Assembly (NCBI GenBank): GCA_947172415.1
Contig: OX359197.1
Location: forward strand, 7,193,673 to 7,257,672
DNA: 64,000 nt
Reading direction: 5' to 3'
Source of the DNA: Chondrosia reniformis
Taxonomy: Eukaryota; Porifera; Demospongiae; Chondrillida; Chondrillidae
Under the pieces are notes generated by a model that was not told the DNA's origin, ran no database searches, and saw only the letters and a program-made list of their open reading frames with translations. Below, piece by piece: positions 1 through 64,000 of the stretch; positions within the stretch are counted from its first letter, which is position 1, and every line of letters begins with the position of its first letter. Made by a program: the position numbers and the translations under genes.

Positions 1-1984
1 CACCAAACTGTCGGATGTACCGTCCATCCTGATCATGTACTTTAATGCAATGATTGATATGGTCACTGATGTACACTAATCCATCTGGTGATATACAGAG
101 CTGCCAGGGAAATTGAAAGCAACCTGCTCCACTGCCATATGAACCAAAGCATCTTAGGAACTGACCATTCTCTGTACTAAATACAGATATTCTATGATTG
201 CCACTTTCTACTATAAAAAGGTGTCCCTCTTCATTGACTGCCACTCCTATAGGACAACTTAACTGACCTAGCTTTGACCCTTGACCTCCAAACTGTCTTA
301 CTAGTTGACCAGTTGGAGTGTAGATCTTGATAACATGGTTGCTATAGTCACTATTGACAATGTTACCAGATTTGCTGAAAGTTATCCCATAGACATAGCC
401 ACAATCATTCTTAAATCTTCTCACAATTTGACCTGTCCTGTTAATAACAAGGATTTCTTTGGTGTTGTATTTTGCAGCATACAACATTCCATCTGATCCA
501 CAAGCTACTGCATAGCATGCTCCACCAATCATAATCTCTTTTTGGATTTCGTTCATCTCCTTGATATCCAATGGCTTAGCAACCTTCACCTCTATCGGAC
601 TGCCCACTACGTGGTGACCTCCGATGGTCACACTCAGCATACATTCGAGTGATGGAACACTCTTAAAGTGTACCTCATATGTGCCATCTCTCTTGTCTGT
701 TACCTTACCTCTCAGAGGAACACCTGCTGTCACAGGACAAAGGACAGCCAACACCTTTTCTCCTCCTCGGCACTCATTGCCTCTCTCATCTTTTGTGGTG
801 ACTTTGAAGGAAAATTCTTTCTTCTTCTGTATTTGAATGAAGACAGCACCGTCTTTGTTCTTCTTCAACCCTCTAATACTGCAGTTTGGTGGATGTGCCT
901 GCAAGCAGACTCCTCCAAATGAAGACAATATCTTCTCTGTTTCGGATTGCTTGGAAGAGATAAACTGGATGGATGGGTGAATGTAGCAAGATGGCTGAGG
1001 AGTATGTCCAGTAAGTTCAAACACTCGTTTGACCACCATCTTGGTCAAGTAAAGCTGTTCTTCTCTTCTTCCATTTGAAAAGATGTCTTCTGAAAAGGAA
1101 AGAAAGTCCTCCCACTTCTTCATTTTAACTTGAAGCACTTTTCTCTGCTTGACAAGAGACTTTCTTCCGATTTCTTCTGTTTTCCTCACTTCACCAACAA
1201 GACTATCACATCTTCTAGTTACCATGGCAATTAGCTGTTCCTTCATTGCAAGGATCTCTCCCACAGCATCAGCGGACTGCTGTTGGAGACTAGCTTCACT
1301 GGCCTCCACTTCCTGAAGGGCATTGCTCAATGCCTTTGTCTGTCCCCTGGCAGACAGCACACACTGTGTCAGAGTGCTCCTGTTTAGCTCTCCCAGTTTG
1401 TCATTGATGAAGGACACACTGTGAGTCTTGTGGCCACCAACAGAATGACATATGGCACAGATCATCTGTTGACAGTCGTGACAGTATAGCTTCTTCTTTT
1501 CATTGTGTTCTGCACATTGGAAAATATCTTCTTTTGTAGAGCCACCTTCTAAGGTTTCATTAATCGATTGAATTTGATGCCTCTTAAACATTTTCTTTGA
1601 TCTGTGAAGATCTACACACTCTTGGCAAATAAAGAAATCACAGTCTGAGCAGTAGCTCACGGCTGCCCTCTTCTCTTCGTGGTCCTCTTGACAGACCACT
1701 CCTTCCTTCTGGTACTGACTGCTCACTGTCTTCCTCAGAGCAAAGGGATGGCTTGGAAGACCACCGGGAGGGATGGAGAACACTTCATCACAGATCTCAC
1801 AGGTCACTCCTTGTTGGAGCATCTTCTCCTGACACTCCACCTTCTCACACAAGGCCAGGGAGTGCAGACAAGGTAGACATTTAAGCTCTTCTACTCTCAC
1901 TCCACAACTGACACAAGAGAGACTGAGATTAGTTGATGGAAAAGAAGAACTAGAAGTGGGTGGAACCTCTGGAAGCTCAGCCAT
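1..1984 (-). CDS. TRIM-NHL copy T1, C-terminus cut by window edge
   Basis: This is the first array copy. The frame is open from the ATG at 1984 to the window edge, so the last NHL blades are not seen. The visible part has the RING-like Cys/His cluster, both B-boxes, coiled coil, filamin repeat and the first NHL blades. It belongs to a subfamily with T7 and T11: upstream of its ATG there is a different leader and a relic of a second TRIM start at 2305. A 2-bp insertion in the leader (about 2050, relative to T7) breaks the upstream in-frame extension seen in T7 and T11, so 1984 is the start here. A 3-bp in-frame insertion near 178 adds one residue to an NHL blade. Role by family: E3 ligase or post-transcriptional regulator; unproven here. 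Confidence 0.85.
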   Translation of the reverse strand, partial: MAELPEVPPTSSSSFPSTNLSLSCVSCGVRVEELKCLPCLHSLALCEKVECQEKMLQQGVTCEICDEVFSIPPGGLPSHPFALRKTVSSQYQKEGVVCQEDHEEKRAAVSYCSDCDFFICQECVDLHRSKKMFKRHQIQSINETLEGGSTKEDIFQCAEHNEKKKLYCHDCQQMICAICHSVGGHKTHSVSFINDKLGELNRSTLTQCVLSARGQTKALSNALQEVEASEASLQQQSADAVGEILAMKEQLIAMVTRRCDSLVGEVRKTEEIGRKSLVKQRKVLQVKMKKWEDFLSFSEDIFSNGRREEQLYLTKMVVKRVFELTGHTPQPSCYIHPSIQFISSKQSETEKILSSFGGVCLQAHPPNCSIRGLKKNKDGAVFIQIQKKKEFSFKVTTKDERGNECRGGEKVLAVLCPVTAGVPLRGKVTDKRDGTYEVHFKSVPSLECMLSVTIGGHHVVGSPIEVKVAKPLDIKEMNEIQKEIMIGGACYAVACGSDGMLYAAKYNTKEILVINRTGQIVRRFKNDCGYVYGITFSKSGNIVNSDYSNHVIKIYTPTGQLVRQFGGQGSKLGQLSCPIGVAVNEEGHLFIVESGNHRISVFSTENGQFLRCFGSYGSGAGCFQFPWQLCISPDGLVYISDHINHCIKVHDQDGRYIRQFG

Positions 1985-2860
1985 TTGATTTGGTAATGGT
2001 GGGATGATGTGACTTTGAAATAAGAAAGGAGCTAAATATATCAAACTATATATGCTGTGTATACAGTACGTACACGTAAACATTCTATATAATCTAGGAA
2101 CTCTGCCATGGATATAGTTTAGTTTCATTTAGTAAGTTTCTTTTCAATTTCAAGAATGAGAATAATAGAAAATTTCCTGGTTTCGAGTGTCGACATCAGC
2201 ATTATGAAGAAGAGTGTCTCCCTATCACTGATCTATTATATGTGCATGCATATGCATATATAGTTGTTGGCTGATTTTGAGTGGAACCGCAGGAAGCTCA
2301 GCCATTTTGGAAATACTTGGGATCATGTGACTTTGAAATTAGGGAGGAGCTCAATATATCAAGCTATTCATTATGTAAACAGTCCAAACCAATATTGTGT
2401 ATGACAATGTAAATTTTACTTTCTAGAAGCTAAAATACTATCAATTAATAATTCATTTAGTGAGTTAGCATGGTTTTCAACTTAAGAATGGAAATTAATA
2501 ATTAATAGAAAGGTTAATGATAGTCTCCTTTCTATTATATTAGACTGCCAAATTATACAACACATATACAGTGTTACTATAGAGTGTCTCCATCACTGAT
2601 AGCAATACCATATATAGGACCATTCAATCTCCCGGGCCAGCAACCTATTTCTATTTGAGGTGGTCTCTCTATCTATGGGTTAGGGCTCGGAGAAGGTCTC
2701 CCTATTAATCCACTACATGGCTTCTCACTATATACGACCTGTATCTGCAGTTGAACAGATAAACAGAATACGGTACTCCCTTCTGATACAAGAAACATGC
2801 AAAATCAAATTATACTATAATATGTACAATAATTAATATAACAAAAGTGCATTCAGTCCA
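1985..2860 (-). promoter_or_regulatory. Upstream region of T1 / 3' flank of copy A
   Basis: This 876-bp gap has no convincing gene. Beside T1 it carries the leader shared with T7 and T11. Around 2283-2305 lies a relic TRIM start (ATG at 2305, first eight codons recognisable, then divergence). Around 2659-2780 is the block found in every intergenic region, beginning ggtggtctctctatctatgg and followed by a second ggtctcc. The part next to copy A should hold its 3' UTR; I see no AATAAA on the minus strand. Confidence 0.5.
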
Positions 2861-5163
2861 TCAAAATAGTCCAGCGTCCTTTTTCAGTGAAGTCTGCTTC
2901 CAAGGAGGCAGAGATGAGAAGTCCGTCCGTGACATTTTAAACACGTTCTACATAAGGCACATACAATTATGTTTTGCTATGCAGACAAATAACAAATACT
3001 AAATTAGTGTACATTAAGCCAAGTATGACACTGGTAGGAGAAGGGACACATGGAATCCACCAAGTATTTACCTTAAAGTCCTCATCTCCAAGGTAGGTTT
3101 CTAATTTCTTTGGATCAACTCCCTCAGGGAGAGGTTTCTTTTTCAGCTCAGCCAGCGAGTATCTGTCTCTGCTCAGCTTCTTTAGCTCCTCTGAAGCATC
3201 TGATCGATGAGGACTCTTGATGATCACAAAAGGTCTGTTAGCCTCTGCCACCTTCTTATCACTCTCCCAGGATGGAAAGAGACCGGTGAACCGCTGGTGT
3301 TCAAAACCAGCAGAGACAACATAAACATGAGGCTCCACAATGCGACCAGTAGCTACACACAGGAAGACCAATTAATCATATCAATATATTAGGATTCAAA
3401 AGCTTATAGATGATGATTGAGAATGATTACCAATGGTTTGATTATCGCTTCATAGATTTTAACTGATAATTACGTTACATGTTATATTTATAAGCACAAC
3501 AAAATATTATTTACTTATTGAGAGCAGTCATTAGTTAGGAAGGCAAATGATACAATATTACTATTAACTTAGAAGGCAAATGGCCTAACATTAAGTTTTT
3601 TTATGAACTAAGAGAGTTAATTGCACTCAGCTGTGCAGAGGCTATGATGATAAGCACATAATCACTGGAAATGTATTACACCAAACCAGCCAAGTGACAT
3701 AAGCCATTTATGTTCACTGATATCAGTAAAATGTTAATAAAATCTCAGATGTCAAATCAAGTGTACTCACCCTTGGAGTAGTTGACGGCAGTCTCCAGTG
3801 CTAATTTTTTGTCTCTTATGAATCTCACTTGAGCATCTCCAGTAAACTGGTTCTTTTCTCTGAAACGTGGATCCGACTGCACCAGCCACCAGCCAGACCA
3901 CACATAGATCTCATATTGAGCATCCAATAGGAAGAGAGCTGAGGGTGATGGGGCAGACAGACTGTAAACAGGAGACCATTACAGCACGGGGGAGTACCTG
4001 TGTTGTAGTGGCTTACCAGGTTGTTCACAAGAGTATAAGTCTGTTTGTAGGAAGGGAAAGGCTTCCGGCTCTCCTGTCCTGCAAGGATAGAGGACCTCTG
4101 TTGGGAGGAACTCTCCCGTAGACTCCACACTTGGAGCCAATTACACTATCTAGTTATATAGCACTGTACAGTTGGGATGCTACACCAACTCACTCTTAGC
4201 AGTAGTTGGGTTCTTTGTATTTGTCACTTTAGCTGTTGTTTGTGTGGATGGAGTGACTTTAGCTGTTGACACGTCAGTTGGTTCTTTGGAAACTGCACTG
4301 TCTTCACAACTTGAAGACATGGACGATTGAGAATGTCTCTTCGAAGCATTCCCTTTCTTGTTGGATAACTTGACTTTGTGTGGAAAAGATTTAAGAGTAT
4401 TCTGTGATTTAGTGTTACTTGTCTCTGTGGACATGTGCTTTAGCTTCTTGGGTTTAGAAGTGACTTCAACTTCAGTTGTATGTTTTCTCTTTTTTCCTTT
4501 TGACTGGTCACATTGAACAACAGTGCATTTGACTCTAACACACAAAAGAACTACAAACGTACAACATTCTTAAATAGGAACTGTATGACTGAAGGTATAT
4601 AATATAGGGTATGGCAGGTAATCTTATTTAGACTGGGAAGGCTATTATTACTGGACTACTATTAAGGCACCAGTGATAATGAGATATCTTACATTCCTAG
4701 CTTCACCATTTAATACAACACTAATACCAAATATTACCTGTGGATGTACTGTATTGGTCCTTAAGACATGTTTAGTATACATCACTTATATCATTAGTTG
4801 TGGTACTACACAACATCAGAAAGTATATCTATAATGTCAATGTTAGGTACAACCTACTATAGACATACTGCAAAGCATTGCTCTTCGCTCGTATGTCAGT
4901 GTGCACATATGAAATGGACCAACATACCGAATTGTGTCGTTATCCTTTAGCAGATGAATATCTTCTTGAGGAAGCAGCGCACAGTCGTCCATTGTGAGGT
5001 CCAGTTTGACGCCACGCAGATCTTCAAAGAACCTCTTCTTGATGGCGCCACACAGATCAGCAATGACGGAACAGGATGTCAGATTCTTGAGAAACCAAAC
5101 GAACTGTGGACAAGCAGGAGGAGGGTTGACGAACAATAACTTCAACCTTACCGAGTCGGCCAT
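2861..5163 (-). CDS. Coilin N-terminus::supervillin C-terminus fusion, copy A (intact)
   Basis: Predicted six-exon gene: 5163-4928, 4534-4194, 4097-4017, 3938-3771, 3352-3072, 2947-2861, total 1194 nt (397 residues plus stop). Intron phases are 2, 1, 1, 1 and 0, all GT-AG. Residues 1-85 match the coilin N-terminal ubiquitin-like domain (VRLKLLF, PPPACPQF, VIADLCGAI, LLKDNDTIRVK). Residues 86-192 are a Lys/Ser/Thr-rich linker with a likely nuclear signal (KGKKRK). From about 195 the sequence matches the end of supervillin: FPFLQTDLYS, QPALFLLD, YEIYVWSGWW, FTGLFPSWE. A villin headpiece fills about 333-397 (LPEGVDPKKLETYL, LPPWKQTSLKK, ending AGLF). Coilin's RG box and Tudor-like domain and most of supervillin are absent. 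Family knowledge: the coilin domain self-associates in Cajal bodies, and headpieces often bind F-actin. Whether the fusion does either is unknown. Only 88 bp separate it from the T2 stop. Confidence 0.75.
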
Positions 5164-5251
5164 TTTATCTATAGACTATTGAACTACGTAGATCTAAATA
5201 TCCATTGCGAATTCAATTAACATTAAAAATTTTAAAGTTATTACAAAGCAG

Positions 5252-7461
5252 TCAGAGTACTAGTACAACAATTCTCTTGTTTCCATAGTCAGCAATATAT
5301 AGATTTCCTTCATCACTGATAGCAAGACTATAAGGATGGTCCAAGCCAAGATTATCAACTTCACTAACACACTGTCCATCTGGTCTGAATATGGAGATTT
5401 TGTTAGCATAACATGATGCAGCTATTGTGTGTCCATCACTTGTGACTGCTATACCAGTGGGGTACTTGACAATGTCTTCACCAAACTGTCGGATGTACTG
5501 TCCATCCTGAGAATGTACTTTGATGCAATGATTCTTATGGTCAGTGATGTACACTAATCCATCTGGTGATATACAGAGCTGCCAGGGAAATGTAAAGCAA
5601 CCTGCTCCACTGCCATATGAACCAAAGCATCTTAGGAACTGACCATTCTCTGTAAATACAGATATTCTATGATTGCCATGGTCTGCTATAAAAAGGTGTC
5701 CCTCCTCATTGACTGCCACTCCTGTAGGACTACTTAATTGACCTTGCTTTGACCCTTGACCTCCAAACTGTCTTACTAGTTGACCAGTTGGAGTGTAGAT
5801 CTTGATAACATGGTTGATATAGTCACCAATGACAATGTTACCAGATTTGCTGAAAGTTATCCCATTGACATAGCCACAATCATGTCTAAATCTTCTTCCA
5901 ATTTGACCTGCCCCGTTAATAACAAGGATTTCTTCGGTGTTATCATTTGCAGCATACAACATTCCATCTGATCCACAAGCTACTGCATAGCATGCTCCAC
6001 CAATTTTAATCTCTTTTAGGATTTTGCTCATCTTCTTAATATCCAATGGCTTAGCAACCTTCACCTCTACTGGACTGCCCACTACATGTGGTGACCTCCA
6101 ATGGTCACACTCAGCATACATTCGAGTGATGGAACACTCTTAAAGTGTACCTCATATGTGCCATCTCTCTTGTCTGTTACCTTACCTCTCAGAGGAACAC
6201 CTGCTGTCACAGGACAAAGGACAGCCAACACCTTTTCTCCTCCTCTGCACTCATTGCCTCTCTCATCTCTTGTGGTGACTTTGAAGGAAAATTCTTTCTT
6301 CTTCTGTATGTGAACAAAGGCAGCACCATCTTTGTTCTTCTCCAACCCTCTAATACTGCAGTTTGGTGGATGTGCCTGCAAGCAGACTCCTCCAAATGAA
6401 GACAATGTCTTCTCTGTTTGGGATTGCTTGGAAGAGATAAACTGGACAGAGGGGTGAATGTAGGAAGATGGCTGAGGAGAATGCCCAGTAAGTTCATACA
6501 CTCGTTTGACCACCATCTTGGTCAAGTAAAGCTGTTCTTCTCTTCTTCCATTTGAAAAGATGTCTTCTGAATTGGAAAGAAACTCCTCCCATTTCTTCAT
6601 TTTAACTTGAAGCACTTTTTTCTGCTTGACAAGAGCTTTTCTTCCACTTTCTTCCGTTTTCCTCACTTCACCAACAAGACTATCACATCTTCTAGTTACC
6701 ATGGCAATTAGCTGTTCCTTCATTGCAAGGATCTCTCCTACAGCATCAGCGGACTGCTGTTGGAGACTAGCTTCACTGGCCTCCACTTCCTGAAGGGCAT
6801 TGCTCAGTGCCTTTGTCTGTCCCCTGGCAGACAGCACACACTGTGTCAGAGTGCTCCTGTTTAGCTCTCCCAGTTTGTCATTGATGAAGGACACACTGTG
6901 AGTCTTGTGGCCACCAACAGAATGACATATGGCACAGATCATCTGTTGACAGTCGTGACAGTATAGCTTCTTCTTTTCATTGTGTTCTGAGCATTGGAAA
7001 ATATCTTCTTTTGTAGAGCCACCTTCTAAGGTTTCATTAATGGATTGGATTTGATGCCTCTTGAGCATTTTCTTTGATCTGTGAAGATCTACACACTCTT
7101 GGCAAATAAAGAAATCACAGTCTGTGCAGTAGCTCACGGCTGCCCTCTTCTCTTCGTGGTCCTCTTGACAGACCACTCCTTCCTTCTGATACTGACTGCT
7201 CACTGTCTTCCTCAGAGCAAAGGGATGGCTTGGAAGACCACCGGGAGGGATGGAGAACACTTCATCACAGATCTCACAGGTCACTCCTTGTTGGAGCATC
7301 TTCTCCTGACACTCCACCTTCTCACACAAGGCAAGGGAGTGCAGACAAGGTAGACATTTAAGCTCTTCTACTCTCACTTCACAACTGACACAAGAGAGAC
7401 TGAGATTAGTTGATGGAAAAGAAGAATTAGAAGTGGATGGAACCTCTGGAAGCTCAGCCAT
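5252..7461 (-). pseudogene. TRIM-NHL copy T2, frameshifted before the NHL domain
   Basis: The frame opens at 7461 and runs 459 codons through RING, B-boxes, coiled coil and most of the filamin repeat. It then stops at 6082 directly after GGHHM. A 2-bp insertion near 6086-6092 (the run reads cactacatgtggtg where other copies read cactacgtggtg) causes the break. The last filamin strand and all six NHL blades continue in another frame down to 5252. All other hallmarks are kept, so the lesion is recent. A RING/B-box/filamin-only protein could still be made and might act as a dominant partner through the coiled coil; that is speculation. Blade loops in the displaced part read GDYINHV and ADHGNHRI. 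Confidence 0.85.
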
Positions 7462-7934
7462 TTTATTTGGTATTCTTGGGATCGTGTGACTTTGAAATGA
7501 GGAAGGAACTAACTAGTTTCTATGTAAACAGTCTAAACTGTAAAATATGCACTAGTTATATATAGATGTGTGAAAATGTATATATAAATAGCAAGTGTAT
7601 ATTTGGCTTTGTAAATTTCAGTATCTAGAAAGTATTTTCACTGAATTCATTTAGTTAGTTTTCAACTCCATACACTGATAGCAATAAAAACATTATCCAT
7701 CTCACAGACGCCAGCAACCTATTTCTATTTGAGGTGATCTCTCTATCTATGGGTTAGGGCTCGGAGAAGGTCTCCCTATTAATCCACTTCATGGGTTCTC
7801 ACTATATACGGCCTGTATCTGCAGTTGAACAGATAAACAGAATACTGTACTCCCTTCTGATACAAGAAACATGCAAAATCAAATTATACTATAATCTGTA
7901 CAATAATTAATATAACAAAAGTGCATTCAGTCCA
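7462..7934 (-). promoter_or_regulatory. Upstream region of T2 / 3' flank of copy B
   Basis: This 473-bp gap has no ORF of note. The E-box near the T2 start is changed to a gtgtgac form (7484-7490). The shared intergenic block lies at about 7732-7850. Confidence 0.45.
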
Positions 7935-10229
7935 TCAAAATAGTCCAGCGTCCTTTTTCAGTGAAGTCTGCTTCCAAGGAGGCAGAGATGAGAAGTCCGT
8001 CCGAGACATTTTAAACACGTTCTACATAAGGCACATACAATTATGTTTTGCTATGCAGACAAATAACAAAATACTAAATTAGTATACATTAAGCCAAGTA
8101 TGACACTGGTAGGAGAAGGGACACATGGAATCCACCAAGTATTTACCTTAAAGTCCTCATCTCCAAGGTAGGTTTCTAATTTCTTTGGATCAACTCCCTC
8201 GGGGAGAGGTTTCTTTTTCAGCTCAGCCAGCGAGTATCTGTCTCTGCTCAGCTTCTTCAGCTCCTCTGAAGCATCTGATCGATGAGGACTCTTGATGATC
8301 ACAAAAGGTCTGTTAGCCTCGGCCACCTTCTTATCACTCTCCCAGGATGGAAAGAGATTGGTGAACCGCTGGTGTTCAAAACCAGCAGAGACAACGTAAA
8401 CATGAGGCTCCACAATGCGACCAGTAGCTACACACAGGAAGACCAATTAATCATATCAATATATTAGGATTCAAAAGTTTATAGATGATGATTGAGAATG
8501 ATTACCAATGGTTTGATTATCGCTTCATAGATTTTAACTGATAATTACGTTACATGTTATATTTGTAAGCACAACAAAATATTATTTATTTATTGAGAGC
8601 AGTAATTAGATAGGAAGGCAAATGATCCAATATTAAACATTTATGAACTAAAGAAGATAATTGCACTCAGCTGTGCAGAGGCTATGATGATAAGCACATA
8701 ATCACTGGAAATGTATTGCACCAAACCAGCCAAGTGACATAAGCCATTTATGTTCACTGATATCAGTAAAATGTAATAAAATCTAAGATGCCAAATCAAG
8801 TGTACTCACCCTTGGAGTAGCTGTCGGCAGTCTCCAGTGATAATCTTTTGTCTCTTATGAATCTCACTTGAGCATCTCCAGTAAACTGGTTCTTTTCTCT
8901 GAAACGTGGATCCGACTGCACCGGCCACCAGCCAGACCACACATAGATCTCATATTGAGTGCCCAATAGGAAGAGAGCTGAGGGTGATGGGGCAGACAGA
9001 CTGTAAACAGGAGACCATTACAGCACGGGGGAGTACCTGTGTTGTAGTGGCTTACCAGGTTGTTCACAAGAGTATAAGTCTGTTTGTAGGAAGGGAAAGG
9101 CTTCCAGCTCTCCTGTCCTGCAAGGATAGAGGACCTCTGTTGGAAGGAACTCTCCCGTAGACTCCACACTTGGAGCCAATTACACTATCTAGTTATATAG
9201 CACTGTACAGTTGGGATGCTACACCAACTCACTCTTAGCAGTAGTTGGGTTCTTTGTATTTGTCACTTTAGCTGTTGTCTGTGTGGATGGAGTGACTTTA
9301 GCTGTTGTTTGTGTGGATGGAGTGACTTTAGCTGTTGTTTGTGTGGATGGAGTGACTTTAGCTGTTGTTTGTGTGGATGGAGTGAGTTTAGCTGTTGACA
9401 CGTTAGTTGGTTCTTTGGAAACTGCACTGTCTTCACAACTTGAAGAACTGGATGATTGAGAATGTCTCTTCGAAGCATTTCCTTTCTTGTTGGATAACTT
9501 GACTTTGTGTGGAGAAGATTGAAGAGTCTTCTGAGATTTAGTGTTACTTGTCTCTGTGGACATGTGTTTCGGCTTCTTGGGTTTAGAAGTGACTTCAACT
9601 TCTTCAGTTGTATTTTTTCTCTTTTTTTCCTTTTGACTGGTCACATTGAACAACAGTGCATTTGACTCTAACACACAAAAGAACTACAAACGTACAAAAT
9701 TTTTAAATAGGAACCGTGTGACTGAAGGTATATAATATAGGGTATGGCAGGTAATCTTATTTAGACTGGGAAGGCTATTATTACTGGACTACTATTAAGG
9801 CACCAGTGATAATGAAATATCTATACATTCCTAGCTTCACCATTTAATACAACCAAATATTACCTGTAGATGTACTGTATTGGTCCTTAAGACATGTTTA
9901 GTGACATCACTTATATCATTAGTTGTGGTACTACACAACATCAGAAAGTATATCTATAATGTCAATGTCAGGTACAACCTCTGAATAGATATACTGCAAA
10001 GCATTGCTCTTCGCTCGTATGTCAGTGTGCACATATGAAATGGACCAACATACCGAATTGTGTCGTTATCCTTTAGCAGATGAATGTCTTCTTGAGGAAG
10101 CAGCGCACAGTCGTCCATTGTGAGGTCCAGTTTGACGCCACGCAGATCTTCAAAGAACCTCTTCTTGATGGCGCCACACAGATCAGCAATGACGAAACAG
10201 GATGTCAGATTCATGAGAAACCAAACGAA
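7935..10229 (-). pseudogene. Coilin-supervillin copy B, 5' end lost and exon 2 frameshifted
   Basis: Exons 2-6 keep their splice sites (9667-9233, 9136-9056, 8977-8810, 8427-8147, 8021-7935). Exon 1 survives only as 10229-10054: the first codons, including the start ATG, are missing and replaced by the palindrome-rich element at 10235-10773. The next in-frame ATG (10214) would lose the first third of the coilin domain. Exon 2 has one extra base in an A-run (about 9625 on the plus strand), which shifts the frame. It also has the longest Thr/Lys repeat, four 30-bp units. The supervillin exons show no lesion, so decay is confined to the coilin half. Confidence 0.8.
9265..9384. repeat. 30-bp coding minisatellite, four units
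   Basis: Four near-identical 30-bp units (plus strand starting actttagctgttg) in exon 2 of copy B. On the minus strand each encodes ten residues (KVTPSTQTTA). Copy number differs between array copies: one in A, C, F, G, H, J and K; two in D and E; three in I; four here. The unit length keeps the reading frame. Confidence 0.9.
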
Positions 10230-10234
10230 ACAGC

Positions 10235-10773
10235 CAGTGTCACAGGATATTTTATCCCCCGTGTATTTTATCCGCCCGGATAGTATAAACTATCCGGGCG
10301 GATAAACGAAACTAGGAAATTTTATCATACCCTAGGATAATTTATCCTATACTCTACGATTTAAGCGTATCATCATGAAATCCTTTAGATACATAAGAAG
10401 CAACCTTGGGCTGAAAAGGGTATAGGTTTTAGGATTTTCAGCCATCCTCACGGCTAACGATAAGCAAGTATTGAGACAGCAGGCCGAGAAATTTGATGAA
10501 CGAAACGGTATTTCGAAAAACCGTGAAGAATGACACGGGAGAGGTGGTGATGCAGCGAGTGATCACAAGCTTATTATTATTCATGTATATAAATGATTAG
10601 GATAAATTATCCTAGTATATTTCATCCCCCAGATAAAATATCCTAGGATATACTATCCTAGAGTAGGATATAATTTCCTAGGGTAGGATAAATTTTCCTA
10701 GGATAAAGTATCCCAGGGGGATATTTTATCCGGGGGATAAAATTTAGGGGGGATAGAATTTGCTGTGACACCG
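10235..10773. mobile_element. Palindrome-rich MITE-like element
   Basis: About 540 bp of sequence foreign to the array. The ends form an imperfect inverted repeat: the left end reads cagtgtcacag followed by attttatccccc, and the right end reads as its complement (ctgtgacaccg at 10763-10773). Inside, 10267-10283 and 10290-10306 form a 17-bp perfect hairpin with a six-base loop. A dozen or so copies of ggata or its complement follow, many as cctagg-centred palindromes. There is no transposase ORF. I could not define a target-site duplication because host sequence is lost at the left junction. Confidence 0.65.
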
Positions 10774-10872
10774 GTGACATCCTTATGTAGAGAGTATGGT
10801 ATATCCAAAATTCAAACGAAAAATGTTACCTTAAATAATTTTGAAGCTATAAATTATGTCTCATTATATCAG

Positions 10873-13080
10873 TCAGAGTACTAGTACAACAATTCTCTTG
10901 TTTCCACGGTCAGCAATATATAGATTTCCTTCATCACTGATAGCAAGACTAAAAGGAAGGTCCAACCCAAGATTATCAACTTCACCAACACATTGTCCAT
11001 CTGGTGTGAAGATGGAGATTTTGTTAGCATAACATGATGCAACTATTATGTGTCCATCACTTGTGACTACTATACCAGTGGGGCGCTTGACAATGTCTTC
11101 ACCAAACTGTTGGATGTACCGTCCATCCTGATCATGTACTTTGATGCAATGATTGTTACAGTCATTGATGTACACTAATCCATCTGGTGATATACAGAGC
11201 TGCCAGGGAAATGCAATGTATCCTGCTCCACTGCCATGTGAACCAAAGCACCTTAGGAACTGACCATTCTCTGTAAATACAGATATTCTCTTATTGCCAC
11301 TTTCTGCTATAAAAAGGTGTCCCTTCTCATTGACTGCCACTCCCATAGGACCACATAATTGACCTTGATTTGACCCTTGACCTCCAAACTGTCTTACTAG
11401 TTGAACAGTTGGAGTGTAGATCTTGATAACATGGTTGCTATAGTCACCAATGACAATGTTACCAGATTTGCTGAATGTTATCCCATGGACATTATCACAA
11501 TCATTCTTAAATCTTCTCGCAATTTGATCTACCCCGTTAATAACAAGGATTTCTTTGGTATCGTGATTTGCAACATACAACATTCCATCTGATCCACAAG
11601 CTACTGCATAGCATGTTCCACCAATCATAATCTCTTTTTGGACTTTGTTCATCTTCTCGATATCCAATGGCTTAGCAACCTTTACCTCTACTGGACTGCC
11701 CACTATGTGGTGACCTCCGATAGTCACACTCAGCATACACTCAAGTGATGGAACACTCTTAAAGTGTACCTCATATGTGCCATCTCTCTTGTGTGTTACC
11801 TTACCTCTCAGAGGAACACCTGCTGTCACAGGACAAAGGACAGCCGACACCTTTTCTCCTCCTCTGCACTCATTGCCTCTCTCATCTTTTGTGGTGACTT
11901 TGAAGGAAATTTCTTTCTTCTTTTGTATCTGTACAAAGACAGTACCATCTTTGTTCTTCTCCAACCCTCTAATACTGCAGTTTGGTGGATGTGCCTGCAA
12001 GCAGATTCCTCCAAATGAAGACAATGTCTTCTCTGTTTCAGATTGCTTGGAAGAGATAAACTGGACAGATGGGTGAATGTAGCAAGATGGCCGAGGACTA
12101 TGTCCAGTAAGTTCATACACTCGTTTGACCACCATCTTGGTCAAGTAAAGCTGTTCTTCTCTTCTTCCATTTGAAAAGATGTCTTCTGAAATGGAAAGAA
12201 ACTCCTCCCACTTCTTCATTTTAACTCGAAGCACTTTTCTCTGAATGACAAGAGCTTTTCTTCCACTTTCTTCCATTTTCCTCACTTCACCAACAAGACT
12301 ATCACATCTTCTAGTTACCATGGCAATTAGCTGTTCCTTCATTGTAAGGATCTCTCCTACAGCATCAGCGGACTGCTGTTGGAGACTAGCTTCACTGGCC
12401 TCCACTTCTTGAAGGGCATTGCTCAATGCCTTTGTCTGTCCCCTGGCAGACAGCACACACTGTGTCAGAGTGCTCCTGTTTAGCTCTCCCAGTTTGTCAT
12501 TGATGAAGGACACACTGTGAGTCTTGTGGCCACCAACGGAATGACATATGGCACAGATCATCTGTTGACAGTCGTGACAGTATAGCTTCTTCTTTTCATT
12601 GTGTTCTGAACATTGGAAAATATCTTCTTTTGTAGAGCCACCTTCTAAGGTTTCATTAATGGATTGGATTTGATGTCTCTTAAACATTTTCTTTGATCTG
12701 TGAAGATCTACACACTCTTGGCAAATAAAGAAATCACAGTCTGTGCAGTAGCTCACGGCTGCCCTCTTCTCTTCGTGGTCCTCTTGACAGACCACTCCTT
12801 CCTTCTGATACTGACTGCTCACTGTCTTCCTCAGTGCAAAGGGATGGCTTGGAAGATCACCGGGAGGGATGGAGAACACTTCATCACAGATCTCACAGGA
12901 CACTCCTTGTTGGAGCATCTTCTCCTGACACTCTACCTTCTCACATAAGGCAAGGGAGTGCAGACAAGGTAGACATTTAAGCTCTTCTACTCTCACTCCA
13001 CAACTGACACAAGAGAGACTGAGATTAGTTGATGGAAAAGAAGAACTAGAAGTGGATGGAACCTCTGGAAGCTCAGGCAT
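10873..13080 (-). CDS. TRIM-NHL protein T3 (RING, two B-boxes, filamin, NHL)
   Basis: Single-exon gene of 735 residues, complete. Visible domains: a RING-like cluster at C24-C65 (C24, C27, C36, C39, H41, C46, C51, C62, C65) with spacing looser than canonical; B-box 1 at C98-H136 (C98, H102, C112, C115, C120, C123, H127, H136); B-box 2 at C157-H188; a coiled coil at about 195-310; a filamin-type repeat at about 355-470; six NHL blades at about 480-735. This order is that of TRIM71/LIN-41 and TRIM2/3. Such proteins act as E3 ubiquitin ligases, and their propellers bind RNA or protein. The start is the ATG at 13080 (MPELPEV; other copies read MAELP). Its neighbour downstream, copy B, has lost its 5' end. 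Blade loops here are GDYSNHV, AESGNKRI and NDCNNHCI. The exact orthologue cannot be named from sequence alone. Confidence 0.9.
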   Translation of the reverse strand: MPELPEVPSTSSSSFPSTNLSLSCVSCGVRVEELKCLPCLHSLALCEKVECQEKMLQQGVSCEICDEVFSIPPGDLPSHPFALRKTVSSQYQKEGVVCQEDHEEKRAAVSYCTDCDFFICQECVDLHRSKKMFKRHQIQSINETLEGGSTKEDIFQCSEHNEKKKLYCHDCQQMICAICHSVGGHKTHSVSFINDKLGELNRSTLTQCVLSARGQTKALSNALQEVEASEASLQQQSADAVGEILTMKEQLIAMVTRRCDSLVGEVRKMEESGRKALVIQRKVLRVKMKKWEEFLSISEDIFSNGRREEQLYLTKMVVKRVYELTGHSPRPSCYIHPSVQFISSKQSETEKTLSSFGGICLQAHPPNCSIRGLEKNKDGTVFVQIQKKKEISFKVTTKDERGNECRGGEKVSAVLCPVTAGVPLRGKVTHKRDGTYEVHFKSVPSLECMLSVTIGGHHIVGSPVEVKVAKPLDIEKMNKVQKEIMIGGTCYAVACGSDGMLYVANHDTKEILVINGVDQIARRFKNDCDNVHGITFSKSGNIVIGDYSNHVIKIYTPTVQLVRQFGGQGSNQGQLCGPMGVAVNEKGHLFIAESGNKRISVFTENGQFLRCFGSHGSGAGYIAFPWQLCISPDGLVYINDCNNHCIKVHDQDGRYIQQFGEDIVKRPTGIVVTSDGHIIVASCYANKISIFTPDGQCVGEVDNLGLDLPFSLAISDEGNLYIADRGNKRIVVLVL

Positions 13081-13613
13081 TTTATTTGTTAATGGGGATC
13101 ATATGACTTTAAAATGAGGGAGGAGCTAACTATTTTCTATTAAACAGTCCAAATTTATATGTGCAAAGACGTTTGTGAGTTATAAATTGCAATTGCATAT
13201 TTGGCTTTGTACATTTCAGTATCTAACAACTAAAGTACTTTCACTGAATTCATTCAGTTACTTAGGTTTTCAACTTAAAGAATGGAAATTAGAAAAGTTC
13301 AATGACAGCCTCCTTTCTAGTGTCAGCAATATATAAAGAGTGTCTCCATCACTGATATCAATACCATATATAGGACCATTCAATCTCAGGCCAGAATCTA
13401 TTGTATTTAGAGGTGGTCTCTCTATCTATGGGTTAGGGCTCGGAGAAGGTCTCCCTATCAATCCACTACATGGGTTCTCACTATATACGACCTGTATCTG
13501 CAGTTGAACAGATAAACAGAATACTGTACTCCTTTCTGATACAAGAAACATGCAAAATCAAATTATACTATAATATGTACAATAATTAATATAACAAAAG
13601 TGCATTCAGTCCA
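13081..13613 (-). promoter_or_regulatory. Upstream region of T3 / 3' flank of copy C
   Basis: This 533-bp gap has no gene. The E-box near the start has changed to catatg (about 13099-13104). The shared intergenic block lies at about 13412-13520. Confidence 0.45.
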
Positions 13614-15870
13614 TCAAAATAGTCCAGCGTCCTTTTTCAGTGAAGTCTGCTTCCAAGGAGGCAGAGATGAGAAGTCCGTCCGTGACATTTTAAACACGTT
13701 CTACATAAGGCACATACAATTATGTTTTGCTATGAAGACAAATAACAAATACTAAATTAGTATACATTAAGCCAAGTATGACACTGGCAGGAGAAGGGAC
13801 ACATGGAATCCACCAAGTATTTACCTTAAAGTCCTCATCTCCAAGGTAGGTTTCTAATTTCTTTGGATCAACTCCCTCGGGGAGAGGTTTCTTTTTCAGC
13901 TCAGCCAGCGAGTATCTGTCTCTGCTCAGCTTCTTCAGCTCCTCTGAAGCATCTGATCGATGAGGACTCTTGATGATCACAAAAGGTCTGTTAGCCTCGG
14001 TCACCTTCTTATCACTCTCCCAGGATGGAAAGAGATTGGTGAACCGCTGGTGTTCAAAACCAGCAGACACAACATAAACATGAGGCTCCACAATGCGACC
14101 ATTAGCTACACACAGGAAGACCAATTAATCATATCAATACAGAAGGATTCAAAAGCTTATAGATGATGATTGAGAATGATTACCAATGGTTTAATTATTG
14201 CTTCAGTGATTCATTGATGATTACGTTACATGTTATATTTGTAAGCACAACAAAATATTATTTATTTATTGAGAGCAGTCATTAGTTAGGAAGGCAAATG
14301 GTCTAACATTAAGTTTTTTATGAACTAAGGAAGTTAATTGCACTCAGCTGTGCAGAGGCTATGATGATAAGCACATAATCACTGGAAATGTATTACACCA
14401 AACCAGCCAAGTGATATAAGCCATTTATGTTCACTGATATCAGTAAATCTCAGATGTCAAATCAAGTGTACTCACCCTTGGAGTAGTTGACGGCAGTCTC
14501 CAGTGCTAATCTTTTGTCTCTTATGAATCTCACTTGAGCATCTCCAGTAAACTGGTTCTTTTCTCTGAAACGTGGATCCGACTGCACCGGCCACCAGCCA
14601 GACCACACATAGATCTCATATTGAGCATCCAATAGGAAGAGAGCTGAGGGTGATGGGGCAGGCAGACTGTAAACAGGAGACCATTACAGCATGAGGGAGT
14701 GCCTGTGTTGTAGTGGCTTACCAGGTTGTTCACAAGAGTATAAGTCTGTTTGTAGGAAGGGAAAGGCTTCCGGCTCTCCTGTCCTGCAAGGATAGAGGAC
14801 CTCTGTTGGGAGGAACTCTCCCGTAGACTCCACACTTGGAGCCAATTACATTATCTACTTATATAGCACTGTACAGTTGGGATGCTACACCAACTCACTC
14901 TTAGCAGTAGTTGGGTTCTTTGTAATTGTCAATTTAGCTGTTGTTTGTGTGGATGGAGTGACTTTAGCTGTTGACATGTTAGTTGGTTCTTTGGAAACTG
15001 CACTGTCTTCACAACTTAAAGAACTGGACGATTGAGAATGTCTCTTCGAAGCATTCCCTTTCTTGTTGGATAACTTGACTTTGTGTGGAGAAGATTGAAG
15101 AGTCTTTTGAGATTTAGTGTTACTTGTCTCTGTGGACATGTGCTTCAGCTTCTTGGGTTTAGAAGTGACTTCAACTTCAGTTGTATATTTTCTCTTTTTT
15201 CCTTTTGACTGGTCACATTGAACAACAGTGCATTTGACTCTAACACACAAAAGAACTACAAACGTACAACATTCTTAAATAGGAACTGTGTGACTGAAGG
15301 TATATAATATAGGGTATGGCAGGTAATCTTATTTAGACTGGGAAGGCTATTATTAATGGACTACTATTAAGGCACCAGTGATAATGAAATATCTATACAT
15401 TCCTAGCTTCACCATTTAATACAACACTAATACCAAATATTACCTGTGGACATACTGTATTGGTCCTTAAGACATGTTTAGTGACATCACTTATATCATT
15501 AGTTGTGGTACTACACAACATCAGAAAGTATATCTATAATGTCAATGTTAGGTATAACCTACTGAATAGACATACTGCAAAGCATTGCTCTTCGTTCATA
15601 TGTCAGTGTGCACATATGAAATGGACCAACATACCGAATTGTGTCGTTATCCTTTAGCAGATGAATGTCTTCTTGAGGAAGCAGCGCACAGTCGTCCATT
15701 GTGAGGTCCAGTTTGACGCCACCCAGATCTTCAAAGAACCTCTTCTTGATGGCGCCACACAGATCAGCAATGACGGAACAGGATGTCAGATTCATGAGAA
15801 ACCAAACGAACTGCGGACAAGCAGGAGGAGGGTTGACGAAGAATAACTTCAACCTTATGGAGTCGGCCAT
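13614..15870 (-). CDS. Coilin-supervillin fusion, copy C (intact)
   Basis: Six exons: 15870-15635, 15239-14899, 14802-14722, 14643-14476, 14105-13825, 13700-13614. Lengths and phases equal those of copy A, giving 397 residues. Coilin-domain differences are V5 to I and a Gly in DLGGV where most copies have DLRGV. The linker ends KLTITKNPTTAK. Exon 5 begins ANGRIVEPHV where other copies have ATGRIVEPHV. All splice sites are canonical. The ATG at 15870 is chosen because it aligns with MADS in every other copy; an in-frame ATG farther upstream (15912) lies in spacer sequence that is not conserved as coding. The T4 stop is 108 bp upstream. No lesion is seen, so this is one of four candidates for a working gene. 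Confidence 0.75.
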
Positions 15871-15978
15871 TTTATACCTTAGACAATCTAAATATCCAAT
15901 GCGAAAAGTCAATTAACATTAAAACATTTTGAAGTTATTACAAAGCAATAATCTATAAAGTATAGCTCGTTATATCAG

Positions 15979-18207
15979 TCAGAGTACTAGTACAACAATT
16001 CTCTTGTTTCTACTGTCAGCAATATATAGATTTCCTTCATCACTGATAGCAAGACTATAAGGAAGGTCCAACCCAAGATTATCAACTTCACCAACACAAT
16101 GTCCATCTGGTGTGAAGATGGAGATTTTGTTAGCACTGTATGATGCAACTATTATGTGTCCATCACTTGTGACTGCTATACCAGTGGCGTGCTTGACAAT
16201 GTCTTCACCAAACTGTCGGATGTACCGTCCATCCTGATCATGTACTTTGATGCAATGATTGTTATGGTCACTGACGTACACTAATCCATCTGGTGATATA
16301 CAGAGATGCCAGGGAAATTTAAAGCAACCTGCTCCACGGCCACGTGAACCACAGCATCTTAGGAACTGACCATTCTCTGTAAATACAGATATTCTATGAT
16401 TGCCATATTCTGCTATAAAAAGGTGTCCCTCCTCATTGACTGCCACTCCTATAGGACCACTTAATTGACCTTGCTTTGACCCTTGACCTCCAAACTGACT
16501 TACTAGTTGACCAGTTGGAGTGTAGATCTTGATAACATGGTTGCTAAAGTCACTAATGACAATGTTACCAGATTTGCTGAAAGTTATCCCATAGACATAG
16601 CCACAATCATGCTTAAATCTTCTCACAATTTGACCTGCCCCGTCAATAACAAGGATTTCTTTGCTGTCGTGATTTGCAGCATACAACATTCCATCTGAAC
16701 CACAAGTTACTGCATAGCATGCTCCACCAATCTTAATCTCTTTTTGGATCATCTTCTTATAATTAATATCCAATGGCTTAGCATCCTTCACCTCTACTGG
16801 ACTGCCCGCTACGTGGTGACCTCCGATGGTCACACTCAGCATACATTCGAGTGATGGAACACTCTTAAAGTGTACCTCATATGTGCCATCTCTCTTGTCT
16901 GTTACCTTACCTCTCAGAGGAACACCTGCTGTCACAGGACAAAGAACAGCCGACACCTTTTCTCCTCCTATGCACTCATTGCCTCTCTCATCTCTGGTGG
17001 TGACTTTGAAGGAAAATTCTTTCTTCTTCTGAATCTGAACAAAGGCAGCACCATCTTTGTTCTTCTCCAACCCTCTAATACTGCAGTTTGGTGGATGTGC
17101 CTGCAAGCAGACTCCTCCAAATGAAGACAATGTCTTCTCTGCTTCAGATTGCTCGGAAAAGATAAACTGGACAGATGGGTGAATGTAGCAAGATGGCTGA
17201 GGACTATGTGCAGTAAGTTCATACACTCGTTTGACCACCATCTTGGTCAAGTACAGCTGTTCTTCTCTTCTTCCATTTGAATAGATGTCTTCTGAAAAGG
17301 AAAGAAAGTCCTCCCATTTCTTGATTTTAACTTGAAGCACTTTTCTCTGAATGACAAGAGCTTTTCTTCCCCTTTCTTCCATTTTTCTCACTTCACCAAC
17401 AAGATTATCACATCTTCTAGTTACCATGGCAATTAGCTGTTCCTTCATTGCAAGGATCTCTCCTACAGCATCAGCGGACTGCTGTTGGAAACTAGCTTCA
17501 CTGGCCTCCACTTCCTGAAGGGCATTGCTCAATGCCTTTGTCTGTCCCCTGGCAGACAGCACACACTGTGTCAGAGTGCTCCTGTTTAGCTCTCCCAGTT
17601 TGTCATTGATGAAGGACACACTGTGAGTTTTGTGACCACCAACAGAATGACATATGGCACAGATCATCTGTTGACAGTCGTGACAGTATAACTTCTTCTT
17701 TTCGTTGTGTTCTTCACATTGGAAAATATCTTCTTTTGTAGAGCCACCTTCTAAGGTTTCATTAATGGATTGGATTTGATGCCTCTTGAGCATTTTCTTT
17801 GATCTGTGAAGATCTACACACTCTTGGCAAATAAAGAAATCACAGTCTGTGCAGTAGCTCACGGCTGCCCTCTTCTCTTCATGGTCCTCTTGACAGACCA
17901 CTCCTTCCTTCTGATACTGACTGCTCACTGTCTTCCTCAGAGCAAAGGGATGGCTCGGAAGACCACCGGGAGGGATGGAGAACACTTCATCACAAATCTC
18001 ACAGGTCACTCCTTGTTGAAGCATCTTCTCTTGACACTCCACCTTCTCACACAATGCCAGGGAGTGCAGACAAGGTAGACATTTAAGCTCTTCTACTCTC
18101 ACTCCACAACTGACACAAGAGAGACTGAGATTAGTTGATGGAAAAGAAGAACTTGAGGTGGATGGAACCTCTGGAAGCTCAGCCATTTTGGAAATACTTG
18201 GGATCAT
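15979..18207 (-). CDS. TRIM-NHL protein T4
   Basis: Intact single-exon gene of 742 residues from the ATG at 18207, or 735 from the ATG at 18186 that aligns with MAELP in all copies. The seven extra residues (MIPSISK) come from an ATG inside the conserved tcatgtga E-box, so 18186 is the likelier functional start. The zinc-binding residues of RING and B-boxes are all present; the residue after the first B-box 2 Cys is Glu (FQCEEHN). Blade loops are SDFSNHV, AEYGNHRI and SDHNNHCI. The linker between filamin and NHL is altered (VKDAKPLDINYKKM). The gene ends VVLVL, 108 bp before the start of copy C on the same strand. Confidence 0.9.
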   Translation of the reverse strand: MIPSISKMAELPEVPSTSSSSFPSTNLSLSCVSCGVRVEELKCLPCLHSLALCEKVECQEKMLQQGVTCEICDEVFSIPPGGLPSHPFALRKTVSSQYQKEGVVCQEDHEEKRAAVSYCTDCDFFICQECVDLHRSKKMLKRHQIQSINETLEGGSTKEDIFQCEEHNEKKKLYCHDCQQMICAICHSVGGHKTHSVSFINDKLGELNRSTLTQCVLSARGQTKALSNALQEVEASEASFQQQSADAVGEILAMKEQLIAMVTRRCDNLVGEVRKMEERGRKALVIQRKVLQVKIKKWEDFLSFSEDIYSNGRREEQLYLTKMVVKRVYELTAHSPQPSCYIHPSVQFIFSEQSEAEKTLSSFGGVCLQAHPPNCSIRGLEKNKDGAAFVQIQKKKEFSFKVTTRDERGNECIGGEKVSAVLCPVTAGVPLRGKVTDKRDGTYEVHFKSVPSLECMLSVTIGGHHVAGSPVEVKDAKPLDINYKKMIQKEIKIGGACYAVTCGSDGMLYAANHDSKEILVIDGAGQIVRRFKHDCGYVYGITFSKSGNIVISDFSNHVIKIYTPTGQLVSQFGGQGSKQGQLSGPIGVAVNEEGHLFIAEYGNHRISVFTENGQFLRCCGSRGRGAGCFKFPWHLCISPDGLVYVSDHNNHCIKVHDQDGRYIRQFGEDIVKHATGIAVTSDGHIIVASYSANKISIFTPDGHCVGEVDNLGLDLPYSLAISDEGNLYIADSRNKRIVVLVL

Positions 18208-18687
18208 GTGACTTTGAAATTAGGGAGGAGCTAAATATATCAAACTATTCACTATGTAAATTGTCCAAATTTATATATAAACAGTCTAAATGTACAATAT
18301 GCACTAGTTATAAATATGACTGTACGTATGTGAAAATATATAAATTGCAATTGCATATTTGGCTTTGTAAATTTCAGTATCTAGAAACTAAAGTACTTTC
18401 ACTGAGTTCTTTAGTTAAGTTTCAACTCCATAGTAATACCATTATCAATCTCACAGGCCAGAATCTATTGTATTTAGAGGTGGTCTCTCTATCTATGGGT
18501 TAGGGCTCGGAGAAGGTCTCCCTATTAATCCACTACGTGGGTTCTCACTATATACGACCTGTATCTGCAGTTGAACAGATAGACAGACTATACTATACTG
18601 TACTCCTTTCTGATACAAGAAACATGCAAAATCAAATTATACTATAATATGTACAATAATTAATATAACAAAAGTGCATTCAGTCCA
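18208..18687 (-). promoter_or_regulatory. Upstream region of T4 / 3' flank of copy D
   Basis: This 480-bp gap has no supported gene. The E-box tcatgtga is at 18204-18211, overlapping the region edge, and the shared block is at about 18479-18580. A short plus-strand ORF that enters this gap has no support. Confidence 0.45.
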
Positions 18688-20997
18688 TCAAAATAGTCCA
18701 GCGTCCTTTTTCAGTGAAGTCTGCTTCCAAGGAGGCAGAGATGAGAAGTCTGTCCGTGACATTTTAAACACATTCTACATAAGGTACATACAATTATGTT
18801 TTGCTATGCAGACAAATAACAAAATACTAAATTAGTATACATTAAGCCAAGTATGACACTGGCAGGAGAAGGGACACATGGAATCCACCAAGTATTTACC
18901 TTAAAGTCCTCATCTCCAAGGTAGGTTTCTAATTTCTTTGGATCAACTCCCTCGGGGAGAGGTTTCTTTTTCAGCTCAGCCAGCGAGTATCTGTCTCTGC
19001 TCAGCTTCTTCAGCTCCTCTGAAGCATCTGATCGATGAGGACTCTTGATGATCACAAAAGGTCTGTTAGCCTCGGCCACCTTCTTATCACTCTCCCAGGA
19101 TGGAAAGAGATTGGTGAACCGCTGGTGTTCAAAACCAGCAGACACAACATAAACATGAGGTTCCACAATGCGACCAGTAGCTACAAACAGGAAGACCAAT
19201 TAATCATATCAATACATAAGGATTCAAAAGTTTATAGATGATGATTGAGAATGTTTACCAATGGTTTGATTATCACTTCATAGATTTTAACTGATAATTA
19301 CGTTACATGTTATATTTGTAAGCACAACAAAATATTATTTATTTATTGAGAGCAGTCATTAGTTAGGAAGGCAAATGGTCTAACATTAAGTTTTTTATGA
19401 ACTAAGGAAGTTAATTGCACTCAGCTGTGCAGAGGCTATGATGATAAGCACATAATCACTGGAAATATATTACACCAAACCAGCCAAGTGACATAAGCCA
19501 TTCATGTTCACTGATATCAGTAAAATGTAAATAAAATCTCAGATGTCAAATCAAGTGTACTCACCCTTGGAGTAGTTGATGGCAGTCTCCAGTGCTAATC
19601 TTTTGTCTCTTATGAATCTCACTTGAGCATCTCCAGTAAACTGGTTCTTTTCTCTGAAACGTGGATCCGACTGCACCGGCCACCAGCCAGACCACACATA
19701 GATCTCATATTGAGCATCCAATAGGAAGAGAGCTGAGGGTGATGGAGCAGACAGACTGTAAACAGGAGACCATTACAGCAAGGGGGAGTACCTGTGTTGT
19801 AGTGGCTTACCAGGTTGTTCACAAGAGTATAAGTCTGTTTGTAGGAAGGGAAAGGCTTCCGGCTCTCCTGTCCTGCAAGGATAGAGGACCTCTGTTGGAA
19901 GGAACTCTCCCGTGGACTCCACACTTGGAGCCAATTACATTATCTAGTTATATAGCACTGTACAGTTGGGATGCTACACCAACTCACTCTTAGCAGTAGT
20001 CATGTTCTTTGTATTTGTCACTTTAGCTGTTGTTTGTGTGGATGGAGTGACTTTAGCTGTTGTTAGTGTGGATGGAGTGACTTTAGCTGTTGACATGTTA
20101 GTTGGTTCTTTGGAAACTGCACTGTCTTCACAACTTAAAGAACTGGAAGATTGAGAATGTCTCTTCGAAGCATTCCCTTTCTTGTTGGATAACTTGACTT
20201 TGTGTGGAGAAGATTGAAGAGTCTTCTGTGATTTAGTGTTACTTGTCTCTGTGGACATGTGCTTTGACTTCTTGGGTTTAGAAGTGACTTCAACTTCAGT
20301 TGTATTTCTTCTCTTTTTTCCTTTTGACTGATCACATTGAACAACAGTGCATTTGACTCTAACACACAAAAGAACTACAAACGTACAACATTCTTAAATA
20401 GGAACTGTGTGACTGAAGGTATATAATATAGGGTATGGCAGGTAATCTTATTTAGACTGGGAAGGCCATTATTACTGGACTACTATTAAGGCACCAGTGA
20501 TAATGAAATATCTATACATTCCTAGCTTCACCATTTAATATAACACTAATACCAAATATTACCTGTGGATATACTGTATTGGTCCTTAAGACATGTTTAG
20601 TATGCATCATTTAGTGACATCACTTATATCATTAGTTATGGTACTACACAACATCAGAAAGTATATCTATAATGTCAATGCTAGGTACAACTGTAGATAT
20701 ACTGCAAAGCATAGCTCTTCGTTCGTATGTCAGTGTGCACATATGAAATGGACCAACATACCGAATTGTGTCGTTATCCTTTAGCAGATGAATGTCCTCT
20801 TGAGGAAGCAGCGCACAGTCGTCCATTGTGAGGTCCAGTTTGACGCCACCCAGATCTTCAAAGAACCTCTTCTTGATGGCGCCACACAGATCAGCAATGA
20901 CGGAACAGGATGTCAGATTCATGAGAAACCAAACGAACTGCGGAGAAGCAGGAGGAGGGTTGCCGAACAATAACTTCAACCTTATGGAGTCGGCCAT
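18688..20997 (-). CDS. Coilin-supervillin fusion, copy D (intact)
   Basis: Six exons: 20997-20762, 20358-19988, 19891-19811, 19732-19565, 19180-18900, 18774-18688. The 371-bp exon 2 has one extra 30-bp repeat unit, giving 407 residues. The coilin domain reads LLFGNPPPASPQF, with Gly for Val and Ser for Cys at sites otherwise constant. Exon 2 ends KNMTTAK instead of KNPTTAK. All donors and acceptors are GT-AG, and the supervillin exons are open. Bases that change just upstream of exon 3 in this copy fall inside intron 2 in the model used here. The T5 stop is 118 bp upstream. Confidence 0.75.
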
Positions 20998-21115
20998 GTT
21001 ATCTATAGACTATTGAACTACGTAGATCTAAATATCTTTTGCGAAAATTCAATTAACATTAAATAATTTTGAAGTTACAAAGCAGTAATCTATAAAGCAT
21101 ATCTCGTTATATCAG

Positions 21116-23323
21116 TCAGAGTACTAGTACAACAATTCTCTTGTTTCCACTGTCAGCAATATATAGATTTCCTTCATCACTGATAGCAAGACTATGAGGA
21201 CGGTCCAACCGAAGATTATCAACTTCACCAACACACTGTCCATCTGGTGTGAAGATGGAGATTTTGTTAGCACTGTATGATGCAACTATTATGTGTCCAT
21301 CACTTGTGACTGCTATACCAGAGGGGCTCTTGACAAGGTCTTCACCAAACTGTCGGATGTACCGTCCATCCTGGTCATGTACTTTAATGCAATGATTGTT
21401 ATGGTCACTGACGTACACTAATCCATCTGGTGATATACAGAGATGCAAGGGAAATTGAAAGCAACCTGCTCCACTGCCACGTGAACCAAAGCACCTTAGG
21501 AACTGACCATTCTCTGTAAATACAGATATTCTATGATTGCCATATTCTGCTATAAAAAGGTGTCCTTCCTCATTGACTGCCACTCCCATAGGACCACCTA
21601 ATTGACCTTGCTTTGACCCTTGACCTCCAAATTGACTTACTAGTTGACCAGTTGGAGTGTATATCTTGATAACATGGTTACCATAGTCATTAATGACAAT
21701 GTTACCAGATTTGCTGAAAGTTATCCCATTGACAAGGCCACAATCATGTTTAAATCTTCTTGCAATTTGATCTGCCCCGTTAATAACAAGGATTTCTTTG
21801 GTGTCGTGATTTGCAGAATACAACATTCCATCTGATCCACAAGCTACTGCATAGCATTCTTCACCAATCCTTTTCTCTTTTTGGATTTCGTTCATTTCCT
21901 TGATATCCGATGGCTTAGCAACCTTCACCTCTACTGGACTGCCCACTACATGGTGACCTCCGATGGTCACACTCAGCATACATTTGAGTGATGGAACACT
22001 CTTAAAGAGTACCTCATATGTGCCATCTCTCTTGTCTGTTACCTTACCTCTCAGAGGAACACCTGCTGTCACAGGACAAAGGACAGCCAACACCTTTTCT
22101 CCTCCTCTGCACTCATTGCCTCTCTCATCTCTGGTGGTGACTTTGAAGGAAAATTCTTTCTTCTTCTGTATCTGAATGATGGCAGCACCATCGTTGTTCT
22201 TCTTCAACCCTCTAATACTGCAGTTTGGTGGATGTGCCTGCAAGTAGACTCCTCCAAATGAAGACAATGTCTTCTCTGTTTCGGATTGCTTGGGAGAGAT
22301 AAACTGGACAGATGGGTGAATGTAGCAAGATGGTTGAGGACTATGTCCAGTAAGTTCATACACTCGTTTGACCACCATCTTGATCAAGTAAAGCTGTTCT
22401 TCTCTTCTTCCATTTGAATAGATGTCTTCTGAAAAGGAAAGAAACTCCTCCCATTTCTTCATTTTAACTTGAAGCACTTTTCTCTGCTTGACAAGAGCTT
22501 TTCTTCCCATTTCTTCCGTTTTCCTCACTTCACCAACAAGATTATCACATCTTCTAGTTACCATGGCAATTAGCTGTTCCTTCATTGCAAGGATCTCTCC
22601 TACAGCATCAGCGGACTGCTGTTGGAGACTAGCTTCACTGGCCTCCACTTCCTGAAGGGCATTGCTCAATGCCTTTGTCTGTCCCCTGGCAGACAGCACA
22701 CACTGTGTCAGAGTGCTCCTGTTTAGCTCTCCCAGTTTGTCATTGATGAAGGACACACTGTGAGTCTTGTGGCCACCAACAGAATGACATATGGCACAGA
22801 TCATCTGTTGACAGTCGTGACAGTATAGCTTCTTCTTTTCATTGTGTTCTGAGCATTGGAAAATATCTTCTTTTGTAGAGCCACCTTCTAAGGTTTCATT
22901 AATGGATTGGATTTGATGCCTCTTAAACATTTTCTTTGATCTGTGAAGATCTACACACTCTTGGCAAATAAAGAAATCACAGTCTGAGCAGTAGCTCACG
23001 GCTGCCCTCTTCTCTTCGTGGTCCTCTTGACAGACCACTCCTTCCTTCTGATACTGACTGCTCACTGTCTTCCTCAGAGCAAAGGGATGGCTTGGAAGAT
23101 CATTGGGAGGGATGGAGAACACTTCATCACAGATCTCACAGGTCACTCCTTGTTGGAGCATCTTCTCCTGACACTCCACCTTCTCACACAAGGCCAGGAA
23201 GTGCAGACAAGGTAGACATTTAAGCTCTTCTACTCTCACTTCACAACTGACACAAGAGAGACTGAGATTAGTTGATGGAAAAGAAGAACTAGAAGTGGGT
23301 GGATCCGCAGGAAGCTCAGCCAT
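21116..23323 (-). CDS. TRIM-NHL protein T5
   Basis: Intact single-exon gene of 735 residues starting at 23323. The N-terminus reads MAELPADPPTSSSS, while most copies have an EVPS segment. All RING and B-box Cys/His are present. The coiled coil has a local change (GEVRKTEEMGRK). Filamin differs at GLKKNNDGAAIIQ, and the filamin-NHL linker is the most divergent of the set (KPSDIKEMNEIQKEKRIGEE). Blade loops are NDYGNHV, AEYGNHRI and SDHNNHCI. The blade-5 entry is KSPSGI where others have KRPTGI or KHPTGI. It ends VVLVL, 118 bp before copy D. Confidence 0.9.
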   Translation of the reverse strand: MAELPADPPTSSSSFPSTNLSLSCVSCEVRVEELKCLPCLHFLALCEKVECQEKMLQQGVTCEICDEVFSIPPNDLPSHPFALRKTVSSQYQKEGVVCQEDHEEKRAAVSYCSDCDFFICQECVDLHRSKKMFKRHQIQSINETLEGGSTKEDIFQCSEHNEKKKLYCHDCQQMICAICHSVGGHKTHSVSFINDKLGELNRSTLTQCVLSARGQTKALSNALQEVEASEASLQQQSADAVGEILAMKEQLIAMVTRRCDNLVGEVRKTEEMGRKALVKQRKVLQVKMKKWEEFLSFSEDIYSNGRREEQLYLIKMVVKRVYELTGHSPQPSCYIHPSVQFISPKQSETEKTLSSFGGVYLQAHPPNCSIRGLKKNNDGAAIIQIQKKKEFSFKVTTRDERGNECRGGEKVLAVLCPVTAGVPLRGKVTDKRDGTYEVLFKSVPSLKCMLSVTIGGHHVVGSPVEVKVAKPSDIKEMNEIQKEKRIGEECYAVACGSDGMLYSANHDTKEILVINGADQIARRFKHDCGLVNGITFSKSGNIVINDYGNHVIKIYTPTGQLVSQFGGQGSKQGQLGGPMGVAVNEEGHLFIAEYGNHRISVFTENGQFLRCFGSRGSGAGCFQFPLHLCISPDGLVYVSDHNNHCIKVHDQDGRYIRQFGEDLVKSPSGIAVTSDGHIIVASYSANKISIFTPDGQCVGEVDNLRLDRPHSLAISDEGNLYIADSGNKRIVVLVL

Positions 23324-23886
23324 TTTGGAAATACATCATGTGACTTTGAAATTAGGGAGGAGCTAGCTATATCAAACTATTCGTTATGTAAACAGTCCAA
23401 ACTTACATTTATAATTTGGGTTGAACAGTAAATTTGGCAATGTAAATTTAAGTTTCTAGAAACTAAAGTACTTTCAATGAATTCATTTAGTGAGTTAGCA
23501 TGGTTTTCAACTTAAGAATGGAAATTAATAATTAATAGAAAAATTAATGATAGCCTCCTTCTAGTATATTAGACTGCCAAATTATACAACATATACAGTG
23601 TTACTATAGAGTGTCTCCATCACTGATAGCGATACCATATATAGGACCATTCAATCTCACAGGCCAGAATCTATTGTATTTAGAGGTGGTCTCTCTATCT
23701 ATGGGTTAGGGCTCGGAGAAGGTCTCCTTATTAATCCACTACATGGGTTCTCACTATATACGACCTGTATCTGCAGTGGAACAGATAGACAGAATACTGT
23801 ACTCCCTTCTGATACAAGAAACTTGCAAAATCAAATTATACTATAATATGTACAATAATTAATATAACAAAAGTGCATTCAGTCCA
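23324..23886 (-). promoter_or_regulatory. Upstream region of T5 / 3' flank of copy E
   Basis: This 563-bp gap has no gene. The E-box tcatgtga lies at about 23336-23343, slightly closer to the ATG than in other copies because a few bases are missing. The shared block is at about 23685-23790. Confidence 0.45.
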
Positions 23887-26170
23887 TCAAAATAGTCCAG
23901 TGTCCTTTTTCAGTGAAGTCTGCTTCCAAGGAGGCAGAGATGAGAAGTCCGTCCGTGACATTTTAAACACGTTCTACATAAGGTACATACAATTATGTTT
24001 TGCTATGCAGACAATAACAAATACTAAATTAGCATACATTAAGCCAAGTATGACACTGGTAGGAGAAGGGACACATGGAATCCACCAAGTATTTACCTTA
24101 AAGTCCTCATCTCCAAGGTAGGTTTCTAATTTCTTTGGATCAACTCCCTCGGGGAGAGGCTTCTTTTTCAGCTCAGCCAGTGAGTGTCTGTCTCTGCTCA
24201 GCTTCTTCAGCTCCTCTGAAGCATCTGATCGATGAGGACTCTTGATGATCACAAAAGGTCTGTTAGCCTCTGCCACCTTCTTATCACTCTCCCAGGATGG
24301 AAAGAGATTGGTGAACCGCTGGTGTTCAAAACCAGCAGACACAACATAAACATGAGGCTCCACAATGCGACCAGTAGCTACACACAGGAAGACCAATTAA
24401 TCATATCAATACATAAGGATTCAAAAGTTTATAGATGATGATTGAGAATGATTACCAATGGTTTGATTATCGCTTCATAGATTTTAACTGATAATTACGT
24501 TACATGTTATATTTATAAGCACAACAAAGTATTATTTATTTATTGAGAGCAGTCATTAGTTAGGAAGGCAAATGGTCTAACATTAAGTTTTTTATGAACT
24601 AAGGAAGTTAATTGCACTCAGCTGTGCAGAGGCTATGATCATAAGCACATAATCACTGGAAATGTATTACACCAAACCAGACAAGTGACATAAGCCACTT
24701 ATGTTCACTGATATCAGTAAAATGTTAATAAAATCTAAGATGTCAAATCAAGTGTACTCACCCTTGGAGTAGTTGACGGCAGTCTCCAGTGCTAATCTTT
24801 TGTCTCTTATGAATCTCACTTGAGCATCTCCAGTAAACTGGTTCTTTTCTCTGAAACGTGGATCCGACTGCACCGGCCCCCAGCCAGACCACACATAGAT
24901 CTCATATTGAGCATCCAATAGGAAGAGAGCTGAGGGTGATGGGGCAGACAGACTGTAAACAGGAGACCATTACAGCACGGGGGAGTACCTGTGTTGTAGC
25001 GGCTTACCAGGTTGTTCACAAGAGTATAAGTCTGTTTGCAGGGAGGGAAAGGCTTCCAGCTCTCCTGTCCTGCAAGGATAGAGGACCTCTGTTGGGAGGA
25101 ACTCTCCCGTAGACTCCACACTTGGAGCCAATTACATTATCTACTTATATAGCACTGTATAGTTGGGATGCTACACCAACTCACTCTTAGCAGTAGTTGG
25201 GTTCTTTGTATTTGTCACTTTAGCTGTTGTTAGTGTGGATGGAGTGACTTTAGCTGTTGTTAGTGTGGATGGAGTGACTTTAGCTGTTGACACGTTAGTT
25301 GGTTCTTTGGAAACTGCACTGTCTTCACAACTTGAAGAACTGGACGATTGAGAATGTCTCTTCAAAGCATTCCCTTTCTTGTTGGATAACTTGAGGAGAA
25401 GATTGAAGAGTCTTCTGTGATTTAGTGTTACTTGTCTCTGTGGACATGTGTTTTGGCTTCTTGGGTTTAGAAGTGACTTCAACTTCTTCAGTTGTATTTT
25501 TTCTCTTTTTTCCTTTTGACTGGTCACATTGAACAACAGTGCATTTGACTCTAAGAACTACAAACGTACAACATTCTTAAATAGGAACTGTGTGACTGAA
25601 GGTATATAATATAGGGTATGGCAGGTAATCTTATTTAGACTGGGAAGGCCATTATTACCGGACTACTATTAAGGCACAAGTGATAATGAAATATCTATTC
25701 ATTCCTAGCTTCACCATTTAATATAACACTAATACCAAATATTATCTGTGGATATACTGTATTGGTCCTTAAGACATATTTAGTGACATCACTTATATCA
25801 TTAGTTGTGGTACTACACAACATCAGAAAGTACATCTATAATGTCAATGTTAGGTACAACCTACTATAGATATACTGCAAAGCATAGCTCTTCGTTCGTA
25901 TGTCAGTGTGCACATATGAAATGGACCAACATACCGAATTGTGTCGTTATCCTTTAGCAGATGAATGTCTTCTTGAGGTAGCAGCGCACAGTCGTCCATT
26001 GTGAGGTCCAGTTTGACACTACGCAGATCTTCGAAGAACCTCTTCTTGATGGCGCCACACAGATCAGCAATGACGGAACAGGATGTCAGATTCATGAGAA
26101 ACCAAACGAACTGTGGACAAGCAGGAGGAGGGTTGACGAACAATAACTTCAACCTTACCGAGTCGGCCAT
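23887..26170 (-). pseudogene. Coilin-supervillin copy E, exon 2 frameshift
   Basis: Exons by alignment: 26170-25935, 25550-25185, 25088-25008, 24929-24762, 24377-24097, 23973-23887. All splice sites are present. Exon 2 lacks 8 bp near 25394, so the coilin frame from exon 1 goes out of phase in the middle of the linker and the supervillin part is not reached in frame. A 10-bp deletion beside the exon 2 acceptor (near 25551) leaves the terminal AG intact. The coilin domain itself and all supervillin exons are undamaged. In exon 5, Tyr before SLAEL is His. Two repeat units are present in exon 2. Confidence 0.75.
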
Positions 26171-26288
26171 TTTATCTATAGACTATTGAACTACGTAGAT
26201 CTAAATATCCTTTGCGAAAATTCAATTAACATTAAATAATTTTGAAGTTACAAAGCAGTAATCTATAAAGCATATCTCGTTATATCAG

Positions 26289-28529
26289 TCAGAGTACTAG
26301 TACAACTATCCTCTTGTTTCCACTGTCAGCAATACATAGATTTCCTTCATCACTGATAGCAAGACTATAAGGACGGTCCAACCCAAGATTACCAACTTCA
26401 CTAACACACTGTCCATCTGGTCTGAATATGGAGATTTTGTTAGCATAACATGATGCAAATATTCTATCACTTGTGACTGCTATACCAGTGGGGTGTTTGA
26501 CAATGTCTTCACCAAACTGTCGGATGTACCGTCCATCCTGATCATGTACTTTGATGCAATGATTGCTATAGTCAGTGATGTACACTAATCCATTTGGTGA
26601 TATACAGAGGTACCAGGGAAATTGAAAGCAACCTGCTCCACTGCCAAGTGAACCAAAGCACCTTAGGAACTGACCATTCTCTGTAAATACAGATATTCTA
26701 TCATTGCCACTTTCTGCTATAAAAAGGTGTCCCTCCTCATTGACTACCACTCCTATAGGACCACTTAATTGACCTAGCTTTGACCCTTGACCTCCAAACT
26801 GTCTTACTAGTTGACCAGTTGGAGTGTAGATTTTGATAACATGGTTGCTATAGTCACTAATGACAATGTTACCAGATTTGCTGAAAGCTATCCCATAGAC
26901 AGAGCCACAATCAGGCTTAAATCTTCTTGCAATTTCACCTGCCCCGTTAATAACAAGGATTTCTCTGGTGTTGTAATTTGCAGCATACAACATTCCATCT
27001 GATCCAAAAGCTACTGCATAGCATTCTCCACCAATCTTAATCTCTTTTTGGATTTTGTTCATCTTCTTGATATCCAATGGCTTAGCAACCTTCACCTCTA
27101 TCGGACTGCCCACTACGTGGTGACCTCCGATGGTCACACTCAGCATACATTTGAGTGATGGAACACTCTTAAAGTGTACCTCATATGTGCCATCTCTCTT
27201 GTGTGTTACCTTACCTCTCAGAGGGACACCTGCTGTCACAGGACAAAGGACAGCCAACACCTTTTCTCCTCCTCTGCACTCATTGCCTCTCTCATCTTTT
27301 GCGGTGACTTTGAAGGAAAATTCTTTCTTCTTCTGAATCTGAACAAAGGCAGCACCATCTTTGTTCTTCTCCAACCCTCTAATACTGCAGTTTGGTGGAT
27401 GTGCCTGCAAGCAGACTCCTCCAAATGAAGACAATGTCTTCTCTGTTTCGGATCGCTTGGAAGAGATAAACTGGACAGATGGGTGAATGTAGCAAGATGG
27501 CTGAGGACTATGTCCAGTAAGTTCATACACTCGTTTGACTACCATCTTGGTCAAGTAAAGCTGTTCTTCTCTTCTTCCATTTGAAAAGATGTCTTCTGAA
27601 AAGGAAAGAAACTCCTCCCATTTCTTCATTTTAACTCGAAGCACTTTTTTCTGCTTGAGAAGAGCTTTTCTTCCGTATTCTTCCGTTTTCCTTACTTCAC
27701 CAACAAGACTATCACATCTTCTAGTTACCATGGCAATTAGCTGTTCCTTCATTGCAAGGATCTCTCCTACAGCATCAGCAGACTGCTGTTGGAGACTAGC
27801 TTCACTGGCCTCCACTTCCTGAAGGGCGTTGTGCAATGCCTTTGTCTGTCCCCTGGCAGACAGCACACACTGTGTCAGAGTGCTCCTGTTTAGCTCTACC
27901 AGTTTGTCATTGATGAAGGACACACTGTGAGTCTTGTGGCCACCAACAGAATGACATATGGCACAGATCATCTGTTGACAGTCGTGACAGTATAGCTTCT
28001 TCTTTTCATTGTGTTCTTCACATCGGAATAGAATATTGGATTGAAGAATGCTATCTACTTCATGAACACCTTTCTTCAAGATTTCTTTCACTGATTGAAT
28101 TTGGTGTTTCTTCAATATCTTATTGGATTTATGAAGGTCAGTACACTCCTGACATATGAAGGTATCACAGTCTGAGCAGTAGCTCACGGCTGCCCTCTTC
28201 TCTTCGTGGTCCTCTTGACAGACCACTCCTTCCTTCTGATACTGACTGCTCACTGTCTTCCTCAGAGCAAAGGGATGGCTTGGAAGACCACCGGGAGGGA
28301 TGGAGAACACTTCATCACAGATCTCACAGGTCACTCCTTGTTGGAGCATCTTCTCCTGACACTCCACCTTCTCACACGAGGCAAGGGAGTGCAGACAAGG
28401 TAGACATTTAAGCTCTTCTACTCTCACTCCACAACTGACACAAGAGAGACTGAGATTAGTTGATGGAAAAGAAGAACTAGAAGTGGATTGAACCGCTGGA
28501 AGCTCAGCCATTTTGGAAATACAGTACAA
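26289..28529 (-). CDS. TRIM-NHL protein T6, with a replaced B-box segment
   Basis: Intact single-exon gene of 746 residues from 28529; the ATG at 28511 aligns with MAELP. It differs from its sisters by a block in the second half of B-box 1 and the inter-B-box linker, about 28021-28170. There it reads CSDCDTFICQECTDLHKSN and a longer linker (KKGVHEVDSILQSNILFRC) instead of the standard GGSTKEDIFQC. All zinc ligands are kept. Both edges of the block are sharp, which suggests gene conversion from a diverged TRIM paralogue not in the window. Near the end it has a two-residue shortening (TSDRIFAS). Blade loops are SDYSNHV, AESGNDRI and TDYSNHCI. It ends VVLVL, 118 bp before copy E. Confidence 0.9.
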   Translation of the reverse strand: MYCISKMAELPAVQSTSSSSFPSTNLSLSCVSCGVRVEELKCLPCLHSLASCEKVECQEKMLQQGVTCEICDEVFSIPPGGLPSHPFALRKTVSSQYQKEGVVCQEDHEEKRAAVSYCSDCDTFICQECTDLHKSNKILKKHQIQSVKEILKKGVHEVDSILQSNILFRCEEHNEKKKLYCHDCQQMICAICHSVGGHKTHSVSFINDKLVELNRSTLTQCVLSARGQTKALHNALQEVEASEASLQQQSADAVGEILAMKEQLIAMVTRRCDSLVGEVRKTEEYGRKALLKQKKVLRVKMKKWEEFLSFSEDIFSNGRREEQLYLTKMVVKRVYELTGHSPQPSCYIHPSVQFISSKRSETEKTLSSFGGVCLQAHPPNCSIRGLEKNKDGAAFVQIQKKKEFSFKVTAKDERGNECRGGEKVLAVLCPVTAGVPLRGKVTHKRDGTYEVHFKSVPSLKCMLSVTIGGHHVVGSPIEVKVAKPLDIKKMNKIQKEIKIGGECYAVAFGSDGMLYAANYNTREILVINGAGEIARRFKPDCGSVYGIAFSKSGNIVISDYSNHVIKIYTPTGQLVRQFGGQGSKLGQLSGPIGVVVNEEGHLFIAESGNDRISVFTENGQFLRCFGSLGSGAGCFQFPWYLCISPNGLVYITDYSNHCIKVHDQDGRYIRQFGEDIVKHPTGIAVTSDRIFASCYANKISIFRPDGQCVSEVGNLGLDRPYSLAISDEGNLCIADSGNKRIVVLVL

Positions 28530-29189
28530 GGGATCATGTGACTTTGAAATTAGGGAGGAGCTAAATATATCAAACTATTTGTTATGTAAACAGTCCAAAC
28601 TTACATTTATATATAATTTGAGTTGAACAGTAAATTGTCAATGTAAATTTATGTTTCTAGAAACTAAAGTACTTTCAATGAATTCATTTATTAGACTGCC
28701 AAATTATACAACATATATAGTGTTACTATAGAGTGTCTCCACCACTGATAGTGATACCATATATAGGACCATTCAATCTCACAGGCCACAATCTATTGTA
28801 TTTAGAGGTGGTCTCTCTATCTAATTAATAAAAAAAATAATTGATGATGATAGCCTCCTTCTAGTATATTAGACTGCCAAATTATACAACACATATACAG
28901 TGTTACTATAGAGTGTCTCCATCACTGATAGCAATACCATATATAGGACCATTCAATCTCCCTGGTCAGCAACCTATTATATTCAGAGGTGGTCTCTCTA
29001 TCTATGGGTTAGGGCTCGGAGAAGGTCTCCTTATTAATCCACTACATGGGTTCTCACTATATACGACCTGTATCTGCAGTTGAACAGATAGACAGAATAC
29101 TGTACTCCATTCTGATACAAGAAACATGCAAAATCAAATTATACTATAATATGTACAATAATTAATATAACAAAAGTGCATTCAGTCCA
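28530..29189 (-). promoter_or_regulatory. Upstream region of T6 with internal duplication / 3' flank of copy F
   Basis: This 660-bp gap has no gene. It is longer than its equivalents because a segment is duplicated: about 28691-28823 and about 28870-29002 both run from attagactgcc through accattcaatctc to the first ggtctctc of the shared block. The E-box tcatgtga is at about 28534-28541. Confidence 0.5.
28691..29002. repeat. Local duplication of about 133 bp
   Basis: Two diverged copies, about 28691-28823 and 28870-29002, separated by about 46 bp that include an A-run. Other units have only one copy of this segment, so the duplication arose inside this unit. Confidence 0.75.
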
Positions 29190-31525
29190 TCAAAATAGTC
29201 CAGCGTCCTTTTTCAGTGAAGTCTGCTTCCAAGGAGGCAGAGATGAGAAGTCCGTCCGTGACATTTTAAACACGTTCTACATAAGGCACATACAATTATG
29301 TTTTGCTATGCAGACAAATAACAAAATACTAAATTAGTATACATTAAGCCAAGTATGACACTGGTAGGAGAAGGGACACATGGAATCCACCAAGTATTTA
29401 CCTTAAAGTCCTCATCTCCAAGGTAGGTTTCTAATTTCTTTGGATCAACTCCCTCGGGGAGAGGCTTCTTTTTCAGCTCAGCCAGCGAGTATCTGTCTCT
29501 GCTCAGCTTCTTCAGCTCCTCTGAAGCATCTGATCGATGAGGACTCTTGATGATCACAAAAGGTCTGTTAGCCTCGGCCACCTTCTTATCACTCTCCCAG
29601 GATGGAAAGAGATTGGTAAACCGCTGGTGTTCAAAACCAGCAGAGACAACGTAAACATGAGGCTCCATAATGCGACCAGTAGCTACACACAGGAAGACCA
29701 ATTAATCATATCAATACATAAGGATTCAAAAGTTAATAGAAAGTTAATAGAATAAGGATTCCTTTTAAACGCTAAAAAGTCGAAGGATGTACCATCCCAA
29801 AGATAGATTCAAAAGTTAATAGACGATGATTGAGAATGATTACCAATGGTTTGATTATCGCTTCATAGATTTTAACTGATAATTACGTTACATGTTATAT
29901 TTGTAAGCACAACAAAATATTATTTATTTATTGAGAGCAGTCATTAGATAGGAAGGCAAATGATCCAATATTAAGCATTTATGAACTAGAGAAGTTAATT
30001 GCACTCAGCTGTACAGAGGCTATGATGATAAGCACATAATCACTGGAAATGTATTACACCAAACCAGCCAAGTGATATAAGCCATTTATGTTCACTGATA
30101 TCAGTAAAATGTAATAAAATCTCTGCTGTCAAATCAAGTGTACTCACCCTTGGAGTAGTTGACGGCAGTCTCCAGTGCTAATCTTTTGTCTCTTATGAAT
30201 CTCACTTGAGCATCTCCAGTAAACTGATTCTTTTCTCTGAAACGTGGATCCGACTGCACCGGCCACCAGCCAGACCACACATAGATCTCATATTGAGCGT
30301 CCAATAGGAAGAGAGCTGAGGGTGATGGGGCAGGCAGACTGTAAACAGGAGACCATTACAGCACGGGGGAGTACCTGTGTTGTAGTGGCTTACCAGGTTG
30401 TTCACAAGAGTATAAGTCTGTTTGTAGGAAGGGAAAGGCTTCCAGCTCTCCTGTCCTGCAAGGATAGAGGACCTCTGTTGGGAGGAACTCTCCCGTAGAC
30501 TCCACACTTGGAGCCAATTACATTATCTACTTATATAGCACTGTACAGTTGGGATGCTACACCAACTCACTCTTAGCAGTAGTTGGGTTCTTTGGATTTG
30601 TCACTTTAGCCGTTGTTTGTGTGGATGGAGTGACTTTAGCTGTTGACACGTTAGTTGGTTCTTTGGAAACTGCACTGTCTTCACAACTTGAAGAACTAGA
30701 CGATTGAGAATGTCTCTTCGAAGCATTTCCTTTCTTGTTGGATAACTTGACTTTGTGTGGAGAAGATTGAAGAGTCTTCTGAGATTTAGTGATACTTGTC
30801 TCTGTGGACATGTGCTTTGGCTTCTTGGGTTAAGAAGTGACTTCAACTTCAGTTGTATTTTTTATCTTTTTTCCTTTTGACTGGTCACATTGAACAACAG
30901 TGCATTTGACTCTAACACACAAAAGTACTACAAACGTACAACATTCTTAAATAGGAACTGTATGACTGAAGGTATATAATATAGGGTATGGCAGGTAATC
31001 TTATTTAGACTGGGAAGGCCATTATTACTGGACTACTATTAAGGCACCAGTGATAATGAAATATCTATATATTCCTAGCTTCACCATTTAATACAACACT
31101 AATACCAAATATTATCTGTGGATATACTGTATTGGTCCTTAAGACATGTTTAGTGACATCACTTATATCATTAGTTGTGGTACTACACAACATCAGAAAG
31201 TATATCTATAATGTCAATGTTAGGAACAACCTACTGAATAGACATACTGCAAAGCATAGCTCTTCGTTCGTATGTCAGTGTGCACATATGAAATGGACCA
31301 ACATACCGAATTGTGTCGTTATCCTTTAGCAGATGAATGTCTTCTTGAGGAAGCAGCGCACAGTCGTCCATTGTGAGGTCCAGTTTGACGCCACGCAGAT
31401 CTTCTTCTTGATGGCGCCACACAGATCAGCAATGACGGAACAGGATGTCAGATTCATGAGAAACCAAACGAACTGTGGACAAGCAGGAGGAGGGTTGATA
31501 ACTTCAACCTTACCGAGTCGGCCAT
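29190..31525 (-). pseudogene. Coilin-supervillin copy F, multiply broken
   Basis: Exons by alignment: 31525-31307, 30911-30571, 30474-30394, 30315-30148, 29682-29402, 29276-29190. Exon 1 lacks 10 bp near 31402 and 7 bp near 31498, destroying the coilin frame. Exon 2 carries a nonsense change near 30831: a Lys codon becomes TAA where the plus strand reads gggttaagaag instead of gggtttagaag. Intron 4 has about 80 bp of extra sequence near 29740-29825 that repeats part of itself (attcaaaagttaatag). The supervillin exons are open and the splice sites are intact, so the damage is concentrated in the coilin half, as in B, H and I. Confidence 0.85.
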
Positions 31526-31643
31526 TTTATCTATAGACAATTGAACTACGTAGATCTAAATATCTTTTGCGAAAATTCAATTAACATTAAATAATTTTGA
31601 AGTTACGAAGCAGTAATCTATAAAGCATATCTCGTTATATCAG

Positions 31644-33971
31644 TCAGAGTATTAGTACTACAATTCTCTTGTTTCCACTGTCAGCAATATATAGATTTCC
31701 TTCATCACTGATAGCAAGACTAAAAGGAAGGTCCAACCCAAGATTATCAACTTCACCAACATACTGTCCATCTGGTGTGAAGATGGAGATTTTGTTAGCA
31801 CTGTATGATGAAACTATTATGTGTCCATCACTTGTGACTGCTATACCAGTGGGGCGCTTGACAATGTCTTCACCAAACTGTCGGATGTACCGTCCATTCT
31901 GATCATGTACTTTGATGCAATGATTGTTATGGTCACTGATGTACACTAATCCATCTGGTGATATACAGAGATACCAGGGAAATTGAAAGCAACCTGCTCC
32001 ACTGCCATATGAACCAAAGCATCTTAGGAACTGACCATTCTCTGTAAATACAGATATTCTATGATTGCCACTTTCTACTATAAAAAGGTGTCCCTCCTCA
32101 TTGACTGCCACTCCCATAGGACCACCTAATTGACCTTGCTTTGACCCTTGACCTCCAAACTCTCTTACTAGTTGACCAGTTGGAGTGTAGATCTTGATAA
32201 CATGGTTGCTAAAGTCACTAATGACAATGTTACCAGATTTGCTGAAAGTCATCCCATTGACATCGCCACAACCATGCTTAAATCTTCTTGCAATTTGACC
32301 TGCCCTGTTAATAACAAGGATTTCTTTGGTATTATATTTTGCAGCATACAACATTCCATCTGATCCACAAGCTACTGCATAGCATGCTCCACCAATTTTA
32401 ATCTCTTTTTGGATTTTGTTCATCTTCTTAATATCTAATGGCTTAGCAACCTTCACCTCTACTGGACTTCCCACTACATGTTGACCTCCGATGGTCACAC
32501 TCAGCATACATTCGAGTGATGGAACACTCTTAAAGTGTACCTCATATGTGCCATCTCTCTTGTCTGTTACCTTATCTCTCAGAGGAACACCTGCTGTCAC
32601 AGGACAAAGGACAGCCGACACCTTTTCTCCTCCTCTGCACTCATTGCCTCTTTCATCTTTGGTGGTGACTTTGAAGGAAATTTTTTTCTTCTGTATGTGA
32701 ACAAAGGCAGCACCATCTTTGTTCTTCTCCAATCCTCTAATACTGCAGTTTGGTGGATGTGCCTGCAAGCAGATTCCTCCAAATGAAGACAATGTCTTCT
32801 TTGTTTCGGATTGCTTGGAAGAGATAAACTGGACAGATGGGTGAATGTAGCAAGATGGCTGAGGAGTATGTCCAGTAAGTTTGTACACTCGTTTGACCAC
32901 CATCTTTGTCAAGTAAAGCTGTTCTTCTTTTCTTCCATTTGAAAAGATGTCTTCTGAAAAGGAAAGAAAGTCCTCCCATTTCTTTATTTTAACTTGAAGC
33001 ACTTTTCTCTGCTTGACAAGAGCTTTTCTTCCCTTTTCTTCCGTTTTCCTCACTTCACCAACAAGACTATCACATCTTCTAGTTACCATGGCAATTAGCT
33101 GTTCCTTCATTGCAAGGATCTCTCCTACAGCATCAGCGGACTGCTGTTGGAGACTAGCTTCACTGGCCTCCACTTCCTGAAGGGCATTGCTCAATGCCTT
33201 TGTCTGTCCCCTGGCAGACAGTACACACTGTGTCAGAGTGCTCCTGTTTAGCTCTCCCAGTTTGTCGTTGATGAAGGACACACTGTGAGTCTTGTGGCCA
33301 CCAACAGAATGACATATGGCACAGATCATCTGTTGACAGTCGTGACAGTATAGCCTCTTCTTTTCATTGTGTTCTTCACATTGGAAAATATCTTCTTTTG
33401 TAGAGCCACCTTCTAAGGTTTCATTAATCGATTGAATTTGATGCCTCTTAAACATTTTCTTTGATCTGTGAAGATCTACACACTCTTGGCAAATAAAGAA
33501 ATCACAGTCTGTGCAGTAGCTCACGGCTGCCCTCTTCTCTTCGTGGTCCTCTTGACAGACCACTCCTTCCTTCTGATACTGACTGCTCACTGTCTTCCTC
33601 AGAGCAAAGGGATGGCTTGGAAGATCACCGGGAGGGATGGAGAACACTTCATCACAGATCTCACAGGACACTCCTTGTTGGAGCATCTTCTCCTGACACT
33701 CCACCTTCTCACACAAGGCAAGGGAGTGCAGACAAGGTAGACATTTAAGCTCTTCTACTCTCACTCCACAACTGACACAAGAGAGACTGAGATTAGTTGA
33801 TGGAAAAGAAGAACTAGAAGTGGGTGGAACCTCTGGAAGCTCAGCCATTTGATTTGGTAATGGTGGGATGATGTGACTTTGAAATAAGAAAGGAGCTAAA
33901 TATATCAAACTATATGCTGTGTATACAGTACGTACACGTAAACATTCTATATAATCTAGGAACTCTGCCAT
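31644..33971 (-). CDS. TRIM-NHL protein T7
   Basis: Intact single-exon gene. The frame runs 775 codons from 33971, but the ATG at 33848 aligns with MAELP and gives 734 residues. The 41-residue extension (MAEFLDYIECL and so on) comes from the special leader shared with T1 and T11. It is frameshifted in T1, so it is probably not conserved protein. One residue is missing in the filamin repeat (KKKISFKV where others have KKKEFSFKV or KKKEISFKV). RVYKLTGH replaces RVYELTGH in the coiled-coil tail. Blade loops are SDFSNHV, VESGNHRI and SDHNNHCI; blade 1 begins AAKYNTKEI. It ends VVLIL, 118 bp before copy F. Confidence 0.9.
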   Translation of the reverse strand: MAEFLDYIECLRVRTVYTAYSLIYLAPFLFQSHIIPPLPNQMAELPEVPPTSSSSFPSTNLSLSCVSCGVRVEELKCLPCLHSLALCEKVECQEKMLQQGVSCEICDEVFSIPPGDLPSHPFALRKTVSSQYQKEGVVCQEDHEEKRAAVSYCTDCDFFICQECVDLHRSKKMFKRHQIQSINETLEGGSTKEDIFQCEEHNEKKRLYCHDCQQMICAICHSVGGHKTHSVSFINDKLGELNRSTLTQCVLSARGQTKALSNALQEVEASEASLQQQSADAVGEILAMKEQLIAMVTRRCDSLVGEVRKTEEKGRKALVKQRKVLQVKIKKWEDFLSFSEDIFSNGRKEEQLYLTKMVVKRVYKLTGHTPQPSCYIHPSVQFISSKQSETKKTLSSFGGICLQAHPPNCSIRGLEKNKDGAAFVHIQKKKISFKVTTKDERGNECRGGEKVSAVLCPVTAGVPLRDKVTDKRDGTYEVHFKSVPSLECMLSVTIGGQHVVGSPVEVKVAKPLDIKKMNKIQKEIKIGGACYAVACGSDGMLYAAKYNTKEILVINRAGQIARRFKHGCGDVNGMTFSKSGNIVISDFSNHVIKIYTPTGQLVREFGGQGSKQGQLGGPMGVAVNEEGHLFIVESGNHRISVFTENGQFLRCFGSYGSGAGCFQFPWYLCISPDGLVYISDHNNHCIKVHDQNGRYIRQFGEDIVKRPTGIAVTSDGHIIVSSYSANKISIFTPDGQYVGEVDNLGLDLPFSLAISDEGNLYIADSGNKRIVVLIL

Positions 33972-34713
33972 GGATATAGTTTAGTTTCATTTAGTAAGTT
34001 TCTTTTCAATTTCAAGAATGAGAATAATAGAAAATTTCCTGGTTTCGAGTGTCGACATCAGCATTATGAAGAAGAGTGTCTCCCTATCACTGATCTATTA
34101 TATGTGCATGCATATGCATATATAGTTGTTGGCTGATTTTGAGTGGAACCGCAGGAAGCTCAGCCATTTTGGAAATACTTGGGATCTGAAATTAGGGAGG
34201 AGCTCAATATATCAAGCTATTCATTATGTAAACAGTCCAAACCAATATTGTGTATGACAATGTAAATTTTAGTTTCTAGAAGCTAAAATACTATCAATTA
34301 ATAATTCATTTAGTGAGTTAGCATGGTTTTCAACTTAAGAATGGAAATTAATAATTAATAGAAAAGTTAATGATAGTCTCCTTTCTATTATATTAGACTG
34401 CCAAATTATACAACACATATACAGTGTTACTATAGAGTGTCTCCATCACTGATAGCAATACCATATATAGGACCATTCAATCTCCCGGGCCATCAACCTA
34501 TTTCTATTTGAGGTGGTCTCTCTATCTATGGGTTAGGGCTCGGAGAAGGTCTCCCTATTAATCCACTACATGGCTTCTCACTATATACGACCTGTATCTG
34601 CAGTTGAACAGATAAACAGAATACTGTACTCCCTTCTGATACAAGAAACATGCAAAATCAAATTATATTATAATATGTACAATAATTAATATAACAAAAG
34701 TGCATTCAGTCCA
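33972..34713 (-). promoter_or_regulatory. Upstream region of T7 / 3' flank of copy G
   Basis: This 742-bp gap has no intact gene. A relic TRIM start lies at about 34145-34167 (ATG at 34167, about eight codons of homology). The alternative leader continues upstream of T7, and the shared block is at about 34511-34620. The layout matches the regions upstream of T1 and T11. Confidence 0.5.
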
Positions 34714-36988
34714 TCAAAATAGTCCAGCGTCCTTTTTCAGTGAAGTCTGCTTCCAAGGAGGCAGAGATGAGAAGTCCGTCCATGACATTTTAAACACGTT
34801 CTACATAAGGCACATACAATTATGTTTTGCTATGCAGACAAATAACAAATACTAAATTAGTATACATTAAGCCAAGTATGACACTGGTAGGAGAAGGGAC
34901 ACATGGAATCCACCAAGTATTTACCTTAAAGTCCTCATCTCCAAGGTAGGTTTCTAATTTCTTTGGATCAACTCCCTTGGGGAGAGGCTTCTTTTTCAGC
35001 TCAACCAGCGAGTATCTGTCTCTGCTCAGCTTCTTCAGCTCCTCTGAAGCATCTGATCGATGAGGACTCTTGATAATCACAAAGGTCTGTTAGCCTCTGC
35101 CACCTTCTTATCACTCTCCCAGGATGGAAAGAGATTGGTGAACCGCTGGTGTTCAAAACCAGCAGACACAACGTAAACATGAGGCTCCACAATGCGACCA
35201 GTAGCTACACACAGGAAGACCAATTAATTATATCAATACATAAGAATTAAAAAGTTTATAGATGATAATTGAGAATGATTACCAATGGTTTGATTATCGC
35301 TTCATAGATTTTAACTGATAATTATGTTACATGTTACATATTTGTAAGCACAACAAAATATTATTTATTTATTGAGAGCAGTAATTAGTTAGGAAGGCAA
35401 ATGATCCAATATTAAGCATTTATGAACTAAAGAAGTTAATTGCACTCAGCTGTACAGAGGCTATGATGATAAGCACATAATCACTGGAAATGTATTACAC
35501 CAAACCAGACAAGTGACATAAGCCATTCATGTTCACTGATATCAGTAAAATGTTAATAAAATCTCAGATGTCAAATCAAGTGTACTCACCCTTGGAGTAG
35601 TTGACGGCAGTCTCCAGTGCTAATCTTTTGTCTCTTATGAATCTCACTTGAGCATCTCCAGTAAACTGGTTCTTTTCTCTGAAACGTGGATCCGACTGCA
35701 CCGGCCACCAGCCAGACCACACATAGATCTCATATTGAGCGTCCAATAGGAAGAGAGCTGAGGGTGATGGGGCAGGCAGACTGTAAACAGGAGACCATTA
35801 CAGCACGGGGGAGTACCTGTGTTGTAGTGGCTTACCAGGTTGTTCACAAGAGTATAAGTCTGTTTGTAGGAAGGGAAAGGCTTCCGGCTCTCCTGTCCTG
35901 CAAGGATAGAGGACCTCTGTTGGGAGGAACTCTCCCGTAGACTCCACACTTGGAGCCAATTACATTATCTAGTTATATAGCACTGTACAGTTGGGATGCT
36001 ACACCAACTCACTCTTAGCAGTAGTTGGGTTCTTTGTATTTGTCACTTTAGCTGTTGTTAGTGTGGATGGAGTGACTTTAGCTGTTGACATGTCATAACA
36101 CGTCAGTTGGTTCTTTGGAAACTGCACTGTCTTCACAACTTGAAGAAATGGACGATTGAGAATGTCTCTTTGAAGCATTCCCTTTCTTGTTGGATAACTT
36201 GACTTTGTGTGGAGAAGATTGAAGAGTCTTCTGAGATTTAGTGGTACTTGTCTCTGTGGACATGTGCTTTTTTTGGGTTTAGAAGTGACTTCAACTTCAG
36301 TTGTATTTTTTCTCTTTTTTCCTTTTGACTGGTCACATTGAACAACAGTGCATTTGACTCTAACACACAAAAGAACTACAAACGTACAACATTCTTAAAT
36401 AGGAACTGTGTGACTGAAGGTATATAATATAGGGTATGGCAGGTAATCTTATTTAGACTGGGAAGGCCATTATTACTGGACTACTATTAAGGCACCAGTG
36501 ATAATGAGATATCTATACATTCCTAGCTTCACCATTTAATACAACACTAATACCAAATATTACCTGTGGATATACTGTATTGGCCCTTAAGACATATTTA
36601 GTGACATCACTTATATCATTAGTTGTGGTACTACACAACATCAGAAAGTATATCTATAATGTCAATGTTAGGTACAACCTACTATAGACATACTGCAAAG
36701 TATAGCTCTTCGTTCGTATGTCAGTGTGCACATATGAAATGGACCAACATACCGAATTGTGTCGTTATCCTTTAGCAGATGAATGTCTTCTTGAGGGAGC
36801 AGCGCACAGTCGTCCATTGTGAGGTCCAGTTTGACGCCACGCAGATCTTCAAAGAACCTCTTCTTGATGGCGCCACACAGATCAGCAATGACGGAACAGG
36901 ATGTCAGATTCATGAGAAACCAAACGAACTGTGGACAAGCAGGAGGAGGGTTGACGAACAATAACTTCAACCTTACCGAGTCGGCCAT
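34714..36988 (-). pseudogene. Coilin-supervillin copy G, exon 5 frameshift
   Basis: Exons by alignment: 36988-36753, 36359-36013, 35916-35836, 35757-35590, 35204-34925, 34800-34714. Exon 5 lacks one base in an A-run near 35083 (cacaaaggtc for cacaaaaggtc), which breaks the frame before the headpiece. Exon 2 has a 4-bp deletion near 36271 and a 10-bp insertion near 36095. Together these restore the frame (net +6), so most of the linker is read in a different frame without a stop. The coilin domain in exon 1 is intact. The 4-bp deletion is shared with copy I. Confidence 0.8.
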
Positions 36989-37099
36989 TTTATCTATAGA
37001 CTATTGAACTACGTAGTTCTAAATATCCTTTGCGAAAATTCAATTAACATTAAATAATTTTGAAGTTACAAAGCAATAAAGTATATCTCATTATATCAG

Positions 37100-39331
37100 T
37101 CAGAGTATTAGTACTACAATTCTCTTGTTTCCACTGTCAGCAATATATAGATTTCCTTCATCACTGATAGCAAGACTATAAGGACGGTCCAACCCAAGAT
37201 TATCAACTTCACCAACACACTGTCCATCTGGTGTGAAGACGGAGATTTTGTTAGTACTGTATGATGCAACTATTATGTGTCCATCACTTGTGACTGCTAT
37301 ACCAGAGGGGAACTTGACAATGTCTTCACCAAACTGTTGGATGTACCGTCCATCCTGATCATGTACTTTGATGCAATAATTGTTATGGTCACTGATGTAC
37401 ACTAATCCATCTGGTGATATACAGAGGTACCAGGAAACTGCAAAGTGTCCTGCTCCACTGCCACGTGAACCAAAGCACCTTAGGAACTGACCATCCTCTG
37501 TAAATACAGATATTCTATAATTGCCACGGTCTGCTATAAAAAGGTGTCCGTCTTCATTGACTGCCACTCCCATAGGATTACTTAATTGACCTGGCTTTGA
37601 CCCTTGACCTCCAAACTGACTTACTAGTTGACCAGTTGGAGTGTAGATCTTGATAACATGGTTTCTATAGTCACTAATGACAATGTTATCAGATTTACTG
37701 AAAGTTATCCCATAGACATAGCCACAATCATGTTTAAATCTTCTCTCAATTTGACCTGCCCCGTTAATAACAAGGATTTCTTTGGTGTTGCAATTTGCAG
37801 CATACAACATTCCGTCTGATCCACAAGCTACTGCATAGCATTCTCCACTAATCCTAATCTCTTTTCGGATTTCGTACATCTTCTTAATATCCAATGGCTT
37901 AGCAACATTCACCTCTACCGGACTGTCCACTACGTGGTGACCTCCGATGGTCACACTCAGCATACATTTGAGTGATGGAACACTCTTAAAGAGTACCTCA
38001 TATGTGCCATCTCTCTTGTCTGTTACCTTACCTCTCAGAGGAACACCTGCTGTCACAGGACAAAGGACAGCCAACACCTTTTCTCCTCCTCGGCACTCAC
38101 TGCCTCTCTCATCTCTGGTGGTGACTTTGAAAGAAAATTCTTTCTTCTTCTGTATGTGAACAAAGGCAGCACCATCTTTGTTCTTCTCCAACCCTCTAAT
38201 ACTGCAGTTTGGTGGATGTGCCTGCAAGCAGACTCCTCCAAATGAAGACAATGTCTTCTCTGTTTCGGATCGCTTGGAAGAGATGAACTGGACAGATGGG
38301 TGAATGTAGCAAGATGGCTGAGGACTATGTCCAGTAAGTTTGTACACTCGTTTGACCACCATCTTGATCAAGTACAGCTGTTCTTCTTTTCTTCCATTTG
38401 AAAAGATGTCTTCTGAAAAGGAAAGAAACTCCTCCCATTTCTTCATTTTAATTCGAAGCATTTTTCTCTGCTTGACAAGAGCTTTTCTTCCACTTTCTTC
38501 CGTTTTCCTTACTTCACCAACAAGACTATCACATCTTCTAGTTACCATGGCAATTAGCTGTTCCTTCATTGCAAGGATCTCTCCTACAGCATCAGCGGAC
38601 TGCTGTTGGAGACTAGCTTCACTGGCCTCCACTTCCTGAAGGGCATTGCTCAATGCCTTTGTCTGTCCCCTGGCAGACAGCACACACTGTGTCAGAGTGC
38701 TCCTGTTTAGCTCTCCCAGTTTGTCATTGATGAAGGACACACTGTGAGTCTTGTGGCCACCAACAGAATGACATATGGCACAGATCATCTGTTGACAGTC
38801 GTGACAGTATAGCTTCTTCTTTTCATTGTGTTCTGAACATTGGAAAATATCTTCTTTTGTAGAGCCACCTTCTAAGGTTTCATTAATCGATTGAATTTGA
38901 TGCCTCTTAAGCATTTTCTTTGATCTGTGAAGATCTACACACTCTTGGCAAATAAAGAAATCACAGTCTGTGCAGTAGCTCACGGCTGCCCTCTTCTCTT
39001 CGTGTTCCTCTTGACAGACCACTCCTTCCTTCTGATACTGACTGCTCACTGTCTTCCTCAGAGCAAAGGGATGGCCAAGAAGACCACCGGGAGGGATGGA
39101 GAACACTTCATCACAGATCTCACAGGTCACTCCTTGTTGGAGCATCTTCTCCTGACACTCCACCTTCTCACACAAGGCCAGGGAGTGCAGACAAGGTAGA
39201 CATTTAAGCTCTTCTACTCTCGCTCCACAACTGACACAAGAGAGACTGAGATTAGTTGATGGAAAAGAAGAACTAGAAGTGGATGGAACCTCTGGAAGCT
39301 CAGCCATTTTATTTGGTATGCTTGGGATCAT
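37100..39331 (-). CDS. TRIM-NHL protein T8
   Basis: Intact single-exon gene of 743 residues from 39331; the ATG at 39307 aligns with MAELP (735 residues), and the extra eight read MIPSIPNK. RING spacing is unchanged (CVSCGARVEELKC). GGLLGHPFAL replaces GGLPSHPFAL just after the RING. Coiled-coil changes include KMLRIKMKKW. Filamin ends VVDSPVEVNV rather than VVGSPVEVKV. NHL loops are SDYRNHV, ADRGNYRI and SDHNNYCI, and the blade-4 entry is AVSWYL where others have FPW. It ends VVLIL, 111 bp before copy G. Confidence 0.9.
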   Translation of the reverse strand: MIPSIPNKMAELPEVPSTSSSSFPSTNLSLSCVSCGARVEELKCLPCLHSLALCEKVECQEKMLQQGVTCEICDEVFSIPPGGLLGHPFALRKTVSSQYQKEGVVCQEEHEEKRAAVSYCTDCDFFICQECVDLHRSKKMLKRHQIQSINETLEGGSTKEDIFQCSEHNEKKKLYCHDCQQMICAICHSVGGHKTHSVSFINDKLGELNRSTLTQCVLSARGQTKALSNALQEVEASEASLQQQSADAVGEILAMKEQLIAMVTRRCDSLVGEVRKTEESGRKALVKQRKMLRIKMKKWEEFLSFSEDIFSNGRKEEQLYLIKMVVKRVYKLTGHSPQPSCYIHPSVQFISSKRSETEKTLSSFGGVCLQAHPPNCSIRGLEKNKDGAAFVHIQKKKEFSFKVTTRDERGSECRGGEKVLAVLCPVTAGVPLRGKVTDKRDGTYEVLFKSVPSLKCMLSVTIGGHHVVDSPVEVNVAKPLDIKKMYEIRKEIRISGECYAVACGSDGMLYAANCNTKEILVINGAGQIERRFKHDCGYVYGITFSKSDNIVISDYRNHVIKIYTPTGQLVSQFGGQGSKPGQLSNPMGVAVNEDGHLFIADRGNYRISVFTEDGQFLRCFGSRGSGAGHFAVSWYLCISPDGLVYISDHNNYCIKVHDQDGRYIQQFGEDIVKFPSGIAVTSDGHIIVASYSTNKISVFTPDGQCVGEVDNLGLDRPYSLAISDEGNLYIADSGNKRIVVLIL

Positions 39332-39780
39332 GTGACTTTGAAATGAGGAAGGAGTTAACTAGTTTCTATGTAAACAGTCTAAACTGTAAAATATGTAAAA
39401 TATGTACTATATAGATGTGTGAAAATGTATATATAGATTGCAAGTGCATATTTGGCTTTGTAAATTTCAGTATCTAGGAACTAAAGTACTTTCACTGAAT
39501 TCATTTAGTTTTCAACTCCATCACTGATAGCAATAATACCATTATCAATCTCACAGGCCACAATCTATTGTATTTGAGGTGGTCTCTCTATCTATGGGTT
39601 AGGGCTCAGAAAAGGTCTCCCTATTAATCCACTACATGGGTTCTCACTATATACGACCTGTATCTGCAGTTGAACAGATAGACAGATATACTATACTCCC
39701 TTCTGATACAAGAAACATGCAAAATCAAATTATACTATAATATGTACAATAATTAATATAACAAAAGTGCATTCAGTCCA
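39332..39780 (-). promoter_or_regulatory. Upstream region of T8 / 3' flank of copy H
   Basis: This 449-bp gap has no gene. The E-box tcatgtga is at about 39328-39335 on the region edge. The shared block is at about 39578-39690, with one base change in its ggctcgg motif (ggctcag). Confidence 0.45.
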
Positions 39781-42048
39781 TCAAAATAGTCCAGCGTCCT
39801 TTTTCAGTGAAGTCTGCTTCCAAGGAGGCAGAGATGAGAAGTCCGTCCGTGACATTTTAAACATGTTCTACATAAGGCACATACAATTATGTTTTGCTAT
39901 GAAGACAAATAACAAATACTAAATTAGTATACATTAAGCCAAGTGTGACACTGGCAGGAGAAGGGACACATGGAATCCACCAAGTATTTACCTTAAAGTC
40001 CTCATCTCCAAGGTAGGTTTCTAATTTCTTTGGATCAACTCCCTCGGGGAGAGGCTTCTTTTTCAGCTCAGCCAGCGAGTATCTGTCTCTGCTCAGCTTC
40101 TTCAGCTCCTCTGAAGCATCTGATCGATGAGGACTCTTGATGATCACAAAAGGTCTGTTAGCCTCGGTCACCTTCTTATCACTCTCCCAGGATGGAAAGA
40201 GATTGGTGAACCTCTGGTGTTCAAAACCAGCAGAGACAACGTAAACATGAGGCTCCACAATGCGACCAGTAGCTACACACAGGAAGACCAATTAATCATA
40301 TCAATACATTAGGATTCAAAAGTTTATAGATGATAATTGAGAATGATTACCAATGGTTTGATTATCGCTTCATAGATTTTAACTGATAATTACGTTACAT
40401 GTTATATTTGTAAGCACAACAAAATATTATTTATTTATTGAGAGCAGACATTAGTTAGGAAGGCAAATGATCCAATATTAAGCATTTATGAACTAAAGAA
40501 GATAATTGCACTCAGCTGTGCAGAGGCTATAATGATAAGCACATAATCACTGGAAATATATTACACCAAACCAGCCAAGTGACATAAGCCATTTATGTTC
40601 ACTGATATCAGTAAAATGTAAATAAAATCTCAGATGTCAAATCAAGTGTACTCACCCTTGGAGTAGCTGATGGCAGTCTCCAGTGCTAATCTTTTGTCTC
40701 TTATGAATCTCACTTGAGCATCTCCAGTAAACTGGTTCTTTTCTCTGAAACGTGGATCCGACTGCACCGGCCACCAGCCAGACCACACATAGATCTCATA
40801 TTGAGCGTCCAATAGGAAGAGAGCTGAGGGTGATGGGGCAGGCAGACTGTAAACAGGAGACCATTACAGCAAGGGGGAGTACCTGTGTTGTAGTGGCTTA
40901 CCAGGTTGTTCACAAGAGTATAAGTCTGTTTATAGGAAGGGAAAGGCTTCCGGCTCTCCTGTCCTGCAAGGATAGAGGACCTCTGTTGGGAGGAACTCTC
41001 CTGTAGACTCCACACTTGGAGCCAATTACATTATCTAGTTATATAGCACTGTACAGTTGGGATGCTACACCAACTCACTCTTAGCAGTAGTTGGGTTCTT
41101 TGTACTTGTCACTTTAGCTGTTGTTAGTGCGGATGGAGTGACTTTAGCTGTTGACATGTTAGTTGGTTCTTTGGAAACTGGACTGTCTTCACAACTTGAA
41201 GAACTGGACGATGGAGAATGTCTCTTCGAAGCATTTCCTTTCTTGTTGGATAACTTGACTTTGTGTGGAGAAGATTGAAGAGTATTCTGTGATTTAGTGT
41301 TACTTGTCTCTGTGGACATGTGCTTTGACTTCTTGGGTTTAGAAGTGACTTCAACTTCAGTTGTATTTCTTCTCTTTTTTCCTTTTGACTGGTCACATTG
41401 AACAACAGTGCATTTGACTCTAACACACAAAAGAACTACAAACGTACAACATTCTTAAATAGGAACTGTGTGACTGAAGGTATATAATATAGGGTATGGC
41501 AGGTAATCTTATTTAGACTGGGAAGGTCATTATTACCGGACTACTATTAAGGCACCAGTTATAATGAGATATCTTACATTCCTAGCTTCACCATTTAATA
41601 CAACACTAATACCAAATATTACCTGTGGACATACTGTATTGGTCCTTAAGACATATTTAGTGACATCACTTATATCATTAGTTGTGGTACTACACAACAT
41701 CAGAAAGTATATCTATAATGTCAATGTTAGGTACAACCTACTGCAAAGAATAGCTCTTCGTTCGTATGTCAGTGTGCACATATGAAATGGACCAACATAC
41801 CGAATTGTGTCATTATCCTTTAGCAGATGAATGTCTTCTTAATGTCTTCTTGAGGAAGCAGTGCACAGTCGTCCATTGTGAGGTCCAGTTTGACGCCACG
41901 CAGATCTTCAAAGAACCTCTTCTTGATGGCGCCACACAGATCAGCAATGACGGAACAGGATGTCAGATTCATGAGAAACCAAACGAACTGTGGACAAGCA
42001 GGAGGAGGGTTGACGAACAATAACTTCAACCTTTATCGAGTCGGCCAT
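39781..42048 (-). pseudogene. Coilin-supervillin copy H, coilin exon frameshifted
   Basis: Exons by alignment: 42048-41801, 41419-41079, 40982-40902, 40823-40656, 40272-39992, 39867-39781. One extra base next to the start (near 42033) shifts the frame, and translation stops within the coilin domain after about 50 codons. An 11-bp duplication near 41830-41852 brings the exon back in length (net +12), but the early stop remains. Exons 2-6 and all splice sites are intact. The mobile cluster at 42055-46810 begins seven bases upstream of the ATG, so any promoter shared with T9 is cut off. Confidence 0.8.
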
Positions 42049-42054
42049 TTTATT

Positions 42055-43177
42055 GGGGCGAGCCTGAGCGAGCCCCACACTTACGTGAAGTACGCCACCG
42101 CTGTCTGTATGTGTATATATATATATATATGTAGATTTTCAGTACACCGAAGAGGTTATTGCCCACCAACTTGAGGCCAAAACAGAAGTACAGAAACTGA
42201 GACAAGACCAAGCCACACAAACATCTGAGCAAGTGAAAGATTCTCTGCCCCACTCTCTCAAGCGCTCCATGCATATTGACCTTGCTCAAGAGAAAGGAGC
42301 CTCATCCTGGCTTACCTCATTGCCAATAGCAGAGTTTGGCTTCACACTCCACAAGGGAGGGTTTCATGATGCGCTTGCTCTCAGGTACAACTGGCAACCC
42401 CTACAAGCCCCCTCAACCTGTGAGTGTGGTGCTAAGTTCTCCGTGGAACATGCCCTTTCCTGCCCAAAAGGTGGTTTCCCGTCAATAAGGCACAATGAAA
42501 TCCGGGACCTGACTGCCAACCTCCTAATGGAAGTCTGCAGTGATGTCTGCATTGAGCCTGAACTGCAGCCAATCACAGGGGAAGTCCTCACAGGCGCCAC
42601 ATCTAATGTTCAGGATGGTGCACGGCTTGACATTGCCGTCAACGGTTTCTGGGGAGGCCGGTCTGAAAGAACCTTTATGGATGTTCGCATCTTCAATCCA
42701 CATGCCCCTTCCAACCAACAAAGCCTCGTCTCCTGCTACCGCAAACAGGAAGCTGTCAAGAAGCGCGCGTATGAGCAGAGGGTTCGGGAGATTGAGCATG
42801 CCTCTTTCACCCCACTGGTTCTGTCAGCTACCGGAGGTATGGCCAACCAAGCCACTGTTTTTTACAAACGGCTTGCCTCCTGCCTAGCCTCGAAGTGGGA
42901 CCAGCCATACTCCTCGACCATGTCCTGGCTACGCTGTCGGCTCACTTTCTCCTTGCTCCGCTCTGCCATTCAGGGTATCAGAGGTGCTCGCTCCAGCTGT
43001 GGCCATGCCATCAAGGCACCTCCCATTGACCTGGCCATCGCAGAACTCCGCTACATCTAAACTATTAATAGCTATGTGTCGTATATGTACCTTGCTCACT
43101 CATGTATATTTGGGGCGAGCCTGAGCGAGCCCCACACTTACGTGAAGTACGCTTCCGCTGTCTGTATGTGTATATAC
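42055..43177 (+). mobile_element. Retroelement-like fragment between direct repeats
   Basis: The segment is bounded by two near-identical direct repeats of about 65 bp: 42055-42121 and 43112-43177, both starting ggggcgagcctgagcgagcc and running through acttacgtgaagtacgc. Between them lies one plus-strand ORF (42233-43060) of retroelement character and higher GC than its surroundings. A short AT-dinucleotide run lies at 42113-42130. Such flanking repeats could be short terminal repeats or a repeat family that mediated recombination. No reverse transcriptase is present, so this is a 5'-truncated or partial element. Confidence 0.55.
42233..43060 (+). CDS. Retroelement-type C-terminal protein fragment
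   Basis: Open frame of 275 codons with codon and base use unlike the array. An upstream in-frame stretch of element sequence precedes the ATG, so this is likely the end of a longer protein. Features: a Cys/His cluster (CECGAKFSVEHALSCPKGG) with C-x-C and H-x4-C spacing typical of zinc fingers after reverse transcriptases; then RHNEIRDL; and later EPELQP, GARLDIAV and FMDVRIFNP. The Glu/Asp spacing in the last part could be a PD-(D/E)XK-like nuclease, but I cannot confirm it. Similar motifs occur in proteins beside reverse transcriptases in invertebrate genomes (from memory). It ends at TAA just before the second direct repeat. Whether it is expressed is unknown. Confidence 0.5.
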   Translation: MKDSLPHSLKRSMHIDLAQEKGASSWLTSLPIAEFGFTLHKGGFHDALALRYNWQPLQAPSTCECGAKFSVEHALSCPKGGFPSIRHNEIRDLTANLLMEVCSDVCIEPELQPITGEVLTGATSNVQDGARLDIAVNGFWGGRSERTFMDVRIFNPHAPSNQQSLVSCYRKQEAVKKRAYEQRVREIEHASFTPLVLSATGGMANQATVFYKRLASCLASKWDQPYSSTMSWLRCRLTFSLLRSAIQGIRGARSSCGHAIKAPPIDLAIAELRYI

Positions 43178-43668
43178 AGTGCAAGTTACAATATACTAAG
43201 GTAATCTAATATAATATAATATAATATAATATAATATAATATAATATAATATAAATAAATAATTAAATAATTCATATGGCTCCAAGAAAGGACCTAGAAA
43301 CAAAATAGGCATATCATCATAAAGTTTAGGGTATAAAACTCATTTTAAATTAAGGGATTTTTGATTTAGGCCTCCGTTTCTTAGAAAACGGAGGACAAAG
43401 TTTGCATATAAAAGGCCATAGGACTATAGAAAACCTATGGGAAATTTATATGCAAACAATGTGTTATATTGATAAAAAATTTCAATTTGTCAGATAACTG
43501 TGAAATCAACATATATCATGGTACATGTGTATAAGAAACGTCTGACGAAGTTTTGCTTAATTAAATGAGCAAAATAATCAAGATATAATGAAGAATTCAA
43601 AGTTACGATTGCGCAAGCTGGTGATGTATTGTGATGTTATATATATATATATGTATGTATATATGTAT

Positions 43669-44478
43669 ACTCCCAAGATAATCACACTGAGGTATATAAT
43701 ATAATACGGATGCAAATGACTCCCAAAATAATCACAATCAGGTATATTAAACGCTACAAGACTTTAGCCACACTGAAATTCTCAACTGCTGCATACAGAG
43801 TAGTAGTCTCTACAGATCATATAAGGTTAAATACATGGCCTTCCAATTACCTTTTCACACCTAAGTATAGACTGAAGATGATGCATCTGGATGCCATTAT
43901 CAGCAAAAATTCCAGTCTCATGCAGGGGATCTCAGCCAATAATCACCGCAGATTTGACTTGCCTTGAGTGTGAGCTAGGAGTACCATTGGTTGCTTGCAT
44001 GCATTCACATAAACAACAGGGTTAGAGACGATTTGGTAACTTGCACACAAGGGACATTGTTCATGAAATAAATTAAAGGCCCCAGCCTTTATGTCCCTGT
44101 GTGCAAGTTACCAAATCGTCTCTAACCCTGTTGTTTATGTGAATGCATGCAAGCAACCAATGGTACTCCTAGCTCACACTCAAGGCAAGTCAAATCTGCG
44201 GTGATTATTGGCTGAGATCCCCTGCATGAGACTGGAATTTTTGCTGATAATGGCATCCAGATGCATCATCTTCAGTCTATACTTAGGTGTGAAAAGGTAA
44301 TTGGAAGGCCATGTATTTAACCTTATATGATCTGTAGAGACTACTACTCTGTATGCAGCAGTTGAGAATTTCAGTGTGGCTAAAGTCTTGTAGCGTTTAA
44401 TATACCTGATTGTGATTATTTTGGGAGTCATTTGCATCCGTATTATATTATATACCTCAGTGTGATTATCTTGGGAGT
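43669..44478. repeat. Near-perfect foldback, arms of about 385 bp
   Basis: The two arms are inverted copies around a loop at about 44056-44092. The left arm begins actcccaagata and the right arm ends with its complement. A short open frame of about 85 codons (MQMTPKIITIRYIKRY...) is identical in both arms (43710-43967 plus; 44180-44512 minus, with an N-terminal extension). The identity follows from the palindrome and is not evidence of a gene. Both arms include the cacggatgcaa/actccca motif repeated twice. Confidence 0.8.
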
Positions 44479-44616
44479 CACTTGCATCCGTGTATAAATT
44501 TGTAACTTGCACTGTGTAGTACTTGATTGTATTTAAACAAGCATAATATATAACACTCCTTATTCCTACACATGGACAATTGCAAGTAAAAAATGAATAA
44601 AAACATAAGAAGAGAA

Positions 44617-44953
44617 GACAGAGCTTTAATTACCAAAGTTTTAATACGGTCGACTAAACGAATTTCTTTTGCATCAGTATAGGGACAATTCTGCCTCAAA
44701 ATTAACGGGAACGTATACAAATACGCTTTATCTCACCTTCGCTATATACAACTCGCTTATTCGGTAGCTCCTTCTCGCAGGAGAGCGTCGACTAAGACAG
44801 AGCTTAAATTACCAAAGTACGAATTTCTTTTACATCAATATATAGCAACAATTCTGGCTTAAACTTAACATGAACGTATACAAATACGCTTTATCTAACC
44901 TTCGCTACAACTCGCTTATTCGGTAGCTCCTTCTCGTAGGAGAGCGTCGACTT
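44617..44953. repeat. Tandem duplication, unit about 160-180 bp
   Basis: 44617-44795 and 44796-44953 are diverged copies. Both start gacagagctt, contain acgtatacaaatacgcttta, and end cttattcggtagctcc followed by ggagagcgtcgact. The end of each copy carries a small inverted motif (ctccttctcg/ggagagcg). No ORF is supported. Confidence 0.75.
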
Positions 44954-45540
44954 GTCATAGCCGTTCTCGAAAGGACGATCTTCTTTAGCAACGAGTCGGT
45001 GACGTTTTCGCAACGTCACAAGATTCACAAAATGTGTGTACGGAGCGACATACGAAGGTGTTGGTGACGCATTCGAAGAACATCACAATACATCACCAGC
45101 TTGCGCAATCGTAACTTTGAATTCTTCATTATATCTTGATTATTTTGCTCATTTAATTAAGCAAAACTTCGCCAGACGTTTCTTATACACATGTACCATG
45201 ATGTATGTTGATTTCACAGTTATCGGACAAACTGACAATTTTTATCAATATAACACATGGTTTGCATATAAATTTCCCATAGGTTTTCTATAGTCCTATG
45301 GCCTTTTATATGCAAACTTTGTCCTCCGTTTTCTAAGAAACGGAGGCCTAAATCAAAAATCCCTTAATTTAAAATGAGTTTTATACCCTAAACTTTATGA
45401 TGATATGCCCATTTTGTTTCTAGGTCCTTTCTTGGAGCCATATGAATTATTTAATTATTTATTTATATTATATTATATTATATTATATTATATTATATTA
45501 TATTATATTAGATTACCTTAGTATATTGTAACTTGCACTG

Positions 45541-46810
45541 TATATATGTGCCGTACGTCATGCCGTATAGTTCTATTTACTCATTCACAATGGCTGCCGC
45601 TAGCAAACCTCTGTAGACTAGCTGGTGCGGAAGGCTTCTGAGGAAAGAGGATGCGCACCAAACACGGCTAATCGACTACTGTGTTCAGGTGCTACACTCA
45701 GAGGAAGGCAATGCGGGGAAGGCTACTTCGCATTCGCCCTCCTACAGTCTAAAACACGGCTAATCGCACCAAACACGGCTAACCGACTACTGTGTTCGGG
45801 TGCTACACTCATAGGAAGGCATGCGGGGAAGGCTACTTCGCATTCGCCCTCCTGCAGTCTAAAGCACGGCTAATCGACTACTGTGTTCAGGTGCTACGCT
45901 CCGAGGAAGGCAATGCAGGGAAGGCTACTTCGCATTCGCCCTCCTGCAGTCTAAAATACGGCTAATCGACTACTGTGTTCAGGTGCTACGCTCAGAGGAA
46001 GGCAATGCAGGGAAGGCTACTTCGCATTCGCCCTCCTGCAGTCTAAAATACGGCTAATCGACTACTGTGTTCAGGTGCTATGCTCGGAAAGGTATGCTCG
46101 CCCCCACGATGATAATCATCTGTCTAGTAGCATGACATTTTCGCATGTTTAGGTTTTGTTTTGTTTTGCTTCCTGTACGATGTTTATATATTTATTTAAA
46201 TAAAATATATATATATGTATATATGTGCCGTACGTCATGCCGTATAGTTCTATTTACTCATTCACAATGGCTGCCGCTAGCGAACCTCTGTAGACTATAT
46301 AGCTGGTGCGGAAGGCTTCTGAGGAAAGAGGATGCGCACCAAACACGGCTAATTGACTACTGTGTTCAGGTGCTACGCTCAGAGGAAGGCAATGCGGGGA
46401 AGGCTACTTCGCATTCGCCCTCCTACAGTCTAAAACACGGCTAATCGCACCAAACACGGCTAACCGACTACTGTGTTCGGGTGCTACACTCAGAGGAAGG
46501 CAACGCGGGGAAGGCTACTTCGCATTCGCCATCCTGCAGTCTAAAGCACGGCTAATCGACTACTGTGTTCAGGTGCTACGCTCAGAGGAAGGCAATGCAG
46601 GGAAGGCTACTTCGCATTCGCCCTCCTGCAGTCTAAAATACGGCTAATTGACTACTGTGTTCAGGTCCTACGCTCAGAGGAAGGCAATGCATGGAAGGCT
46701 ACTTCGCATTCGCCCTCCTGCAGTCTAAAATACGGCTAATCGACTACTGTGTTCAGGTGCTATGCTCGGAAAGGTATGCTCGCCCCCACGATGATGATCA
46801 TCTGTCTAGT
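45541..46810. repeat. 92-bp tandem repeats in a duplicated higher-order block
   Basis: Two higher-order copies (45541-46136 and 46219-46810) each start tatatgtgccgtacgtcatg and end near cacgatgat followed by atcatctgtctagta. Inside each are about five units of roughly 92 bp beginning cggctaatcgactactgtg (first copy at about 45665, 45776, 45867, 45959 and 46051). Base composition is much richer in GC than the array. A short unrelated AT-rich stretch (46137-46218) separates the blocks. Short ORFs here look accidental. Confidence 0.85.
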
Positions 46811-46926
46811 ACCTTAGACAATCTAAATATCCATTGCGAAAATTCAATTAACATTAAAAATTTGGAAGTTATTACAAAGCAATAATCTATAAAGCATCGT
46901 TACATCAGTATATCTCGTTATATCAG

Positions 46927-49158
46927 TCAGAGTACTAGTACAACAATTCTCTTGTTTCCACTGTCAGCAATATATAGATTTCCTTCATCACTGATAGCAA
47001 GACTATAAGGACGGTCCAACCCAAGATTATCAACTTCACCAACACACTGTCCATCTGGTGTGAAGATGGAGATTTTGTTAGCACTGTATGATGCAATTAT
47101 TATGTGTCCATCACTTGTGACTGCTATACCAGTGGGGCGCTTGACAATGTCTTCACCAAACTGTCGGATGTACCGTCCATCCTGATCATGTACTTTGATG
47201 CAATGATTGATATGATCAGTGATGTACACTAATCCATCTGGTGATATACAGAGGTACCAGGGAAATGCAAAGCAACCTGCTCCAATGCCACGTGAACCAA
47301 AGCACCTTAGGAACTGACCATTCTCTGTAAATACAGATATTCTATGATTGCCACTTTCTGCTATAAAAAGGTGTCCCTCCTCATTGACTGCCACTCCCAT
47401 AGGACTACGTAATTGACCTTGCTTTGACCCTTGACCTCCAAACTGTCTTACTAGTTGACCAGTTGGAGTGTAGATCTTGATAACATGGTTGCTAAAGTCA
47501 CTAATGACAATGTTATCAGATTTGCTGAAAGGTAAAGCATGGACATAGCCACAATCAGGCTTAAATCTTTTTGCAATTTGATTTGCCCTGTTAATAACAA
47601 GGATTTCTTCGGTGTTATCATTTGCAGCATACAACATTCCATCTGTTCCACAAGTTACTGCATAGCATCTTCCACCAATCCTAATCTCTTTTTGGATTAT
47701 GCTCATCTTCTTAATATCCAATGGCTTAGCAACCTTCACTTCTACTGGACTGCCCACTATGTGGTGACCTCCGATGGTCACACTCAGCATACACTCAAGT
47801 GATGGAACACTCTTAAAGTGTACCTCATATGTGCCATCTCTCTTGTCTGTTACCTTACCTCTCAGAGGAACACCTGCTGTCACAGGACAAAGGACAGCCA
47901 ACACCTTTTCTCCTCCTCTGCACTCATTGCCTCTCTCATCTCTGGTGGTGACTTTTAAGGAAAATTCTTTCTTCTTCTGTATCTGAACAAAGGCAGCACC
48001 ATCTTTGTTCTTCTTCAACCCTCTAATACTGCAGTTTGGTGGATGTGCCTGCAAGTAGACTCCTCCAAATGAAGACAGTGTCTTCTCTGTTTCGGATTGC
48101 TTGGGAGAGATAAACTGGACAGATGGGTGAATGTAGCAAGATGGCCGAGGACTATGTCCAGTAAGTTCATACACTCGTTTGACCACCATCTTGGTCAAGT
48201 ACAGCTGTTCTTCTCTTCTTCCATTTGAAAAGATGTCTTCTGAATTGGAAAGAAACTCCTCCCATTTCTTCATTTTAACTTGAAGCACTTTTCTCTGAAT
48301 GACAAGAGACTTTCTTCCGATTTCTTCCGTTTTCCTCACTTCACCAACAAGACTATCACATCTTCTAGTTACCATGGCAATTAGCTGTTCCTTCATTGCA
48401 AGGATCTCTCCTTCAGCATCAGCGGACTGCTGTTGGAGACTAGCTTCACTGGCCTCCACTTCCTGAAGGGCATTGCTCAATGCCTTTGTCTGTCCCCTTG
48501 CAGACAGCACACACTGTGTCAGAGTGCTCCTGTTTAGCTCTCCCAGTTTGTCATTGATGAAGGACACACTGTGAGTCTTGTGGCCACCAACAGAATGACA
48601 AATGGCACAGATCATCTGTTGACAGTCGTGACAGTATAGCTTCTTCTTTTCATTGTGTTCTTCACATTGGAAAATATCTTCTTTTGTAGAGCCACCTTCT
48701 AAGGTTTCATTAATCGATTGGATTTGATGTCTCTTAAGCATTTTCTTTGATCTGTGAAGATCTACACACTCTTGGCAAATAAAGAAATCACAGTCTGTGC
48801 AGTAGCTCACGGCTGCTCTCTTCTCTTCGTGGTCCTCTTGACAGACCACTCCTTCCTTCTGATACTGACTGCTCACTATCTTCCTCAGAGCAAAGGGATG
48901 GCTTGGAAGACCACCGGGAGGGATGGAGAACACTTCATCACAGATCTCACAGGTCACTCCTTGTTGGAGCATCTTCTCCTGACACTCCACCTTCTCACAC
49001 AAGGCCAGGGAGTGCAGACAAGGTAGACATTTAAGCTCTTCTACTCTCACTCCACAACTGACACAAGAGAGACTGAGATTAGTTGATGGAAAAGAAGAAT
49101 TAGAAGTGGATGGAACCTCTGGGAGCTCAGCCATTTTATTTGGTATGCTTGGGATCAT
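46927..49158 (-). CDS. TRIM-NHL protein T9
   Basis: Intact single-exon gene of 743 residues from 49158; the ATG at 49134 aligns with MAELP. All zinc ligands are kept. Changes in the coiled coil include SADAEGEIL and TEEIGRKSLVIQRK. Filamin has QKKKEFSLKV. NHL blade 1 is the most unusual of the set: CGTDGMLYAANDNTEEI, then HALPFSKSDNIV where others have YGITFSKSGNIV. Loops are SDFSNHV, AESGNHRI and TDHINHCI, with a Ile in GSRGIGAGC. Downstream its usual partner is 4.8 kb away because the mobile cluster is inserted in the spacer; 46811-46926 is the remaining piece of that spacer. Confidence 0.9.
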   Translation of the reverse strand: MIPSIPNKMAELPEVPSTSNSSFPSTNLSLSCVSCGVRVEELKCLPCLHSLALCEKVECQEKMLQQGVTCEICDEVFSIPPGGLPSHPFALRKIVSSQYQKEGVVCQEDHEEKRAAVSYCTDCDFFICQECVDLHRSKKMLKRHQIQSINETLEGGSTKEDIFQCEEHNEKKKLYCHDCQQMICAICHSVGGHKTHSVSFINDKLGELNRSTLTQCVLSARGQTKALSNALQEVEASEASLQQQSADAEGEILAMKEQLIAMVTRRCDSLVGEVRKTEEIGRKSLVIQRKVLQVKMKKWEEFLSNSEDIFSNGRREEQLYLTKMVVKRVYELTGHSPRPSCYIHPSVQFISPKQSETEKTLSSFGGVYLQAHPPNCSIRGLKKNKDGAAFVQIQKKKEFSLKVTTRDERGNECRGGEKVLAVLCPVTAGVPLRGKVTDKRDGTYEVHFKSVPSLECMLSVTIGGHHIVGSPVEVKVAKPLDIKKMSIIQKEIRIGGRCYAVTCGTDGMLYAANDNTEEILVINRANQIAKRFKPDCGYVHALPFSKSDNIVISDFSNHVIKIYTPTGQLVRQFGGQGSKQGQLRSPMGVAVNEEGHLFIAESGNHRISVFTENGQFLRCFGSRGIGAGCFAFPWYLCISPDGLVYITDHINHCIKVHDQDGRYIRQFGEDIVKRPTGIAVTSDGHIIIASYSANKISIFTPDGQCVGEVDNLGLDRPYSLAISDEGNLYIADSGNKRIVVLVL

Positions 49159-49611
49159 GTGACTTTGAAATGAGGAGCTATAACTAGTTTCTATGTATAC
49201 AGTCTAAACTGTAAAATATGTAAAATATGTACTAGTTATAGATGTGTGAAAATGTATATATAGATTGCAAGTGCATATTTGGCTTTGTAAATTTCAGTAT
49301 CTAGAAACTAAAGTATTTTCACTGAATTCATTTAGTTAGTTTTCAACTCCATCACTGATAGCAATAATACCATTATCGATCTCACAGGCCAGAATTTATT
49401 GTATTTTGAGGTGGTCTCTCTATCTATGGGTTAGGGCTCGGAGAAGGTCTCTCTATTAATCCACTACATTGGTTCTCACTATATACCACCTGTATCTGCA
49501 GTTGAACAGATAGACAGAATACTATACTCATTTCTGATACAAGAAACATGCAAAATCAAATTATACTATAATATGTACAATAATTAATATAACAAAAGTG
49601 CATTCAGTCCA
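49159..49611 (-). promoter_or_regulatory. Upstream region of T9 / 3' flank of copy I
   Basis: This 453-bp gap has no gene. The E-box tcatgtga is at about 49155-49162, the shared block at about 49411-49520, with a few private changes such as ggtctctctatt. Confidence 0.45.
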
Positions 49612-51937
49612 TCAAAATAGTCCAGCGTCCTTTTTCAGTGAAGTCTGCTTCCAAGGAGGCAGAGATGAGAAGTCTGTCCGTGACATTTTAAACACGTTCT
49701 ACATAAGGTACATACAATTATGTTTTGTTATGCAGACAAATAACAAAATACTAAATTAGTGTACATTAAGCCAAGTATGACACTGGCAGGAGAAGGGACA
49801 CATGGAATCCACCAAGTATTTACCTTAAAGTCCTCATCTCCAAGGTAGGTTTCTAATTTCTTTGGATCAACTCCCTCGGGGAGAGGTTTCTTTTTCAGCT
49901 CAGCCAGCGAGTATCTGTCTCTGCTCAGCTTCTTCAGCTCCTCTGAAGCATCTGATCGATGAGGACTCTTGATGATCACAAAAGGTCTGTTAGCCTCGGT
50001 CACCTTCTTATCACTCTCCCAGGATGGAAAGAGATTGGTGAACCACTGGTGTTCAAAACCAGCAGAGACAACGTAAACATGAGGCTCCACAATGCGACCA
50101 GTAGCTACACACAGGAAGACCAATTAATCATATCAATACATTAGGATTCAAAAGCTTATAGATGATGATTGAGAATGATTACCAATGGTTTGATTATCGC
50201 TTCATAGATTTTAACTGATAATTACGTTACATGTTATATTTAAAAGTGCAACAAAATATTATTTATTTATTGAGAGCAGTCATTAGTTAGGAAGGCAAAT
50301 GATCCAATATTAAGCATCTATGAACTAAGGGAGATAATTGCACTCAGCTGTGCAGAGGCTATAATGATAAGCACATAATCACTGGAAATATATTACACCA
50401 AACCAGCCAAGTGATATAAGCCATTTATGTTCACTGATATCAGTAAAATGTTAATATAATCTCAGATGCCAAATCAAGTGTACTCACCCTTGGAGTAGTT
50501 GATGGCAGTCTCCAGTGCTAATCTTTTGTCTCTTATGAATCTCACTTGAGTATCTCCAGTAAACTGGTTCTTTTCTCTGAAACGTGGATCCGACTGCACC
50601 GGCCACCAGCCAGACCACACATAGATCTCATATTGAGCGTCCAATAGGAAGAGAGCTGAGGGTGATGGGGCAGGCAGACTGTAAACAGGAGACCATTACA
50701 GCAAGGGGGAGTACCTGTGTTGTAGTGGCTTACCAGGTTGTTCACAAGAGTATAAGTCTGTTTGTAGGAAGGGAAAGGCTTCCGGCTCTCCTGTCCTGCA
50801 AGGATAGAGGACCTCTGTTGGGAGGAACTCTCCTGTAGACTCCACACTTGGAGCCAATTACATTATCTACTTATATAGCACTGTACAGTTGGGATGCTAC
50901 ACCAACTCACTCTTAGCAGTAGTTGGGTTCTTTATATTTGTCACTTTAGCTGTTGTTTGTGTGGATGGAGTGACTTTAGCTGTTGTTTGTGTGGATGGAG
51001 TGACTTTATCTGTTGTTTGTGTGGATGGAGTGACTTTAGCTGTTGACACGTTAGTTGGTTCTTTGGAAACTGCACTGTCTTCACAACTTGAAGAACTGGA
51101 CGATTGAGAATGTCTCTTTGAAGCATTCCCTTTCTTGTTGGATAACTTGACTTTGTGTGGAGAAGATTGAAGAGTCTTCTGAGATTTAGTGGTACTTGTC
51201 TCTGTGGACATGTGCTTTTTTTGGGTTTAGAAGTGACTTCAACTTCAGTTGTATTTTTTCTCTTTTTTCCTTTTGACTGGTCACATTGAACAACAGTGCA
51301 TTTGACTCTAACACACAAAAGAACTACAAACGTACAACATTCTTAAATAGGAACTGTGTGACTGAAGGTATATAATATAGGGTATGGCAGGTAATCTTAT
51401 TTAGACTGGGAAGGCTATTATTACTGGACTACTATTAAGGCACCAGTGATAATGAGATATCTATACATTCCTAGCTTCACCATTTAATACAACACTAATA
51501 CCAAATATTACCTGTGGATATACTGTATTGGCCCTTAAGACATGTTTAGTATACATCACTTATATCATTAGTTGTGGTACTACACAACATCAGAAAGTAT
51601 ATCTATAATGTCAATGTTAGGTACAACCTACTATAGACATACTGCAAAGTATAGCTCTTCGTTCGTATGTCAGTGTGCACATATGAAATGGACCAACATA
51701 CCGAATTGTGTCGTTATCCTTTAGCAGATGAATGTCTTCTTGAGGAAGCAGCGCACAGTCGTCCATTGTGAGGTCCAGTTTGACGCCACGCAGATCTTCA
51801 AAGAACCTCTTCTTGATGGCGCCACACAGATCAGCAATGACGGAACAGGATGTCAGATTCATGAGAAACCAAACGAACTGTGGACAAGCAGGAGGAGGGT
51901 TGAAGAACAATAACTTCAACCTTACCGAGTCGGCCAT
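49612..51937 (-). pseudogene. Coilin-supervillin copy I, linker frameshift
   Basis: Exons by alignment: 51937-51702, 51307-50911, 50814-50734, 50655-50488, 50104-49824, 49698-49612. Splice sites are intact. Exon 2 has the same 4-bp deletion as copy G (plus strand gtgctttttttgggttt near 51214) but not the compensating insertion, so the frame is lost in the linker and stops before the supervillin exons. Three 30-bp repeat units are present (50943-51032). Exon 5 has QWFTNLF for QRFTNLF. The T10 stop is 92 bp upstream; the spacer is shortened. Confidence 0.8.
50943..51032. repeat. 30-bp coding minisatellite, three units
   Basis: Three 30-bp units in exon 2 of copy I, the same family as at 9265-9384. 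The last unit has gtgactttatctg for gtgactttagctg, giving TTDKV instead of TTAKV. Confidence 0.9.
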
Positions 51938-52029
51938 TTTATATCGACGTACATCTAAATATCCAATGCAAAATTCAATTAACATTTATTACAAAGCCGT
52001 GATATATAAAGTATAGCTCATTATATCAG

Positions 52030-54252
52030 TCAGAGTACTAGTACAACAATTCTATTGTTTCCAAAGTCTGCAATATATAGATTTCCTTCATCACTGATAG
52101 CAAGACTATAAGGAAGGTCCAACCCAAGATTATCAACTTCACCAACACACTGTCCATCTGGTGTGAAGATGGAAATTTTGTTAGCACTGAATGATGCAAC
52201 TATTATGTGTCCATCACTTGTGACTGCTATACCAGAGGGGAACTTGACAATGTCTTCACCAAACTGTTGGATGTACTGTCCATCCTGATCATGTACTTTA
52301 ATGCCATGATTGATTTGGTCACTGATGTACACTAATCCATCTGGTGATATACAGAGATACCAGGGAAATAGAAAGTAACCTGCTCCACTGCCATATGAAC
52401 CAAAGCACTTTAGAAACTGACCATCCTCTGTAATTACAGATATTCTATGATTGTCACGGTCTGCTATAAAAAGGTGTCCCTTCTCATTGACTACCACTCC
52501 CATAGGACCACTTAATTGACCTTGCTTTGACCCTTGACCTCCAAACTGACTTACTAGTTGACCAGTTGGAGTGTATATCTTGATAACATGGTTGCTAAAG
52601 TCACTAATGACAATGTTACCAGATTTGCTGATTGTTATCCCATAGACATAGCCACAATCATTCTTAAATCTTCTCACAATTTGACCGTTAATAACAAGGA
52701 TTTCTTTGGTGTTGTGATTTGCAGCATACAACATTCCATCTGATCCACAAGCTACTGCATAGCATTCTCCACCAATTTTAATCTCTTTTTGGATTTCGTT
52801 CATCTTCTGAATATCCAATGGCTTAGCAACCTTCACTTCTACTGGACTGCCCACTATGTGGTGACCTCCGATGGTCACACTCAGCATACATTCGAGTGAT
52901 GGAACACTCTTAAAGTGTATCTCATATGTGCCATCTCTCTTGTCTGTTACCTCACCTCTCAGAGGAACACCTGCTGTCACAGGACAAAGGACAGCCAACA
53001 CCTTTTCTCCTCCTCTGCACTCATTGCCTCTCTCATCTCTGGTGATAACTTTTAAGGAAAATTCTTTCTTTTTCTGTATTTGAATGAAGGCAGCACCATC
53101 TTTGTTCTTCTCCAACCCTCTAATACTGCAGTTTGGTGGATGTGCCTGCAAGCAGACTCCTCCAAATGAAGACAATGTTTTCTTTGTTTCGGATTGCTTG
53201 GGAGAGATAAACTGGACAGATGGGTGAATGTAGCAAGATGGCTGAGGAGTATGTCCAGTAAGTTCATACACTCGTTTGACCACCATCTTGGTCAAGTAAA
53301 GCTGTTCTTCTCTTCTTCCATTTGAATAGATGTCTTCTGAAAGGAAAAGAAAGTCCTCCCACTTCTTCAATTTAACTTGAAGCACTTTTTTCTGCTTGAC
53401 AAGAGTTTTTCTTCCACTTTCTTCCGTTTTCCTCACTTCACCAACAAGACTATCACATCTTCTAGTTACCATGGCAATTAGGTGTTCCTTCATTGCAAGG
53501 ATCTCTCCCACAGCATCAGCGGACTGCTGTTGGAGACTAGCTTCACTGGCCTCCACTTCCTGAAGGGCATTGCTCAATGCCTTTGTCTGTCCCCTGGCAG
53601 ACAGCACACACTGTGTCAGAGTGCTCCTGTTTAGCTCTCCCAGTTTGTCATTGATGAAGGACACACTGTGAGTCTTGTGGCCACCAACAGAATGACATAT
53701 GGCACAGATCATCTGTTGACAGTCATGACAGTATAGCTTCTTCTTTTCATTGTGTTCTGTGCATTGGAAAATATCTTCTTTTGTAGAGCCACCTTCTAAG
53801 GTTTCATTAATCGATTGGATTTGATGCCTCTTAAACATTTTCTTTGATCTGTGAAGATCTACACACTCTTGGCAAATAAAGAAATCACAGTCTGTGCAGT
53901 AGCCCACGGCTGCTCTCTTCTCTTCGTGGTCCTCTTGACAGACCACTCCTTCCTTCTGATACTGACTGCTCACTGTCTTCCTCAGAGCAAAGGAATGGCT
54001 TGGAAGACCATTGGGAGGGATGGAGAACACTTCATCACAGATCTCACAGGTCACTCCTTGTTGGAGCATCTTCTCCTGACACTCCGCCTTCTCACACAAG
54101 GCCAGGGAGTGCAGACAAGGTAGACATTTAAGCTCTTCTACTCTCACTCCACAACTGACACAAGAGAGACTGAGATTAGTTGATGGAAAAGAAGAACTAG
54201 AAGTGGGTGGAACCTCTGGAAGCTCAGCCATTTTGGAAATACTTGGGATCAT
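52030..54252 (-). CDS. TRIM-NHL protein T10
   Basis: Intact single-exon gene of 740 residues from 54252; the ATG at 54231 aligns with MAELP. B-box 1 reads AAVGYCTDC and B-box 2 FQCTEHN; all ligands are kept. CEKAECQ replaces CEKVECQ in the RING. The blade 1-2 linker is two residues shorter (VINGQIVRRF). This is the most divergent NHL domain visible: ITISKSGN, SDFSNHV, ADRDNHRISVITEDGQFLKC, SDQINHGI, ADFGNNRI. The His for Gln in KEHLIAMV is private. It ends VVLVL, 92 bp before copy I. Confidence 0.9.
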   Translation of the reverse strand: MIPSISKMAELPEVPPTSSSSFPSTNLSLSCVSCGVRVEELKCLPCLHSLALCEKAECQEKMLQQGVTCEICDEVFSIPPNGLPSHSFALRKTVSSQYQKEGVVCQEDHEEKRAAVGYCTDCDFFICQECVDLHRSKKMFKRHQIQSINETLEGGSTKEDIFQCTEHNEKKKLYCHDCQQMICAICHSVGGHKTHSVSFINDKLGELNRSTLTQCVLSARGQTKALSNALQEVEASEASLQQQSADAVGEILAMKEHLIAMVTRRCDSLVGEVRKTEESGRKTLVKQKKVLQVKLKKWEDFLFLSEDIYSNGRREEQLYLTKMVVKRVYELTGHTPQPSCYIHPSVQFISPKQSETKKTLSSFGGVCLQAHPPNCSIRGLEKNKDGAAFIQIQKKKEFSLKVITRDERGNECRGGEKVLAVLCPVTAGVPLRGEVTDKRDGTYEIHFKSVPSLECMLSVTIGGHHIVGSPVEVKVAKPLDIQKMNEIQKEIKIGGECYAVACGSDGMLYAANHNTKEILVINGQIVRRFKNDCGYVYGITISKSGNIVISDFSNHVIKIYTPTGQLVSQFGGQGSKQGQLSGPMGVVVNEKGHLFIADRDNHRISVITEDGQFLKCFGSYGSGAGYFLFPWYLCISPDGLVYISDQINHGIKVHDQDGQYIQQFGEDIVKFPSGIAVTSDGHIIVASFSANKISIFTPDGQCVGEVDNLGLDLPYSLAISDEGNLYIADFGNNRIVVLVL

Positions 54253-54783
54253 GTGACTTTGAAATTAGGGAGGAGCTAAATATATCAAACTATTCATTAT
54301 GTAAACAGTCCAAACTTACATTTATAATTTGGGTTGAACAATAAATTGGCAATGTAAATTTAAGTTTCAGAAACTAAAATACTTTCAATGAATTCATTTA
54401 GTGAGTTAGCATGGTTTTCAACTGAAGAATGGAAATTAATAATTAATAGAAAAGTTAATGATAGCCTCCTTTCTTTTATATTAGACTGCCAAATTATACA
54501 ACACATATACAGTGTTACTATAGAGTGTCTCCACCACTGATAGCAGTACCATATATAGGACCATTCAATCTCACAGGCCACAATGGTCTCTCTATCTATG
54601 GGTTAGGGCTTGGAGAAGGTCTCCCTATTAATCCACTACATGGGTTCTCACTATATACGACCTGTATCTGCAGTTGAACAGATAAACAGAATACTGTACT
54701 CCCTTCTGATACAAGAAACATGCAAAATCATATTAAACTATAATATGTACAATAATTAATATAACAAAAGTGCATTCAGTCCA
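54253..54783 (-). promoter_or_regulatory. Upstream region of T10 / 3' flank of copy J
   Basis: This 531-bp gap has no gene. The E-box tcatgtga is at about 54249-54256. The shared block is at about 54589-54690, shortened at its 5' side (caatggtctctc) and with ggcttgg for ggctcgg. Confidence 0.45.
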
Positions 54784-56894
54784 TCAAAATAGTCCAGCGT
54801 CCTTTTTCAGTGAAGTCTGCTTCCAAGGAGGCAGAGATGAGAAGTCCGTCCGTGACATTTTAAACACGTTCTACATAAGGCACATACAATTATGTTTTGC
54901 TATGCAGACAAATAACAAAATACTAAATTAGTATACATTAAGCCAAGTATGACACTGGCAGGAGAAGGGACACATGGAATCCACCAAGTATTTACCTTAA
55001 AGTCCTCATCTCCAAGGTAGGTTTCTAATTTCTTTGGATCAACTCCCTCGGGGAGAGGTTTCTTTTTCAGCTCAGCCAGCGAGTATCTGTCTCTGCTCAG
55101 CTTCTTCAGCTCCTCTGAAGCATCTGATCGATGAGGACTCTTGATGATCACAAAAGGTCTGTTAGCCTCGGCCACCTTCTTATCACTCTCCCAGGATGGA
55201 AAGAGATTGGTGAACCGCTGGTGTTCAAAACCAGCAGAGACAACGTAAACATGAGGCTCCACAATGCGACCAGTAGCTACACACAGGAAGACCAATTAAT
55301 TATATCAATACATTAGGATTCAAAAGCTTATAGATGATGATTGAGAATGATTACCAATGGTTTGATTATCGCTTCATAGATTTTAACTGATAATTACGTT
55401 ACATGTTATATTTATAAGCACAACAAAATATTATTTATTTATTGAGAGCAGTCATTAGTTAGGAAGGCAAATGATCCAATATTATGAACTAAAGGAGTTA
55501 ATTGCACTCAGCTGTGCAGAGGCTATGATGATAAGCACATAATCACTGGAAATGTATTACACCAAACCAGCCAAGTGACATAAGCCATTTATGTTCACTG
55601 ATATCAGTAATATGTTAATAAAATCTAAGATGCCAAATCAAGTGTACTCACCTTTAGAGTAGCTGACGGCAGTCTCCAGTGCTAATCTTTTGTCTCTTAT
55701 GAATCTCACTTGAGCATCTCCAGTAAACTGGTTCTTTTCTCTGAAACGTGGATCCGACTGCACCGGCCACCAGCCAGACCACACATAGATCTCATATTGA
55801 GCGTCCAATAGGAAGAGAGCTGAGGGTGATGGGGCAGGCAGACTGTAAACAGGAGACCATTACAGCATGGGGGAGTACCTGTGTTGTAGTGGCTTACCAG
55901 GTTGTTCACAACAGTATAAGTCCGTCTGTAGGAAGGGAAAGGCTTCCGGCTCTCCTGTCCTGCAAGGATAGAGGACCTCTGTTGGGAGGAACTCTCCCAT
56001 AGACTCCACACTTGGAGCCAATTACATTATCTACTTATATAGCACTGTACAGTTGGGATGCTACACCAACTCACTCTTAGCAGTAGTTGGGTTCTTTATA
56101 TTTGTCACTTTAGCTGTTGTTAGTGTGGATGGAGTGACTTTAGCTGTTGACACGTTAGTTGGTTCTTTGGAAACTGCACTGTCTTCACAACTTGAAGAAC
56201 TGGACGATTGAGAATGTCTCTCCGAAGCATTCCCTTTCTTGTTGGATAATTTGATTTTGTGTGGAGAAGATTGAAGAGTCTTTTGAGATTTAGTGGTACT
56301 TGTCTCTGCAGACATGTGCTTTGGCTTCTTGGGTTTAGAAGTGACTTCAACTTCAGTTGTATATTTTCTCTTTTTTCCTTTTGACTGGTCACATTGAACA
56401 ACAGTGCATTTGACTCTAACACACAAAAGAACTACAAACGTACAACATTCTTAAATAGGAACTGTGTGACTGAAGGTATATAATAGGGTATGGCAGGTAA
56501 TCTTATTTAGACTGGGAAGGCTATTATTACTGGACTACTATTAAGAAAGAAAGTATATCTATTAATGTCAATGTTAGGTACAACCTACTATAGACATACT
56601 GCAAAGCATAGCTCTTCGTTCGTATGTCAGTGTGCACATATGAAATGGACCAACATACCGAATTGTGTCGTTATCCTTTAGCAGATGAATGTCTTCTTGA
56701 GGAAGCAGCGCACAGTCGTCCATTGTGAGGTCCAGTTTGACGCCACGCAGATCTTCAAAGAACCTCTTCTTGATGACGCCACACAGATCAGCAATGACGG
56801 AACAGGATGTCAGATTCATGAGAAACCAAACGAACTGTGGACAAGCAGGAGGAGGGTTGACGAACAATAACTTCAACCTTACCGAGTCGGCCAT
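54784..56894 (-). CDS. Coilin-supervillin fusion, copy J (intact)
   Basis: Six exons: 56894-56659, 56415-56075, 55978-55898, 55819-55652, 55276-54996, 54870-54784; lengths and phases as in copy A (397 residues). Intron 1 is shortened by about 150 bp (junction near 56546), but both splice sites are kept. A Val replaces Ala in DLCGVIKKRF, and the linker has Glu for Lys in NASERHS. Exon 4's last codons differ only synonymously (TCT AAA for TCC AAG), leaving a good donor. No lesion is seen. The T11 stop is 118 bp upstream. Confidence 0.75.
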
Positions 56895-57012
56895 TTTATC
56901 TATAGACTATTGAACTACGTAGATCTAAATATCTTTTGAGAAAATTCAATTAACATTAAATAATTTTGAAGTTACGAAGCAGTAATCTATAAAGCATATC
57001 TCGTTATATCAG

Positions 57013-59343
57013 TCAGAGTATTAGTACTACAATTCTCTTGTTTCCACTGTCAGCAATATATAGATTTCCTTCATCACTGATAGCAAGACTAAAAGGAAGG
57101 TCCAACCCAAGATTATCAACTTCACCAACATACTGTCCATCTGGTGTGAAGATGGAGATTTTGTTAGCACTGTATGATGAAACTATTATGTGTCCATCAC
57201 TTGTGACTGCTATATCAGTGGGGCGCTTGACAATGTCTTCACCAAACTGTCGGATGTACCGTCCATCCTGATCATGTACTTTGATGCAATGATTGATATG
57301 GTCACTAATGTACACTAATCCATCTGGTGATATACAGAGATACCAGGGAAATTGAAAGCAACCTGCTCCACTGCCATATGAACCAAAGCATCTTAGGAAC
57401 TGACCATTCTCTGTAAATACAGATATTCTATGATTGCCACTTTCTACTATAAAAAGGTGTCCCTCTTCATTGAATGCCACTCCCCTAGGATTGCTTAATT
57501 GACCTTGCTTTGACCCTTGACCTCCAAACTGTCTTATTAGTTGACCAGTTGGAGTGTAGATCTTAATAACATGGTTGCTATAGGCACAAATGACAATGTT
57601 ACCAGATTTGCTGAAAGTTATCCCATAGACATAGCCACAATCTTTCTTAAATCTTCTCACAATTTGACCTGTCCTGTTAATAACAAGGATTTCTTTGGTG
57701 TTGTATTTTGCAGCATACAACATTCCATCTGATCCACAAGCTACTGCATAGCATGCTCCACCAATCATAATCTCTTTTTGGATTTCGTTCATCTTCTTGA
57801 TATCCAATGGCTTAGCAACCTTCACCTCTATCGGACTGCCCGCTAAGTGGTGACCTCCGATGGTCACACTCAGCATACATTCGAGTGATGGAACACTCTT
57901 AAAGTGTACCTCATATGTGCCATCTCTCTTGTCTGTTGCCTTACCTCTCAGAGGAACACCTGCTGTCACAGGACAAAGGACAGCCAACACCTTTTCTCCT
58001 CCTCGGCACTCATTGCCTCTCTCATCTTTTGTGGTGACTTTGAAGGAAAATTCTTTCTTCTTCTGTATTTGAATGAAGACAGTACCGTCTTTGCTCTTCT
58101 TCAACCCTCTAATACTGCAGTTTGGTGGATGTGCCTGCAAGCAGACTCCTCCAAATGAAGACAATATCTTCTCTGTTTCGGATTGCTTGGAAGAGATAAA
58201 CTGGATGGATGGGTGAATGTAGCAAGATGGCTGAGGAGTATGTCCAGTAAGTTCATACACTCGTTTGACCACCATCTTGGTCAAGTAAAGCTGTTCTTCT
58301 CTTCTTCCATTTGAAAAGATGTCTTCTGAAAAGGAAAGAAACTCCTCCCACTTCTTCATTTTAACTTGAAGCACTTTTCTCTGCTTGACAAGAGACTTTC
58401 TTCCGATTTCTTCTGTTTTCCTCACTTCACCAACAAGACTATCACATCTTCTAGTTACCATGGCAATTAGCTGTTCCTTCATTGCAAGGATCTCTCCTAC
58501 AGCATCAGCGGACTGCTGTTGGAGACTAGCTTCACTGGCCTCCACTTCCTGAAGGGCATTGCACAATGCCTTTATCTGTCCCCTGGCAGACAGCACACAC
58601 TGTGTCAGAGTGCTCCTGTTTAGCTCTCCCAGTTTATCATTGATGAAGGACACACTGTGAGTCTTGTGGCCACCAACAGAATGACATATGGCACAGATCA
58701 TCTGTTGACAGTCGTGACAGTATAGCTTCTTCTTTTCGTTGTGTTCTGCACATTGGAAAATATCTTCTTTTGTAGAGCCACCTTCTAAGGTTTCATTAAT
58801 CGATTGGATTTGATGCCTCTTGAGCATTTTCTTTGATCTGTGAAGATCTACACACTCTTGGCAAATAAAGAAATCACAGTCTGTGCAGTAGCTCACGGCT
58901 GCTCTCTTCTCTTCGTGGTCCTCTTGACAGACCACTCCTTCCTTCTGATACTGACTGCTCACTGTCTTCCTCAGAGCAAAGGGATGGCTTGGAAGACCAC
59001 CGGGAGGGATGGAGAACACTTCATCACAGATCTCACAGGACACTCCTTGTTGGAGCATCTTCTCCTGACACTCCACCTTCTCACACAAGGCAAGGGAGTG
59101 CAGACAAGGTAGACATTTAAGCTCTTCTACTCTCACTCCACAACTGACACAAGAGAGACTGAGATTAGTTGATGGAAAAGAAGAACTAGAAGTGGATGGA
59201 ACCTCTGGAAGCTCAGCCATTTGATTTGGTAATGGTGGGATGATGTGACTTTGAAATAAGAAAGGAGCTAAATATATCAAACTATATGCTGTGTATACAG
59301 TACGTACACGTAAACATTCTATATATTCTAGGAACTCTGCCAT
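57013..59343 (-). CDS. TRIM-NHL protein T11
   Basis: Intact single-exon gene. The frame is 776 codons from 59343; the ATG at 59220 aligns with MAELP (735 residues). The upstream extension is nearly the same as in T7 (MAEFLEYIECL). The sequence is close to T1: both share SIQFISSKQSETEKIL and LKKSKDG or similar changes. Coiled coil TEEIGRKSLVKQ matches T1. NHL loops are CAYSNHV (Asp lost at a position otherwise constant), VESGNHRI and SDHINHCI; blade 5 entry KRPTDIAV has Asp for Gly. It ends VVLIL, 118 bp before copy J. Confidence 0.9.
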   Translation of the reverse strand: MAEFLEYIECLRVRTVYTAYSLIYLAPFLFQSHIIPPLPNQMAELPEVPSTSSSSFPSTNLSLSCVSCGVRVEELKCLPCLHSLALCEKVECQEKMLQQGVSCEICDEVFSIPPGGLPSHPFALRKTVSSQYQKEGVVCQEDHEEKRAAVSYCTDCDFFICQECVDLHRSKKMLKRHQIQSINETLEGGSTKEDIFQCAEHNEKKKLYCHDCQQMICAICHSVGGHKTHSVSFINDKLGELNRSTLTQCVLSARGQIKALCNALQEVEASEASLQQQSADAVGEILAMKEQLIAMVTRRCDSLVGEVRKTEEIGRKSLVKQRKVLQVKMKKWEEFLSFSEDIFSNGRREEQLYLTKMVVKRVYELTGHTPQPSCYIHPSIQFISSKQSETEKILSSFGGVCLQAHPPNCSIRGLKKSKDGTVFIQIQKKKEFSFKVTTKDERGNECRGGEKVLAVLCPVTAGVPLRGKATDKRDGTYEVHFKSVPSLECMLSVTIGGHHLAGSPIEVKVAKPLDIKKMNEIQKEIMIGGACYAVACGSDGMLYAAKYNTKEILVINRTGQIVRRFKKDCGYVYGITFSKSGNIVICAYSNHVIKIYTPTGQLIRQFGGQGSKQGQLSNPRGVAFNEEGHLFIVESGNHRISVFTENGQFLRCFGSYGSGAGCFQFPWYLCISPDGLVYISDHINHCIKVHDQDGRYIRQFGEDIVKRPTDIAVTSDGHIIVSSYSANKISIFTPDGQYVGEVDNLGLDLPFSLAISDEGNLYIADSGNKRIVVLIL

Positions 59344-60064
59344 GGATATAGTTTAGTTTCATTTAGTAAGTTTCTTTTCAATTTCAAGAATGAGAATAAT
59401 AGAAAATTTCCTGGTTTCGAGTGTCGACATCAGCATTATGAAGAAGAGTGTCTCCCTATCACTGATCTATTATATGTGCATGCATATGCATATATAGTTG
59501 TTGGCTGATTTTGAGTGGAACCGCAGGAAGCTCAGCCATTTTGGAAATACTTGGGATCTGAAATTAGGGGGGAGCTCAATATATCAAGCTATTCATTATG
59601 TAAACAGTCCAAACCAATATTGTGTATGACAATGTAAATTTTAGTTTCTAGAAGCTAAAATTAGTGAGTTAGCATGGTTTTCAACTTAAGAATGGAAATT
59701 AATAATTAATAGAAAAGTTAATGATAGTCTCCTTTCTATTATATTAGACTGCCAAATTATACAACACATATACAGTGTTACTATAGAGTGTCTCCATCAC
59801 TGATAGCAATACCATATATAGGACCATTCAATCTCACAGGCCAGCAACCTATTTCTATTTGAGGTGGTCTCTCTATCTATGGGTTAGGGCTCGGAGAAGG
59901 TCTCCCTATTAATCCACTACATGGCTTCTCACTATATACGACCTGTATCTGCAGTTGAACAGATAGACAGAATACTGTACTCCCTTCTGATACAAGAAAC
60001 ATGCAAAATCAAATTATACTATAATATGTACAATAATTAATATAACAAAAGTGCATTCAGTCCA
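59344..60064 (-). promoter_or_regulatory. Upstream region of T11 / 3' flank of copy K
   Basis: This 721-bp gap has no gene. The relic TRIM start is at about 59517-59539. The alternative leader is shared with T1 and T7, with a short deletion near 59660. The shared block is at about 59864-59970. Confidence 0.5.
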
Positions 60065-62287
60065 TCAAAATAGTCCAGCGTCCTTTTTCAGTGAAGTCTG
60101 CTTCCAAGGAGGCAGAGATGAGAAGTCCGTCCGTGACATTTTAAACACATTCTACATAAGGTACATACAATTATGTTTTGCTATGCAGACAAATAACAAA
60201 ATACTAAATTAGTATACATTAAGCCAAGTATGACACTGGCAGGAGAAGGGACACATGGAATCCACCAAGTATTTATCTTAAAGTCCTCATCTCCAAGGTA
60301 GGTTTCTAATTTCTTTGGATCAACTCCCTCGGGGAGAGGTTTCTTTTTCAGCTCAGCCAGCGAGTATCTGTCTCTGCTCAGCTTCTTCAGCTCCTCTGAA
60401 GCATCTGATCGATGAGGACTCTTGATGATCACAAAAGGTCTGTTAGCCTCGGCCACCTTCTTATCACTCTCCCAGGATGGAAAGAGATTGGTGAACCGCT
60501 GGTGTTCAAAACCAGCAGAGACAACGTAAACATGAGGCTCCACAATGCGACCCGTAGCTACACACAGGAAGACCAATTAATCATATCAATACATGACCAA
60601 TGAATCAATATATTAGGATTCAAAAGTTAATAGATGATAATTGAGAATGATTATCAATGGTTTCATTATCGCTTCATAGATTTGAAATGATTTTAACATT
60701 ACATTATATATTTAAAACACAACAAAATATTATTTATTTATTGAGAGCAGTCATTAGTTAGGAAGGCAAATGATCCAATATTAAGTTTTGTATGAACTAA
60801 GGAAGTTAACAGAGGCTATGATGGTAATCAAATAATCATTGGAAATATATTACACCAAACCAGCCAAGTGATATAAGCCATTTATGTTCACTGATATCAG
60901 TAAAATATGTTAATAAAATTTCAGATGCCAAATCAAGTGTACTCACCCTTGGAGTAGTTGACAGCAGTCTCCAGTGCTAATCTTTTGTCTCTTATGAATC
61001 TCACTTGAGCATCTCCAGTAAACTGGTTCTTTTCTCTGAAACGTGGATCCGACTGCACCGGCCACCAGCCAGACCACACATAGATCTCATATTGAGCATC
61101 CAATAGGAAGAGAGCTGAGGGTGATGGGGCAGGCAGACTGTAAACAGGAGACCATTACAGCAAGGGGGAGTAACTGTGTTGTAGTGGCTCACCAGGTTGT
61201 TCACAAGAGTATAAGTCCGTTTGTAGGAAGGGAAAGGCTTCCGGCTCTCCTGTCCTGCAAGGATAGAGGACCTCTGTTGGGAGGAACTCTCCACACTTGG
61301 AGCCAATTACATTATCTACTTATATGGCACTGTACAGTTGGGATGCTACACCAACTCACTCTTAGTAGTAGTCGGGATCTTTGTATTTGTCACTTTAGCT
61401 GTTGTTTGTGTGGATGGAGTGACTTTAGCTGTTGACACGTTAGTTGGTTCTTTGGAAACTGCACTGTCTTCACAACTTGAAGAACTGGACGATTGAGAAT
61501 GTCTCTTTGAAGCATTTCCTTTCTTGTTGGATAACTTGACTTTGTGTGGAGAAGATTGAAGAGTCTTCTGTGATTTAGTGGTACTTGTCTCTGTGGACAT
61601 GTGCTTTGACTTCTTGGGTTTAGAAGTGACTTCAACTTCAGTTGTATTTTTTCTCTTTTTTCCTTTTGACTGGTCACATTGAACAACAGTGCATTTGACT
61701 CTAACACACAAAAGAACTACAAACGTACAACATTCTTAAATAGGAACTGTGTGACTGAAGGTATATAATATAGGGTATGGCAGGTAATCTTATTTAGACT
61801 GGGAAGGCCATTATTACTGGACTACTATTAAGGCACCAGTGATAATGAAATATCTATACATTCCAGTGGATATACTGTATTGGTCCTTAAGACATATTTA
61901 GTATACATCACTCATATCATTAGTTGTGGTACTACACAACATCAGAAAGTATATCTATAATGTCAATGGAACAACCTACTGTATAGATATACTGCAAAGC
62001 ATAGCTCTTCGCTCGTATGTCAGTGTGCACATATGAAATGGACCAACATACCGAACTGTGTCGTTATCCTTTAGCAGATGAATGTCTTCTTGAGGGAGCA
62101 GCGCACAGTCGTCCATTGTGAGGTCCAGTTTGACGCCACGCAGATCTTCAAAGAACCTCTTCTTGATGGCGCCACACAGATCAGCAATGATGGAACAGGA
62201 TGTCAGATTCATGAGAAACCAAACGAACTGCGGACAAGCAGGAGGAGGGTTGACGAACAATAACTTCAACTTTACCGAGTCGGCCAT
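60065..62287 (-). pseudogene. Coilin-supervillin copy K, splice donor lost
   Basis: Exons by alignment: 62287-62052, 61700-61360, 61273-61193, 61114-60947, 60557-60277, 60151-60065. All exons are open, but the exon 5 donor is AT instead of GT (plus strand tttatcttaaag where others have tttaccttaaag, base 60276). Reading on would give DEDFKINTWW and a stop in the intron, losing the headpiece C-terminal helix (LPPWKQ to AGLF). Intron 2 is 10 bp shorter (near 61291). Intron 4 is altered and lacks a segment (near 60810). The exon 3 donor is a variant but valid gtgagc. The T12 stop is 117 bp upstream. Confidence 0.7.
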
Positions 62288-62404
62288 TTTATCTATAGAC
62301 TATTGAACTACGTAGATCTAAATATTCTTTGCGAAAATTCAATTAACATTAAATAATTTTGAAGTTATTACAAAGCAATGATCTATAAAGTATATCTCGT
62401 TATA

Positions 62405-64000
62405 TCAGTCAGAGTACAGTACAACAATTCTCTTGTTTCCACTGTCAGCAATATATAGATTTCCTTCATCACTGATAGCAAGACTATAAGGACGGTCCAA
62501 CCAAAGATTATCAACTTCACCAACACACTGTAGGCCATCTGGTCTGAAGATGGAGATTTTATTAGAAAGTGATGCAACTATTATGTGTCCATCACTTGTG
62601 ACGGCTATACCAGTGGGGCTCTTGACAATGTCTTCACCAAACTGTCGGATGTACCGTCCATCCTGATCATGTACTTTGATGCAATGATTGTTATAATCTG
62701 TGATGTACACTAATCCATCTAGTAATATACAGAGTTGCCAGGGAAATGCAAAACAACCTGCTCCACTGCCATATGAACCAAAGCACCTTAGGAACTGACC
62801 ATTCTCTGTAAATACAGATATTCTATCATTGACACTTTCTGCTATAAAAAGGTGTCCCTCATCATTGACTGCCACTCCCATAGGACCATCTAATTGACCT
62901 TGCTTTGACCCTTGACCTCCAAACTGTCTTACTAGTTGACCAGTTGGTGTGTAGATCTTGATAACATGGTTGCTATAGTCACTAATGACAATGTTACCAG
63001 ATTTGCTGAAAGTTATCCCATAGACATAGCCACAATCATTCTTAAATCTTCTTGCAATTTGACCTGCCCTATTAATAACAAGGATTTCTTTGGTGTTGCA
63101 ATTTGCAGCATACAACATTCCATCTGATCCACAAGCTACTGCAAAGCATTCTCCACCAATATTAATCTCTTTTTGGATTTCATTCATTTTCTTAATATCC
63201 AATGGCTTAGCAACCTTCACCTCTACTGGACTGCCAGCTATGTGGTGACCTCCGATGGTCACACTCAGCATACACTCGAGTGATGGAACGCTCTTAAAGT
63301 GTACCTCATATGTGCCATCTCTCTTGTCTGTTACCTTACCTCTCAGAGGAACACCTGCTGTCACAGGACAAAGGACAGCCGACACCTTTTCTCCTCCTCT
63401 GCACTCATTGCCTCTCTCATCTCTTGTGGTGACTTTGAAGGAAAATTCTTTCTTCTTCTGTATGTGAACAAAGGCAGCACCATCTTTGTTCTTCTTCAAC
63501 CCTCTAATACTGCAGTTTGGTGGATGTGCCTGCAAGCAGACTCCTCCAAATGAAGACAATGTCTTCTCTGTTTCGGATTGCTTGGAAGAGATAAACTGGA
63601 CAGATGGGTGAATGTAGGAAGATGGCTGAGGAGTATGTCCAGTAAGTTTGTACACTCGTTTGACCACCATCTTGGTCAAGTACAGCTGTTCTTCTCTTCT
63701 TCCATTTGAAAAGATGTCTTCTGAAAAGGAAAGAAACTCCTCCCATTTCTTCATTTTAACTTGAAGCACTTTTCTCCGCTTGACAAGAGCTTTTCTTCCG
63801 ATTTTTCCGTTTTCCTCACTTCACTAACAAGACTATCACATCTTCTAGTTACCATGGCAATTAGCTGTTCCTTGATTCCAACGACCTCTCCTACAGCATC
63901 AGCGGACTGCTGTTGGAGACTAGCTTCACTGGCCTCCACTTCCTGAAGGGCATTGCTCAATGCCTTTGTCTGTCCCCTGGCAGACAGCACACACTGTGTC
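62405..64000 (-). pseudogene. TRIM-NHL copy T12, frameshifted, N-terminus beyond the edge
   Basis: The gene enters from the right edge in the coiled coil. One base is missing near 63800-63806 (plus strand gatttttccg for gatttcttccg), so the upstream coiled-coil frame runs out of phase. From 63769 the standard frame is open through filamin and NHL to 62405. A second 1-bp loss near 62416 changes the terminus to VVLYSD in place of VVLVL. Blade loops are SDYSNHV, AESVNDRI and TDYNNHCI, and LLDGLVY replaces SPDGLVY. The RING and B-boxes are outside the window. Confidence 0.75.

Follow-up and report, generated by a model that had tools for sequence, protein, structure and literature searches.

Six minus-strand exons in the stretch of Chondrosia reniformis DNA analysed here (64,000 nucleotides, C9:7193673-7257672, called the window) join the start of a coilin to the end of a supervillin, and the arrangement recurs along the window. 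The locus raises the question of whether a new fusion gene has been amplified or whether the fusion accompanies the amplification of another gene. Judged from sequence alone, the chimera is a real chimeric gene that arose at a junction, in the manner of Sdic, and its origin is well supported; it is probably mainly a passenger, and a fusion protein is possible. We consider it likely that the fusion was born at the junction of a tandem duplication between the flanking parental genes, that the repeated unit has been kept mainly for a B-box/filamin/NHL gene and that the chimera largely rides as a passenger. The genome searched comprised 117.4 Mb in 15 contigs, and the counts from these genome searches are lower bounds; the genome note describes the assembly, odChoReni1.1, as 117.37 Mb in 14 chromosomes plus the mitochondrial genome (PMC12181767).

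A single reading frame joins coilin and supervillin domains

Joining the six exons (Table 1) resulted in a single frame of 397 codons plus stop in which all intron phases match, as the earlier note had described. Its assignment of exons 1-2 to a coilin N-terminal domain was borne out by Pfam, where Coilin_N matched residues 5-125 with 72.1 bits (cut-off 32.9). The profile and structure searches that it had suggested also agreed with exons 3-6 being a supervillin tail that matches the parental gene: VHP matched residues 362-397 with 63.0 bits (cut-off 27) and the top solved-structure match of the tail was the supervillin headpiece 2k6m, followed by villins, the gelsolin-like repeat staying under its Pfam cut-off (15.2 bits vs 21). 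The chimera resembles coilin in its Coilin_N domain and differs from it in having no Pfam match to the C-terminal Tudor domain, unlike the parental coilin, which shows Coilin_N and Tudor_Coilin (Tudor 53.6 bits). It resembles supervillin in its supervillin-type headpiece (Pfam, PDB) and differs from it in being without supervillin sequence before the last gelsolin-like repeat; the earlier repeats are present in the parent. The translations of the supervillin part contain no in-frame ATG before exon 6, so that its translation would need an upstream start.

Table 1. Coordinates of the chimera, its joint, its further copies and the NHL genes in the window
Feature	Position	Strand	Basis
Chimera exon 1: coilin N-terminal domain, ATG at 5163	4928..5163	-	frame, phase, Pfam Coilin_N
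Chimera exon 2: rest of coilin N domain plus basic linker, followed by the coilin intron-2 donor GTGAGT	4194..4534	-	
Coilin intron 2 remnant	4131..4193	-	63-nt match to complete coilin gene, C9:7159655-7159594
Tandem-duplication breakpoint: 8 bases unlike either parent	4123..4130	-	comparison with both parents
5' part of truncated supervillin exon (STGEFLPTE in parent), holds acceptor-like ttcctcccaacag	4098..4122	-	parent codes through
Chimera exon 3: supervillin VLYPC...EQP	4017..4097	-	frame, parent comparison
Chimera exon 4: part of last gelsolin-like repeat	3771..3938	-	frame, structure match, parent comparison
Chimera exon 5: linker and headpiece start	3072..3352	-	frame, structure match, parent comparison
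Chimera exon 6: end of villin headpiece and stop	2861..2947	-	Pfam VHP; PDB 2k6m
Chimera copy 2, broken: no ATG at aligned start, exon 2 frameshift	7932..10289	-	
Chimera copy 3, open frame	13611..15870	-	
Chimera copy 4, open frame	18685..20997	-	
Chimera copy 5, broken in coilin part	23884..26170	-	
Chimera copy 6, broken: exon 1 net loss of 17 bases	29187..31525	-	
Chimera copy 7, broken: exon 5 lacks one base	34711..36988	-	
Chimera copy 8, broken by stops in both the coilin and the supervillin part	39778..42048	-	
Chimera copy 9, broken: exon 2 frameshift	49609..51937	-	
Chimera copy 10, open frame	54781..56894	-	
Chimera copy 11, open frame; donor 5 is AT, not GT	60062..62287	-	
NHL gene of first unit, frameshift-broken (459 + 289 aa)	5252..7461	-	
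Open NHL genes, first five	10873-13080, 15979-18207, 21116-23323, 26289-28511, 31644-33971		
Open NHL genes, remaining four	37100-39331, 46927-49158, 52030-54252, 57013-59343		

The breakpoint lies within a coilin intron and inside a supervillin exon

The last coilin-derived base is 4131, within coilin intron 2, and the first supervillin-derived base is 4122, inside a supervillin exon. The breakpoint bases are identical in 21 of the 22 chr9 copies, copy 7255959 having a 10-base loss there. The coilin intron-2 donor GTGAGT was kept in 22/22 chr9 copies, and in the parent coilin this donor, in this phase, likewise yields an open frame. Since the breakpoint is inside a supervillin exon, the proposed acceptor is coding sequence in parental supervillin; the parental exon reads DSRPMEFTPRLWQLSSSTGEFLPTEVLYPC... 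and has its own acceptor upstream, and the alignment with Paramuricea clavata supervillin spans the place of the breakpoint in this exon. The acceptor ttcctcccaacag that the earlier note had placed before 4097 does give the in-phase frame, but it cannot be an ancestral intron end because it is coding in the parental gene. Another AG, at 4114-4113, is also in phase. A competing AG lies farther upstream, at 4131-4130, and splicing there would give a shifted frame.

Coilin intron 2 has lost its own acceptor to the breakpoint, which would suit coilin-side transcripts that retain the intron and end after SELV, leaving the supervillin tail untranslated, and in the window copy the coilin frame of the unspliced remnant does stop at an in-frame TAG (4182-4180). 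Such a truncated coilin would be compatible with the chimera being a passenger. We regard it as possible, though rather doubtful, as the supervillin frame is protected from frameshifts (see below), which would be needless in untranslated sequence.

Both parental genes flank a head-to-tail array

A total of 22 junctions were read on chr9, head to tail and all on the minus strand, at C9:7171-7292 kb; a 23rd is indicated by genome search matches only (C9:7277.9-7278.3 kb). The full-length parental genes, for which the earlier note had proposed a search, were found one at each end of this array. A long supervillin gene lies at about C9:7304.5-7295.9 kb on the minus strand (the sequence examined begins within the gene, its 5' start being outside), and a genome search placed gelsolin-repeat exons next to the last tail copy, at C9:7297.4-7300.8 kb. 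At the other end a complete coilin gene, predicted to encode 507 aa, occupies about C9:7160.7-7158.0 kb, also on the minus strand. The gene order read was supervillin then NHL gene at one array end and NHL gene then coilin at the other, all on the minus strand, and the repeat unit consists of a supervillin tail, a B-box/filamin/NHL gene and a coilin head. With units in this order, every place where two units meet has a supervillin tail following a coilin head. The earlier note had taken the fusion gene itself to be what was amplified; this has to be revised, as a complete B-box/filamin/NHL gene belongs to the amplified unit too, and the chimera is formed where units meet.

From this arrangement we infer an ancestral order of supervillin, B-box/filamin/NHL gene and coilin. 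The segment first duplicated in tandem, and later expanded, would have extended from mid-exon in supervillin across the NHL gene into coilin intron 2. In the sequence as read, each joint sets coilin exons 1-2 and the intron-2 donor before a supervillin tail (part of exon 3 and exons 4-6), and an in-phase AG within the truncated supervillin exon permits the single 397-aa frame. Expression of the fusion would require transcription from the coilin side, use of the in-phase AG and translation; the protein, if made, would set the domain by which coilin self-associates on a villin-type headpiece. Retention and multiplication of the unit would be due mainly to the NHL gene, with the chimera largely riding along, open in about half of the copies read.

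Eleven amplified copies had been claimed for the window, and the junction was indeed found there 11 times; only five of these copies, however, can encode the fusion. On chr9 as a whole the fusion frame is open in 10/22 copies. An open frame together with every GT/AG site was kept in nine of the 22 chr9 copies and in four of the 11 in the window. One chr9 copy, 7268433, is without exon 1 in the piece examined and is broken elsewhere.

Genome searches with the two query parts gave further matches to units on chr3 and chr7. On chr3 the sequence showed three junctions of this type, and a fourth is indicated by genome search matches. In two chr7 units coilin exon 3 is joined to supervillin exon 4, out of frame. 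Direct derivation of the chr7 and chr9 joints from one another was ruled out because each holds parental sequence that the other lacks; later deletions within one longer ancestral joint may underlie both. Out-of-frame joints at other points of the same two genes, such as those on chr7, are expected if such joints are by-products.

The B-box/filamin/NHL gene is the likelier target of selection

The third gene of the unit is a single exon of ~740 aa with B-box, filamin and NHL domains (Pfam on one copy, 52030-54252), and it is open in 9 of the 11 copies whose stop falls in the window, although it is longer than the chimera. When 15 copies were translated from one reference start, stops were seen in six; four of these (7204546, 7214789, 7219962 and 7282070) have open frames of 735-742 aa when started at their own ATG, and two are broken. 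Among 13 open chr9 copies dN/dS was 0.33 in the B-box part (dN 0.042, dS 0.126) and 1.04 in the NHL propeller (dN 0.080, dS 0.076), a contrast that is partly due to the difference in dS. The tally of 15 copies, broken ones included, gave omega values of 0.46 for the B-box part and 1.12 for the propeller. Sites with 4-7 residue states fell mostly in the NHL part (19/23), and the variable sites there showed no significant blade-period pattern (best lag 47, permutation p = 0.16). The variability of the propeller possibly suits a diversifying recognition surface, or else a relaxed one. The NHL gene is a likelier target of selection than the chimera. Tandemly expanded TRIM genes have been described in animals (PMC3503706).

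Constraint on the chimera and its possible function

The constraint on the chimera was estimated from distinct in-frame variants of the 22 chr9 copies. The omega value was 0.45 in the supervillin part (42 N, 37 S, p = 0.0003) and 0.69 in the coilin part (77 N, 42 S, p = 0.04), with 0.81-1.98 in ten controls (two introns in three frames, and wrong frames). When only shared variants were taken, one intron control dropped to 0.54 (p = 0.08), and the singletons by themselves gave values of 0.68 (supervillin) and 0.83 (coilin) that were not significant. Small frameshifting indels, counted in 21 chr9 copies (7268433 was dropped), numbered two in 617 bp of supervillin exons vs 35 in 1067 bp of introns (p = 1e-5), or two vs 21 when only singletons were taken (p = 0.003). 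This pattern suggests that the chimera is not simply decaying, and it may mean real use of a product.

A functional new gene would be one whose fusion is transcribed, spliced from 4194 to 4097, translated and selected, for example for tethering coilin assemblies to actin. We hold this to be unlikely. The open frame in 10 of the 22 chr9 copies argues for it, but the coilin part is weakly constrained, with 11 frameshifting indels in 577 bp of its exons against the 35 of the introns (p = 0.07) in addition to its omega of 0.69. The reading-frame constraint is strong in the supervillin part, yet the supervillin tails stay in frame, far better than introns, also behind broken coilin heads. Intact copies had a borderline lower supervillin N:S than broken ones when all deviations were taken (23:47 vs 41:43, p = 0.05), but the ratio did not differ for singletons (13:7 vs 18:11); there was likewise no difference for distinct supervillin variants (20:21 vs 29:26) or for all deviations in the coilin part (67:44 vs 70:66, p = 0.20). 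The upstream start that the supervillin part would need speaks for a functional fusion, and the upstream AG at 4131-4130, with its shift of frame, against it. A protein search for an existing fusion gave six relatives, none with more than 55% query coverage (of the three with names, two are supervillins and one is a hypothetical protein), although unspliced predictions are poorly seen by such a search. The literature search, which covered open-access papers, found none on coilin, supervillin and fusion together.

The parental genes, moreover, can serve as donors of gene conversion. In trees of 20 chr9 tails and 21 chr9 heads, to which the chr3 and chr7 copies were added, the parents fell among the copies in both cases; supports toward the parent were 0.62 for coilin and, apart from one low node (0.11), 0.79-0.97 for supervillin. 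This placement may fit conversion from the parents as an alternative cause of the frame constraint. Selection on the fusion was not accepted as demonstrated, because tails are in frame behind broken heads, singletons are non-significant and the parents lie among the copies.

The headpiece of the villin family binds actin. The N-terminal domain of coilin has been reported to self-assemble (PMC9556525). We think it quite improbable that the sponge makes some ten variants of a new protein in which a self-assembling coilin N-terminal domain is set on an actin-binding headpiece, with a one-step origin through a breakpoint that turned exonic supervillin sequence into a splice acceptor.

Similarity among units

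The segment C9:7173657-7178383 is 99.96% identical to C9:7221362-7226088 (window 27690-32416) at an offset of 47,705 bases, and the blocks on either side have nearly the same offset and are 97.7-97.9% identical. The 99.96% stretch may represent a recent multi-unit duplication or an assembly effect. Although this block would suit copies that are assembly artefacts or unpurged haplotypes, that explanation is very improbable given the mean unit difference of 3.2% in supervillin tails and 3.5% in coilin heads, the presence of the same junction on chr3 and the HiFi long reads, Hi-C and manual curation reported in the genome note (PMC12181767).

Comparison with known chimeric genes

The reading that we prefer, a junction-born chimera carried along with the NHL gene, makes the locus a further case of a known mode of gene birth, that of Sdic, and not a new kind. 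As described in the sources cited, Sdic of Drosophila melanogaster is a chimera of two neighbouring genes that is tandemly repeated between its intact parents (PMC3395120; PMC7475035), as the sponge chimera is; gene conversion among copies, which the trees may suggest for the sponge, counts as a further likeness. The two differ in that the Sdic coding sequence comes from one parent only, whereas both halves of the sponge chimera would code. Whereas a transcript of the sponge chimera is hypothetical, Sdic has established expression and an effect on sperm competition. A further difference is the third gene present in each sponge unit, which most window copies retain in open form. For 15 lines of Drosophila yakuba, 76 chimeric genes that arose by tandem duplication were reported (PMC5460883), and the mechanism is the same, breakpoints inside two genes joining a 5' part to a 3' part. 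The D. yakuba cases are population variants that occur at lower frequency than duplications of whole genes (PMC5460883); in the sponge 22 chr9 copies were read.

The array is a clear case of tandem duplication repeatedly making an in-frame chimera of two unrelated genes, and both parents and a second, out-of-frame joint are available for comparison. If the protein is made, a nuclear-body scaffold domain is joined to a cytoskeletal domain; if it is not, the amplification of one gene drags along plausible fusion frames that predictors may report as proteins.

Additional sequences in and outside the array

One copy has an insertion of ~4.9 kb (window 42054-46923) that separates its NHL stop from the coilin start; it contains a 323-codon open stretch, possibly of mobile-element origin, and a repeated peptide pattern near its end. 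The genome searches also matched a supervillin piece at C7:2850 kb and, weakly, headpieces on C10 and C11. At C7:2849440-2853499, supervillin exon 3 and intron 3 continue into the interior of an NHL gene; the adjoining sequence reads N, and no supervillin tail exons were found within the readable part. Three coilin N-like fragments with stops lie on the opposite strand at C9:1579480-1595346 (1.58-1.60 Mb).
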